Shown here piece by piece: positions 1 through 45,091 of a stretch of DNA of 45,091 bases. The position numbers and the translations under genes were made by a program. The notes beneath the pieces were generated by a model that had not been told where the DNA came from, made no database searches, and was given only the letters and a program-made list of their open reading frames with translations. The stretch is taken from positions 1 through 45,091 of the IMG/VR virus record IMGVR_UViG_3300025086_000057; one strand, 5' to 3'. Origin of the DNA: a virus. The stretch's first letter is position 1. Each line of letters begins with the position of its first letter.

Positions 1-168
1 ACTTTTGATAAAGAAGAATTAGTTTATATATTGAAAGGATTATATAGTCAGCAACAATCTTATGGAGGAGGGTATAGACATATAACGAATCATATAACGT
101 ATCAACATTTTAAAAATGTACGTTTAATCATAGAAAAAATAGAAAAAGAAAATAAGGAGAACGATTAA
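1..168 (+). CDS. 3' part of a 59-aa hypothetical protein that crosses the contig junction
   Basis: The first 56 codons, including the stop, continue the small gene that starts at 44906 near the right end; the frame is open from base 1 and stops at TAA 166-168. I recognise no family. The product is short and hydrophilic, with a Gly-Gly-Gly patch and a charged Lys/Glu C-terminus. It is followed at once by the gene at 170, whose AAGGAG ribosome binding site lies in its last codons, so the two are probably co-translated. Only the circular map shows the full gene. Confidence 0.7.
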   Translation, partial: TFDKEELVYILKGLYSQQQSYGGGYRHITNHITYQHFKNVRLIIEKIEKENKEND

Positions 169-174
169 AATGAA
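1..174. repeat. Left copy of the terminal direct repeat (assembly circularisation overlap)
   Basis: These 174 bases recur at 44918-45091 with one difference: T at 48 against C at 44965. The change is synonymous (AGT/AGC, Ser). A repeat at the extreme ends that carries one uninterrupted gene is what a circular or circularly permuted genome gives when assembled. It could instead be a short physical terminal repeat, but the gene running through it makes that less likely. Confidence 0.9.
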
Positions 175-418
175 TAAGACAATAACAATAGAGTTAATAG
201 TAGATAGCAATACAGAGAGAGACCATAGGATTCTACAGGAAGGTACAACTATAGAAAACTTTATAGAAGATACTATAACTAATGAGTTAAAAGATTATGG
301 TATCTCAGTATACTCTACTGCATCTAATGTAGAGAAATTAGAAGAAGAGGTAGTTTATGTAGACTCAGCTTATGAAATGTCTGGGTTAAAATCAGAGGAG
401 GTAGAATGGGAAAGGTAA
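170..418 (+). CDS. Hypothetical protein, 82 aa
   Basis: ATG is preceded by AAGGAGAACGATTAAA, a good ribosome binding site, and starts one base after the previous stop. The product is acidic, with a Glu-rich C-terminal third, and has no membrane segment or Cys pair. No family is recognised. It lies at the head of the recombination and replication genes and its 3' end overlaps the next small gene by 13 bases, so it is part of the same operon. Confidence 0.75.
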   Translation: MNKTITIELIVDSNTERDHRILQEGTTIENFIEDTITNELKDYGISVYSTASNVEKLEEEVVYVDSAYEMSGLKSEEVEWER

Positions 419-558
419 AATCGTTACTTCTAGATAATGATATAGAATTTATTAAAAATTATCTACGTAAAAATAAAGATAGTACTTGTGCAAGTAATAA
501 ATGCTGTGTAAATTCTATACAGAAAAAAGAGAATAAGAGGAAGAAGAGATGCCGTTAG
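406..558 (+). CDS. Small basic Cys-containing protein, 50 aa
   Basis: This short gene starts at ATG 406 behind a strong AGAGGAGG site at 393-400, inside the end of the previous gene, and ends at TAG 558, ten bases into the exonuclease gene. It fills an otherwise empty gap and is translationally linked on both sides. The C-terminal half is Lys/Arg-rich with four cysteines (Cys, Lys-Cys-Cys, final Arg-Cys-Arg). The function is unknown; a small nucleic-acid-binding protein is a guess from charge alone. Confidence 0.6.
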   Translation: MGKVKSLLLDNDIEFIKNYLRKNKDSTCASNKCCVNSIQKKENKRKKRCR

Positions 559-1421
559 TAGGATTAAGATACCCCGATGGTGATGTAGTATCACTAGAGG
601 ATATAGCAAGTAATAAAGTAGACTTAGGTAGGATGGGTGCTACGTTGCCCACCCTACTTGAAATGTCTAAGACAAGACCTGTAGATAGAAAGCCTTCTAC
701 AACAGAGTTACTAAATGGTACTTGCCAATCTTATCTACAAAGAACTGCAGACTACTTTGAATCACCAGACTCACAAGCGTTTGCTATAGCTGGTACTAGA
801 CATCATAGCTTACTAGAGGATTCAGCATTAGGTAATGTCAATCAGTTAACAGAGATAGACCTAGAGTACAAAGGTATAACAGGAACTGCAGACTTATATG
901 ATGTAGATAGAAAGATGTTAGTAGATTATAAGATGTCTGGTTCATATAAGATAGCTAAGGCTTTAGGAGTACAGGTAAGACATTCCTTTCACCCTACCGA
1001 AGTCTATAAGACAAGTGGTAGGCATGGTAAGAAAGGTACACCTAGAAGAGTAAAAGAGTTTTACCTAGACGAAACCAAAGCAGACTTAGAAGATTGGGGA
1101 TGGCAGGTAAACTACTACAGGTACTTACTAGAGAAAGATAAAGGGTACGAAGTAAAGAGTATGTATATACAAGCTACTGCTAGAGATGGTGGACTACAGG
1201 TAGCAACTAGCAGAGGTATTGATAGAAAAATATATATGATAAAAGTTCCCTTTATAGATAATGAACACCTAGAGTATAAGTTTAACAGCAAAAAAGATGA
1301 ACTATTGAAGGCATTAAGTACTAAAGAATTGCCTAACAAATGTACAGAGAGTGAGACTTGGAAAGGTAGTAAGTGCGAGTCTTATTGTTCAGTAAGAAAT
1401 GTTTGTCCATACGTAAACTAA
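549..1421 (+). CDS. Cas4-like RecB-family (PD-(D/E)XK) exonuclease
   Basis: A 290-aa nuclease with RecB-family motifs in the right order: GTRHH at 82-86 (motif with His), GTAD at 112-115 (Asp115), DYK at 126-128 (catalytic Asp and Lys) and Q-V-N-Y-Y at 186-190. Cys59 plus Cys265, Cys276, Cys280 and Cys286 give the one N-terminal plus clustered C-terminal cysteine layout of Cas4/AddB iron-sulfur nucleases. Such phage enzymes resect DNA ends for single-strand annealing, and a Rad52-like annealing protein lies about 0.6 kb downstream in the same operon. The start has a purine-rich AAGAGGAAGAAG site. Family assignment is strong; the Fe-S cluster is inferred. Confidence 0.85.
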   Translation: MPLVGLRYPDGDVVSLEDIASNKVDLGRMGATLPTLLEMSKTRPVDRKPSTTELLNGTCQSYLQRTADYFESPDSQAFAIAGTRHHSLLEDSALGNVNQLTEIDLEYKGITGTADLYDVDRKMLVDYKMSGSYKIAKALGVQVRHSFHPTEVYKTSGRHGKKGTPRRVKEFYLDETKADLEDWGWQVNYYRYLLEKDKGYEVKSMYIQATARDGGLQVATSRGIDRKIYMIKVPFIDNEHLEYKFNSKKDELLKALSTKELPNKCTESETWKGSKCESYCSVRNVCPYVN

Positions 1422-1430
1422 GGAGGTATA

Positions 1431-1673
1431 ATGCTTAAAGATAGTGTAGATAATAATAGAGCGTGGGCAATAAAAGAAGTTAGAGATGGCTCTGATTGGT
1501 GGATGATAAGAGGTGGTGCTTTCTCTAATAAAACAAATAACAAATACCCAAAGAGATTATTTAAAGAGAAGGGAGATGCAGAACTATTCTCCAACAATTT
1601 AAATAGAGAAGGTAATTGGAAAACTAAAATAGTAGAGGTATGGAATTTTAAAAAAGACAAAGATAATAAATAG
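1431..1673 (+). CDS. Hypothetical protein, 80 aa
   Basis: ATG 1431 has an ideal AAGGAGGTATA ribosome binding site nine bases after the exonuclease stop. The protein is basic and rich in Lys, Asn and Trp, with no transmembrane segment. The pattern of Trp residues and charged strands suggests a small alpha/beta fold, but no family is recognised. Its position between exonuclease and annealing protein suggests an accessory role in recombination, by context only. Confidence 0.7.
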   Translation: MLKDSVDNNRAWAIKEVRDGSDWWMIRGGAFSNKTNNKYPKRLFKEKGDAELFSNNLNREGNWKTKIVEVWNFKKDKDNK

Positions 1674-1698
1674 AGTAGAGGAAATAGACTCTAGGTTA

Positions 1699-1860
1699 AT
1701 GGAATTAGAGATGGCTTTAATGCACTTAATGAACGTGGTAGCTAATCAAGACGAAGAACTACCATCATTCATAGAGAACTTTGATAAGGCTAAGAAGTTA
1801 ACTGGAGATGAAGAAGTAATGAATAGTATCTTTTCCTCTAAAGATAAAGCAGAGGCTTAA
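1699..1860 (+). CDS. Small helical protein, 53 aa (start uncertain)
   Basis: An open frame fills the gap between 1673 and 1861 and ends at TAA 1858-1860, directly against the next ATG. The first ATG is 1699, but the frame is open upstream to 1636 and the added residues extend a clean heptad-like helix. An ATT at 1645 with AGAGG six bases upstream is an alternative non-canonical start giving about 71 aa. The visible sequence is acidic, with Leu/Met-rich helical N-terminal turns. The function is unknown. Confidence 0.5.
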   Translation: MELEMALMHLMNVVANQDEELPSFIENFDKAKKLTGDEEVMNSIFSSKDKAEA

Positions 1861-2052
1861 ATGAGAGATAACAATCACATAATTTCCTTGATAGAAGAAA
1901 GGCTAGAGAAAGGAAAGAGAGAGTACAAGCAAGAGGTAGATGTAAATGATGGTAGGGATTGGATGAATGAAGCACTAGAAGAATTACTAGATGCTTGTGT
2001 ATATCTATCAGCACAAATAATAAAAGTAAAAGAAAGGAGTGTGAATGAGTAG
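1861..2052 (+). CDS. Short MazG-like helical protein, 63 aa
   Basis: The C-terminal half has the E-A-L-E-E-L-L-D-A-C-V-Y-L pattern seen in short phage proteins of the MazG/dUTPase-like all-alpha nucleotide pyrophosphohydrolase superfamily, where paired acidic residues bind metal. The protein is only 63 aa, much shorter than a full MazG (about 100 aa per domain), so it may be a reduced or non-catalytic relative. AGAGG lies five bases upstream of the ATG, which abuts the preceding stop. Its 3' end overlaps the annealing-protein gene by eight bases. Confidence 0.6.
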   Translation: MRDNNHIISLIEERLEKGKREYKQEVDVNDGRDWMNEALEELLDACVYLSAQIIKVKERSVNE

Positions 2053-2659
2053 TGAAATAGAAGTAGTAGATACTTCTACAGAGATAATAACCGACGTTGG
2101 TTTTGATGTCATGAGAGACTTGCACAATGTAGTATCTAATGTAGATACACCTAAGTCTTTTGTCAAAAACAAAATGGGTACTGACTATGTAGAGTATTCT
2201 TATATGCGTTCTGTTGCAGATAAGTACTATCCCGGATGGTCTTGGACTATAGTTAATACAGACAATCTAGGTAGTGAAGCGTTTATGGTACACGGCAGGT
2301 TGAAGTGGTTCGAGGGTGGTATATGGAGACTCGGTGATATGACAGCCGCTCATAGAATAATGCAGAAGAGAAGTGGTGGTGGGTTTGTAGATGTAGGTAA
2401 CGATATTAAGTCAGCTAATACAGATTGTATTAAGAAAGCATTTAATATGTACCTTAACATAGCAGACGATGTGTATCGTAATAGAGTGGAAGACCCTTCG
2501 TTAAGTAAAGAAGACATAGAGTATTTGGTGGAAGAGATGGAAGGCTTAGACGAAGAGTGGAAAAGAAAAATATCCAACTCAATAGAAAACGGTGATGTAG
2601 AGAAGGGAGATATGGATAAAGTAGTTAATAGAATAAATCAGTTAAAGGAAAAAAAGTAA
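2045..2659 (+). CDS. Rad52-like single-strand annealing protein
   Basis: A 204-aa protein whose region 98-137 (G-D-M-T-A-A-H, then a Gly-rich turn, then D-I-K-S-A-N-T-D-C-I-K-K-A) matches the pattern of Rad52/Sak-type annealing proteins: a beta hairpin followed by a helix with alternating Ala and basic residues that contacts DNA. The C-terminal third is acidic and helical. It is expected to form a ring on single-stranded DNA and anneal strands made by the upstream exonuclease. AAAGGAG is seven bases before the ATG. An Erf-like or other SSAP class is the alternative. Confidence 0.7.
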   Translation: MSSEIEVVDTSTEIITDVGFDVMRDLHNVVSNVDTPKSFVKNKMGTDYVEYSYMRSVADKYYPGWSWTIVNTDNLGSEAFMVHGRLKWFEGGIWRLGDMTAAHRIMQKRSGGGFVDVGNDIKSANTDCIKKAFNMYLNIADDVYRNRVEDPSLSKEDIEYLVEEMEGLDEEWKRKISNSIENGDVEKGDMDKVVNRINQLKEKK

Positions 2660-3232
2660 ATGAGTAATTCAATAGATGCAGTACTAGGTAATACTATAGG
2701 TGAAGAGTCCTACTATGACCCATCACTAGATAAACCAAATGTAATGATTCCAGAGGGAGAGTACTACGCTCACGTTAAAGAGTTTACAGTAAAGTCAGAT
2801 GTTGTTGTACGTAATAAGTATATGTCTGACATTTACAATATAGTATTCAAACTTGCTCCAGAAAATTCAGACAAGGATTTCGGAGAGCATAGTGGAAGTT
2901 TATTTGTAGGTAAAACAGTTAGGTCTAAAGGTTTCTTTAGATTTAAGAATCCTAATAGCCCTAACCTAGAGTCCAACTCTGGTGGAAACAGGGAATTTAA
3001 GGAGGTTTGTGAGGCTCTAGGGGTACATCCTGAAGAGAAGGAAGTTGATGGTAAGAAGGTATTTGCTCTACCATCTCTGACCCCTGCTAATTCAGAGGGT
3101 AAACCTGCAATAATAAAAGTTAAGCATGAAGACTGGACTAATAGAGATGGAGAAGAGATGAAGAGTCCGAAGGCTTACAATGTATTTTCATGGTCTAATG
3201 GTGAGATAGACGTATCAGACTTGCCGTTCTAA
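2660..3232 (+). CDS. Single-stranded-DNA-binding (SSB-like) protein, 190 aa
   Basis: The core (about 28-165) is a beta-rich domain opening with a P-E-G-E-Y-Y-A-H-V motif, common in phage ssDNA-binding and DUF669-like proteins. The protein ends D-V-S-D-L-P-F, the acidic tip with terminal Pro-Phe that SSB proteins use to recruit partner proteins. It lies directly after the annealing protein, and the ATG abuts its stop. The role inferred is coating single strands during replication and recombination. The tail motif is seen directly; the OB fold is inferred. Confidence 0.7.
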   Translation: MSNSIDAVLGNTIGEESYYDPSLDKPNVMIPEGEYYAHVKEFTVKSDVVVRNKYMSDIYNIVFKLAPENSDKDFGEHSGSLFVGKTVRSKGFFRFKNPNSPNLESNSGGNREFKEVCEALGVHPEEKEVDGKKVFALPSLTPANSEGKPAIIKVKHEDWTNRDGEEMKSPKAYNVFSWSNGEIDVSDLPF

Positions 3233-3502
3233 ATGAAAATAACGAACAACGAATACGAAGTAATCATTAGGTCTTTGAAAGCTTATAGAGATATAATCAA
3301 GATAAGTTCTACTTCTGTTAAGGCTACAAGAGATAGCTTGAAAGAGGTTGATTCAATGGTAGACAAGTTAAGAAAAGAATACAACAGACTAGCTGAGATA
3401 AATATAGCAGATGGTATGACGGCAGATGAAGAAGAGCTATATCCTAGCAGAGTCTATGATGAGTATGGTGGAGCACCTAATGACAGTAGTAAAGTGGAAT
3501 GA
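3233..3502 (+). CDS. Helical hypothetical protein, 89 aa
   Basis: The ATG directly follows the SSB-like gene's stop without an obvious Shine-Dalgarno sequence, so expression probably depends on translational coupling. Residues 10-60 look like long amphipathic helices with many Lys/Arg and Val/Leu, possibly a coiled coil; the C-terminus is acidic. No family is recognised. The next gene begins 23 bases before its end. Confidence 0.65.
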   Translation: MKITNNEYEVIIRSLKAYRDIIKISSTSVKATRDSLKEVDSMVDKLRKEYNRLAEINIADGMTADEEELYPSRVYDEYGGAPNDSSKVE

Positions 3503-3704
3503 GATAGAGAAGAAGTTTACTGATAGGTTTGGTTGGTTGGAAGGATTAGAATATATGACTTCAACTTCGAGAGATGTACTAAAGTACAGAAGCGTATATG
3601 AACTTAACAGTAATGAAGACTATCTATTAATAAAAAAGCTAAGAGATAAATACAAAGAGGAGGCAAAATGCCTAGAAAAAGAAAAAGCCAAGTGGTCAAA
3701 GTAA
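3480..3704 (+). CDS. Hypothetical protein, 74 aa
   Basis: The frame is open further upstream, but ATG 3480 has GGTGGAG six bases before it and gives only a 23-base overlap with the preceding gene, so I use it. The protein is charged, helical and Lys/Glu-rich in its last 30 residues, with an aromatic-rich middle. The function is unknown. It overlaps the HTH gene at 3668 by 37 bases. Confidence 0.6.
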   Translation: MTVVKWNEIEKKFTDRFGWLEGLEYMTSTSRDVLKYRSVYELNSNEDYLLIKKLRDKYKEEAKCLEKEKAKWSK

Positions 3705-3874
3705 TGAACTTCCTAAATACAGGAAAGAACCTAACAGCTAAGTCAGCTATCAGTAGATTCGGTGTCTATAGATTAGCAGCCGTTATACATATACTACGTA
3801 CTACGTTTAGTATGGATATAACAACTAGCATGAATAAGAAAGGGTTTGCTACCTATAGTCTGACAACTAAGTAG
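3668..3874 (+). CDS. Small helix-turn-helix DNA-binding protein, 68 aa
   Basis: The basic start (P-R-K-R-K-S) is followed by a compact helix-turn-helix-like core at about 13-50, where T-A-K-S-A-I-S-R-F-G-V-Y-R-L looks like helix two, turn and recognition helix. The ending, G-F-A-T-Y-S-L, is typical of a winged beta hairpin in phage HTH proteins of this size. It probably regulates phage genes; the target is unknown. GAGGAGGCAAA precedes the ATG. A hairpin at 3888-3911 follows directly, marking a possible transcript boundary. Confidence 0.7.
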   Translation: MPRKRKSQVVKVMNFLNTGKNLTAKSAISRFGVYRLAAVIHILRTTFSMDITTSMNKKGFATYSLTTK

Positions 3875-3887
3875 ACCTAATGGTTTT

Positions 3888-3911
3888 GAGGGTGTACCAT
3901 TAAACACCCTC
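3888..3911 (+). terminator. Stem-loop after the HTH gene (possible terminator or attenuator)
   Basis: GAGGGTGT at 3888-3895 pairs perfectly with ACACCCTC at 3904-3911 around an 8-base loop. The following bases are only moderately T-rich (TTAACTTTA), so this is not a classic strong intrinsic terminator; partial termination or mRNA protection are alternatives. It separates the HTH gene from the next ribosome binding site at 3924. Confidence 0.5.
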
Positions 3912-3934
3912 TTAACTTTAAATAAGGAGAGATT

Positions 3935-4063
3935 ATGTTTGAATATACTTTAATAGAAATACTTCAGACTCAAGAGTTTGATACGTTAATCCAGACTCTA
4001 TATGGAGTTTCGTTGTGGGCGTTTATAACTATAAGGCTTAATAGAATAGAACATAAGCTTTAA
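3935..4063 (+). CDS. Small membrane-like protein, 42 aa
   Basis: ATG 3935 has a strong AAGGAG site seven bases upstream and the frame ends at TAA 4063. The middle (about 20-33) is hydrophobic and aromatic, with a basic end (R-L-N-R-I-E-H-K-L), consistent with a single short membrane helix or an amphipathic helix. No family is recognised. It lies between a stem-loop and a 163-base non-coding stretch. Confidence 0.5.
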   Translation: MFEYTLIEILQTQEFDTLIQTLYGVSLWAFITIRLNRIEHKL

Positions 4064-4076
4064 ATAATTAGGAGTG

Positions 4077-4209
4077 TAAGGGAGCAATAATTAACATAAC
4101 AATAAATAATCTTGTAAGCAGAATAAAATAAGCGAACAAGAAATTTGTCTTTAACTTTAACAAGACTTGTGTTGTATTTAAATTAATGGTTTGGCGACTA
4201 GCTCCCTTA
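4077..4209 (+). ncRNA. Non-coding stretch bounded by a 9-bp inverted repeat (candidate structured RNA or origin)
   Basis: TAAGGGAGC at 4077-4085 is the exact reverse complement of GCTCCCTTA at 4201-4209. The 115 bases between contain TCTTGT (4110-4115) pairing with ACAAGA (4136-4141), and GTCTT (4147-4151) pairing with AAGAC (4162-4166). No credible gene lies between 4064 and 4226. The arrangement suggests a closed multi-hairpin RNA or a cruciform regulatory/origin element just upstream of a gene ribosome binding site. No known RNA family is recognised. Confidence 0.35.
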
Positions 4210-4226
4210 TTCCTATAAAGGATTAT

Positions 4227-4484
4227 ATGAAAAGAAAAAATAAAATAACAAACAGAGAAGTAATAAAACAATTAGGTATTGTAAGTAAGATAGCTCTATC
4301 TAATCAATCATCATTAACAATACTTAGTGACTTTCTTTATAACTATCTAGATATGAAGGGAGAGACAGAAGAGTATACTAAATTTATGGAGAGTAAAATA
4401 AGTGACATTCTTACAGAAAGCAAGCAAGGGACTACTGAAGTTCCTAGAGAGTCCATTCCCAAAGAAGAGAAAGAAGAGGAGTAA
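4227..4484 (+). CDS. Hypothetical protein, 85 aa
   Basis: A TTG start at 4191 is possible, but ATG 4227 has AAAGGA four bases upstream and avoids running into the inverted repeat at 4201-4209, so I choose it. The N-terminus is very basic (K-R-K-N-K) and helical; the C-terminus is a Glu-rich tail. No Cys and no membrane segment. It precedes the junction resolvase by two bases. The function is unknown. Confidence 0.65.
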   Translation: MKRKNKITNREVIKQLGIVSKIALSNQSSLTILSDFLYNYLDMKGETEEYTKFMESKISDILTESKQGTTEVPRESIPKEEKEEE

Positions 4485-4486
4485 AC

Positions 4487-4846
4487 GTGCCATCAAAAAG
4501 TAAAGCGAAAGGGAATAGATATGAGAGAGAGTGTGTCAATAAAGCTCTTGAACATGGACTAGAATCAAAGAGAGCGTGGGGTTCTGATGGTAGGTCGTTA
4601 GGTCTACACGCTGAAGTGGATATGGTAATAGAAGATTTTACAGTACAATGTAAAGTAAGAAAAAGGATAGCAGAATGGATAAAACCTTCGGAGGAAATAG
4701 AGGGATTACACCTTCAATTAGTAAAAGAGTCAAGAGGCAAGTCGTACGTTATAATAGAGATGACTATGTTTCTAACACTACTATCACTCATAAAAAAGGT
4801 TACGGGCAGTACGAAGATATTTCGAGAGCTAAAGTCGCTGATTTAG
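4487..4846 (+). CDS. PD-(D/E)XK Holliday junction resolvase-like nuclease, 119 aa
   Basis: A GTG start lies directly after the previous gene, with GAGGAG upstream. The nuclease core is visible: K-G-N-R-Y-E-R-E near the start (Glu13), Asp45 in A-E-V-D-M, and Gln54/Lys56 in V-Q-C-K. This is the E...D...(E/Q)xK layout of small phage junction resolvases. It should cut branched intermediates made by the exonuclease, annealing protein and replication. Its last 172 bases are also read in another frame by the next gene, an unusually long overlap. Confidence 0.75.
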   Translation: MPSKSKAKGNRYERECVNKALEHGLESKRAWGSDGRSLGLHAEVDMVIEDFTVQCKVRKRIAEWIKPSEEIEGLHLQLVKESRGKSYVIIEMTMFLTLLSLIKKVTGSTKIFRELKSLI

Positions 4847-5106
4847 TATACTACTTTGGAAATAGTTGGATTGATTGGGAGTGTGTTGATATACCTGAGA
4901 GTGGTAGAGAGGCATGGAGAGCTAACAAAGGTAGGAAAGTTAAAGAACTTGCTTCATCAGAGGTTTTTAGATGTCTTAAATGTAAGAGAGCATACGAGAC
5001 TAGGAGCATGGATTCTTCTGGTAAAGTTGTAGGAGATAACTACTTAAGTTCTTCTATTTTTAATAATGTACCTTTAGTGAAAAAGGATTGTGATTCCTGT
5101 GGCTAA
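4675..5106 (+). CDS. Zinc-ribbon-like protein, 143 aa, overlapping the resolvase gene
   Basis: The frame has no ATG, GTG or TTG between 4675 and the zinc-binding region, and ATG 4675 has AAGGA seven bases upstream, so the gene must start inside the resolvase gene and share 172 bases with it. The N-terminal 50 residues are very basic; C-L-K-C at about 103-106 and C-D-S-C at the C-terminus form a probable zinc ribbon. A nucleic-acid-binding role is inferred from charge and zinc ligands. A sequencing frameshift is possible, but both frames look coherent. Confidence 0.6.
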   Translation: MDKTFGGNRGITPSISKRVKRQVVRYNRDDYVSNTTITHKKGYGQYEDISRAKVADLVYYFGNSWIDWECVDIPESGREAWRANKGRKVKELASSEVFRCLKCKRAYETRSMDSSGKVVGDNYLSSSIFNNVPLVKKDCDSCG

Positions 5107-5464
5107 ATGTCCACTATGTAAAGGCACAATAAATAAGAAAGATGTTTCATTGAGCTTAGAGAGGCTAAGACTGGCTAGGTCTCCTAGACTTTTAAGCGTT
5201 GTAGATAGAATAGTTAATAGTCTCTCTGCTCATTGGAATATACAAGACGTAGATGTGTGTGGTTTACTAACAGAAATACAAGGGATAGATGATAATATTA
5301 TTATTGAGTCTATAAATAAGTTTGAGAAAAGAAGTGGTATAGATAAAGGTTATGGTATAAAATATTTGTCAGCAGTAGTAAAGAACGAGAACAAAAGCTA
5401 CTTACTTAGACAAGAGTACGAGAGAAAAAACTTAGATAGAATGCCACCAAAGTTAAAGGATTAA
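5099..5464 (+). CDS. Possible helicase loader / DnaD-like replication protein, 121 aa
   Basis: It begins at GTG 5099 (GTG 5090 is an alternative, but only two bases from AAGGA) and overlaps the zinc-ribbon gene by eight bases. After an N-terminal C-P-L-C pair the protein is helical, and the C-terminal G-Y-G-I-K-Y-L-S-A-V-V-K-N-E pattern resembles the end of DnaD-like and other replication-loader proteins. It stands one base before the DnaB-type helicase gene, the usual place for a loader. The function is inferred mainly from context. Confidence 0.5.
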   Translation: MAKCPLCKGTINKKDVSLSLERLRLARSPRLLSVVDRIVNSLSAHWNIQDVDVCGLLTEIQGIDDNIIIESINKFEKRSGIDKGYGIKYLSAVVKNENKSYLLRQEYERKNLDRMPPKLKD

Positions 5465-5465
5465 T

Positions 5466-6797
5466 ATGAATAGTGTTGAATTAGAAAAAGCTTTATTAGG
5501 ATGTCTTATATCAGATAGTCAGTATATAGACCCTGTAAAGCAATGGATAACAGAAGATGATTTCTTCTACTCATCCTTTAATAAAAAAGTATGGCAAGCT
5601 TTAGATAAACTTCATGGTAGAGGTTTAGATGTAGACTTAAATACTGTATGTGAAGAAGTGGGTGCTTCTAAAGATGGATACCATTCTATGTATGAGATTA
5701 GTGGGTTCTTAGATAAGGTTACTTCTCCTTCTAAGGCTAACGTGTATGCAAGAAGGTTACACTCTTACTATCTACGTAGGATACTAGACACTCAGATGCA
5801 CTCTATATCTAATAATATAAATGATGGTTCACTAGATACTAATAGATTACTAGAAGATGCACATACTACTATAGGTAATATAATAAAGCTTCAACCTAAT
5901 AAGACTTTCGATATGGATGGACTACTGGACAAGACTAAAGAATCTATATTTGAATCTACTACTCTTATACCTACAGGTATAAATACATTAGATAGAGTAA
6001 TTACTGGTATGACTAGAGGTGAGATAACTATTATAGCAGGTAGACCCGGTAATGCAAAGACTACTGTGTCAGCTAATATAGCTAGGAATCTAGTACATCA
6101 AGGTATGAAGGTAGCTATGTTTAATAGAGAGATGCCTAACACAGAGATGATGAAGAAGTTCTTAGCTATGGAGTCAGACTCTATACAATATAGAAACCTA
6201 CGTAATAGTATAGACATAGATAGTAAGATTATAGAAGATGTGTCTGCTAAAATATCAGAGTTATATAATGGTAAGTTATTTATGTTTGACGACGTTAGAG
6301 ATATGGAGAATACTTTTAGAGAGATAAAAGCAGTTAAGCCTGACGTAGTTATTGATGACCATATAGGATTGATAGAGCATCCACCACAAGATAGAAGAGA
6401 CTTAAGGCTAAAGATAGGAGATGTAAGTCGTAACTATAAATGGTTAGCTAAGGCTGAGAACATGTCTGTTATATTAGTATCTCAAATGAATAGAAATATG
6501 GAGCATAGAAACGATAGAGTACCTAGGTTGTCTGACCTAGCAGAGTCTGGTAACTTGGAACAAGATGCAGAGATAGTAGTATTCTCTCATTATCCTTGGG
6601 TGTCTAGGTATGGCGATGATGGTAATAGCGATTGCTACTTAGAACTTATAGTAGCTAAGAATAGATATGGACAAACTAACTCATGTGAGGTTGGGTATCA
6701 TGGTAATAGTTGTATGGTTACAGACTCAGAGCAAGAAGCTGTGTCTATAGCTAAGAAAAGAGGGGATGATATAGGTGGCACACCTAATCCTTTTTAA
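5466..6797 (+). CDS. Replicative DNA helicase, DnaB family
   Basis: A 443-aa protein with the two-domain DnaB layout. The N-terminal helical domain (1-105) starts with the typical E-L-E-K-A-L-L-G-C-L. The RecA-like domain has Walker A G-R-P-G-N-A-K-T-T at about 192-200, an E-M-P segment, Walker B V-V-I-D-D-H, then a V-S-Q-M-N-R motif. It unwinds DNA ahead of the fork as a hexamer. No primase or polymerase is encoded nearby, so it probably recruits host enzymes. AAAGGA is five bases before the ATG. It is the last gene of the rightward block and meets the leftward block tail to tail. Confidence 0.93.
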   Translation: MNSVELEKALLGCLISDSQYIDPVKQWITEDDFFYSSFNKKVWQALDKLHGRGLDVDLNTVCEEVGASKDGYHSMYEISGFLDKVTSPSKANVYARRLHSYYLRRILDTQMHSISNNINDGSLDTNRLLEDAHTTIGNIIKLQPNKTFDMDGLLDKTKESIFESTTLIPTGINTLDRVITGMTRGEITIIAGRPGNAKTTVSANIARNLVHQGMKVAMFNREMPNTEMMKKFLAMESDSIQYRNLRNSIDIDSKIIEDVSAKISELYNGKLFMFDDVRDMENTFREIKAVKPDVVIDDHIGLIEHPPQDRRDLRLKIGDVSRNYKWLAKAENMSVILVSQMNRNMEHRNDRVPRLSDLAESGNLEQDAEIVVFSHYPWVSRYGDDGNSDCYLELIVAKNRYGQTNSCEVGYHGNSCMVTDSEQEAVSIAKKRGDDIGGTPNPF

Positions 6798-6805
6798 TAA
6801 AAAGG
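6789..6805. terminator. Small symmetric hairpin at the convergence point
   Basis: CCTTTTT (6789-6795) and AAAAAGG (6799-6805) form a 7-bp inverted repeat with a 3-base spacer exactly where the two gene blocks converge and their stop codons overlap. It presents a T or A run on either strand and could end transcription in both directions, but the stem is AT-rich and weak. Confidence 0.3.
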
Positions 6806-7642
6806 TGGAGTGCGTCTTTTAAAAGGGTCAAAATTATACGTAGGAGTATTAATTATTTTTTTAATTTCCCTATTAGTTAATAATTCTTTATTGTTTAACA
6901 TATCTAATATTTGTTCTTTAGCTTTACTACTCATAATCATAGGTATATCTTTTGATAGAATTTCATTTAGAACATTAGACCTTCTTGTAAGAACGCTTGG
7001 TAATTCTTCTTCCATTTTCCATTTAGGAAATTTCAATATATCTATTAACTTAACATTATCAATAGGTATATTCCCTCTTACTCTTTCTTCAAATTCGAAC
7101 CTAGGGTTCATTTGTTTTGCATACTTACCAAATACTTCTTTATAATGGTCTAAATCGAGACTTTCCGTAAGTGTTTTTCTATAATTAGTCTCAGCATATG
7201 GCTTTATGCTGAATCCCTTTTTAACCATTGCATCTCTATCTAATACAAATTTAATATCTGTGCCTATACTACTATGGGGTCTTGATGTAAACATAGGGTC
7301 TCTAGTAACTGATACTTCCTTCCCTTTAATCTTCCCAGATTTTAATATATTTAAAGCATTTGCACTAAATGTATGATGGGATACAGGGTTACGTAAACCA
7401 GTCTTACTCAATATCTTTCTACCTACATCACCTAAGCTTTTCAATGTAAGTATAGGGGACATAGCTATGTTTTCTACAACAGGGTCTACACCACCTACAT
7501 AACTTGGTCTTTTATCTGCGTACATAACACCAGTCTTATCAAACTTATCTAGCTCTGCCTCTAGTATTAAATTGTCTATATTACTATGGACTCCTGTAGA
7601 AGAAGGAGCTGATGTGTTGAGGTAATCTTTTATACTAGCCAC
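6794..7642 (-). CDS. ADP-ribosyltransferase-like protein, probable virion-delivered effector
   Basis: A 282-aa protein starting at GTG 7642, which shares one base with the upstream stop (TAGTG) and has GGAAG just before it. The C-terminal half fits the ADP-ribosyltransferase fold of phage polyvalent proteins: S-H-H-T-F at 88-92 near an A-N-I-L-x-S-G-like strand, V-S-V-T-R-D at 110-115, F-V-L-D-R at 132-136 and an acidic F-E-F-E-E-R catalytic segment at 182-187. It would move ADP-ribose from NAD to a host target. It is the last gene of the late block, right behind the large ejection protein, which suggests packaging in the capsid. The fold call is moderate; the target is unknown. Confidence 0.6.
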   Translation of the reverse strand: MASIKDYLNTSAPSSTGVHSNIDNLILEAELDKFDKTGVMYADKRPSYVGGVDPVVENIAMSPILTLKSLGDVGRKILSKTGLRNPVSHHTFSANALNILKSGKIKGKEVSVTRDPMFTSRPHSSIGTDIKFVLDRDAMVKKGFSIKPYAETNYRKTLTESLDLDHYKEVFGKYAKQMNPRFEFEERVRGNIPIDNVKLIDILKFPKWKMEEELPSVLTRRSNVLNEILSKDIPMIMSSKAKEQILDMLNNKELLTNREIKKIINTPTYNFDPFKRRTPPFY

Positions 7643-10600
7643 TAAACTTCCTTTTCTCTCTTTCTTTTTATAGCTTTTATAACTTCTTCTATACTAATAT
7701 CTGTTGGAGCTAGTCTATACTTTCTATAATAAGCAGGTAAACTCGATATATATCTATTCCAATCACGAACTTCTTGTCTTGCTTTTGCTTGAGCTTCAGC
7801 ACCTCTATCTTCCATAAGTGCATTTCTTAAATCACCTAATCTTCTTGACCTTTGAGATTTAACCCTTCCCTCTTTTAATCCTTTAGTCTCTACTGCTTTA
7901 GCTATATCTCTAGCTATAGGAGTATTGGTTAACTTGAGAAGTTTATTTGGTATTCTAGCTATAGCCTCTCCTTTATAATTTACAAAGTCATTTTCTAAAG
8001 AGTCCATTATTTTAAATGCGTTTTCAATGTCAGACCAGAAAGCTGGAAGAGTTAAAAATTTAACCGAACCTACAAGTCCAAACCCTTTGCCATCTTCTAT
8101 TAATGGAGACAGTACAGAAGAAAACCAACCAAATGCACCAACAGAAGAGATAGCCTGTATAATTTCTTTACCATCTGTGTTGATAAATTTTTCAGGTTCA
8201 TAAGACTCTTCTCCTGAAAAAAAGTTTTTCATCTTTTCTTTTGCCTTTAAAGCTATTCCTGCACCGGCTATTCCTGTTGCAGCTAATCTTAATAAAGGCA
8301 TGAAGTTATAGTTATACAAATCATTCTCTATTGACTTAGACATATAGTTAGCGTTTCTAACTCCAAATGTTTTAAACTGAGTAAATAATCTTAGGGATGG
8401 TCTATTTAAAAACAAAGGGTCTTGAAGTAAATCTCTTTGTAACTGTGTTCTACCAGCAAAAGAACCCATTACTTCTAATCTTTTTTTGTTACTTAACCTA
8501 CCTTTTTTCTGGACATCTTTTATATCTACACCCAAAACACTTAATTTATTTTTTGCCCAAGCAACTTGTTGTTTTCTAGATAAGTTTCCTAACCTTAAAG
8601 TGCCACCTTTTTGAACTATATTTATTAAGTCATCTACAAAAACGCTAGCTGTAGATGCAGCTATAACATTATTAACAGAGTTTATACTGTTAAAACCAGA
8701 AAACTTTGTTGTTACATCAGCAAATGACCTAAGCCAAGTCTCAGAATTTGAAAAGCCCATTAGTTCGTGAGATATTTTATATAGGTCTGCTCCAGATGAA
8801 TCAACTAACTTTCTAAAATTTTTATCAGTTACATACTTATAGCTACCTTTAAGCATTCTACCATAACCTGCTTCCATACCTGCTGAAGTTAAGAGCTGAG
8901 TTAAATTTAAAGCTGTAGCTGTACCTAGTCCAATTTTTGTAGCTGTATTCCAAAATAAAATCCTATCAATATTTTGTTGACTTACAATATTCCCTATCAC
9001 ACCTTTAGAATATTGACTTTGATATTTTATAGAACCAGATACGTGAGCTTGTAGCTCTGCTATTATGTCCTTATCTATTTGACTTATCTCTTTATTTCTT
9101 AGTAACTTGTCTATATACTCAGTTCCTTTTCCAAATATCTTAACTTCTGATGTTCTTTTTGAAGCATCACTAATATATCTAGCCGTAAGTTTTACTATGT
9201 CATTTTCATAATAACTATCTGGAAGTATTCTTTTTCTTCTTGTCTCTAAGTGACTACTTTTTCCATGCTTAACTCTGTACAGTTCATTACCTACATCACT
9301 TAATGCTTTAAAATAAGATAACTTACTTTGTTTATTTTCACCCCTAACATAACTTATAGCATTTCTAGTTTCTTTACTCATTAAATTTTGAGAGTTTTTT
9401 ACAACCGTATCTATTATATTTGCTGTTCCCGGATTAAGCCTAGCCATTTTATCTGGTTCAATCATTGCAGTTACCAAGTAGTCAAAAAACTCTGTTGCAT
9501 TTGCGTATTTTTCTTTAGCATCTCTATCTGTCTTATACACTTCTTTGGAAATTTTATCTAAATCTCTAATTATTTTTGCAGATACACCTTCTTTAGATAT
9601 ATTAGGAACATAGTTAGGTATCTTACCAGAAACAGGAACACCTACTATCCTAGCATCATTGTGAAACTTATCATATATTTTTCTCACATTTAATACTTGT
9701 TGGACTTCAGTTTTTCCATCTCTCATAGCCTTAGTAAGATTCTCATTGTAGTTAGCAGATACTTCTTTGAAAGGTTTACCAAGTGCTCTAGCAAGAGACT
9801 GTATATCTTTATTTGTAGGCTTATCTAGTAAGCCAATTTCTTTCATAGCTGATAATCCGCTACCTTGTCTTTCTCTGCTGTCCTTTGCCCATCTATACAT
9901 ATCTCCATTATGTATTCTTCTAGCTAACGCATTTGAACCTTGATTTATTGTAGCTCTAAATGGGTCAAGAAATTTACTTACTTTTTTAGGTAGTAAAGTA
10001 TCAAAGAAAAAACTATTTGATTCCTTACTTAATATTATTTTTTGCTTTTCTAATTTTTTAAGAGTAAGTTTTAAATCGTAATCTTTCATTAGCCTATCTT
10101 TGTAAGTAAATATAGCTTTTGAATTAAACTTTTTAAGCTCCGGTTTTTTACCTAAGCTGGTGTTTTTCATAACCTTATCTAGAGTTTCTTTTTTTACAAG
10201 ACCAGAGTTCACATATCTATTAGTTGCTTTATCTTTTTGTTTTATACCAAGTTTTTTTTCTAATGTTCTTATATCTCTTTCTGCTTTTAACCTAGCAACT
10301 TCTGGGTTTTTACTAAAGGATTCTGTCTTAAAATTAGCATCAAAATATTTTTTATTATATAATTTAAACTTAGAGTTGCCGTCTAAAGATTCAGTAAAAA
10401 TTTTATCACCATCTCTTCCAGTTATTTTAACTGGAGCACCTTTTTTTCTATAGTATATATTTTCTACATCTCTTCTGTTGCTTAAACTTGTCAACTGGTC
10501 ATCAATAAGTCTTTCTCTTTTTTCTTTTGGAGCTGATAAAAAATCTGTTACTGTCATAGAACCTAATCTTTTATTCTTAACATAATCTTCTAAGTATGGA

Positions 10601-11496
10601 GAAATTTTATCCTTTCCTGCTGAAAATGTTTTACTTACACCTTTTAATCCTAGTACCATACCAGCTGAACTAATAAAATCTTGAGGTGTTGGTACTGATA
10701 TTTCTCCTCTGGCTAATGGTGCTGTAGCTGTAAATATACCTATATCTGCACCTACTCTAGTTAATGCACCAACTCCCTTCTCACTTAATACTAAGTTAGT
10801 ACCTCCAGTTATAGCACCTAATGCACTACCTGAAGCGTAATCTTTAACTACTTTGTTGAATTGTATATCTCCATTTTGCAACTGTTGAGATAATGCAGAG
10901 TTAGCACCTTGATATAAGCCTAATGTATTTGCTCCTGTACCTACAGCTTGAGCTCTAGCTACTGCTAAGTTCGCACTTTTAATAGCAGTTGCTTTTTTTA
11001 CTCCATTGTTTACAAGTTTTTTAAATACATATTTTCTTACAGTAGCTTTAGCTGCTGACTTAGCTGCCAACCCACCTAATCCACCGCCACCTATAGTAGT
11101 CGCAAAATCTAAAGGCATAAAAAAAGATACTAATCCTGCCCCTATATCTTGAACTATATTAGGGTCATAGTCTTTTAAGTCAAACACCTGTTGCTTATTA
11201 TTCTTAAGAGCTTGGGTCATTCCAGTAAGAGACCTGTTATATCCATCTTTAAGTGTGTTAAGTATTGGATTAGAATCTAATATACTATTTTCAGTTGGGT
11301 TTCCTTCTTGTCTTCTTAATTCGTCTAAGGAGGGAATAGGTTTAAGTTGATATTGCTCTTCACGGCTTTCAATAGCGTACTCAGGTTTATTACTTACAAC
11401 ATAATTATAAACTTTATTGTCATCTATGTTTGCAAACTGTGGATTCTTTGTTCTAAATGCACCTACAACTTCTTCTCTAGTATTAAACTGAGACAT
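7642..11496 (-). CDS. Large internal virion (ejection) protein, 1284 aa
   Basis: The largest gene of the window. It has long Ala/Gly-rich hydrophobic segments near residues 112-150 and 217-290 and again at about 1075-1095, separated by long Lys-rich helical regions. This is the usual make-up of podovirus ejection proteins, which sit inside the capsid and form a conduit across the cell envelope at infection. No lytic transglycosylase motif is evident. It lies between a coiled-coil virion protein and the ADP-ribosyltransferase at the end of the late block. The assignment rests on size, composition and position. Confidence 0.65.
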   Translation of the reverse strand: MSQFNTREEVVGAFRTKNPQFANIDDNKVYNYVVSNKPEYAIESREEQYQLKPIPSLDELRRQEGNPTENSILDSNPILNTLKDGYNRSLTGMTQALKNNKQQVFDLKDYDPNIVQDIGAGLVSFFMPLDFATTIGGGGLGGLAAKSAAKATVRKYVFKKLVNNGVKKATAIKSANLAVARAQAVGTGANTLGLYQGANSALSQQLQNGDIQFNKVVKDYASGSALGAITGGTNLVLSEKGVGALTRVGADIGIFTATAPLARGEISVPTPQDFISSAGMVLGLKGVSKTFSAGKDKISPYLEDYVKNKRLGSMTVTDFLSAPKEKRERLIDDQLTSLSNRRDVENIYYRKKGAPVKITGRDGDKIFTESLDGNSKFKLYNKKYFDANFKTESFSKNPEVARLKAERDIRTLEKKLGIKQKDKATNRYVNSGLVKKETLDKVMKNTSLGKKPELKKFNSKAIFTYKDRLMKDYDLKLTLKKLEKQKIILSKESNSFFFDTLLPKKVSKFLDPFRATINQGSNALARRIHNGDMYRWAKDSRERQGSGLSAMKEIGLLDKPTNKDIQSLARALGKPFKEVSANYNENLTKAMRDGKTEVQQVLNVRKIYDKFHNDARIVGVPVSGKIPNYVPNISKEGVSAKIIRDLDKISKEVYKTDRDAKEKYANATEFFDYLVTAMIEPDKMARLNPGTANIIDTVVKNSQNLMSKETRNAISYVRGENKQSKLSYFKALSDVGNELYRVKHGKSSHLETRRKRILPDSYYENDIVKLTARYISDASKRTSEVKIFGKGTEYIDKLLRNKEISQIDKDIIAELQAHVSGSIKYQSQYSKGVIGNIVSQQNIDRILFWNTATKIGLGTATALNLTQLLTSAGMEAGYGRMLKGSYKYVTDKNFRKLVDSSGADLYKISHELMGFSNSETWLRSFADVTTKFSGFNSINSVNNVIAASTASVFVDDLINIVQKGGTLRLGNLSRKQQVAWAKNKLSVLGVDIKDVQKKGRLSNKKRLEVMGSFAGRTQLQRDLLQDPLFLNRPSLRLFTQFKTFGVRNANYMSKSIENDLYNYNFMPLLRLAATGIAGAGIALKAKEKMKNFFSGEESYEPEKFINTDGKEIIQAISSVGAFGWFSSVLSPLIEDGKGFGLVGSVKFLTLPAFWSDIENAFKIMDSLENDFVNYKGEAIARIPNKLLKLTNTPIARDIAKAVETKGLKEGRVKSQRSRRLGDLRNALMEDRGAEAQAKARQEVRDWNRYISSLPAYYRKYRLAPTDISIEEVIKAIKRKREKEV

Positions 11497-11500
11497 ATAT

Positions 11501-13246
11501 TTATATTCCGTATCTTCTGTTTAAAAATTTAGAAAACTTATCCATATTAGTTCCTTTTCTTTTTAAAAAGTTTTTAACAAGAGCTCTAATGTTTTTAGTT
11601 TTAGTGTCTGTTCCTTTAAGTTGAGACCCTGTAGCTAATATTTTCATAAAGTCTTTAGCTTTATTTGCTTTTTGAGTTTCTACTTTGTTAATTTGTTTAC
11701 CAGTTATAGATTTATATAAACCAGATAGTTGTTTGTTTAATTGTCCTGCTGAATCTAAATTTAAATCATTTCCTTGGCGGTCTTTAACATCTAAAGATTT
11801 TAAATCACTTAATGTAGGTGGATTTGCTTTTCTTAGATTTGAAAAATCTTCTAAAGAAGTATCAAAAGGTTTTACAATTACATCTTCTTCAATATCAGAC
11901 TCAGAAGAAGGAGGGGTGACATTAGGTCTCTTTGCTTTTTTTAATCCTTCGTCAAATAAATCTAAAATACCTTCTTGCTCTTTAGATATTTGAGGAGTTG
12001 TCTGTGCTTTTGTAGAAGGAGGAAATAAATTGTCTAATATATTTTTAGGAACACCAAGTTTCTCACCGTCTTCCCTACTCTCAACTAAGTCTAATCCTTC
12101 TTTTTCTGTTGCAGGAGGAGCACTTTCATCTAATCTATCTGAATAGACAATGTCATTATTTTGACTTTCATTTCCAATAGCTAATAAATTAGTTATATCA
12201 CTATTCAACCTTTGTTTTTCCTGCTCTTCACTTTCAAAAATACTTTCTTCATCTTCTAGCTGTGCAAAAGATTCGTTATCCATTAAATACATAGGAACAG
12301 TAGATGAATCTTCATCATCAAGGTTTAAATTAGCTCCAGAAAAATCTTGATTATCACCGGGATTTACTGTAAATCCTTTTTGTACACTAGAGTATATAGA
12401 TTCTATTTGTTTATTTAGTGCGTTAATATCGTTCCTATAAGTATTAATACTTGATGAAACAGAATTGTAAAGAGCCTTGTCGTCTTCTGGGTCTAGTTCA
12501 TTTAAATTTTCTTGAGCCTTTGAAATTATTGCAAGAGTTTCTTTTATACTACTATTAAAACCTTTTAACTTATTTTTTTGAACGTCATTAAGTTTTCCCT
12601 GTTTATCTATTTTATCACTTATTAAATCTATTGAATCACCGCTAACCATAGACTTAGCTAACTGATTTAAAGTAAGTTCAGGAAAAAGAGGTTTATATTT
12701 TTTTGCTTGAGCGTAAGCGTTGTCAGATACTATTTTCTTTTTATTGTAAATATTTTTAGCAAAATCAGAACCTATGTTTATTAATCCAAACTCATCTTCA
12801 CTTTCATTTGGCAACATACTTTTAGAAACAGAGTTCCAAGTATCGCTATATCCATCTCCCTGAAAACTAGAAATAGGAACACTATTTAACTCACTTGTAA
12901 TTTCCTTTTTAAGTCTTTCCGTTGCTACATATTTTCTTTCTTTATTTTCTATTCTTTTTCCTTCATCATATCTTGTTTGCTCTAGTGTTATTGCCCTAGC
13001 TCTTTCTTCTTGTTGATTAGCATACCTTTGTCTAGCAGTATTAATTTCCTGCCTATCTAATTCAAGCCTAGCATCTGCACGTTCATTGTTCTTTTTTTGT
13101 TGAGCCTCCGCAAGTTCATTTGCTCTTCTTTGTTGTTGGTACTCAGGACTAGCATACTTAGCTATCTCTGTAAGGAATGTATCAAGACCACTTTGAGCTT
13201 CTTGAATTATTATAGGTCTATTACTTCTTGATAATACTCTTGCCAT
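11501..13246 (-). CDS. Coiled-coil internal virion protein, 581 aa
   Basis: The frame extends to 13282, but ATG 13246 has GGAGG ten bases upstream and follows the previous stop, so it is the likely start. Residues 30-130 are an extended Gln/Glu/Arg/Lys coiled coil; the middle is acidic and low in complexity, and the C-terminal 80 residues are strongly basic. Together with the neighbouring 1284-aa protein it looks like part of the internal or ejection-protein set of a podovirus. No enzyme motif is seen. Confidence 0.55.
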   Translation of the reverse strand: MARVLSRSNRPIIIQEAQSGLDTFLTEIAKYASPEYQQQRRANELAEAQQKKNNERADARLELDRQEINTARQRYANQQEERARAITLEQTRYDEGKRIENKERKYVATERLKKEITSELNSVPISSFQGDGYSDTWNSVSKSMLPNESEDEFGLINIGSDFAKNIYNKKKIVSDNAYAQAKKYKPLFPELTLNQLAKSMVSGDSIDLISDKIDKQGKLNDVQKNKLKGFNSSIKETLAIISKAQENLNELDPEDDKALYNSVSSSINTYRNDINALNKQIESIYSSVQKGFTVNPGDNQDFSGANLNLDDEDSSTVPMYLMDNESFAQLEDEESIFESEEQEKQRLNSDITNLLAIGNESQNNDIVYSDRLDESAPPATEKEGLDLVESREDGEKLGVPKNILDNLFPPSTKAQTTPQISKEQEGILDLFDEGLKKAKRPNVTPPSSESDIEEDVIVKPFDTSLEDFSNLRKANPPTLSDLKSLDVKDRQGNDLNLDSAGQLNKQLSGLYKSITGKQINKVETQKANKAKDFMKILATGSQLKGTDTKTKNIRALVKNFLKRKGTNMDKFSKFLNRRYGI

Positions 13247-13247
13247 A

Positions 13248-14360
13248 TTAAGCTTGCCTCCATCCACCGTTAACATAAACATACATTATTCCATTAGAGC
13301 CTTCAAATCTTTGACCCTCCTGACCTTGTCCTCCAGTCCATCCCGGTGGACTATGCATACTACCAGCTCCAGTTGGAGCTACGTATTCTCGGTCTCCAGC
13401 ACCTTCAAGTTCAGCTAACGCTAGTCCAGCATCTTGCAAGTACTTTTCTCTTTGGTCTCTAATATCTTCAAATAAACCTCTTTGAGCAGACTCAAGACTT
13501 CTTGTTCCTCGCTCTTGAATACTACTTCCAGCTTCAGACATTAATCTTTCTCTTTCTCCAAAACCAGTAAATCCAGCACCAGCACCTTGAGAAGAAGACA
13601 TAGCCTTTCCTAATGCAGATTGTGCTTGAGAACTTATATCTGCAACATTTGACATATAACCTGCTACTGTTGACTCTTCTCTACTAGGGTCATATAAGAA
13701 TTGACTTTGAAATTTTTCCAACTGTTGTTCATTAGGCATATACCCAGCCGCTTCATAAACATCTGCAATACTAGGCATACTTGTTTGACCTGAGCCATAG
13801 GTGTAAGTTGAACCACCATTATTATACTCAGGTATCTTAAATTTATTTTGAGTAGCACCAGCCGCTCTACTTAGAGCTTCTATCATCTCATCCATATTCA
13901 TTATATCGCCAGAATCCTCCTTCATACTTCTGTATTCTCGCATACTTTTAGGGTTAGGATACCTGCTTTCCATCATTTTTAATAGTTCAATGTCTCTTTG
14001 CATCTTAGATAAGCCGCTTAATATGCCTTTATCGCTCGTATTATCCATCATGCCTATGTTACCCATGGCTTGTTGAGTACCCATTCTCTGTCTAGCATCT
14101 ATCTCTAACGGGTCATCTACACTACCACCATCTTGCATGTAACCAGACTGAGGCATCTTTTTTACATTGCCACCACTCATCATTTTTTGTGAGCCACTAA
14201 GCGTACTAAGTGCTATTAGTTCGTCAATAGCTGAGTGACCACTTTCTAATCTATCTGCATTGTTTAACATATTTAACTTGTCCATTCCTATTTTTTCTGC
14301 GGCATCTTTACGTATAACAAATTCACCGGGTTCTAACATTGCTGGTACTGTATCTGGCAT
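13248..14360 (-). CDS. Virion structural protein with P-A-M-L-x-P-G-E-F motif, 370 aa
   Basis: Starts at ATG 14360 in a TAATG overlap, with AGGAGG eight bases upstream. It opens with D-T-V-P-A-M-L-E-P-G-E-F-V-I, a motif I associate with virion-associated proteins of many environmental phages, usually followed by Lys/Asp-Ala repeats as here. The rest is Met/Gln/Gly-rich and helical. It follows a Gly-rich protein and precedes the coiled-coil internal protein, so it is probably an internal or tail-hub component. The exact role is unknown. Confidence 0.6.
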   Translation of the reverse strand: MPDTVPAMLEPGEFVIRKDAAEKIGMDKLNMLNNADRLESGHSAIDELIALSTLSGSQKMMSGGNVKKMPQSGYMQDGGSVDDPLEIDARQRMGTQQAMGNIGMMDNTSDKGILSGLSKMQRDIELLKMMESRYPNPKSMREYRSMKEDSGDIMNMDEMIEALSRAAGATQNKFKIPEYNNGGSTYTYGSGQTSMPSIADVYEAAGYMPNEQQLEKFQSQFLYDPSREESTVAGYMSNVADISSQAQSALGKAMSSSQGAGAGFTGFGERERLMSEAGSSIQERGTRSLESAQRGLFEDIRDQREKYLQDAGLALAELEGAGDREYVAPTGAGSMHSPPGWTGGQGQEGQRFEGSNGIMYVYVNGGWRQA

Positions 14361-15493
14361 TACAGAATCCTCCTACTAAATGGGTTCATATCTATTAATC
14401 CACCATGTCCATATTCCTCTATTTGACCACCATCTTCATAACCTCTTAATCTTCTTTGAGTAGCTTGTATAAAATCTAAATTACTAGAGTCTCCGGACAG
14501 AGAAGATTGCTCTGGATATTGCTGTAACAAATTTTGTAAAGAAGCTAAAGGTCTTTGTTCTCCCGTAGCAGGTTCAAGCTCAGACTCAAGTCTTTGTATT
14601 ATATCTGCAAAGTTTGAAGCTCTGTCTCTATATTTTTGTGCACTTGGAATATCTCCAAATTCTTTTATAAAGCTATTAAGACTTCTAGAGCTAGCTTGAT
14701 TTCTTAATGCTTCTGCTTCATTAATATCTGCTATTGTAGTGTTTAACCTGCCTAGTCTATCTGAACCTTTAAGGCTTTCTTCGTAAGACATCATAGGGTT
14801 AGACTCAAGAGTTTTATAAAGCTTATCTCTTGAGACATTTTCACGAGCCCTTAGTTCTGCAAAATCTTTATCTGTGGCTGAAGAATTACTGTCAATTAAA
14901 AAATCTGATTGCTCTGGAATTATAGCTCCATCAGTAGATGGGTCAAAAACTTTTCTATCTATTTTTGCTTCTGCAAGACGAGTATCAATAAATTCATTAA
15001 ACTTTCCACCAGCATAAGTAGCCGCACCCTCTCCAATAGAGCGTTCAGCTAATTCACCTAAGTCTTGAGCTTTCCTGCCTTGCCTTTCTAGGTATTCAAA
15101 GTCATCTTTATATAAACCAGTAGAAGATTTCTTAAGGTTTTCAGTATCTACAAATGAACCACCTACTAATTCACCAGCTCCTTTACCTATAGCAGAACCA
15201 AGTGCTTTTCCAGCAAGTACAGAAACTCCACCAGTAGGTGCGGCTAGTGCCGCTCCTAAAGCTGTACCTGCAAAGCTACCTAACTTTCCTAGTAAACCTC
15301 TATACTTTTGTTCTTTAGCTACTTTCTCTGCGTTTGCTTCAAATTCTTCTTGAGCTATTCTCTTATCTCTATCTAAACTTGTTAAGTATCTAGCTCTAGA
15401 TAGTCCGGGTATATAGCCACCTGTTTGATAACCCATAGGCTTCATGTAACCTCCACCCATATATCCTTTAATTGTTTTATTTTTATCGTACAT
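14360..15493 (-). CDS. Gly-rich N-terminal virion-associated protein, 377 aa
   Basis: The first 30 residues are a Gly/Tyr/Met-rich low-complexity segment, followed by a helical Arg/Glu region, a Gly/Ala-rich stretch (about 60-105) that could insert into membrane, and long helices to the end. The last residues again carry Gly-rich turns just before the overlapped start of the next gene, and the two proteins may form one structural unit. Similar Gly-rich starts are common in marine phage virion proteins. No enzymatic motif is seen. Confidence 0.5.
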   Translation of the reverse strand: MYDKNKTIKGYMGGGYMKPMGYQTGGYIPGLSRARYLTSLDRDKRIAQEEFEANAEKVAKEQKYRGLLGKLGSFAGTALGAALAAPTGGVSVLAGKALGSAIGKGAGELVGGSFVDTENLKKSSTGLYKDDFEYLERQGRKAQDLGELAERSIGEGAATYAGGKFNEFIDTRLAEAKIDRKVFDPSTDGAIIPEQSDFLIDSNSSATDKDFAELRARENVSRDKLYKTLESNPMMSYEESLKGSDRLGRLNTTIADINEAEALRNQASSRSLNSFIKEFGDIPSAQKYRDRASNFADIIQRLESELEPATGEQRPLASLQNLLQQYPEQSSLSGDSSNLDFIQATQRRLRGYEDGGQIEEYGHGGLIDMNPFSRRIL

Positions 15494-15502
15494 GATTGTC
15501 CT

Positions 15503-16177
15503 TTATATTGTTATTTCAGTTCTCCATACAGAGGTTATATAATAATCTTTTGATGAACTGTGAGGGTTTGCACTTGCTTGTATACTTATTGATGCCTTAG
15601 CTCCTGCGTCTACAACGGGTGTATTGTTAAAATCAGATTGCTTTACTTCTATTGTAGTATTATCTGCAAATGTGTCTGTATATGTAAAGCTAGCAACTTC
15701 ATCTACGGTTGCATCACCACTATCTTGTCTTTTAATTTTAAAAGTAAAGTTGGCAGTAGGTGTATCAAATGATTCTGGTCTAAATAATATCTTATGACAA
15801 GTCATTTTAAATGGAACAAGAAGAGTTGATGTAGCATCATTCATTCCTGTTTGTTCTCCTGTTCCCTGCCAAGGTATAAAATGTTCTGTAGTCCCTATGT
15901 TATCAGAAAAATTATGTTTATATATTCTATAGTCTATGAATGTATTTGTATACTCTAAGATATTAGTAGTTAGTTTTCTATCTACAAATCTGTTTCCATC
16001 TGGAGTTAAGTAAACTTTATATAGTAAATTATTTTTTTTAAGATTTAAACTAGGGCTAGAGCTTTTATTGTTTGATATAGATACTTGACCTTCAATCATA
16101 TTACCTAAATGCATTTCTTCGTTAGAATATAAAGCATCTTGTTTTTTATTTGTTAAGAACTTAGAATGATTTCTCAT
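15503..16177 (-). CDS. Tail-associated beta-rich protein, 224 aa
   Basis: Beta-strand-rich, with many Thr, Asn and Asp residues in its C-terminal 130 residues, ending in a strand-like T-E-I-T-I. It starts in a TAATG overlap with the gp10-like tail gene and so is translated with it. Position and composition suggest a minor tail or appendage protein. No family is recognised with confidence. Confidence 0.5.
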   Translation of the reverse strand: MRNHSKFLTNKKQDALYSNEEMHLGNMIEGQVSISNNKSSSPSLNLKKNNLLYKVYLTPDGNRFVDRKLTTNILEYTNTFIDYRIYKHNFSDNIGTTEHFIPWQGTGEQTGMNDATSTLLVPFKMTCHKILFRPESFDTPTANFTFKIKRQDSGDATVDEVASFTYTDTFADNTTIEVKQSDFNNTPVVDAGAKASISIQASANPHSSSKDYYITSVWRTEITI

Positions 16178-18978
16178 TAAGAAACTTCCTTGCTTTTTAA
16201 AGTTCTATATTGAATAGTTATATCATTAATTTCAAAAGTACCAGAGTCAGGTAAAACAATTTTAAACTGTATGCTTTGACAACTAACTATACTGTCTGCC
16301 TTAAAAACTCCTACATCCCAAGTAGACACAGCATCTAAATCTCCAGAGTCATTACCTGCAGGTGTTACATTTGAACCTGTAGAAAAATCAGAGAAGCTAC
16401 CAGTACCATTTATCGCAAACTCTAAAGGAGTTAGTTGGTCTACACTTGACTTGTAAGTTATTATAACCTTGTATATTTTTTTAACTAATCCTGCATTCCC
16501 AAAATCTATATCTCTAGTTATTATAGATTGATTACTTTGAGTACTAATGTTTGCTCTGTACTTTAAAAACTCAACTACCGTAGCTGACTCTTCATGTCCT
16601 ATAATTAAACTGTTGTTCCAATCTTTAGCAAAGTTAGTATAGTAATGGCTATCTGTAAATAAATTTGTATTATATGTCCAAGCACTAGTATCAAAATCAT
16701 ATATAAAACATTGATTACTATTTGTACTTAAATCTGAAGGAGACCTCATTACAATTAACTGATTACTTATATCATCATAGCCACACATAATGCTTTTAAA
16801 ATGTAAATTTCCATTTGCAAAGTCAGACCAGACTGGTATATTAGAATTAGTAGACTCGAATATACCTAATTTGTTTTTAGTTAAGTCTACCGTATCAGCT
16901 CCATTATAAATAAAACATCCTTTTTCATTTGCCCATACAACTCCAAATTCAGTTTTTACAATACTATAATGAAAAGAAACCCCAGAGTTTTTTATGCTTT
17001 CTTCTAAAAACCAACCTGAAGGAGTTGGACTAGATATATTTAATATATGAGTGGTGTTATGTTTAAAGGCTAAAAGTTTATCTGCAAAAGATTCTAAGGC
17101 TACGTACTCTCCATAGTCACCTCTAGAAACATCTATAAAATTGTCTTCAGTAAAAGTATCAAACTTTCCTAACTCACTAAACATTATTCTATCACCGTGA
17201 GTTTTTTTAGTACTACCTTTTTTAATTCTAACATTGGCTATAAAGTGCCTTCTATTTGCTATAACAGAAGCCTTGTATAATTCTTTTTCTTTACCTATTG
17301 AGTTAAATTTTACTTCTTCAGAATATCCATTAAGAGTTTTATAGGTGTCAAAGTTAGGGTTAGTAGATTTTAACCCTTCTGAAGAACTAGTGGCTGAGTA
17401 GTATCCAGAATTTTCAGTATGGTTAGCATCACTATCAACTCTTTTTACCCAAGGTTTATACCTTCCGTCAAGAGTCATTCTTACACCAAGTCTTATATCT
17501 ATATCTGCAAATAAAATTAAATCGTTATCACTACCTCTTTCTCTTATGTAAATTCTACCTCCAGTAATTCTACCATTGTAAAATCTATCAGCATATACTG
17601 TACACTTCAAAGCTTTGTTTTCGTTAGTAGTTGTTAAAGTTCCTCCGTATACCCTAGGACGACTTTCTTGATTCTCATCGTATATAAATGTTTGAAAAAA
17701 CTCATATTCTTTTGCACTCCAAGTACCATCTCCTGCTCCCTCAATGACTCCTATATTCCATCCTAATCCTCTTTTATATATATCACCACTATTATCAGCT
17801 ATCTCAACATCTGGAGTTCCTCCGTATCCACGATATACTTTTACAGGTGTTGAACTACTTTTACCTTCTGCTGTTTTTCTTACCATAAAACATTCTGGTT
17901 TTTCAGAAGAACGAGAAAGAACTGAGTATACTTGACCCATTTCAAAAAAATGATTAGCTACTCTAGGATTAGAACCACCAGTATCAAAAGTAATAGAATC
18001 TTCAGTTATTGCAGTTACTACCTCTGAAGTTAAAACGTTTGTTCCAGCTAGATTGTCTACTACATCGTTTAAAACACTATAATGGGAATCTGTGTCTACT
18101 GCATTTTGGTTTGAACTTGCCATTGTAATAGAAGCTGGTCTTTCTAAATAAGCAGGATGTTCATACCATCCATTAAAAGCTAAAGAGACTGAATCGTTTG
18201 CAGTTAAGAACTGATTCATTTGTATATATCCATACCATTTAAGTATTGAATTGTTTTCTACATTTATATCAGAAACTCTTAGTACTTCATCAGAAAATGT
18301 AAATATAAACTGAGATGTAGAAACGTGCTCACTAGCTGATGAAATTATACCTGTATTTATCTCTTCGCTTCCCCACCCATCATCAGTATTAGATGAAGTA
18401 CTTGCTTTATTAAAAGACCATACGTCTATATTATTATTAGCCGCATCGCCAAGAGCACACAACCTATCTCCTGTAGACCTCTTAGCTTTTATTCTAACTG
18501 AAGTTGATGCTCCGTCTGGAGAAGTTGTAAAGGTCATAGGTTTGGGAGATGTTCCTTCTCCTAAGCCTAAACCTGTAACTGCTTGAGAAATAACAACCGC
18601 ACTTACATTAACTCCTTCAGTTCCAGTAACTGAATTAACTACAGTTCCTGCAGGAATTCCATTACCTGTAATAGTTTGACCTACTCTAACATCAGGACTG
18701 TCTACAATATTTATTGTAGTCTGTGTATTACTATGATTTACATCTGTATTAACTGTAAAGGCTGTTTCGTCTACAATAGGTTTCCCAATAACCATCATAT
18801 AATGAGAGCCACCTTGTTGGATAAAACCAGAAACAATAAAGACTCCATCGTTAAATTTACTACCACTAACAGTTATTATATCTCCTACTAAAAAACCTTG
18901 ATTAGAAGTCCAGTAATCTGCTGTTCCAGAAACGGTTATCTTAATAAACGATTTTGATGGAAGTACTGCTAAAGCCAT
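16177..18978 (-). CDS. gp10-like tail (nozzle/stabilisation) protein, main part, 933 aa
   Basis: A large beta-rich tail protein. It contains blocks I link to the P22 gp10-like nozzle or packaged-DNA-stabilisation family of podoviruses: F-T-F-S-D-E-V-L-R-V-S-D, a D-E-N-Q-E-S-R-P block near 430, and R-I-T-G-G-R-I-Y-I-R near 470 followed by a D-I-D-I-R segment. The N-terminal 120 residues look like an extra beta domain. It begins two codons after the TAA that ends the preceding ORF, in the same frame, with GGAG six bases before the ATG. The preceding ORF looks like the missing N-terminus of this family. Confidence 0.65.
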   Translation of the reverse strand: MALAVLPSKSFIKITVSGTADYWTSNQGFLVGDIITVSGSKFNDGVFIVSGFIQQGGSHYMMVIGKPIVDETAFTVNTDVNHSNTQTTINIVDSPDVRVGQTITGNGIPAGTVVNSVTGTEGVNVSAVVISQAVTGLGLGEGTSPKPMTFTTSPDGASTSVRIKAKRSTGDRLCALGDAANNNIDVWSFNKASTSSNTDDGWGSEEINTGIISSASEHVSTSQFIFTFSDEVLRVSDINVENNSILKWYGYIQMNQFLTANDSVSLAFNGWYEHPAYLERPASITMASSNQNAVDTDSHYSVLNDVVDNLAGTNVLTSEVVTAITEDSITFDTGGSNPRVANHFFEMGQVYSVLSRSSEKPECFMVRKTAEGKSSSTPVKVYRGYGGTPDVEIADNSGDIYKRGLGWNIGVIEGAGDGTWSAKEYEFFQTFIYDENQESRPRVYGGTLTTTNENKALKCTVYADRFYNGRITGGRIYIRERGSDNDLILFADIDIRLGVRMTLDGRYKPWVKRVDSDANHTENSGYYSATSSSEGLKSTNPNFDTYKTLNGYSEEVKFNSIGKEKELYKASVIANRRHFIANVRIKKGSTKKTHGDRIMFSELGKFDTFTEDNFIDVSRGDYGEYVALESFADKLLAFKHNTTHILNISSPTPSGWFLEESIKNSGVSFHYSIVKTEFGVVWANEKGCFIYNGADTVDLTKNKLGIFESTNSNIPVWSDFANGNLHFKSIMCGYDDISNQLIVMRSPSDLSTNSNQCFIYDFDTSAWTYNTNLFTDSHYYTNFAKDWNNSLIIGHEESATVVEFLKYRANISTQSNQSIITRDIDFGNAGLVKKIYKVIITYKSSVDQLTPLEFAINGTGSFSDFSTGSNVTPAGNDSGDLDAVSTWDVGVFKADSIVSCQSIQFKIVLPDSGTFEINDITIQYRTLKSKEVS

Positions 18979-18981
18979 ATC

Positions 18982-19440
18982 TTACTCCGTAGACCCTGCA
19001 CCGGGAATATCAGCAGAGCTTGAAGTTCCTACTCCATCTACTGCTGTATTCTGAGGATTGCCAAAACTTATATTTCCATCAGCACTTCCTACGGTTCTTA
19101 CATTGCTATCAATATCATCAAATATACTATGGTCTGACTCAAAGTAAAAGAAGTTATACCCTCCCCCAAGGTTAAGCCTTCCTGTAATTGTACCGGGGGC
19201 ACTTGTTCCTATTTCTAGCCTTGCAGTACGTTTAGATATATACTTTGAAAGAATGCTACCGCTTACATCAGATGGGTTAGCTTTCTGTTGCACTAGACTA
19301 CCTGCAGATTTTATTTTTCCCTGTGCATCAACTGCCATATTAGTTATAGCACTTGACTCTGGTTCAGATAAATCTCTTGCATCCTTAACTGTATTTATTC
19401 CAGCGTCAAATTTATTTATAGTATATAGTTGTTTAGGCAT
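18982..19440 (-). CDS. gp10-like tail protein, separate N-terminal part, 152 aa
   Basis: It opens with N-K-F-D-A-G-I-N-T-V-K-D-A-R-D-L and later D-A-Q-G-K-I-K-S-A-G-S, the usual N-terminus of gp10-like tail proteins, where it continues directly into the long beta-rich body. Here the frame stops at TAA 18984-18982, and the 933-aa body starts in the same frame two codons later. The last 35 residues are Gly/Ser/Asp-rich and linker-like. Either the protein is genuinely made in two coupled pieces or the stop is a mutation or is read through. Confidence 0.65.
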   Translation of the reverse strand: MPKQLYTINKFDAGINTVKDARDLSEPESSAITNMAVDAQGKIKSAGSLVQQKANPSDVSGSILSKYISKRTARLEIGTSAPGTITGRLNLGGGYNFFYFESDHSIFDDIDSNVRTVGSADGNISFGNPQNTAVDGVGTSSSADIPGAGSTE

Positions 19441-19820
19441 TAATCAAGTATCTCCACATGTACCAAGTCATCGAATCCATTATCTTTAACATCTCCGTCA
19501 GAGTCCCAGTCTCCACCCCAACGAACCTTAATATCAAGTTGTTTAGCTATCCCTCTAATCATTCCGCCCATATAGTGAAACCCGTCTCTATTCTTCCAAT
19601 CTATAGGATAAGGAGATAGGTCTACAGCTTTACCTTCCATGTGCTTAGAGTACTTTACTTTAGTAGCTCCTTTTTTTAATAACTCTTCTTGCCTTTCACT
19701 TGTGCGTAAACCTTCTATTATAGTAACATCCATAATTTTAATAAGCTCATTAAGAACTTTAACTAACCTATCGTCTACACCTTTTAATCTTTTCTTACTT
19801 GTCTTCCCAAATCTAGGCAT
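19440..19820 (-). CDS. Endolysin: M15-type D,D/L,D-peptidase (VanY-like)
   Basis: A 126-aa peptidase with the zinc-binding pattern S-K-H60-x6-D67-L-S-P-Y and a C-terminal D-D-L-V-H121-V-E, typical of M15 phage endolysins that cut peptide stems of peptidoglycan. G-L-R-T-S-E-R near residue 40 is also characteristic. It has no signal sequence, so it needs a holin; candidates lie 1.2-2.4 kb upstream in the same operon. TAATG overlaps join it to its neighbours on both sides. Confidence 0.85.
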   Translation of the reverse strand: MPRFGKTSKKRLKGVDDRLVKVLNELIKIMDVTIIEGLRTSERQEELLKKGATKVKYSKHMEGKAVDLSPYPIDWKNRDGFHYMGGMIRGIAKQLDIKVRWGGDWDSDGDVKDNGFDDLVHVEILD

Positions 19821-19960
19821 TATTTCTTCTTCTTCTTCTTCATTATTAAAGCTTGAAGCTTCTTAGGTAGAGCCTTTTGTTTCTTGCTTAACGCTTTACC
19901 TTTTTTCTTTTTTGAAGGTCTTCCCTTCTTTGAACCGTATGTACCTTTACCCTGTGGCAT
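19820..19960 (-). CDS. Very basic Lys-rich small protein, 46 aa
   Basis: It opens M-P-Q-G-K-G-T-Y-G-S-K-K and ends in six lysines encoded by a GAA/AAG microsatellite. It overlaps the genes on both sides by one base (TAATG), which supports translation. Proteins with this opening are, from memory, common in marine phage genomes. With about 20 lysines it must bind nucleic acid or another polyanion; packaging with DNA in the virion is an inference. Confidence 0.7.
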   Translation of the reverse strand: MPQGKGTYGSKKGRPSKKKKGKALSKKQKALPKKLQALIMKKKKKK

Positions 19961-20355
19961 TATGCTCTCCTTACTTTTTTTGCAACTGATTTACTATATT
20001 TAGCTTTTTGCTTTCCCTTTGCAGTAGCTCTTTTCTTAGCTCTATTAGTGCTTGCTTTTTGAGAAGGGCTAAGGCTTTTCCTAACTGACTCAGGTAGGTA
20101 ACGACCACGTTTCTTCTTAGGTTTTTTCTTATCACCTTTACTTACGTAGTCCCATTTTTGCTTACCCCACTTAGTCAAACTATTACTAGATGACTTAGCT
20201 CCTTTATATCCACCACCTGCTTTCTTATATCTTGCAGTAGCTAGTTGAGCTTTACGTGCAGACCATTGACCTTTTCTTCCACCTTTAGTTCCTGCCTTAA
20301 CAGAAGAAACTATTCGTTTCCATAAAGCTGGTTTTGTTTTTGTAGCTGACGCCAT
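19960..20355 (-). CDS. Basic DUF5872-like protein, 131 aa
   Basis: The first 75 residues follow the pattern K-P-x-L-W-x-R-I then G-G-R-K-G-Q-W-S-A-R-K-A-Q-L-A and Y-K-K-A-G-G-G-Y, which I recognise as the small DUF5872-type domain found in phages and large DNA viruses. The C-terminal half is Lys/Arg/Ser-rich low complexity, like a histone tail. It is one of four very basic small proteins in a row. The molecular function is not established; DNA binding is inferred from charge. Confidence 0.65.
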   Translation of the reverse strand: MASATKTKPALWKRIVSSVKAGTKGGRKGQWSARKAQLATARYKKAGGGYKGAKSSSNSLTKWGKQKWDYVSKGDKKKPKKKRGRYLPESVRKSLSPSQKASTNRAKKRATAKGKQKAKYSKSVAKKVRRA

Positions 20356-20516
20356 TATTTCTTTTTAGGCTTAGAGTGTTTCATTTGTACTTTAAACCCA
20401 GCAGTAAGACTAGCACCTTTATGGGGTTTAAATGCACCACTATGCTTCATTAACTTAAGACCCTTACCTGACTTCATCCAATGATAACCTTTAGGAGCTT
20501 TAACTTTTTTATTCAT
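20355..20516 (-). CDS. Basic small protein, 53 aa
   Basis: It starts at ATG 20516 and its TAA overlaps the next ATG by one base. The sequence has K-A-P-K-G-Y-H-W-M-K-S-G and K-H-S-G-A-F-K-P-H-K-G-A blocks, with a Lys-rich end, a short family I associate with marine phage genomes. The function is unknown. The 1-base overlap and the surrounding basic proteins support it as real. Confidence 0.7.
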   Translation of the reverse strand: MNKKVKAPKGYHWMKSGKGLKLMKHSGAFKPHKGASLTAGFKVQMKHSKPKKK

Positions 20517-20517
20517 A

Positions 20518-20808
20518 TTACCACTTTACCTTATCCGCCCAATAAGCAGCAGACATTTTACCCTTAGCTATATTCTTACCATGCCTTGCTTTGAACGATT
20601 TTCTTTTCATTTTCATTCTTCTGGATTCACCAGCTTTTGGTTTACCTGCTGTACTAGCTCCCTTCTGACCAAACCTAATTGTTTTAATCTTAGACCCTTC
20701 CTTAGCTACAACAATATGACTTTTCTTAGGATGTCCCGGAGTACGCTTAGGCTTATTAAATCCAGATACTCCAGCTCTTTTCAATCTAGGGTCTTTCTTG
20801 GCAGGCAT
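20518..20808 (-). CDS. Basic DUF6321-like protein, 96 aa
   Basis: It contains D-P-R-L-K-R-A-G-V-S-G-F-N-K-P-K, then T-I-R-F-G-Q-K-G and a final A-A-Y-W-A-D-K-V-K-W, a pattern I recognise as the DUF6321 family of phage and environmental proteins. Highly basic throughout, with no Cys and no membrane helix. It lies between the other basic proteins and the lysis cassette. The function is unknown; association with DNA in the capsid is a guess. Confidence 0.65.
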   Translation of the reverse strand: MPAKKDPRLKRAGVSGFNKPKRTPGHPKKSHIVVAKEGSKIKTIRFGQKGASTAGKPKAGESRRMKMKRKSFKARHGKNIAKGKMSAAYWADKVKW

Positions 20809-20809
20809 A

Positions 20810-21037
20810 CTATTTACCCTTCATCAATCCAATAACTAGGTCTTGGATAACTTCTACTAATTCTTTAAACATCTTACCTTCTTTTTCTTCTTTGACAAAA
20901 GGTATATTGATTTTATCGTTTAACATCTCAGCCATCTTATCAGAAAAATCATCTGATGCTATGTGACCTATTGCTTGCTCTTGTACTATTTCAGCTTGCT
21001 CTTCAGCCAACTTAACTAACATTGTTTTAATATCCAT
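20810..21037 (-). CDS. Acidic helical hypothetical protein, 75 aa
   Basis: It starts in a TAATG overlap with the upstream membrane protein. Fully helical by composition, with an acidic first half and a hydrophobic C-terminal helix (F-K-E-L-V-E-V-I-Q-D-L-V-I-G-L). In contrast to the basic genes that follow, it is negatively charged. No family is recognised. Possibly part of the lysis cassette by position. Confidence 0.6.
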   Translation of the reverse strand: MDIKTMLVKLAEEQAEIVQEQAIGHIASDDFSDKMAEMLNDKINIPFVKEEKEGKMFKELVEVIQDLVIGLMKGK

Positions 21038-21183
21038 TACGATTCCTTTGTTTTTTTAATTTTATAATATAAATATATTATATTCATTATTCCAATTATA
21101 ATACCTAATACGTATGGAAGTAAGTCCATGAATAGTAATGCTCCACTACCTACGCTACCTAAAGAAACTTTTATGCTATCCAT
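21037..21183 (-). CDS. Small membrane protein, holin candidate, 48 aa
   Basis: It starts at ATG 21183 and ends at TAA 21037, with one-base overlaps on both sides. Residues 14-40 form a long hydrophobic stretch rich in Leu, Ile, Gly and Tyr, followed by a basic tail (K-I-K-K-T-K). This is the form of a small single-span pinholin-like protein. It lies in a run of membrane proteins upstream of the endolysin. Holin is inferred from shape and context. Confidence 0.55.
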   Translation of the reverse strand: MDSIKVSLGSVGSGALLFMDLLPYVLGIIIGIMNIIYLYYKIKKTKES

Positions 21184-21506
21184 TAATGTCTCCCATTTCC
21201 GTTCATTCGTGACATAATACCATCCATTCGTGATAATTGTTTTTCTAAATCTGATACTGCCTCCATCATCTGTTCATATCTTCTATCTCTTACAGCGTCT
21301 GACTCATTCCATCTGCTAATTAATTTGATTATCATTCCTTCCATATTGTTAATACTTTCAGACTGACCTTTATTCTCTACCTCTAATTCTTTCAAAGACT
21401 CTTGTTGAGACTCTGACTTCTTTGACAATGACATAACTAAATAAACAAGCAATGCTCCACATATACCTATCATTCCTGCTTCGCCATATATTGCCATCAT
21501 GTCCAT
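21183..21506 (-). CDS. Membrane-anchored coiled-coil protein, 107 aa
   Basis: An N-terminal transmembrane helix (about 9-27, Gly/Ile/Leu-rich) is followed by a long charged coiled coil to about residue 97. This topology fits either a BhlA/holin-like or an i-spanin-like protein. It lies between two other membrane proteins with overlapping start and stop codons, in the putative lysis cassette. No catalytic motif. Confidence 0.55.
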   Translation of the reverse strand: MDMMAIYGEAGMIGICGALLVYLVMSLSKKSESQQESLKELEVENKGQSESINNMEGMIIKLISRWNESDAVRDRRYEQMMEAVSDLEKQLSRMDGIMSRMNGNGRH

Positions 21507-21826
21507 TACTTCCTCCGCTTTTTACCCCAACCCAAAGGATTGATGTTTATTTCTTTTTCGTAAAACTTTACTTTTTCTGCCAACTCTTCTCGTTCAATCC
21601 TTTCTTCCACGATATGTTTATCAAGTAAATTCCCAATGCGTTCATCTGCATCAGCAAGACTATTTTCAAGTGTTCCCAATCTAGTCTCAATCCTATAGTA
21701 ACCATACACGAGAGTGCCAACCAGAATAAGAATTTGTCCAAACCACTTGAGGTTAATACTGACAACAGCATTGTCGTCCACAACACTACCTCTATAACTC
21801 CTAGCTGTTTTGACATCATCACTCAT
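21506..21826 (-). CDS. Membrane-anchored coiled-coil protein (spanin-like), 106 aa
   Basis: One transmembrane segment at about 28-46, then a coiled coil (L-G-T-L-E-N-S-L-A-D-A onward) and a basic C-terminus. Its start overlaps the lipoprotein gene by four bases (ATGA). An inner-membrane coiled-coil protein next to a small lipoprotein is the usual layout of an i-spanin/o-spanin pair, which disrupts the outer membrane after endolysin action. The role is inferred from topology and position. Confidence 0.55.
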   Translation of the reverse strand: MSDDVKTARSYRGSVVDDNAVVSINLKWFGQILILVGTLVYGYYRIETRLGTLENSLADADERIGNLLDKHIVEERIEREELAEKVKFYEKEININPLGWGKKRRK

Positions 21827-22059
21827 TTCCTCTTAACTATTTCCCAACTGTTATGCGTAAAACACCACATATCTCTATCAAATCTTACGTTGTCTGAATA
21901 AAAATGTGATGTAGAATCTTGGTCTACCACCTCAACAAATGTATACATTGGATTTTCTATATCTGTATCAATTCCCATAATTGTCCAACCGTTTGAACAA
22001 CTACTAAACATAAGTGTAGTAAACATTAATATTATAACTCGTATCATAAACAACTTCAA
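21823..22059 (-). CDS. Small lipoprotein (possible o-spanin), 78 aa
   Basis: A signal peptide with a hydrophobic core ends in a lipobox L-M-F-S-S-C, placing the lipidated Cys near residue 21. TTG 22059 or the nearby TTG or ATG downstream may be the real start; AGGAG lies just upstream of this group. The mature part is short and acidic with several aromatics. It pairs by position with the coiled-coil membrane protein that follows. Lipoprotein is secure from the motif; spanin is inferred. Confidence 0.6.
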   Translation of the reverse strand: MKLFMIRVIILMFTTLMFSSCSNGWTIMGIDTDIENPMYTFVEVVDQDSTSHFYSDNVRFDRDMWCFTHNSWEIVKRK

Positions 22060-22071
22060 AGTCTCCTGTTT

Positions 22072-22200
22072 TTAGTTTTTTAATTTTAAAATCTTTTTTA
22101 TTTTTTCTTTTATCCATGACCATGCTCCAGTTTTCTTGTTTGCATTTCTGAATCTATTCTTTAACCTTTCGGTTCTTCTTATCCTCTGTAAGCTATGCAT
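22072..22200 (-). CDS. Cationic amphipathic peptide, 42 aa
   Basis: An open frame from ATG 22200 to TAA 22072 fills the gap before the lipoprotein gene and overlaps the previous gene by 22 bases. The first half is Arg/Lys-rich; the last 18 residues (W-S-W-I-K-E-K-I-K-K-I-L-K-L) form an amphipathic helix with Lys on one face and Ile/Leu/Trp on the other, like membrane-active peptides. No clear ribosome binding site, so coupling to the upstream gene would be needed. It may belong to the lysis cassette. Confidence 0.45.
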   Translation of the reverse strand: MHSLQRIRRTERLKNRFRNANKKTGAWSWIKEKIKKILKLKN

Positions 22201-22487
22201 ACTGCTGTTGAGTCTGTGTGATTTACTATGCCATTAAAGTTACCATATAGTATTTCACCGGGTATTAAATTAACAAAGGCATCTATATTGTCTCCAATAT
22301 TAGATGTGACTTTTATTTTTAAAAACTCAGTAGTACCACTAGAGTCTTTACCCAAAGCTTGTATTGCAATCCAAGAACCAGTATCTGGGTTTACAACATT
22401 AGTATCGTGTTCAGCTATTACATCAAAGCCATTTTGACCTATTAATAGATTAGCCGCTTCTTTCTCTGTATACTTATATAAAGACAT
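22179..22487 (-). CDS. Hypothetical beta-rich protein, 102 aa
   Basis: After a short helical start, the sequence is beta-rich with a G-S-W-I-A-I-Q-A-L-G block and a P-G-E-I-L-Y-G-N-F-N-G turn. This pattern fits small phage head-decoration or tail-attachment proteins that bind the outside of a capsid or tube, but I cannot name a family. It lies between fibre and lysis genes and may be a minor virion protein. Confidence 0.5.
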   Translation of the reverse strand: MSLYKYTEKEAANLLIGQNGFDVIAEHDTNVVNPDTGSWIAIQALGKDSSGTTEFLKIKVTSNIGDNIDAFVNLIPGEILYGNFNGIVNHTDSTAVCIAYRG

Positions 22488-22488
22488 T

Positions 22489-22785
22489 TTAGCTTCCTAC
22501 TTCTGTTATTACATGGTTTACTAGTTTATGCTTACCAACAATTACTCTACCATTACTAGTAGTATGTTTATCTTCGCACTTACTAACATATAATTCTTCT
22601 ATTGTTTTCCAACTATTACTTCGTCTTTCTACTTCTCCATCTATAGTTAAGAAGTATTTATATGATGAAGGGTATGTCAGGGTCTCAGTTGTACCATCTG
22701 GGTAACTCTTTGTACGAGTAGCACCGGGAGTAGTATTCCTGTATACCTTAATATCATGACCCTGAGCACACCTTCGAATCAACAT
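22489..22785 (-). CDS. Hypothetical protein, 98 aa
   Basis: It starts in a one-base overlap with the upstream gene (TAATG at 22785). The composition is mixed, with several Thr/Ser strands and two cysteines. No recognised family, no membrane segment. Its position just below the tail fibre gene is compatible with a small virion or fibre-associated protein. Confidence 0.55.
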   Translation of the reverse strand: MLIRRCAQGHDIKVYRNTTPGATRTKSYPDGTTETLTYPSSYKYFLTIDGEVERRSNSWKTIEELYVSKCEDKHTTSNGRVIVGKHKLVNHVITEVGS

Positions 22786-23009
22786 TAAGCTACTTCTACC
22801 TCTTCAGGTTTAGCTAATGATTCTCTAAGCATATTGATAAACGCTTCTTTACCTACAGATAACTGGTCAGCGATAAACTGATTGCTATTCTGTTTGTTTT
22901 GAATATCGTTAATATGATTTACCATCATCTTTTGCTCATCAGTCATATCCTCAATGATATACTCTTTATCATCTAGGTTCAAGACTGGCTTCTTTTCTTT
23001 TTTTGCCAT
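22785..23009 (-). CDS. Small charged hypothetical protein, 74 aa
   Basis: It begins with a Lys-rich segment (A-K-K-E-K-K-P) and is otherwise acidic and helical, with a D-D-K-E-Y-I-I-E-D-M-T-D-E block followed by a Gln/Asn-rich helix. Such short helical proteins between fibre and lysis genes are often fibre chaperones, but there is no direct evidence. AAGGAGTCAATA precedes the ATG. Confidence 0.6.
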   Translation of the reverse strand: MAKKEKKPVLNLDDKEYIIEDMTDEQKMMVNHINDIQNKQNSNQFIADQLSVGKEAFINMLRESLAKPEEVEVA

Positions 23010-23033
23010 TATTGACTCCTTGTTTGTTAATTA

Positions 23034-26000
23034 TTATCCACAATAAAGCACACAACTAACCAGCTTAACTTCTTCAGTTGAGTTACCCATTGTTACTTTT
23101 CCGATTGTTTTACTTCTAATAATATCATCACTCTGTACTTTAGCAGTTCCATCTCCATTACTTTCTAGTAAATCTCCACCCACACAAGAACCAGTAACTT
23201 TAATTGACGATATACCAACGGAGGCAATAGTTACATTGCTACCATCTAATCCTTCTAAATCAGACACAACTCCATAGACTCTTTTATCTCCAGCTGAATT
23301 AGAAATTTCTACTTTAGCATGGTTCTCACTATGCTCTGCGTCTATTGTACTTACCACCATTCCTACTTCCAAAGTATCAGAACTACTACTTTCATGACAA
23401 CCTGAGAAACCAGTAAGGGACACAGTTCCACCAGTATTTTTAATATCTCCTACTATACTTCCATCTGCTCTAAACTGAATAAATTGTCCGTTGTCTGCAT
23501 TTCTACAAACTTGAACTGTTTCACCACCAGCATCTCTACTAAAAATAGCTGAATCAGCAGACCTAATAGAATGACCATTTCCAGTTGAGCCAGAAGAAGC
23601 TCTACCTGAAAATATATCACCACAAAAAATAGATGCTCCACTATCTTGAGCCATATAAACTGCAGTTACATCTGCATTTCCAAGAGTTACTGAATTATCT
23701 GCTACACCAGTTGTAGTAGCACCAATTACTATTTGGTTATTTCCTCCAACTGCACTTGTTCTTGCTTGTTGTCCTATAGTTACATTTTTAGTTCCTGTCG
23801 TAATATTGTCACCAGCTTCCATACCAACTGCTACGTTATTATCACCTTGAGTAACTGCACCTAAACTAGCATAACCTATTGCCGTATTTTGTAATGCTCC
23901 ATTTAAAGCCCCATCAAGAGAATAACTTCCTATAGAAGTATTTTTAAGACATTCAACATCTGACCATCCTCCACCTTGGGATTGAAAGCCTATCGCAATA
24001 TTATCTTTTGAACCGCCAGAATTAGCACCACCTTGAGCATTACCTATTGCATTATGACCAATAGCTATATTTCTATCACCCGTACTAATTTCATCCATAG
24101 CTTGGTGACCAATAGCAATATTAGAATCTCCAGTTGTAATCTGTGAACCAGTTAAGTATCCTAAAGCAACATTTTTACCACCTGAAGTCAAAGCGTCTAA
24201 GGAAAAAGCACCTATAGCCACAGTACCATCTGCGTCTGATGTCATAACTGCTCCTCCAGCATTATAACCTATCATAACAGAGTTATCTACATCGGTAGTG
24301 GTTGCACCGCTAAAAGCACCAAGAAATACATTTTTTATTCCAGTTGTAAGTTCTTGTCCACTATTTACTCCAACGGCAGTATTGTATGAATTGCCGTTAA
24401 ATGTTAATTCTTCTAAGGCAAGGTATCCAACTGCTACATTATTTTGAGAAGTTCCTGCAGAATTAAGAGATTGATAACCAACTGCAGTATTATTATCTCC
24501 AGTTGTATTTAATTTAAGAGACTCAAACCCAACTGCCGTATTACCAGCACCTGAAGTCAAATTTGTCAAAGAAGAATGACCAACAGCTACAGTACCATCA
24601 GCATCAGCTGTCATAGTACCACTTGCCATTGTACTATTACCAATAGCTACTGCAAATCCTATATCTTGTGAGTTTAAAAGAGCATTGTTACCCATAACAA
24701 CATTGTTATGTCCTGTTGTAATCGCATTACCAGCATTATATCCAAATATAGTATTACCAGTGCCACTATCATTATTTGATAGTGAGATTCGTGAGTTGGC
24801 ATCAATTACCATTCTTGCAGTTCCACCACCAGTTCTAAAGTTTATTTGGGATGCAGTTTCATTTCCAGTTTGTATATCTATAATTCCATCATTGGCGTGT
24901 TCATTACCATATAAGGCAATATATGCACCTCTAGTAGATGAACCTCCACCTCCAGTAGAATCAATTATTATAGATGCATTATCACTTCCATCACTTGTAG
25001 AAGTTCTCAGTTTGTTAGCAGTAGAGGAATAAATAATTTCACCAGCAAATATGGCGTTTTTACTTTCATTGATTGTTAGTGCTGGGTCACCTAAAGCAGT
25101 TTGTGGTGTCATACTCGACGAACTGTTATTTACATAAAACTGAAGTCTACTATTATAATTAGCAGCAGAATTATATCTGTTAGTAAATATTCCAGCTTGT
25201 ACAGAATTATCATCTGTAAAAATCATCCCAGTTAGTAAGTCTGTTCCTGTTGCACTACCATAATCTCTATTGATTTCTAATGCACTTATAAATTCACTAG
25301 CAGATGATTCAGCTTTAGTTATTTTTACGTTACCAGCAAATGTAGCTTTTTGAGAGTCATCAATTTGTAATGCTTGAGTTGATTCTGTGTAGAATCTTAA
25401 ATAGTTGCCAGCAGTTGAGCCAATAATCTTATATGAACTATCTCCAAATTGAATTGCAGAGCCACTATTTACAGTTACGTTACCTGAAGAGTCAATAGTC
25501 ATTCTTTCAGTAGTGCCTGACTTTAAAGAGAGTCCATCCGAACCATTAAGAGTTGATATTACTGCTCTAGTTGTACCACCTTCATAAAAATGCAATTCAC
25601 TTGCACCGCTTGATGACCTTAAGGATAAAACTTCACCACTACCTCCAATAGTAGTTTGACCATAAGTAGCAGATGTGGCTATAGAAACTTGACCACCTTT
25701 ATATGTCAGTCCAACAGTTCCATCATGTACTAGTTGAACTGTACCAGTATTTGCACTTCCACCACCTTCTGTTACTATTAATGCAACAGAACCTTGCCCC
25801 CCATAACTTCCTGATTGACTAGCTGATATACCAATTCCATGACTAGCAACATTATTGACTAAACCAATACCATTACCATTTGCGAATGTAAAAAATTCAT
25901 CACCAGCAGTTTCTTTAACATGGAGTTTACCTGACGGAGAAATATCACCTATACCTACGTTACCACCTTTAATGTGCATAGTATCAGTATCTGAACCATC

Positions 26001-26564
26001 TGTTAATATTAAAGCATCTGCACTAGCATCATTTTTAATTCTAGCCTTTACAGTTGTACCTTCCCTAAATAAAACAGAGCTATCTCTATCTGAAGCTGAC
26101 CTAATATCTACTGAGCCACTTGAACTGGCATGACTTGATTCTATTATAATCTTACTATCGGAAGATGTACTTTTCAAATGCACTAAAGCGTCTGGAGAAG
26201 AAGTTCCTATGCCTACTCGTGAATTAGTAGTATCTACAACAAAGACATCTCCACCATCATTTTTTTCTACTAAAAATGCTGTAGTAGAGTTACCACTATC
26301 TGATTTTACATGAAGGTTTCCATTTACTATTTCATCGTAAGCCCCTGCACCATCACCATTAACAGTTAAGTCACCATTAATAGTTACGTCTCCCCCTATA
26401 GTACCACCTACAAGGTTTACGTTTAATCTACTATTAGCATTATCTAGAGCCGCATTTAAGGCTTCTTGTGTTGTGTGAGAAAATGCATTAACTGCATTAC
26501 CTGAAGAGTCTAGAAGAACTTTATTAAGAACTTCTTTTGTTGTAAACTTATTTATGTCTGACAT
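23034..26564 (-). CDS. Long tail fibre / receptor-binding protein, 1176 aa
   Basis: An N-terminal attachment region is followed by repeated G-D-V-T-I-N-G-D-L-T-V strands and G-I-G-T-S-S-P-D-A-L-V-H-L-K segments typical of trimeric fibres. The centre (about residues 600-960) holds over a dozen N-x-A-(V/I)-G repeats that resemble the left-handed beta-roll of YadA-type adhesin heads. The C-terminal 150 residues form another beta domain ending in two cysteines. It should form a trimeric receptor-binding fibre. The long, low-constraint design and Ser/Gly/Thr bias are typical of host-range determinants. Confidence 0.8.
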   Translation of the reverse strand: MSDINKFTTKEVLNKVLLDSSGNAVNAFSHTTQEALNAALDNANSRLNVNLVGGTIGGDVTINGDLTVNGDGAGAYDEIVNGNLHVKSDSGNSTTAFLVEKNDGGDVFVVDTTNSRVGIGTSSPDALVHLKSTSSDSKIIIESSHASSSGSVDIRSASDRDSSVLFREGTTVKARIKNDASADALILTDGSDTDTMHIKGGNVGIGDISPSGKLHVKETAGDEFFTFANGNGIGLVNNVASHGIGISASQSGSYGGQGSVALIVTEGGGSANTGTVQLVHDGTVGLTYKGGQVSIATSATYGQTTIGGSGEVLSLRSSSGASELHFYEGGTTRAVISTLNGSDGLSLKSGTTERMTIDSSGNVTVNSGSAIQFGDSSYKIIGSTAGNYLRFYTESTQALQIDDSQKATFAGNVKITKAESSASEFISALEINRDYGSATGTDLLTGMIFTDDNSVQAGIFTNRYNSAANYNSRLQFYVNNSSSSMTPQTALGDPALTINESKNAIFAGEIIYSSTANKLRTSTSDGSDNASIIIDSTGGGGSSTRGAYIALYGNEHANDGIIDIQTGNETASQINFRTGGGTARMVIDANSRISLSNNDSGTGNTIFGYNAGNAITTGHNNVVMGNNALLNSQDIGFAVAIGNSTMASGTMTADADGTVAVGHSSLTNLTSGAGNTAVGFESLKLNTTGDNNTAVGYQSLNSAGTSQNNVAVGYLALEELTFNGNSYNTAVGVNSGQELTTGIKNVFLGAFSGATTTDVDNSVMIGYNAGGAVMTSDADGTVAIGAFSLDALTSGGKNVALGYLTGSQITTGDSNIAIGHQAMDEISTGDRNIAIGHNAIGNAQGGANSGGSKDNIAIGFQSQGGGWSDVECLKNTSIGSYSLDGALNGALQNTAIGYASLGAVTQGDNNVAVGMEAGDNITTGTKNVTIGQQARTSAVGGNNQIVIGATTTGVADNSVTLGNADVTAVYMAQDSGASIFCGDIFSGRASSGSTGNGHSIRSADSAIFSRDAGGETVQVCRNADNGQFIQFRADGSIVGDIKNTGGTVSLTGFSGCHESSSSDTLEVGMVVSTIDAEHSENHAKVEISNSAGDKRVYGVVSDLEGLDGSNVTIASVGISSIKVTGSCVGGDLLESNGDGTAKVQSDDIIRSKTIGKVTMGNSTEEVKLVSCVLYCG
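23680..24765 (-). repeat. Tandem N-x-A-(V/I)-G beta-roll repeats within the fibre gene
   Basis: Read on the minus strand, this part encodes repeated units of about 14-28 residues built on N-T-A-V-G-Y or N-I-A-I-G-H steps separated by T-T-G-D-N or T-S-G-G-K turns. Each step is one rung of a beta-roll or beta-helix. The nucleotide repeats are degenerate but can recombine, a route to changing fibre length. Confidence 0.7.
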
Positions 26565-26612
26565 TGTTTATCCTATATTCCTCCACCACCGCTTTAAAAG
26601 CCTCTATATTGG

Positions 26613-27044
26613 TTAAACTAAATTCGGTACTTTGACGGCTCTTGAGCCACCAGTCTTATCCTTTTTGCGGACACCATACCTCTGTATAGCTTCTTTAAAA
26701 TTTCTTTCATGCTTAGTCGCCATAGCCATTGACGCTTGCATAACATTAGGGTCTGCTGTTTTACCAGCCTTATCCATGTATAAACATTTCTTAACATAGT
26801 CTACTACAGAAAGCTCAAGTGCATTATCTATATCTAGACTATCTGTTATAGCAGTTACACTATTTGGTTCTGCGTAGTAATGTATTAGTATACCATCAGT
26901 TACAGCTTCTGATATTGCTTTAAATTGTTTTCTCGCTGTAGTTCTTCCATTACCAGATGAATCTACTTTAGTTATTAACGCTAATGCATCTCCTTCTATA
27001 AAATACATTGCATCATTTTCTGGGTATTTAATATTGCTTGCCAT
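26613..27044 (-). CDS. Head-tail connector-region protein, 143 aa
   Basis: A mixed alpha/beta protein with a basic C-terminus (G-V-R-K-K-D-K-T-G-G-S-R), placed between two connector-like genes and the fibre. Its N-terminal half contains Y-P-E-N-D-A-M-Y-F-I-E-G-D-A-L, then a long helix. Size and place suit an adaptor or tail-completion protein. No family identified. Confidence 0.55.
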   Translation of the reverse strand: MASNIKYPENDAMYFIEGDALALITKVDSSGNGRTTARKQFKAISEAVTDGILIHYYAEPNSVTAITDSLDIDNALELSVVDYVKKCLYMDKAGKTADPNVMQASMAMATKHERNFKEAIQRYGVRKKDKTGGSRAVKVPNLV

Positions 27045-27046
27045 AA

Positions 27047-27397
27047 TTAATCCGGTGCGTTTACGTTATCTTCACTTGTTGCATCAGCTAATAATAAATT
27101 CTTATCAAGTAGCCTAGGTATCTGTATATAGTCACCCTCATTATCCATTAAGTAAACTCTTAATATGTGATTAGCTTCTAACTTATTATTACTTGAGTCT
27201 TGAGCTCCATCTGCTAAATTGTAATACATTTTATTTGCAGTTGTACTTATCTTAGCGTGAACAACTTTTGTTTTAAACATTCCTATTTCCACTAAAGCAT
27301 CATTAATTAAATTTATAATATAAGCTTCAGGAGCATCTGGGAATACAAGTCTTACTCGACTTATTAATTCTTTTACACTTATTGAATGTACTGCCAT
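27047..27397 (-). CDS. Probable head-tail adaptor protein, 116 aa
   Basis: It opens S-V-K-E-L-I-S-R-V-R-L-V-F-P-D-A-P-E-A-Y-I, a helical opening like that of adaptor and tail-tube-A-type proteins, followed by a beta strand region with Tyr and Asn (about 50-95). It sits one base from the preceding gene. Connector function is inferred from position and shape. Confidence 0.5.
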   Translation of the reverse strand: MAVHSISVKELISRVRLVFPDAPEAYIINLINDALVEIGMFKTKVVHAKISTTANKMYYNLADGAQDSSNNKLEANHILRVYLMDNEGDYIQIPRLLDKNLLLADATSEDNVNAPD

Positions 27398-27398
27398 A

Positions 27399-28634
27399 TT
27401 AATTTACTAGCTGTGCTAGTCCTTTATCATAGTCTTGTTGTAATTTTACTTGCTGTTGTAAGTACATATTATAATTTTGCTGATTGGTATTTAAATTTTG
27501 AGAGTATTCCTGAACCTCACTATTTACTTGGGCACTATATTTATTTAATTCAGTTGAAAATTTTTGTATTAAGTCATCATTATTTTGAATAGTTGCTTGT
27601 AAAGTATTAGATTTATTTTGTAAATCAAGAGCTTGGTCTTGAGCTTTATTAAACTTATCTACGTCTGTTGCTTGAGAAGCTTCTTGTTGAGCATCAGCAG
27701 CATCTAGTTGAGCCTGTCTTAATTCTACTTGTAAATCAGAGTTATGCTTTGCAAGTACAGATTGAACGCTAGCTTGATATTTAGCATTCTCTTTATTAAA
27801 CTCATTTAATTCATTTTGCACATCTGTCCTATGAGCATCAAGTAGTTGGTTTTGTTTTTGTAATTCTACAGATGCTAATTCAATATCTTCATCTGTCCCT
27901 AAAAGAGTATCAAAATTATTTCCGCTCCCAAAATTAACAGTACTGCTAGGTTTTGTATACGTTGGAAGATTGCCAGTTATGTCAGCAACAGAAACCGAAG
28001 AAACCGTAATGGAACTTACAGAGCTAGCACTCGCATCAGCATTACTAGCATCTGAATAAGATACAGTACCTAAACTCGGTACGTTTGGAGCTGAAGCAGA
28101 TATACTTAAATCTGATTTTTTTAAATCAATTATGTTTTTACCAAGAGCTTTAATTGAAGAGTATAAGACTACTAAGTACTCAGCTTCATCTGGAAAGTTA
28201 GCTATAGTAGAAACAGCACTTGCATCTACAGTAGGATAAATAACGTGATGAACTCTTCCTACTTGACTAGATGTAGGTAATGGATAAATCTCTAATGTGT
28301 TATCTATTATTAAATACGCTGGGTCTGTAGAGCTTGCTACTTCCATATCAGAAGCATCTTGTATTCTACCTCTCTTATAAACAGGGACTAACCTACAAGG
28401 TTGGTCTATAGTTCCATCATATCTAAGAACATCTAAGACTAATCCTTTTGTATCTAAAGTATCAAGACTAGGTGTAACATTGTTTAAGGTAGTTAAGTCA
28501 GCACACTTTAATAATAGCTGAGGAGGTAGAGAGTTTATAATCTCTTTACAGCCAGCAGTCATAAAATCATCCATAGCTGTTTGGTCACTAAATGTACCTA
28601 TAATATCTTGTATCTGTACGTCAAAGTTAGCCAT
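27399..28634 (-). CDS. Connector/tail-tube-A-like protein with C-terminal coiled coil, 411 aa
   Basis: Residues 1-165 look like a podovirus head-tail adaptor domain: an early helix (T-F-S-D-Q-T-A-M-D-D-F), then a strand-rich region with Y-P-T and P-D-E-A-E-Y-L-V-V-L-Y-S-S-I-K-A-L. A Ser/Thr linker leads into about 150 residues of Gln/Asn-rich coiled coil to the end. The combination suggests a structural spacer between the portal ring and tail. It starts in a one-base overlap with the zinc-ribbon gene at 28634. Confidence 0.6.
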   Translation of the reverse strand: MANFDVQIQDIIGTFSDQTAMDDFMTAGCKEIINSLPPQLLLKCADLTTLNNVTPSLDTLDTKGLVLDVLRYDGTIDQPCRLVPVYKRGRIQDASDMEVASSTDPAYLIIDNTLEIYPLPTSSQVGRVHHVIYPTVDASAVSTIANFPDEAEYLVVLYSSIKALGKNIIDLKKSDLSISASAPNVPSLGTVSYSDASNADASASSVSSITVSSVSVADITGNLPTYTKPSSTVNFGSGNNFDTLLGTDEDIELASVELQKQNQLLDAHRTDVQNELNEFNKENAKYQASVQSVLAKHNSDLQVELRQAQLDAADAQQEASQATDVDKFNKAQDQALDLQNKSNTLQATIQNNDDLIQKFSTELNKYSAQVNSEVQEYSQNLNTNQQNYNMYLQQQVKLQQDYDKGLAQLVN

Positions 28635-28888
28635 TAAACAGCACCTGCTTGACTTGCCTTTTTAATTCTTTCTTTCCAAATTTTATTAGTATTTTTATTT
28701 CTACTTTTTGCTGACTTTGCAATATGGTCGTCCATACTCATTGTCGAAAATTCTATATCACTTCTCTTACCAATCTCACTTTGCATAAACATATTAGTTG
28801 TGTATGCAGGTTCAGAAGCTTTGCTTCCACACTTTCTACAGTAGAACCATTGTTCTGGGTTTGGACTTTTACATTTTACACAATTCAT
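28634..28888 (-). CDS. Small zinc-ribbon protein in the virion block, 84 aa
   Basis: The frame opens at 28915, but ATG 28888 has AAAGGA four bases upstream and places the zinc ribbon at the very start: Cys3-x2-Cys6 and Cys17-x2-Cys20. The rest is Met/Ser/Lys-rich and helical. A zinc ribbon in the middle of capsid genes is typical of small phage morphogenesis proteins of unknown function. It follows a pair of stem-loops below the decoration-like gene. Confidence 0.65.
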   Translation of the reverse strand: MNCVKCKSPNPEQWFYCRKCGSKASEPAYTTNMFMQSEIGKRSDIEFSTMSMDDHIAKSAKSRNKNTNKIWKERIKKASQAGAV

Positions 28889-28905
28889 ATTTTCCTTTAG
28901 GATTT

Positions 28906-28949
28906 TGGGGGTCACCCTTTATTCGATAACCCCCACAGTTCCGTACTGT
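28906..28949 (-). promoter_or_regulatory. Two stem-loops between decoration and zinc-ribbon genes
   Basis: On either strand, ACAGT/ACTGT (28935-28949, 5-base loop) is followed by a 7-bp stem TGGGGGT/ACCCCCA (28906-28912 with 28929-28935, 16-base loop). In the late-transcript direction no T-run follows, so this is not a standard terminator. It may reduce downstream transcription or protect the very abundant capsid mRNA. Confidence 0.45.
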
Positions 28950-28967
28950 TAACTTTATTTATTCAGT

Positions 28968-29405
28968 TTATGATGTAGTTACAGCGTTATTAATACCAGA
29001 TAAAACAGTACCAACATACTCGCCATTAAAAAACATAAGCTCTATAACGTCACCTTTTTGTGCTGTTGTTCCTATAACTAAGTTAGATACTTGAGTGCCT
29101 ACAGTTGAATTAGACTCATCTCCTCCAGCATCTTTTTGAACCATACTGATAATAGCACTACCCGCTGCAATAGTAATTGCACCAGTTGGAGTTTCCTCTT
29201 CTACAATAAACTTGTAGTAGATTCCTTGTTCTCCATTAGCCGCTGTTGGAAGCGTAATTGAATAAGCTCCTCCAGCAGAATCAAGCATAAATACCTTGCC
29301 ACTATCATTATTAGTTAATGTTCTAGCTGCTTTTACTGGTTCTACTTTTAACTTATGTCCGCCAGTACTACCACTATTTTCATTTAAGTAACTTGCTCTA
29401 GCCAT
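28968..29405 (-). CDS. Capsid decoration-like protein, 145 aa
   Basis: A beta-rich protein rich in Gly, Ala, Thr and Ser, with blocks G-K-V-F-M-L-D-S-A-G-G-A-Y-S-I-T-L-P and G-D-V-I-E-L-M-F-F-N-G-E-Y. Similar small proteins just downstream of the major capsid gene decorate or stabilise capsids. It lies two bases below the capsid gene. No catalytic residues. Confidence 0.6.
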   Translation of the reverse strand: MARASYLNENSGSTGGHKLKVEPVKAARTLTNNDSGKVFMLDSAGGAYSITLPTAANGEQGIYYKFIVEEETPTGAITIAAGSAIISMVQKDAGGDESNSTVGTQVSNLVIGTTAQKGDVIELMFFNGEYVGTVLSGINNAVTTS

Positions 29406-29407
29406 GA

Positions 29408-30772
29408 TTAAACTCCTTCTAAGTTAATTAAGTAGTGAGTCTCTGGAAGACTAACTTCTAAACCAGCTTCAGTCATAATCATATCCTTACGTAAATCCTC
29501 ATCTGCTGATTGTACGTTAGTCATAATCTGAGTATCACGGTTAACACCGTTACCAACTAATGGTCTGTAAGCTACGTGGTCTAAATCAACCATACATAAG
29601 AAACCTGAAGCGTGCCCTCTAAATAAAGGCTCTTTGACTAAATTCATTTGTCCATGAATTGTATCAACACTTAAGATTCTATGACCGTATGAACCTTGCT
29701 TTTCAGAAAGGTTGTAACGAAGATTTGAAGCTCCTGTGTTTACATTAGTTGAAGTTCCAGCTTGCATTGTAGTGTTTAAGAAAGCATCTGCACCTAGTTT
29801 ATTAAAGAATGTAATAACAGGTAAACTTGCTAATGCTAACTTTGAATCTCCACCACCACGAGCTGGGTCATAGACAACTTCGAAATCAGATAGAAGTCTG
29901 TCATATGTTAACTCAGAAGCTTCTGAGCTTCTAAAGTATGGCGCTCCTGAAGAGTAAGATAATGCTGTATTACCAGTATTAGCTGTACCATTTTTGATAA
30001 TGTGACCTGCAATACCTTCTGAGTATTGTATTCCACCAACGCTTGCACGTTGACCAAAAAGCATAGCTCTTTCGATGTCTACTTTATGCTCACGTAGTTT
30101 AAGATTCCAAATTCTTTGGAACTCATCTTCGTAACCACGGTATCTAGTTGCTCTAGCTGTATTAGACATTTCACAAGCTGTTTTAAAGATTTGTGTAAAT
30201 CCAAAATCATCTTCTAACTCTTGTGAGAAAACATCTGGTGCTCCAGAACCTTCTCCAAAAGATGTACCAATAACTTGACAACTTGTTGTGTCTGCTCCTG
30301 TTTCTACTTCTCCATCTTTAGCTGATATTGTTTTACCAACAAAGCTAGTATCGCTACCATTATCTACAGGTGAACTTTCGATTCTAACTATAATTGTTTC
30401 AGGTGAATTGGTTTCTTCATATCCTACTGCAAAAACCATTCCCTTCATTAACCAATCTACTGATGTTTCACTACCTGCAGACTCTTCAACTGTATATGTA
30501 ATTGAAGAACCAGATACTGGTATTGAATGTGCACCGTCTAAAGCAAAACTTCTGTCTGTCATTGCTATTTTAGAACGGTCTTCTAAAAATCGGAATTGTG
30601 GGTCATCCGTAGGGACTTTAGCTACCTTTGAAAGATATACGAAGAATGGAGATTCCTCTGGAGCTAAGTCAGCGACACGGTCTGAGAAGTTGAATAGTCT
30701 CCGGGAATGATAATCTGTATTAGATGTACCCGGAGTTCCAACATTTACAATTCCTGAATTGTAATTTGCCAT
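29408..30772 (-). CDS. Major capsid protein, 454 aa
   Basis: Position (after scaffold, before decoration), size and composition fit an HK97-fold capsid protein. Landmarks include an N-terminal R-R-L-F-N-F-S-D-R-V-A-D-L-A-P region, a long helix near R-G-Y-E-D-E-F-Q-R-I-W-N-L-K-L-R-E-H (about 205-222), and a C-terminal strand segment H-V-A-Y-R-P-L-V-G-N-G-V-N-R-D-T-Q. AAGGAGTCTTAA precedes the ATG. The fold is inferred. Confidence 0.85.
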   Translation of the reverse strand: MANYNSGIVNVGTPGTSNTDYHSRRLFNFSDRVADLAPEESPFFVYLSKVAKVPTDDPQFRFLEDRSKIAMTDRSFALDGAHSIPVSGSSITYTVEESAGSETSVDWLMKGMVFAVGYEETNSPETIIVRIESSPVDNGSDTSFVGKTISAKDGEVETGADTTSCQVIGTSFGEGSGAPDVFSQELEDDFGFTQIFKTACEMSNTARATRYRGYEDEFQRIWNLKLREHKVDIERAMLFGQRASVGGIQYSEGIAGHIIKNGTANTGNTALSYSSGAPYFRSSEASELTYDRLLSDFEVVYDPARGGGDSKLALASLPVITFFNKLGADAFLNTTMQAGTSTNVNTGASNLRYNLSEKQGSYGHRILSVDTIHGQMNLVKEPLFRGHASGFLCMVDLDHVAYRPLVGNGVNRDTQIMTNVQSADEDLRKDMIMTEAGLEVSLPETHYLINLEGV

Positions 30773-30787
30773 TTAAGACTCCTTGAG

Positions 30788-31552
30788 TTAATATTGTTTT
30801 CTATTAGATTGCCCCATAACTCCAGACCATACATTATCTAATTCATTAGGTTGCTCAGGGCTAGCACCTTGTACGACTCCAGCCGTAGGTGCAATCTTCT
30901 GAGTCCTTTGAACAGCTTCTAAGTTAGGAGAAACTTTTTGCTCTCCCCCCTTATACTTTCTATATACATCAACTAACATATCAATAGGAAGTTCATCCCT
31001 AGGATTTGTTGCAAATTGTATAAAGTCATCAGCCATTGCAGGGTCATCAAAACCATGCTTAGTAGCAAGGTCTTGTTTTAAGTTATTAAGAGCCATCTGT
31101 TTTTGTAATCCTGAGAACTGCTCTTGAACAGCGTTATTCACAAGATTCTTTTCTTGGCTTACCCTCATCTCATACGAAGGTGAACCGGGTTTGTAGTAAG
31201 CTTCCCAGGGGTCAAAAGCATCTTCACTTAGTTGCTCCTGCTTAGGTTGCTCTTCTACTTGTTTGCCTCCACTTAAAGTGTTTCTCATAGCTTCAACAAC
31301 GTCAGGTCTTTGTTCTAAAACTTTACCTAACTGTTGATACTTGCGAAGTTCCTCGACTTCATTATTAAGCTTTTCATACTCTGCTGTTTTCCTGTCATAC
31401 ATTGACTGAAATTTCTTAGCGTCATCAATAGGTTGTTCATATCCTTGCTCTGCAGGTTGACCTCCTACTTGTTCCGGCTCAACAACTTGTTCTAAAACTT
31501 GACCTTCCACACCTTCTATTGTGTTAGCGTCTCCGTTCATAGCGTCTTCCAT
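30788..31552 (-). CDS. Capsid scaffolding protein, 254 aa
   Basis: Very acidic and Gln/Glu-rich with predicted long helices, including a coiled coil at about 45-80 (M-Y-D-R-K-T-A-E-Y-E-K-L-N-N-E-V-E-E-L). No Cys. This composition and the position between portal and major capsid gene are standard for podovirus and siphovirus scaffolds that direct procapsid assembly. GAGGA lies five bases before ATG 31552. Confidence 0.8.
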   Translation of the reverse strand: MEDAMNGDANTIEGVEGQVLEQVVEPEQVGGQPAEQGYEQPIDDAKKFQSMYDRKTAEYEKLNNEVEELRKYQQLGKVLEQRPDVVEAMRNTLSGGKQVEEQPKQEQLSEDAFDPWEAYYKPGSPSYEMRVSQEKNLVNNAVQEQFSGLQKQMALNNLKQDLATKHGFDDPAMADDFIQFATNPRDELPIDMLVDVYRKYKGGEQKVSPNLEAVQRTQKIAPTAGVVQGASPEQPNELDNVWSGVMGQSNRKQY

Positions 31553-31553
31553 T

Positions 31554-31646
31554 TTATTCCTCGATTTCTTTTATTATTAGCATCACCTTTTGCAGATGTC
31601 TATAAAAGCAGAACCGTGGAAATGTCCCCACTACTTCTGTTTTCAA
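31554..31646 (-). CDS. Possible tiny protein between portal and scaffold, 30 aa
   Basis: A TTG at 31646 overlaps the portal stop (ATTGA) and has AAGGAG ten bases upstream; the frame ends at TAA 31554, two bases from the scaffold ATG. The peptide begins M-K-T-E-V-V-G-T-F-P-R-F and ends E-I-E-E. The overlap and exact fit of the gap favour translation, but the start codon is weak and no family is known. Confidence 0.35.
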   Translation of the reverse strand: MKTEVVGTFPRFCFYRHLQKVMLIIKEIEE

Positions 31647-33613
31647 TTTCTTACAACTCCTTCTTCTGTGTCAACTATTCTTTTTAGATTATCAACCTGA
31701 ACCTTGGTTTTAAACTTAGTATCATTTTGAATTTCATTAAGCCTTGTCTTGAACTTCTCAGTTTCTGTCCTCTTCCTTGAGCTTATTGCTTCACGCTCTG
31801 CGGTCTGAAGGTCTCCACTAAGTTTCTTAACTTGAGCTTCTAGTTGTTGTACATAAGATTGCAACTGAGACATTTGTCCCTTTCGTTGTAAGACACCTTG
31901 TTTGTCAAAGATTTCAGTCTTCTTTAAAACCTCGACATCGTCTACCAGATTCATCTTAAAAGCCTCAAGGTACATATTGTATTCTGCTACCCTGTTTGAT
32001 GGCAAAGTTGAACCGGATATGATTCTCACATCATAATGCCCTATCGTGATGTCATTTTGTATGGCATTAAGTTCCTGACTTTTATCATCATACATATTAA
32101 CTGTATACTCAGTAATATCATTATTTGGTTGTATGATTCTAAACGTCTTTGCGTAAGTATAATGACCTTTGGCTAGATTGTAAACATTACGACCTAACCT
32201 AGTCAAACTTCCTTCTATATCCCTAAGTTTAGATTTACCACGAGTCTCACCCATTTCGGCAAGCATTGCAGTTCCTCTTACTGTCTCAGGAGCACCCTCT
32301 CTAAATCCCTGCATTAACTCTGGGATTCCCATACTTAAATCTATATAATGTTCTATTCTACTTATTAAGTTGTAGAACTCATTAGATAATGATTGTGGGG
32401 CAGGAAAGTGCGGTGCACCGAATTCAGGATTATAAGGTATTACTGCGTTGGGTTTTGCCCAGTCCTGTTCCAACTGCCCCAAATCATCTACGCTCCCTTC
32501 CGGGACTAGTAACTTTAGTCCAGCAGAAGCTTGAGCGTGCGAGAGGGTGAGAGAGAAAAGCTTGTTTAAAAGTCTTTGTGAATCCTTAACTTTAGATATG
32601 TCAGACTTTGGATATGGTGTACCAGTCCATATATTAGGAACTGGAACAATAGGGTATATATCTGTGTTTAATACTTGTTCGTATAGTAAAACGTCACCAG
32701 CAGTTGCTGTGACTTTAATTCTTGTTTGCACTACTTCTACTATTTCTATCATACCAGCCTTCATTAGTAGTTGTGCTTGTTCGTTCTGTAAAAATCTTTC
32801 GTACTTATCTACATCTAATATAGACTCAGCTCCATCCTGCTTATTAAATACACGATAGAATGGTACTTTAACCTTTGTAAATCTTTCTAGTATCCTATAC
32901 TTATTAACTCTATTATATTCAGATTCATATGTAGAGTCTGGAGTAAAAGAGTTAGAACTATTTCTCTTACCAGAAGATGGGTAGTCTTCTTCATCGTAGT
33001 AAGACTCTAGGTCATCTATAATAGACTCTACTTGTGGATACATATTAAGTATCTGGTCTTCTGTAAGTATAGTAGATAAAATAATACCCGATGCATCATC
33101 AGCGTATCTGTTTCTAGATGCTGGGTCTACGTAAACACGAAAAGGGTCTATGTAAGTAATCTTAACTTCACCTCTTCCGTAGTCTGCTTCTGGGTCTATA
33201 TAAGAATAAAAGTACCCCATGCCTGCAGTAGCGTAATCATGTACAGCTTGTTTAAATTGAGTATCTCCATCAGAGATGTCCCATACGTATTCTAGTAAAG
33301 TTCTCCAGACATTAGACATTCTACTATCTGAATCTTCTCTACCAACTGCACTATACTTAGGAGAACGAGATGTAAGTAAAGACTTGAGCTTTTCTATAGC
33401 GGCATACACTCTGTCAATAACAAAGTCACCTTGACCTACTGCTCTTAAAGCGTCTGACTCTTCTTGTGAATAATGGTTACCTAAAAAGAAGTCTACTGCG
33501 TCACGGGCTTCTACGTCCCAATCTGCCCTAGCATCTTTCCATTGTCTCCAAAGCTGTCTATTAACTTCGGAGTGTTTTACCTCGTTACTCTCTAACTCTC
33601 TTATACTAGAAAT
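31643..33613 (-). CDS. Portal protein, 656 aa, apparently initiated at AUU
   Basis: The first ordinary start in this frame is GTG 33407-33409, but the frame is open for 74 codons above it (to TAA 33629-33631) and the extra sequence is a normal portal N-terminus, with W-K-D-A-R-A-D-W-D, D-F-F-L-G-N-H-Y-S and G-Q-G-D-F-V-I-D-R-V-Y-A. No ATG, GTG or TTG occurs in this extension. ATT 33613-33611 has AAAGG with 7-base spacing upstream (33625-33621), the best initiation site. The body contains H-D-Y-A-T-A-G-M-G-Y-F-Y and P-F-R-V-Y-V-D-P typical of portals, and a C-terminal coiled coil. A sequence error at the start codon is the alternative. Confidence 0.8.
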   Translation of the reverse strand: MSSIRELESNEVKHSEVNRQLWRQWKDARADWDVEARDAVDFFLGNHYSQEESDALRAVGQGDFVIDRVYAAIEKLKSLLTSRSPKYSAVGREDSDSRMSNVWRTLLEYVWDISDGDTQFKQAVHDYATAGMGYFYSYIDPEADYGRGEVKITYIDPFRVYVDPASRNRYADDASGIILSTILTEDQILNMYPQVESIIDDLESYYDEEDYPSSGKRNSSNSFTPDSTYESEYNRVNKYRILERFTKVKVPFYRVFNKQDGAESILDVDKYERFLQNEQAQLLMKAGMIEIVEVVQTRIKVTATAGDVLLYEQVLNTDIYPIVPVPNIWTGTPYPKSDISKVKDSQRLLNKLFSLTLSHAQASAGLKLLVPEGSVDDLGQLEQDWAKPNAVIPYNPEFGAPHFPAPQSLSNEFYNLISRIEHYIDLSMGIPELMQGFREGAPETVRGTAMLAEMGETRGKSKLRDIEGSLTRLGRNVYNLAKGHYTYAKTFRIIQPNNDITEYTVNMYDDKSQELNAIQNDITIGHYDVRIISGSTLPSNRVAEYNMYLEAFKMNLVDDVEVLKKTEIFDKQGVLQRKGQMSQLQSYVQQLEAQVKKLSGDLQTAEREAISSRKRTETEKFKTRLNEIQNDTKFKTKVQVDNLKRIVDTEEGVVRN

Positions 33614-33639
33614 AGCTATACCTTTTTTTTAATCTTATA

Positions 33640-33668
33640 AATTTAAGGAAAATTATTAACTTATGCAA
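33640..33668 (-). promoter_or_regulatory. Putative sigma-70-type promoter for the portal gene
   Basis: On the minus strand, TTGCAT (33668-33663) is separated by 17 bases from TAAATT (33645-33640), between the terminase and portal genes. The predicted start of transcription lies about 20 bases before the AUU start codon. The same TTGCAT hexamer recurs in other candidate promoters of this genome. Confidence 0.45.
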
Positions 33669-33675
33669 GTTTTAT

Positions 33676-35259
33676 TTAAATTTTTTGACCAGTAATCCAA
33701 GAGATAGTTCTTTTAACCGTTTCAACCTTATGGGATTTGGTCTTATCTTGTTTAAACTCTGAGGCTTCAAACTTTTTACTAAGAGGAGGTCTGGATTTAT
33801 TTACAGCATACCATAAGCCATCTAAGACATCATCGTTCTTTCCTTTAGGAAACTGAAACATCTCATCTACTAAAGCTGTATGTTTTCTTTTTATAAACAT
33901 CTTACGTCTATTTACTATAGGAGCAAGTAATGACTCAAGCCTATCTTCTTTCTTAATACCAGTTGGAGGTCTAACTCCTAAAGCTATACCGGGTGCAACC
34001 TTTCTATCTTGTCCTGTCATTCTATTAACAGCATCTTTAATTATACCCTGAGCTCCTACATGTTCAACATTAACTCTTTTTACAGGAGAATATTCTTTAG
34101 CATACTTAAATATTTCTTCAGGCATATCATATAGAGGTATATGTTCACGCATATAGTCAATAACATAGATATTCCTATCACTATCTATAGCTATAACCAT
34201 TATCATTTGATAATCACTTGATGCAGTAGACTCGTATGCTAAGTCAACACCAATATAAATATTAACAGGTATAGCTTCTTTACTATTAACCAAGTAAGCA
34301 TAATTGTTTTTACTTTCAAATTCATGGTCGTAATACTCCAGTCTATCTGTTTTAAACTTAGCGTTCTCTAAATCTCTTGCTTCATTTAAATATTCTTGTG
34401 CGAACTTATGGGATAAACCTACGTCTTCAAACCTTCTACGTATATCATCTAGTTTTTGTTTAGAGAAATATGAACTCCATAATACATTACCATCAGCGTC
34501 TATAGCCTTATGATACATTACATCCCATGCATACTTTCTTTTATCTCTGATTGCTTCTGTGTAGCCATCGTATATACTTTGCAGAAAAGAATCATAATGA
34601 ACTATAGTACCAATTAACCATATAGAACCCTCATTACCTGCTGAGTTCTCTAGAGCTGGCTCAACTGTAGACATAACCCACTCTTTAATCTCTCTCCTCC
34701 TGTCTGGAGTCTTTGTATTTAACTCAGACTCAAAGTCATCAAGTATAATCTTAGTATATCTAAGACCTAATTGAGACCTACCACGTAATCTTTGAGATGT
34801 TCCTTTAGCTATAACTCTATCTCCCTTACTAGTAGTAAACTCTTTCTCTGTCCATTTGCTACCACGTAAGTCTCCAAAGTAATAATTTAATGCAGGGTTC
34901 ATCTCTATATGGTTCTGCATATACTTTATGTGGTCTATAGCCTGTGATTGTTCTTCTGCTACCCAAGCTATAAACTCTTTCTTTCCTTCTGGATTAAAAT
35001 ATAGATGATATAGTAATGCTGTTTTAGCTAAGGTAGATTTACTATGACCCCTAGGTAATATAATACAATTTCTTTTCTTATCTGGGTGTAGTAGTAGTTC
35101 ACTTAATTCGTAATGATACGGGGCAGGGGTAGACTTCATATAGTCTTCAGGTAGGAATAGCTGACCAAAGGAGACTACATCCTTTCTAGCCAACTCTAAC
35201 ACTCGCTCCTTTTCAGAAACGTTGTGTTTATTTATGTTAAATGTATTAGCTTCTGACAT
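33676..35259 (-). CDS. terL: Terminase large subunit, 527 aa
   Basis: An ATPase-nuclease packaging motor. Walker A is P-R-G-H-S-K-S-T at 69-76, Walker B I-I-L-D-D-F-E at 171-177, and the nuclease domain starts with I-G-V-D-L-A-Y-E at 336-343 (Asp339), with later acidic residues toward D-D-V-L-D-G. Length and motif spacing are normal for tailed-phage terminases. Together with the small subunit it cuts and pumps DNA into the procapsid through the portal. Its 5' end overlaps the cyclotransferase-like gene by 28 bases. Confidence 0.93.
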   Translation of the reverse strand: MSEANTFNINKHNVSEKERVLELARKDVVSFGQLFLPEDYMKSTPAPYHYELSELLLHPDKKRNCIILPRGHSKSTLAKTALLYHLYFNPEGKKEFIAWVAEEQSQAIDHIKYMQNHIEMNPALNYYFGDLRGSKWTEKEFTTSKGDRVIAKGTSQRLRGRSQLGLRYTKIILDDFESELNTKTPDRRREIKEWVMSTVEPALENSAGNEGSIWLIGTIVHYDSFLQSIYDGYTEAIRDKRKYAWDVMYHKAIDADGNVLWSSYFSKQKLDDIRRRFEDVGLSHKFAQEYLNEARDLENAKFKTDRLEYYDHEFESKNNYAYLVNSKEAIPVNIYIGVDLAYESTASSDYQMIMVIAIDSDRNIYVIDYMREHIPLYDMPEEIFKYAKEYSPVKRVNVEHVGAQGIIKDAVNRMTGQDRKVAPGIALGVRPPTGIKKEDRLESLLAPIVNRRKMFIKRKHTALVDEMFQFPKGKNDDVLDGLWYAVNKSRPPLSKKFEASEFKQDKTKSHKVETVKRTISWITGQKI

Positions 35260-35609
35260 TTATCTGAATACCAGTCTTTACCCGGAACTTCTTGAAACAC
35301 TCCTGTACTTTGAAGTAGCAATGTTCCTATAGTATACATCCAAGCTTTTACCTTCTTATCACCTTTATAAGCTTCAACTAGTCTTCTTTCATATAATCCA
35401 GAGTCTACCCCTTCATATACATCATAGTTATCTATGTCTTGCTCATCTACATCAACAACCTCTACAACCAAATCACTAGCATCTTGATTAGGCATTGCAA
35501 CAGGATAGTTTCTATGACCGGGAAAGTACAAGTTAAATCCATCTACCTTCCATGTCTCTCTCTTTCCATTACGTAGAGTTCCGTATACTGCTAGTTTATT
35601 TGTCTTCAT
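35232..35609 (-). CDS. Gamma-glutamylcyclotransferase-like (AIG2/GGCT fold) protein, 125 aa
   Basis: The family signature Y-G-T-L-R at 9-13 forms the substrate-binding loop, and Y-E-G at 65-67 supplies the catalytic Glu66, followed by Y-x-R-R. Members release 5-oxoproline from gamma-glutamyl amines or peptides. The frame opens at 35645, but ATG 35609 places the motif at the usual distance from the N-terminus. Its presence between the terminase genes is unusual. Because the phage also has two amidoligases and a glutamine amidotransferase, it may trim gamma-glutamyl products of that pathway. Confidence 0.75.
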   Translation of the reverse strand: MKTNKLAVYGTLRNGKRETWKVDGFNLYFPGHRNYPVAMPNQDASDLVVEVVDVDEQDIDNYDVYEGVDSGLYERRLVEAYKGDKKVKAWMYTIGTLLLQSTGVFQEVPGKDWYSDKCQKLIHLT

Positions 35610-35808
35610 TAAATCTATTCTTATAGTTCCAAAAATCCTTAACATCTTCTATGTATCCAGTATCAAACTTTTCACTATACACTTGATACTCATAGAATAG
35701 CTCATATATCTCATTAGCTATATATTCTCTGGATAAACTATCATCTATCTTGTTATCGTTTTCGCTTGCATCTTCTAATACCTGTATGCATACTTCATAT
35801 AGGTTCAT
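35596..35808 (-). CDS. Acidic hypothetical protein, 70 aa
   Basis: Highly acidic and Tyr-rich, with a Y-I-A-N-E-I-Y-E-L-F-Y-E-Y helix. It begins in an ATGA overlap with the small terminase and overlaps the cyclotransferase-like gene by 14 bases, so it is co-translated with packaging genes. No family recognised. A small DNA-mimic-like or adaptor role cannot be judged from sequence. Confidence 0.65.
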   Translation of the reverse strand: MNLYEVCIQVLEDASENDNKIDDSLSREYIANEIYELFYEYQVYSEKFDTGYIEDVKDFWNYKNRFNEDK

Positions 35809-36566
35809 TTATCTTCCGTCCTTTCAGCTTTCGCTATTTGTTTTACATTGTTTCCACCTATTGCATCCAACTGCTCTGGAGAAAATCCTTGAAATAAAGT
35901 AACAGACTCCGACTTCTTCTCTGTATCTCTCATACCTGCTATAGCTACTAGCTCTTTAAGCAATGAGACCTTATCACTATCTCTAGAAGCATCAGACTCA
36001 ATGATGTCTTTCATCTTTTCTAATATGTAAAGAGGCGTTATCTCAGCCTCATTCATTACCTTTTCTATTTCTTCTTTAATCAAACCTTGTACCCTCTTCG
36101 TACTCATTAGTATTTTAGCTTCTCTTTCTGCATAACTCCTGTTTTCTGTAGGGTAAGCAGTTAAGAAGGCATCTGTTATGTCATCACCTTTAGCTACGTA
36201 CTTAGCAAACAAAAACTCTTTAGACGTAGGCTTAACTCTTTCTTTATTTATATCATACTTTGATTTATCTTTACCAAATGTATAGATATTGTTCTTCATT
36301 TTTCCCTTCATCTTAGTAGAAGGCTTACAAACATAAGAACCTATTACAGTTCTGATGTAGTAGTTATAAATCTTTTCTCTACCAGAAGCTTTTAATCCAC
36401 CTCTTTTAAGTACCATACATACTTGACCATCATCACATAGAACCCAATCACCCTCTAAACCATTCCTCCAATCAGTAATCAGAGGTTTGTTTGGCATATA
36501 GCGCTTAAACTCTTCTTCATCTTGGAATAGAGGGTGTTCTATACTTTTAATCTTTCTGGTCTTCAC
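35805..36566 (-). CDS. terS: Terminase small subunit, 253 aa
   Basis: It starts at GTG 36566 in a GTGA overlap with the phosphoesterase gene. Residues 110-180 carry the terminase small subunit pattern: T-S-K-E-F-L-F-A-K-Y-V-A-K-G-D-D-I-T-D-A-F-L-T-A-Y-P then A-K-I-L-M-S-T-K-R-V-Q-G-L-I, a helix-turn-helix-like DNA-recognition region followed by an oligomerisation helix. The first 100 residues form an extra basic, strand-rich domain. It recognises phage DNA for packaging by the large subunit. Confidence 0.85.
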   Translation of the reverse strand: MKTRKIKSIEHPLFQDEEEFKRYMPNKPLITDWRNGLEGDWVLCDDGQVCMVLKRGGLKASGREKIYNYYIRTVIGSYVCKPSTKMKGKMKNNIYTFGKDKSKYDINKERVKPTSKEFLFAKYVAKGDDITDAFLTAYPTENRSYAEREAKILMSTKRVQGLIKEEIEKVMNEAEITPLYILEKMKDIIESDASRDSDKVSLLKELVAIAGMRDTEKKSESVTLFQGFSPEQLDAIGGNNVKQIAKAERTEDK

Positions 36567-37324
36567 TTAGCTCTTAATACCTTACCATCTACTGTGCTAA
36601 CTCCATTTACAATCTGATGGACAGTAACATTAAAGTTTCTATTAGGGTGAAAGTCTACAATAGCAAAAGCATGTTGCCAGTTATGTTCTCTATTACCTAA
36701 CCAAGCATTAGCCTCTGCTCTCATATCTTTTAAGCAACCAATAGACCAAGCAGACTTAACTCCATCCATGTGTGTCACTGAAGATTGCTGGATGTCGTGA
36801 TGATGTCCATACATAACATTACCCCCAAGACGTATGAGATGATTACGAGTGTGATGTACGCCTGCAAAATGATGTCCATGGTAGAAATTGATTTTACCGA
36901 TTTTAAGCATCTTACCAATCTTGTGATACTTGTAGCCACGTTCTTTAAGTTTAAGTGCATGTTTAACTAACATCCTATCTTTAAGATATGGATTTTCATG
37001 TGCGAACATATTAAGCCAATCATCATGATTACCTTCACAGAAATGTCTTTCCTTCGTTCCTGCTTTATTTAAAGACTTATCTATTGTATCCATACCTTTG
37101 TTAACATCTTCTATCTCTTTTACTACAAATGGAAGCTGGTACTCTAGCGGAGGTCTCTTCTTCTTCTTCCATTGCCAATGTGATACAGACTCCCACTCTC
37201 CAGTATCTCCTAGGTCAATGTATATATCAGGCTTTACTAACTCAATAGCCTTACAAAGAACCTTTATAGCTGCTTTATCCTCAAAGGGGAAGTGTTTATC
37301 TGGTGTTACTATAGCTCTTTTCAT
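36563..37324 (-). CDS. Calcineurin-like metallophosphoesterase, 253 aa
   Basis: All family metal-binding motifs are present: D9-K-H11, G39-D40 (L-G-D-T-G-E-W), G98-N-H-D101, H149-G-H-H152 and G173-H-H-H176. The enzyme hydrolyses phosphoesters at a two-metal centre; the substrate may be nucleic acid, a nucleotide or protein phosphate. It is common in phages beside terminase genes. It starts in an ATGA overlap with a tiny membrane protein and is followed by terS in a GTGA overlap, so it is expressed with packaging genes. Confidence 0.88.
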   Translation of the reverse strand: MKRAIVTPDKHFPFEDKAAIKVLCKAIELVKPDIYIDLGDTGEWESVSHWQWKKKKRPPLEYQLPFVVKEIEDVNKGMDTIDKSLNKAGTKERHFCEGNHDDWLNMFAHENPYLKDRMLVKHALKLKERGYKYHKIGKMLKIGKINFYHGHHFAGVHHTRNHLIRLGGNVMYGHHHDIQQSSVTHMDGVKSAWSIGCLKDMRAEANAWLGNREHNWQHAFAIVDFHPNRNFNVTVHQIVNGVSTVDGKVLRAK

Positions 37325-37428
37325 TTATAAAATCCCATTATTAACTTAAGCAGTATGATTAATACCAATGCTTCTAGTACAAAATATATATTTAAGAACA
37401 TTATTCCTAATGCTGCAAACGCTTTCAT
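37321..37428 (-). CDS. Tiny membrane protein, 35 aa
   Basis: It starts at ATG 37428 (TAATG with the upstream gene) and ends at TGA 37321 (ATGA with the phosphoesterase). Almost the whole peptide is hydrophobic (G-I-M-F-L-N-I-Y-F-V-L, then V-L-I-I-L-L), consistent with one membrane helix, possibly two short ones, ending Y-K. The overlaps on both sides support expression. The function is unknown. Confidence 0.6.
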   Translation of the reverse strand: MKAFAALGIMFLNIYFVLEALVLIILLKLIMGFYK

Positions 37429-37661
37429 TACAAACCTCTCATTTTCTGTGCTGACCTTCTTACTTTATCATCAGCTATTCCCGGTACTACTATGGATTCG
37501 AAATAATCACAACCCTCTTCTACTCTACAGTCTTTCCCACTAAGCTTAGAGTCTATAAAATAACCTAGAGAGTTCTTCCTGTTAGAGAAGACACACCCTA
37601 TACACTTCCCGGTATTCCAGTTGGCGCAGTTAAGTTGAGCTATTGTTTTTATTCTATTCAT
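37428..37661 (-). CDS. Cys-rich small protein (probable zinc-binding), 77 aa
   Basis: ATG 37661 with AGAGAG upstream is chosen over the earlier in-frame start at 37703. The pattern N-C-A-N-W-N-T-G-K-C-I-G-C near the start and C-R-V-E-E-G-C-D-Y-F-E later is seen in small phage proteins that probably bind zinc. It is the first gene of the leftward block, directly downstream of the divergent promoter region, so it may be expressed early. The role is unknown. Confidence 0.65.
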   Translation of the reverse strand: MNRIKTIAQLNCANWNTGKCIGCVFSNRKNSLGYFIDSKLSGKDCRVEEGCDYFESIVVPGIADDKVRRSAQKMRGL

Positions 37662-37705
37662 AATCTCTCTATAAATATATAAAGAATATCTATATATATG
37701 CAAGT

Positions 37706-37735
37706 ATTATATTTATTTTATATTATTTTATGAAA
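37706..37735 (-). promoter_or_regulatory. Putative promoter for the leftward block
   Basis: On the minus strand, TTTCAT (37735-37730) and a perfect TATAAT (37711-37706) are 18 bases apart, about 45 bases upstream of the first leftward gene. A second overlapping candidate uses TTGCAT (37703-37698) with TATATT at 37679-37674. The region is extremely AT-rich, so chance matches are likely. Confidence 0.4.
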
Positions 37736-37739
37736 CTAC

Positions 37740-37768
37740 TTGTATATGTTGGTTTTTCTTATTAAATT
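37740..37768 (+). promoter_or_regulatory. Putative promoter for the rightward block
   Basis: TTGTAT (37740-37745) and TAAATT (37763-37768) are 17 bases apart, about 90 bases before the first rightward gene at 37859. It is back-to-back with the leftward promoter, as expected for a divergent control region. Confidence 0.35.
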
Positions 37769-37858
37769 ATTAGGCGAACTAAGCCAAGAAACTAACTATT
37801 CTACTACATAAAAGAAAGAAAATATATACTAACGTATATATAAAGAAAGAAAAAAACT

Positions 37859-38032
37859 ATGAACGGTAAAGGTGACAAGAGCAGGATAACAGATGTTAAA
37901 AAGTATAAAGACAATTACGATAGGATTTTTAATCCTAAGTCTGATAAGAACCCAGAACCTAGAAACGATGTTCGAAGAAGTAATCTGGGAAGAACAGACA
38001 CAAGTAACAGTAAAGGAATACAAGATAGATAA
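37859..38032 (+). CDS. Small basic phage protein with M-N-G-K-G-D-K-x-R start, 57 aa
   Basis: It starts at ATG 37859 and opens with the M-N-G-K-G-(D/S)-K-x-R motif shared by a widespread but uncharacterised family of short phage proteins, followed by a Y-K-D-N-Y-D-R-I-F segment typical of that family. The remainder is charged and unstructured. Its 3' half is overlapped by another open frame (37968-38174). It is the first gene of the rightward block. The function is unknown. Confidence 0.65.
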   Translation: MNGKGDKSRITDVKKYKDNYDRIFNPKSDKNPEPRNDVRRSNLGRTDTSNSKGIQDR

Positions 38033-38174
38033 GATTACCCACGTTGCTGGAGTCAGAGGAGCAGAAGCAGAGGATGAAATCCTTAGTTACCTGTATTATA
38101 GACTAAATAGCAAAACTAATCAAATTCCTCCAAAACTGCTACAATTACTAATAAATGATACGAATACCCACTAA
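37968..38174 (+). CDS. Hypothetical protein overlapping the previous gene, 68 aa
   Basis: ATG 37968 gives a 68-aa frame overlapping the previous gene by 65 bases in another register; a longer version could start at 37893. The acidic first part (F-E-E-V-I-W-E-E) and helical A-E-A-E-D-E-I-L-S-Y-L-Y-Y-R-L are protein-like, but the Shine-Dalgarno sequence is weak. It is either a real overlapping gene or the result of a frameshift in the 57-aa gene. Confidence 0.4.
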   Translation: MFEEVIWEEQTQVTVKEYKIDKITHVAGVRGAEAEDEILSYLYYRLNSKTNQIPPKLLQLLINDTNTH

Positions 38175-38290
38175 TCTGATAATCTGTCCATTAAACAGCA
38201 AAATAGAGCCAAATAGAACTATTCTAGTATGTAAGATGTAAGTACTATATAAAGATACTGAAAATTATTACGAAATATTTTTTAAATCAC

Positions 38291-38320
38291 TTGCATTGAT
38301 TGCTGATACCTTAGTAACTT
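38291..38320 (+). promoter_or_regulatory. Putative promoter upstream of the 78-aa gene
   Basis: TTGCAT (38291-38296) and TAACTT (38315-38320) are 18 bases apart, and the predicted transcript start falls just before the AAAGG ribosome binding site of the gene at 38344. The -35 hexamer matches the one before the portal gene. Confidence 0.35.
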
Positions 38321-38343
38321 ATGGTAACGAAAAGGTTGAGAAA

Positions 38344-38580
38344 ATGAAAACTAGACTACAAAGAGCACTAGATAATGATTATAGTGAAGATTCTATCTAC
38401 GATAATATAAACAAATCTATTGAATTAGCCCACGGAATAGATGTATATGACATTATTGACCCCACAGGTAGAACTTTACACACTTTAGCTGAAATAGTAG
38501 GAAGACTGCAAAATGCAGATACTCTAGAAATAATGGACTCTGGCTACGATATAGACATAAATAGCCAATACGAAGCATAA
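38344..38580 (+). CDS. Acidic hypothetical protein, 78 aa
   Basis: ATG 38344 has AAAGG eight bases upstream; an earlier TTG in the frame (38296) lies inside the putative promoter, so I reject it. The protein is acidic, with helices at both ends of a D-V-Y-D-I-I-D-P turn. No Cys or membrane segment. It stands alone between non-coding stretches, followed by the 483-base regulatory region. The function is unknown. Confidence 0.6.
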   Translation: MKTRLQRALDNDYSEDSIYDNINKSIELAHGIDVYDIIDPTGRTLHTLAEIVGRLQNADTLEIMDSGYDIDINSQYEA

Positions 38581-38802
38581 TACCCACCTATGTTCTAAAA
38601 AAATATACAAAAATTGTGTGTGAGTCTTATTTGCGTATTGCCCCCGTCCCCTAATCCTGTTTGAAATTCGACTCGTTGGTTGAAAATTCGAACTATGGTT
38701 CCAAAACTCAAACGCTCAAAACGCTCACGATAAATTGACTATTGCTTCTAAACTTCTTTGGTGTTAAATTCTAGGTAGCGACTTGGAACGCCTACGAATA
38801 AC

Positions 38803-38943
38803 TGAGAACGAGTCTCAATATCAATACCTATACAATCTCTTAATGAGAACAAGTCTCAATAACCATCTTACCTCTTAATGATAATGAATCTCAATAGCAT
38901 TTATTATTCCACTCACTTATTAACATAATGATAATGAGTCTCA
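38803..38943 (+). repeat. Four TGAGA-N5-TCTCA-type dyad repeats
   Basis: Sites at 38803-38817, 38844-38858, 38879-38893 and 38929-38943 share the form TGA(G/T)AA(C/T)-N-A(G/A)TCTCA, each followed by ATA. The first two are perfect TGAGA/TCTCA inverted repeats; the last two have TGATA on the left. Start-to-start spacing is 41, 35 and 50 bases. The third and fourth match 12 of 14 fixed positions of the 7-1-7 Fur-type box TGATAAT-N-ATTATCA. They may be operators or origin iterons. Confidence 0.65.
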
Positions 38944-38984
38944 ATAACAAAATAAAAAATATAGTAAATTAATTTAATATTTAT

Positions 38985-38999
38985 GCAAATATAATTTGC
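38985..38999 (+). promoter_or_regulatory. GCAAAT-ATA-ATTTGC palindrome overlapping a -35 box
   Basis: A perfect 6-bp inverted repeat with a 3-base centre whose right arm overlaps the TTGCTT -35 hexamer at 38996-39001. This is a typical position for a repressor operator. Confidence 0.45.
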
Positions 39000-39025
39000 T
39001 TTTTATGTTTATTTAGTGTTATATT
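38996..39025 (+). promoter_or_regulatory. Putative promoter for the 89-aa gene
   Basis: TTGCTT (38996-39001) and TATATT (39020-39025) are 18 bases apart. The downstream gene starts at 39064 behind AAGGAG. This is the best promoter candidate on the rightward side and has the four-dyad array just upstream. Confidence 0.5.
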
Positions 39026-39063
39026 CACTCATGAATTATTTAATTAATCAAAGGAGTTACACT

Positions 39064-39333
39064 ATGAGTAAAACTAAGACTAGTTATTCATCTATGAAAG
39101 CTTTAGTAGAAGCTGGTATTATAGAACAAAATCAGCTAGATGAAGCCGTAAGACTAGGTAAAGTTTCTATGCCTAGAACCGGTAAATTAGATTTCGCACC
39201 TACTGAAGTTCAAAATGCGTGGAATACATTTGTAGAAGTTGTCCATTCTAATGGTAATTTAGTAGAGTGGAATAATTCTCTATCTGAGTTGGGAGATTCT
39301 ATATCTGAAGTTTCTCTGAATTGTAAAAAGTAG
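39064..39333 (+). CDS. Hypothetical early protein, 89 aa
   Basis: ATG 39064 has AAGGAG seven bases upstream; a longer frame beginning at 39016 would start inside the promoter, so I reject it. The protein is mixed in charge, with a helical first half (S-M-K-A-L-V-E-A-G-I-I) resembling a small DNA-binding or regulatory helix bundle, and a Ser/Glu-rich end. No family recognised. Its dedicated promoter and operator-like sites suggest tight regulation, perhaps early expression. Confidence 0.65.
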   Translation: MSKTKTSYSSMKALVEAGIIEQNQLDEAVRLGKVSMPRTGKLDFAPTEVQNAWNTFVEVVHSNGNLVEWNNSLSELGDSISEVSLNCKK

Positions 39334-39347
39334 AGATAAAAAAACTC

Positions 39348-39407
39348 GGAGAGAGTCAATATTGGAAAGGCTCTCTCCATAGACCAAGGTCTATATAGTA
39401 ACTTGGT
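39348..39407 (+). promoter_or_regulatory. Stem-loop cluster in the leader of the 151-aa gene
   Basis: GGAGAGAG (39348-39355) pairs with CTCTCTCC (39371-39378). ACCAAG (39383-39388) can pair with CTTGGT (39402-39407) or fold locally within ATAGACCAAGGTCTAT (39379-39394). Two mutually exclusive pairings of the second element suggest a switchable leader or attenuator. No T-run follows the first stem, so it is not a plain terminator. Confidence 0.45.
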
Positions 39408-39466
39408 TTCTATTAAGATAAATAGTAGACACCAATTTAATAGATAGATTAATAGTAGAGGTCAAA

Positions 39467-39922
39467 ATGAGTAGAGAAATAATAGTAGATATGCAATCTC
39501 CTACTCCATTTGATGAGTATAGATACAAAGTAGAAAGTAATGTAGAGATATTCATTAGTAGAGATATAGCTAGTAGAAAGTATATCTTAGAGATAAAAGA
39601 GAATGGAGAGAGTAAAGCTAAGATAGAAAGTAAAACTATTCTACAGAATTGGACTCTAATAGAAATGATTAGAGAAAATTCTTACAGAGAAAATAAAAGA
39701 GTAGATGTTCACAATGTAGAGAGAGGAGTTTCCTACAAAAAAATAACTCTAGCCACTACACTAGATGGTAAAGAGAGAGGAGAAGCTTTAGAGAAGCAAG
39801 TCCAGAGAGAGAAAAGTTTTAGTAGAAAGATGGTAGTAGGTACGCCATATATGAGTAGAAAAGCTAGGAAGTACGACCCAAAGATTCTACGACCAATACT
39901 TAGAGAAGAGAAAACGTGGTAG
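39467..39922 (+). CDS. Hypothetical protein, 151 aa
   Basis: ATG 39467 follows GAGGTCAAA. The first 60 residues look like alternating beta strands (V-E-I-F-I-S-R, Y-I-L-E-I-K-E), and the C-terminal 50 are basic and helical (S-R-K-A-R-K-Y-D-P). A nucleic-acid-binding beta domain is possible, but no family is recognised. It follows the structured leader at 39348-39407 and precedes the RNA-like region at 39946. Confidence 0.65.
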   Translation: MSREIIVDMQSPTPFDEYRYKVESNVEIFISRDIASRKYILEIKENGESKAKIESKTILQNWTLIEMIRENSYRENKRVDVHNVERGVSYKKITLATTLDGKERGEALEKQVQREKSFSRKMVVGTPYMSRKARKYDPKILRPILREEKTW

Positions 39923-39945
39923 AGATACTACATAGTAGTGAATAA

Positions 39946-40051
39946 TTAGAGAGTGTACTTTTAATAATAGAGTATTAAGGCAAGAGGTTTCGCAGAATGT
40001 AGTCTAGTCAATCAGCGAATATAAGACTAGCACCTACTTGTAACTCTCTAA
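39946..40051 (+). ncRNA. Pseudoknot-capable structured RNA candidate
   Basis: A long closing stem pairs TTAGAGAGT-(G)-TAC (39946-39958) with GTA-ACTCTCTAA (40040-40051): 12 bp with one bulged G. Inside are a hairpin TTAATA/TATTAA (39961-39978), TTCGC (39989-39993) with GCGAA (40015-40019), and CTAGTC (40004-40009) with GACTAG (40025-40030). The last two interleave and so form an H-type pseudoknot. No gene is open here. A tRNA-like element follows 26 bases later. No known family is identified. Confidence 0.45.
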
Positions 40052-40076
40052 AGTTTAGCTCGTAGTGTGGCTCGGT

Positions 40077-40120
40077 AGCCTTGTATGGTATCTACTAGAG
40101 TTCGATTCTCTAGCAAGGCT
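40077..40120 (+). tRNA. tRNA-like minihelix: acceptor stem plus T arm only
   Basis: A-GCCTTGT (40077-40084) pairs with GCAAGGC-T (40113-40120) as a 7-bp acceptor helix with one G-U plus an extra A-U pair. Directly inside is a T arm, TAGAG-TTCGATT-CTCTA (40096-40112), with the conserved T-T-C-(G/A)-A loop. Only 11 bases stand where the D arm, anticodon arm and variable loop should be, so it cannot be a normal tRNA. It may be a deletion relic, a tRNA mimic, or the T domain of a larger RNA. No CCA follows. Confidence 0.5.
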
Positions 40121-40141
40121 CTATAGATAAGGAGTAGTAGA

Positions 40142-40273
40142 ATGAATAATATAGAGAAGATAGTAGTAGAAGTAATAGAAGGTATATTAGATAGACTAGA
40201 AATTTTCGGAGAGGTTATATTGTACGTAGGTACAATATATCTACTGATAATAATTCTTAGACTATGTTTCTAG
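40142..40273 (+). CDS. Small membrane protein, 43 aa
   Basis: AAGGAG lies seven bases before ATG 40142. The first half is an acidic helix; the second (V-I-L-Y-V-G-T-I-Y-L-L-I-I-I-L) is a single transmembrane helix ending R-L-C-F. It follows the tRNA-like element by about 20 bases. The function is unknown. Confidence 0.55.
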   Translation: MNNIEKIVVEVIEGILDRLEIFGEVILYVGTIYLLIIILRLCF

Positions 40274-40296
40274 TAGAAGATAGTTTAAAATAGTTC

Positions 40297-40325
40297 TTGA
40301 CTTTTAATACAGAATTTAGTAAGTT
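40297..40325 (+). promoter_or_regulatory. Putative promoter for the amidoligase operon
   Basis: TTGACT (40297-40302, five of six consensus bases) and TAAGTT (40320-40325) are 17 bases apart, about 67 bases before the small gene at 40392 that leads the amidoligase operon. The -10 match is weak. Confidence 0.35.
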
Positions 40326-40391
40326 AATGGTACGCCAGAGTACGATATACAAGTATTTTGTCGTAGAGAAAATAACTAATAGAGAGGTAAT

Positions 40392-40538
40392 ATGAGAGAG
40401 ATAATACATCATCTACTAGGCTCTTGTGGAGAGCATCATATCAGTCTACTGACTATATTGTCTAGTGGATTTGTTGTACTCTACAAAGATTATATTCTAC
40501 ATATAATTAGAGAGGTGAAAGATGTTCTACTCAAATGA
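40392..40538 (+). CDS. Small hydrophobic protein leading the amidoligase operon, 48 aa
   Basis: It starts at ATG 40392 behind GAGAGGTAAT and ends at TGA 40538, 17 bases inside the amidoligase gene, whose own ribosome binding site (GAGGTGAAAG) lies in this gene. It has a His-rich start (I-I-H-H-L-L, G-E-H-H) and a hydrophobic centre that could span or lie on the membrane. The overlap implies translational coupling to the amidoligase. No family recognised. Confidence 0.55.
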   Translation: MREIIHHLLGSCGEHHISLLTILSSGFVVLYKDYILHIIREVKDVLLK

Positions 40539-42429
40539 AGTCTACATATCTAATATATGTAGTGCTAGAGAACTAAAGAACGAAGACGCTAGATTCTCTA
40601 ATACTTCTATAGATGATATGATTAGAGGTTCAAGACCTCTAACAAAACAGATAGAGAACACTTGGTTTCTACGACTAGGTTACTCTCTTCTAAAATACAG
40701 ACTCTTTAAAATTATAGATGTAGTAGATTATGAGAATTCAGCAGAGTCTATGAGTTCTATAGAGAAGAGACCTAATCTAATACTTGAATCTATCTACGGA
40801 GATAATGTTATAATAGCTAGGGCTAGAGATGTTTTGTTTTGTACAGCACCACCTTCTATAGAGATTGCTCATGATAGAAACATAAGAAGTCGTCTACCTA
40901 GTATCTTTAGAGACAAAGATAACACATCTTTTGAGAGATGGTGGTACGCTACTCCATGGCGTAGAAGTGGTTTACTCAAGAGAGACCAAACAGATATGTT
41001 TGAATATCTGTCTACTGATTATATCTCTAGGGTTTCTGATGTAGATGCATACCATACAACCTACAAGATATGGAAAGATAAATTATTTGTAGACAGACTA
41101 GATAGTAGAGTATCTAATCCTAATAGATTCTATCTTGACTCTAAGACAAATAGATTTCTTAACTTTGTAAAGAGACACGAACCTCTGGAGGCAGAAAAAT
41201 ATGTACATTGCACCTATTGTAGTAAGGTAGTTTCAGAGTTCAAAAATATTTCTGCTATAGGTGAGGTCTGCTTAGATTGTTACGGGGGAGTAGAAATACC
41301 CTGTGGAATATGTCTAAGTACAGATACAATCCCTAATATAAATTACTCTAAAGATTACGATAGTAGACTCAGAAGTATTCTACAATCACTTGGTATAGAG
41401 ACATCTCATCGTAGATGTGCACACAAAGTACACAAAGAATGTGATAGGTGTTCTATTCTAGAGACTATAGATATAGACAAGCTACATAGTATGGAGACCT
41501 TAGTAGATAGAAAGCAATACCTTGCATCATTCCATAGAAATGGCTATGGAGAAACATATCACTCTATTGATGGAGACAATCTCTGTACTAATTGTGCAGA
41601 GCTAAGTCTAAACTCTAGGTTGTTCTCTCCCTACAGAGGACGCACTCTACCTAAGATGCTTTCTAAGCACAAAAACTATACTAGACATATAGGTATAGAG
41701 AGTGAGGTTATTACACACTACGAAGATGTAGAAGATTACCAAGAGAATGCTTGGTGTCCAGATAATTTTGAGGTAGTACCAGATGGTTCTCTAGGTAGTG
41801 GTGGTGTAGAGTTCAGAACAGATAGACCACTAATAGGTAGCTTAGTAGACGAGTCTCTAGATGGACTAGAGCAGGTACATAGAGATGAAGACAATCAAGT
41901 CTCTACAGATTGTGGAGTACATATACATATCAATGCTATGGACTTTGGATTCAGAGAACTAAAAAGTCTCTTGATGTTGACCAGCTCTATACAAAAGACT
42001 ATCTACAATTCTCTACCACAGAGTAGAGTTACTAATAGTTATGCTAGACCTATAGAGCTTAGTCCTGTAGATATAGCACAACTAAAAGACTTGCCTTCTC
42101 TAGTAAGAAGTTACTATAGTATGGCAGATGACTCGTTCAATAGTAGTAGGTACAACGATGCTAGGTACATAGGTACTAACCTACACGCTAGGTTCTTCCT
42201 AGGTACTATAGAGTTCAGATACCACGAGGGAGAGATATACTCTAAGAATATAAAGAGGTGGATAAGATTTCTTAATAGAATAATGGACACCTCTAAAGAT
42301 TTACATAGAAATACAAAATTGTATCAGAAGGTATTGTCTAGTTCCAGTAATGAGATGGATATTATCCATAGTATTGGTGGTGCAGAGAGTACAGAATACA
42401 TAGAAGAGAGAATAAACGACAACAAATAA
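40522..42429 (+). CDS. Amidoligase (COOH-NH2 ligase, glutamine-synthetase-like fold) with zinc ribbons, 635 aa
   Basis: The C-terminal 245 residues carry amidoligase-family motifs: G391-I-E-S-E395 (metal-binding), P-D-G-S-L-G-S-G-G-V-E-F-R (about 423-435), C464-G-V-H-I-H469, an S-R-V-T-N-S-Y-A segment near 507, and T562-I-E-F-R566 followed by a His. These enzymes use ATP to join a carboxylate to an amine. Residues 230-360 contain several C-x2-C pairs (Cys230/233, 250/253, 261/264, further pairs near 306 and 354), i.e. zinc-ribbon modules that may hold the target. The first 220 residues are unrecognised. It is followed after 11 bases by a glutamine amidotransferase and then a second amidoligase. 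Confidence 0.8.
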   Translation: MFYSNEVYISNICSARELKNEDARFSNTSIDDMIRGSRPLTKQIENTWFLRLGYSLLKYRLFKIIDVVDYENSAESMSSIEKRPNLILESIYGDNVIIARARDVLFCTAPPSIEIAHDRNIRSRLPSIFRDKDNTSFERWWYATPWRRSGLLKRDQTDMFEYLSTDYISRVSDVDAYHTTYKIWKDKLFVDRLDSRVSNPNRFYLDSKTNRFLNFVKRHEPLEAEKYVHCTYCSKVVSEFKNISAIGEVCLDCYGGVEIPCGICLSTDTIPNINYSKDYDSRLRSILQSLGIETSHRRCAHKVHKECDRCSILETIDIDKLHSMETLVDRKQYLASFHRNGYGETYHSIDGDNLCTNCAELSLNSRLFSPYRGRTLPKMLSKHKNYTRHIGIESEVITHYEDVEDYQENAWCPDNFEVVPDGSLGSGGVEFRTDRPLIGSLVDESLDGLEQVHRDEDNQVSTDCGVHIHINAMDFGFRELKSLLMLTSSIQKTIYNSLPQSRVTNSYARPIELSPVDIAQLKDLPSLVRSYYSMADDSFNSSRYNDARYIGTNLHARFFLGTIEFRYHEGEIYSKNIKRWIRFLNRIMDTSKDLHRNTKLYQKVLSSSSNEMDIIHSIGGAESTEYIEERINDNK

Positions 42430-42440
42430 GGAGACACTAT

Positions 42441-43457
42441 ATGTGTGGTATATTCGGGTTCGCTAAGACAAGTGGACACCAGACAGAAAACCAGCTAGAG
42501 ATGTTAAAAGATGTACTAACAGAACTAGCAGATGAATCCTCTATTAGAGGTACTGATAGTACAGGAGTATCTATCATACAACCTAATAGTAGGAGAACTT
42601 ACAAGACTCTACTAGACTCATCTACGTTAGTAGGTACAGGAGATTGGACAGAGTTACTAGATAGTATCAATGTAGATACCACTATAGCTATAGGTCACGT
42701 AAGACTAGCTACTCATGGAATAGTAAAGACTCGTAACGCCCACCCGTTTCACGTAGGTGATGTTGTTGGGGCACACAATGGTATAATACATAACTATAAC
42801 AAGGTAGCAAAGTCTCTAGGTAAAGAGGTAGAGGTAGACTCTCAAGTCATCTTCGCATCTCTTAATAGAAACGAAATGAAGAACGCTTTCGAGGATATAG
42901 ACGGGGACTTCGCTATCACTTGGATTAAAGAGAGTAATAGAAAGATACATCTAGCTAGAGAGTCTGGTAGACCTATGCACGTAGCCTATTGGAAGAAAGC
43001 TAGGGTTCTACTATGGGCATCTACTAAAGAAATACTAGAGACATCTATGTTGAAGGCTGGTCTTAGATTACCTGTTAGTAAAGTACAAGAGGATTACATC
43101 TTCACCTACGATACAGACAAGTTCTCTAACAAGCCTAGTGTAGAGCAACAAGAGTTCTATACTATGAGTCAATGGAACAGGTATGATACTACAAAGTATT
43201 ATGGTACGTATGGTGCTTACGGGTGGCAAGACTCTACAGACTTTGAGACCTGCGACATGAATCCTAGTCCAGCAAGTAAGAATCTACTCAAACAAAGTAA
43301 TGAGTTAATGTGTGGTATATGCTATGAGTGGGTAGATAGCGATGAGATAGAGATTGTTAACAGAGAGAACATGTGTATAGATTGTGAGTACCAAGTAGAC
43401 ATAAGTACACTACCCTCTAAAGATAAGGAGATAGGTAATGAAGAGTTCCCTTTCTAA
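42441..43457 (+). CDS. Class II glutamine amidotransferase with C-terminal zinc ribbon, 338 aa
   Basis: The catalytic Cys is residue 2 (M-C-G-I-F-G), as in GlmS/PurF/YafJ-type Ntn amidotransferases, exposed after Met removal. Other motifs are R-G-T-D-S-T-G at 36-42, G-H-V-R-L-A-T-H-G at 85-93, N-A-H-P-F at 99-103 and H-N-G-I-I-H-N at 112-118. It hydrolyses glutamine to glutamate and ammonia; no synthase domain is fused, so the ammonia acceptor is probably another protein. The C-terminus adds C-G-I-C and C-I-D-C pairs and ends E-E-F-P-F, like an SSB tail. It lies between two amidoligase genes; a strong AAGGAG site precedes it. Confidence 0.9.
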   Translation: MCGIFGFAKTSGHQTENQLEMLKDVLTELADESSIRGTDSTGVSIIQPNSRRTYKTLLDSSTLVGTGDWTELLDSINVDTTIAIGHVRLATHGIVKTRNAHPFHVGDVVGAHNGIIHNYNKVAKSLGKEVEVDSQVIFASLNRNEMKNAFEDIDGDFAITWIKESNRKIHLARESGRPMHVAYWKKARVLLWASTKEILETSMLKAGLRLPVSKVQEDYIFTYDTDKFSNKPSVEQQEFYTMSQWNRYDTTKYYGTYGAYGWQDSTDFETCDMNPSPASKNLLKQSNELMCGICYEWVDSDEIEIVNRENMCIDCEYQVDISTLPSKDKEIGNEEFPF

Positions 43458-43749
43458 GAAGAAGGTAATACTTATAGGATTACCCGACCCTATTAAACTA
43501 AAGTCTAAGAAGTATATTATAGAGACTTTATATAATAGAGCGAAGAAGAATCCTTTCCTAAAAGAACACTCTTATGAAGAGTACCTAGAGTTTTTACAGA
43601 CTCAGATTTCTACTCTAGGTTCTATAGAAATAGAAGAGAGTGACGAAGAGATAGAGACTCGTATATTCGATGCTCTAAAGAAAATGGATTGGATTAAAGT
43701 TATTAACACTTTTGTACTAGGAATAATTACTACTAACATAGGAGTCTAG
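43438..43749 (+). CDS. Hypothetical protein inside the amidoligase operon, 103 aa
   Basis: It overlaps the end of the amidotransferase gene by 20 bases, with AAGGAG upstream, and ends one base before the second amidoligase. It has a basic N-terminus (S-K-K-K-V-I-L-I-G), an acidic centre (E-I-E-E-S-D-E-E-I-E) and a hydrophobic C-terminal helix (W-I-K-V-I-N-T-F-V-L-G-I-I) that might anchor it to membrane. No family recognised. Conserved placement between the enzymes would suggest a partner or a modification substrate. Confidence 0.6.
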   Translation: MKSSLSKKKVILIGLPDPIKLKSKKYIIETLYNRAKKNPFLKEHSYEEYLEFLQTQISTLGSIEIEESDEEIETRIFDALKKMDWIKVINTFVLGIITTNIGV

Positions 43750-43750
43750 T

Positions 43751-44887
43751 ATGAGTAAATCTAGTGAAGAAGTAGAAGAAGAAGTTCTTGTAGAGTGTGA
43801 GAACTGCGAGGTAAAATTAGAAGAGTACCACGCTCACTCTCTATGTGAAGAGTGCTACCATGAGATATATGTTTCATGTTGTCATTGTGGAGACGAAGTA
43901 TACACAGACGAATCTTATTACTCTCATACTAGTTCTGACCATTATTGTGGAGATTGCTACTTTGAGGTATATAATAGTTGTTACAACTGTGAGGAAGAAG
44001 TAGAGAGGGATACAACCTACTGGCATAATCAAGAGCCCTATTGTGAATGTTGTGTACCAGATACTTCTGATTGCTTAGTAGAAAACATAGAGAATGCAAC
44101 ACCTCCTAGTATGTCTAGAGAAGCAGAGACATTTAACAATCTAAATGTCAATAGACTTGTAGGCTTAGAAGCTGAGTGTATGTACCCTCATACTGAGAGT
44201 ATACGTACTCCCTCTAATTGGGCGACTACGTATGATGGTTCTATAAGTACAGGGGGAGACTACGAAGGTATAGAGTTGGTCAGTACTCCTTCAAGTGGAG
44301 ACCTGTTATATAGCCAAGTGTTTGACCTAGTAGATTGGGCAAGAAGTTACGATGCAGTAGTAAACTCTAGTTGTGGACTACACGTACACTTTGACTCTAC
44401 GAATCTCAATGCTAGACAGGTTGCTCATATAGGTATTGTCTACTCTAAGTATCAGCATTTACTAAAAGATATGATGCCTCCCTCGAGGCAAGGCTCTAGA
44501 TGGTGTAAAGATTTCAGTATGAATGTTGATACTCTAAGAAATATAGACACAGAAGAAGAGTTAATAGAAGAGTACTATGAGTCTATGGATTGTATACCTA
44601 GTACAGAGAAGTATAATGATGCTAGGTATTGTGGTCTTAACTTACACTCTAGATACTTTCATGGTAGTCTAGAGTTCAGGCTACACTCTGGTACTCTAAA
44701 TAAGACTAAGATAGTTAATTGGATTCGTATACTAAATGCAATTATAGAGAAAGGTATAGAGATAGAAAAAGATTCATCTTTAGTAGATGAGTTCTTAACG
44801 TATGGAGACTTAACTAGCTTTGTAAATACTATAGGAGAAGAGTTAATCACCTATCATTCAAAGAGAGTAATGAAGTTTGCAAGTTAA
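43751..44887 (+). CDS. Second amidoligase with N-terminal zinc-finger array, 378 aa
   Basis: The N-terminal 105 residues form a LIM-like series of C-x2-C pairs (E-C-E-N-C, L-C-E-E-C, S-C-C-H-C, Y-C-G-D-C, S-C-Y-N-C, C-E-C-C). The rest is an amidoligase domain: G138-L-E-A-E142, D-G-S at about 160, C208-G-L-H-V-H213, an R-Y-C-G-L-N segment and S306-L-E-F-R310 with a following His. Compared with the 635-aa enzyme it is a shorter, separately evolved paralogue. Probably ATP-dependent formation of an amide or isopeptide bond. AGGAG is six bases before the ATG. Confidence 0.8.
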   Translation: MSKSSEEVEEEVLVECENCEVKLEEYHAHSLCEECYHEIYVSCCHCGDEVYTDESYYSHTSSDHYCGDCYFEVYNSCYNCEEEVERDTTYWHNQEPYCECCVPDTSDCLVENIENATPPSMSREAETFNNLNVNRLVGLEAECMYPHTESIRTPSNWATTYDGSISTGGDYEGIELVSTPSSGDLLYSQVFDLVDWARSYDAVVNSSCGLHVHFDSTNLNARQVAHIGIVYSKYQHLLKDMMPPSRQGSRWCKDFSMNVDTLRNIDTEEELIEEYYESMDCIPSTEKYNDARYCGLNLHSRYFHGSLEFRLHSGTLNKTKIVNWIRILNAIIEKGIEIEKDSSLVDEFLTYGDLTSFVNTIGEELITYHSKRVMKFAS

Positions 44888-44905
44888 TAAAACAAGGAGA
44901 GTAAT

Positions 44906-45085
44906 ATGGAAAATATAACTTTTGATAAAGAAGAATTAGTTTATATATTGAAAGGATTATATAGCCAGCAACAATCTTATGGAGGAGGGTATAGACATAT
45001 AACGAATCATATAACGTATCAACATTTTAAAAATGTACGTTTAATCATAGAAAAAATAGAAAAAGAAAATAAGGAGAACGATTAA
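44906..45085 (+). CDS. Small hypothetical protein across the junction, 59 aa
   Basis: Complete here: ATG 44906 with AAGGAG six bases upstream and TAA 45083-45085. The same gene, minus four codons, is seen at 1-168. Hydrophilic, with G-G-G-Y in the middle and a Lys/Glu/Ile helix at the end. It is the gene that links the amidoligase operon to the recombination genes on the circular map. The function is unknown. Confidence 0.75.
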   Translation: MENITFDKEELVYILKGLYSQQQSYGGGYRHITNHITYQHFKNVRLIIEKIEKENKEND

Positions 45086-45091
45086 AATGAA
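44918..45091. repeat. Right copy of the terminal direct repeat
   Basis: Identical to bases 1-174 apart from C at 44965 (T at 48). Removing one copy gives a circular map of 44,917 bp in which all reading frames run through the joint. Confidence 0.9.

Follow-up and report, generated by a model that had tools for sequence, protein, structure and literature searches.

Organization of the locus

The window, the whole 45,091-nucleotide stretch of DNA analysed here, spans all or nearly all of a genome: the 174 bp at its two ends agree at 173 positions. With these ends, LigB, the last gene of a four-gene cluster, continues into the replication genes at 549-6797. The features considered are as follows.

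40522-42429, + strand: LigA, match to PF12224, with an N-domain of about 228 aa, a zinc-knuckle region (C230-C358) and a catalytic domain at about 385-600
42441-43457, + strand: GAT, stand-alone class II glutamine amidotransferase (GATase), match to PF13522
43438-43749, + strand: orf103, small conserved protein between GAT and LigB
43751-44887, + strand: LigB, with a tandem of LIM-like zinc knuckles at the N-terminus (C16-C101), then a C-terminal Amidoligase_2 catalytic domain
35232-35645, - strand: GGACT/GGCT-like gamma-glutamyl cyclotransferase (GGCT; PF06094, phrog_2520), likely start 35609
33676-35259, - strand: terminase large subunit (terL; phrog_38, 2.5e-78), marker of the packaging arm

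A gap of 11 nt separates LigA from GAT, GAT and orf103 overlap by 20 nt, and a single nucleotide lies between orf103 and LigB. The first-pass annotation described an overlapping operon in which the two ligases flank the amidotransferase. The open frames and the tight gene order stand, but only GAT and orf103 overlap, and orf103, which had been missed, separates GAT from LigB. Promoter and terminator scans performed no better than shuffles. The window had no DNA-level match to phages, and an attempt to assign a prophage or host through terL gave no match among 84,980 prokaryote genomes. A protein with a weak M15-type peptidase match is also encoded in the window.

Catalytic residues and folds of the operon enzymes

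Both ligases matched the Amidoligase_2 profile PF12224 far above its gathering cut-off of 22 bits (LigA, 2.3e-19, 70.7 bits; LigB, 6.5e-25, 88.9 bits), as had been predicted, and the control search gave 0 matches in 14 control genomes. The catalytic motifs of the glutamine synthetase (GS) superfamily (ExE, C-G-x-H-x-H, E-F-R), which read GIESE, CGVHIH and TIEFR in LigA and GLEAE, CGLHVH and SLEFR in LigB, were kept in 27 LigA and 28 LigB sequences. Invariant residues were E393, E395, D421, E430, C464-G465, H467, H469 and R502, together with R548, N553, R557, E564 and R566, in the 27 LigA sequences, and E140, E142, D162, E175, C208-G209, H211, H213 and R246, together with N297, R301, E308 and R310, in the 28 LigB sequences. 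Both proteins evolve fastest outside the catalytic domain, with dN/dS up to 0.84. Judged by their sequences, LigA and LigB are sister paralogues; the pair may, as the first-pass annotation suggested, serve two steps or two substrates. A disguised PF14395 ligase was also considered for the two and rejected, since neither had profile similarity to the PF14395 set and both matched the PF12224 set.

The best solved match of the AlphaFold model of LigA (pLDDT 80) was YbdK (1r8g; E=3.7e-5, prob 1.00), a GCS2-type carboxylate-amine ligase. The match is remote (13% identity; TM 0.25 for the query and 0.41 for the target), and the matches to glutamine synthetase, Dop and PafA that followed were weak and not significant. 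The LigA model thus points to a carboxylate-amine ligase fold for LigA, by a remote match. The YbdK match and the invariant residues are in line with the ligase assignment of the first-pass annotation. Compared with YbdK and the GS superfamily (including PafA and Dop), LigA carries different domain additions, and no Pup-like partner was identified. The literature consulted gave no characterised reaction for a PF12224 member.

The assignment of 42441-43457 as a class II amidotransferase was likewise upheld: GAT matched PF13522 at 1.1e-17 (64.7 bits; cut-off 27), and its glutaminase site (C2, R88, N113-G114, D133) was invariant in 28 of 28 sequences. Its profile matched GlmS and PurF in the PDB.

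Cys-x2-Cys zinc knuckles are common to all three operon enzymes. The Cys pairs in the knuckle region of LigA are conserved. In GAT, the four cysteines of the C-terminal knuckle (C291/C294/C312/C315) were all invariant in 28 sequences. The LigB knuckles matched Pfam LIM below the cut-off (E=0.038) and LIM chains of the PDB with E down to 2e-4, a similarity probably driven by the cysteine spacing. Among known phage modules, zinc knuckles were found in 6 of 9 GATases and in none of the 21 ligases compared.

The small gene orf103

orf103 lies between GAT and LigB in every copy, with 27 invariant residues across 28 orthologues. Its dN/dS (0-0.21) was lower than that of the other operon genes in all, or nearly all, of the pairs tested. 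Searches of Pfam, PHROGs, the PDB, 50,697 phage records and 84,980 prokaryote genomes gave no match to orf103, and its weak structure model (pLDDT 66) found no structural match. No profile similarity linked orf103 to the ~190-aa (LUZ24 gp17) or ~73-aa (gp20) companion proteins of known modules, and homology to them was rejected; LUZ24 gp17 was rejected in the same way as a counterpart of the LigA N-domain.

The C-terminus of orf103 is conserved as (T/A)TNIGV. This tail was rejected as evidence for a peptide carrier or RiPP precursor because the 3' end of orf103 holds the Shine-Dalgarno sequence of LigB: the codons ATA GGA GTC TAG contain AGGAG directly before the LigB ATG, and the tail diverges in L132 and L205, where the Shine-Dalgarno spacing differs.

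GGCT and terL

GGCT matched PF06094 at 6.4e-12 (46.5 bits; cut-off 22.8). The motif YGTLR was present in 48 of 50 distinct orthologues and the catalytic-type glutamate E78 in all 50. Orthologue conservation begins at the methionine at 35609 (M13 of the longer frame), the start given in the first-pass annotation. The 3' end of the gene overlaps the start of terL, and 87 of the 88 loci retain this overlap, at 22-43 nt. The dN/dS of GGCT is about 0.05. GGCT was found in 24 of 27 relatives, the remaining three being contigs too short to reach that region; it also lies near ligase and GATase genes in other phages, and is thus a regular member of the set. Its position in the packaging arm, outside the operon, is compatible with a scheme of making early and removing late, but equally with the absence of any link.

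Conservation of the cassette across the lineage

A neighbourhood survey recovered the order LigA-GAT-orf103-LigB in 27 of 27 related operon copies; the window itself and one deep branch have it as well. The 27 copies were either intact or truncated solely close to the end of a contig, and in each of the 25 covered genomes an operon copy held a pair of ligases and a single GATase. Every gene of the set had a dN/dS below 1. The active sites of LigA, LigB and GAT are complete, and orf103, GGCT and the enzymes are all under purifying selection.

The COOH-NH2 ligase PF14395 was detected in none of 13 lineage genomes by a search that was positive in 7 of 8 known phages (RIO-1 was missed). RimK (PF08443) was also detected in none of the 13 and in 7 of the 8 known phages, by a search that missed LUZ24's own ATP-grasp and that a very divergent ATP-grasp could therefore escape. 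The cassette is a variant, fixed in this lineage, of the amidoligase/GATase/GGCT module of phages. Only the variant is new; the enzyme set itself is already known in many phages.

Comparison with known modules

It had been suggested that no such full set was known in a lytic phage. This does not hold, as LUZ24 and UFV-P2 carry it, the latter annotated with an amidoligase/GATase/GGCT-type set in 2014 (PMC3890496), and a role was proposed for the phiEco32 set by Iyer et al. (2009), according to the citing statements in PMC10580990 and PMC11318856. LUZ24, SU7 (phiEco32 group) and Zobellviridae phages encode an amidoligase, a COOH-NH2 ligase, a GATase, an ATP-grasp and a GGCT together, in the order PF14395, ~190-aa protein, PF12224, GATase_6, ATP-grasp/RimK-like, GGCT. 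Their enzymes are clustered beside early replication genes, and the GATase often has C-terminal CxxC knuckles. The present lineage shares with them PF12224, a class II GATase and GGCT in one genome, and a small conserved gene set between those for the enzymes. It differs in having two PF12224 paralogues instead of PF14395 plus PF12224, in the lack of a detected PF14395 or RimK-type ATP-grasp, in zinc knuckles on the ligases, which theirs are without, and in a GGCT that lies in the packaging arm on the other strand, whereas theirs is within the ligase cluster.

Arthrobacter phage Salgado (GGCT - amidoligase - GATase) also combines a PF12224-type ligase with a GATase and a GGCT, which adjoin an exonuclease and a helicase, and its ligase groups nearer to LigA and LigB than the LUZ24 ligase does. 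However, Salgado has a single ligase, lacks both zinc knuckles and orf103, and keeps its GGCT inside the cluster. Prophage phi13 of Clostridium clostridioforme LM41 has two phrog_2443 amidoligases near each other and a GGCT (PMC11318856); it differs in being a prophage, and a GATase is not reported in the table of that paper, from which alone the comparison was made. In unrelated phages, too, these families are clustered, with primase/helicase or exonuclease/helicase genes as neighbors. In Bacillus phage 031MP004, GGCT occurs with an amidoligase and no GATase was seen nearby.

Proposed mechanism and alternatives

In the scheme that we favor, GAT would split glutamine, and LigA and LigB would use ATP to activate a carboxylate, which they would then couple to the ammonia set free or to some amine. 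A peptide or protein of the host (or phage) would thereby gain amide or isopeptide bonds. Through their zinc knuckles the three enzymes may bind each other or the target, and orf103 could, as a guess, be a structural or adaptor subunit. Since the + strand operon runs into the replication genes, early action is probable for it; GGCT, on the - strand and coupled to terL, is probably active later and would release or recycle gamma-glutamyl groups as 5-oxoproline. A make-and-remove cycle by the ligases and GGCT is possible. The whole scheme, an amide- or isopeptide-making operon with orf103 as partner and a later GGCT, is put forward tentatively, with confidence a little short of even. A version split in time is improbable; in it the early operon, held together by orf103 and the shared zinc knuckles, would use its two paralogous ligases, both dedicated to the task, to put an amide or gamma-glutamyl tag on a phage or host protein, and the late GGCT, translationally coupled to terL, would take the tag off at packaging.

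What the ligases act on, and whether GGCT belongs with them, can be read in other ways. GGCT may be unlinked to the operon, serving general gamma-glutamyl/glutathione metabolism or being kept for translational coupling with terL. The constant overlap with the terL start, the location on the other strand and arm than the ligases, and phage 031MP004, with GGCT and amidoligase and no GATase seen nearby, speak for this, but the active site is intact at a dN/dS of about 0.05, the gene is a neighbor of the same ligases in many phages and it is kept in 24 of 24 relatives that reach the region; we consider the reading unlikely, yet worth serious attention. A gamma-glutamyl protecting-group cycle, in which GAT would provide glutamate besides ammonia, one ligase would attach a gamma-glutamyl group to an amine and GGCT would afterwards take it off as 5-oxoproline, has a precedent in butirosin synthesis, where BtrJ and BtrG add a gamma-glutamyl protecting group and remove it as 5-oxoproline. 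YbdK as the closest solved fold of LigA, the GGCT-family active site kept in 50 of 50 sequences and the recurrence of GGCT near these ligases in unrelated phages agree with such a cycle; the remoteness of the YbdK match (TM 0.25-0.41) and the splitting off of GGCT into the packaging arm throughout the lineage do not, and we regard it as unlikely.

Amidation or gamma-glutamylation of envelope peptides or receptors by the ligases, by which superinfection would be blocked or lysis altered, is doubtful to a similar degree. Cell-wall or surface modification is the proposal of Iyer et al. (2009) for phiEco32, as relayed in PMC10580990 and PMC11318856, and MurT/GatD, of other families, show that a glutaminase and a ligase can amidate peptidoglycan (PMC3267633); the weak M15-type peptidase match in the window would also suit it. 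However, inspection of the sequences by eye showed neither an evident signal peptide nor a membrane segment, so that the enzymes look cytoplasmic, and a literature search found no test of the proposal in phiEco32. Binding of nucleic acid by the knuckles, with phage DNA bases or replisome proteins as the modified target, is improbable: genes for an exonuclease, primase or helicase border the module in this lineage, as they do in LUZ24, SU7, VR7901, KZY1, RIO-1, Slicky01 and Salgado, but this adjacency may only reflect early expression, and the proteins that were scanned gave neither a base-hydroxylating nor a thymidylate-synthase-like candidate. That the operon consists of decaying or non-functional acquired genes, as the dN/dS of LigA and LigB outside the catalytic domain might suggest, is ruled out for practical purposes by conservation across the lineage: the catalytic residues are all invariant, no copy is interrupted away from contig ends and dN/dS stays below 1.

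Significance

Many phages with no relation to one another, well-known lytic ones among them, carry modules of the amidoligase/GATase/GGCT type. In this lineage the module is reduced and invariant, with four co-linear genes plus GGCT and with PF14395 and a RimK-type ATP-grasp not detected; it is therefore easier to reconstitute and to study by mass spectrometry. orf103 is a previously unrecognised constant partner of the module. Zinc knuckles, seen on the GATases of other phages, are here on the ligases too, a hint that the enzymes form a physical complex or have a target in common.

The operon and its enzymes

The set of amidoligases, glutamine amidotransferase (GATase) and GGCT-like protein in the window is real and intact. 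Four plus-strand frames at 40522-44887 form the operon, and the GGCT-like gene lies apart from it.

Features of the set (Pfam bit scores, cut-offs in brackets)
40522-42429, +, LigA, operon gene 1: 635 aa, Amidoligase_2, 70.7 bits (22)
42441-43457, +, GAT, class II GATase, operon gene 2: 338 aa, GATase_6, 64.7 bits (27)
43438-43749, +, orf103, operon gene 3, between GAT and LigB: 103 aa
43751-44887, +, LigB, operon gene 4: 378 aa, Amidoligase_2, 88.9 bits (22)
35232-35645, -, GGCT: GGACT, 46.5 bits (22.8)

The first-pass annotation had named the ligases, the amidotransferase and the GGCT-like gene from motifs, every one of which was found in the window proteins. The profile searches it proposed placed both ligases in Amidoligase_2 (PF12224) and GAT in GATase_6, all above cut-off, but it had overlooked orf103 and the zinc modules, and its "overlapping" operon overlaps at GAT/orf103 only. 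A PHROGs search agreed with the Pfam assignments of the ligases, GAT and GGCT, and the PF12224 profile had no match in 14 control genomes.

Rather than being lost in the alignment, an outcome that the annotation had raised against itself, the ligase catalytic residues are invariant (LigA E393, E395, D421, E430, C464-G465, H467, H469, R502, R548, N553, R557, E564 and R566, and their LigB equivalents). GAT C2, R88, N113-G114 and D133 are invariant in 28 sequences; among 50 distinct GGCT orthologues, YGTLR is kept in 48 and Glu78 in all. The glutamine-synthetase-like fold expected by the annotation was recovered, with low TM-scores, in a match of the LigA model (pLDDT 80) to YbdK (1r8g, E=3.7e-5, prob 1.00); a Salmonella homologue was also matched, and weaker, non-significant matches were to glutamine synthetase, Dop and PafA.

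C-x2-C pairs, mostly invariant, number five in LigA, two in GAT and six in LigB, a pattern that points to zinc binding by all three. Those of LigB resemble tandem LIM domains, with a Pfam LIM match under cut-off. Pairwise dN/dS (NG86) was about 0-0.2 for orf103, 0.05 for GGCT, 0.11-0.23 for GAT, 0.15-0.50 for LigA and 0.23-0.41 for LigB. Ligase catalytic domains gave 0.09-0.40, and the N-terminal and zinc regions usually evolved faster, up to 0.84. Such a difference would be expected if the non-catalytic parts contact variable partners or targets, and relaxed constraint would give the same picture.

In orf103, 27/103 residues are invariant (28 sequences) and the C-terminus, (T/A)TNIGV, is conserved. 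A carrier or substrate tail was considered for this C-terminus and rejected, because the nucleotide alignment accounts for the conservation: within 43700-43760, the orf103 3' end (ATA GGA GTC TAG T ATG) carries the LigB Shine-Dalgarno, which is held by the codons of the near-invariant IGV. The tail is altered in the related loci L132 and L205, where spacing to LigB differs. Conservation of the remaining orf103 sequence is not accounted for in this way. The model (four helices) is of low confidence (pLDDT 66) and a fold search with it gave no match; an adaptor or scaffold role is a guess.

Conservation and origin

A terL scan of IMG/VR yielded 80 loci with terL at 82-100% identity. PF12224 was found in 25 of the 27 contigs searched, with two matches and one GATase per operon copy, and GGCT in 24; both PF12224-negative contigs stop before the operon, and the three GGCT negatives are likewise contig ends. 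In the neighbourhood survey suggested by the annotation, the order LigA-GAT-orf103-LigB was kept in 27/27 operon copies read, and it is identical in the deeper branch L205 (orf103 43% identical). The set is therefore core and not a chance acquisition. One contig, IMGVR_UViG_3300030101_002855 (63,940 bp; L140, L141), holds two unlike copies of both operon and GGCT and is either assembly-joined related genomes or a co-integrate phage.

LigA and LigB share 29% identity across 228 residues. In a maximum-likelihood tree of 34 catalytic domains, with long branches among thinly sampled outgroups, the LigA and LigB sequences form two clades (91/87 and 98/94) that are sisters (99/97), and 12 other phage amidoligases fall outside this grouping. 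The pair thus stems from duplication within or before the lineage.

Comparison with known phage modules

The view that no such full set was known does not stand. The 2014 annotation of UFV-P2 (PMC3890496) has COOH-NH2_lig, Amidoligase_2, GATase_6, ATP-grasp and GGCT in a single cluster, which was also read in LUZ24, SU7 and the Zobellviridae KZY1 and RIO-1. Partial or variant clusters occur in VR7901, 172P1, 7-11, Slicky01, Manatee Spring podovirus and Salgado. An amidoligase with a glutamine amidotransferase was reported for phage tf as early as 2012 (PMC3517423) and is present in marine OM43 phages (PMC10580990), and two amidoligases accompany GGCT in a Clostridium prophage (PMC11318856). 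For phiEco32, cell-wall modification against superinfection was proposed by Iyer et al. (2009), as reported in the citing papers PMC10580990 and PMC11318856; no experimental test of the proposal was found.

The full set is already known; the variant form in the window lineage is new. Unlike the known modules, the lineage has two PF12224 paralogues, and PF14395 is absent from 13/13 of its genomes (7/8 known phages positive in the same search). A RimK-type ATP-grasp was not found in 13/13 lineage genomes; this search was positive in 7/8 known phages and missed that of LUZ24, so a divergent ATP-grasp could escape notice in the lineage. Zinc knuckles on the window ligases have no counterpart in 21 known phage ligases, whereas those of GAT also occur in 6/9 known phage GATases. 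No relation of orf103 to companion proteins of known modules was detectable. The lineage GGCT, in contrast to known modules, sits in the packaging arm, and its stop codon falls within the start region of terL (33676-35259, -; overlap at 35232-35259), and an overlap of 22-43 nt is kept in 87/88 related loci. This arrangement suggests that a metabolic-type enzyme is translationally coupled to the packaging motor.

Known modules (L155, L158, L159, L154, L152, L153, L161, L162 and L164) hold an unannotated protein of ~160-220 aa between the COOH-NH2 ligase and the amidoligase, with R-x-x-R-x-x-K-G and C-terminal YKG-x-x-VG motifs in several copies. It may be the known module's own partner protein.

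Genome context

The window ends (1-174 and 44918-45091) share 174 bp with one mismatch, and the orthologue of the exonuclease (549 in the window) directly follows LigB in a distant relative; the window is therefore a complete or near-complete virus genome. Despite the linear listing of the record, the contig has the look of a complete genome, closed or terminally redundant. The plus arm encodes exonuclease, RusA-like resolvase and DnaB helicase, and the minus arm TerS, GGCT, TerL, portal, capsid and tail genes. GGCT thus lies on the packaging side of the genome, and the ligases on the side presumed to be early. Among the proteins scanned we saw neither an integrase nor a repressor, and searches of 84,980 prokaryote genomes with terL and orf103 gave no match; this is consistent with a lytic phage without proving it. 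Among 50,697 phage records there was no close relative: no DNA match was obtained, terL was <60% identical throughout, and the major capsid protein was matched in just 4.

Three further minus-strand genes were observed.
36563-37324, -, calcineurin-like metallophosphoesterase (phrog_221) adjoining TerS, kept in relatives whose contigs extend there; OM43 phages carry similar genes alongside amidoligase/GATase (PMC10580990)
6794-7642, -, 282-aa protein without Pfam or PHROG match; its sequence (TRDP...VLD...EERV) is by eye reminiscent of the ADP-ribosyltransferase-type domains in internal virion proteins
19440-19820, -, small M15-type peptidase (PF13539 slightly under cut-off), likely an endolysin or virion peptidase

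Proposed mechanism

Class II GATases split glutamine, releasing ammonia (and glutamate), ligases of the GS superfamily make amides by way of an acyl phosphate, and GGCT enzymes convert gamma-glutamyl amides to 5-oxoproline and amine. The families, active sites, gene order and conservation are the observed basis of our scheme. The products would be directed at a host or phage target, either a peptide or a protein. The zinc knuckles and orf103 would keep the enzymes, or the target, in one assembly, and GGCT would act late. We give this general scheme slightly less than an even chance, and any single substrate much less. For work on the substrate of this widespread phage module, the window lineage offers a compact system.
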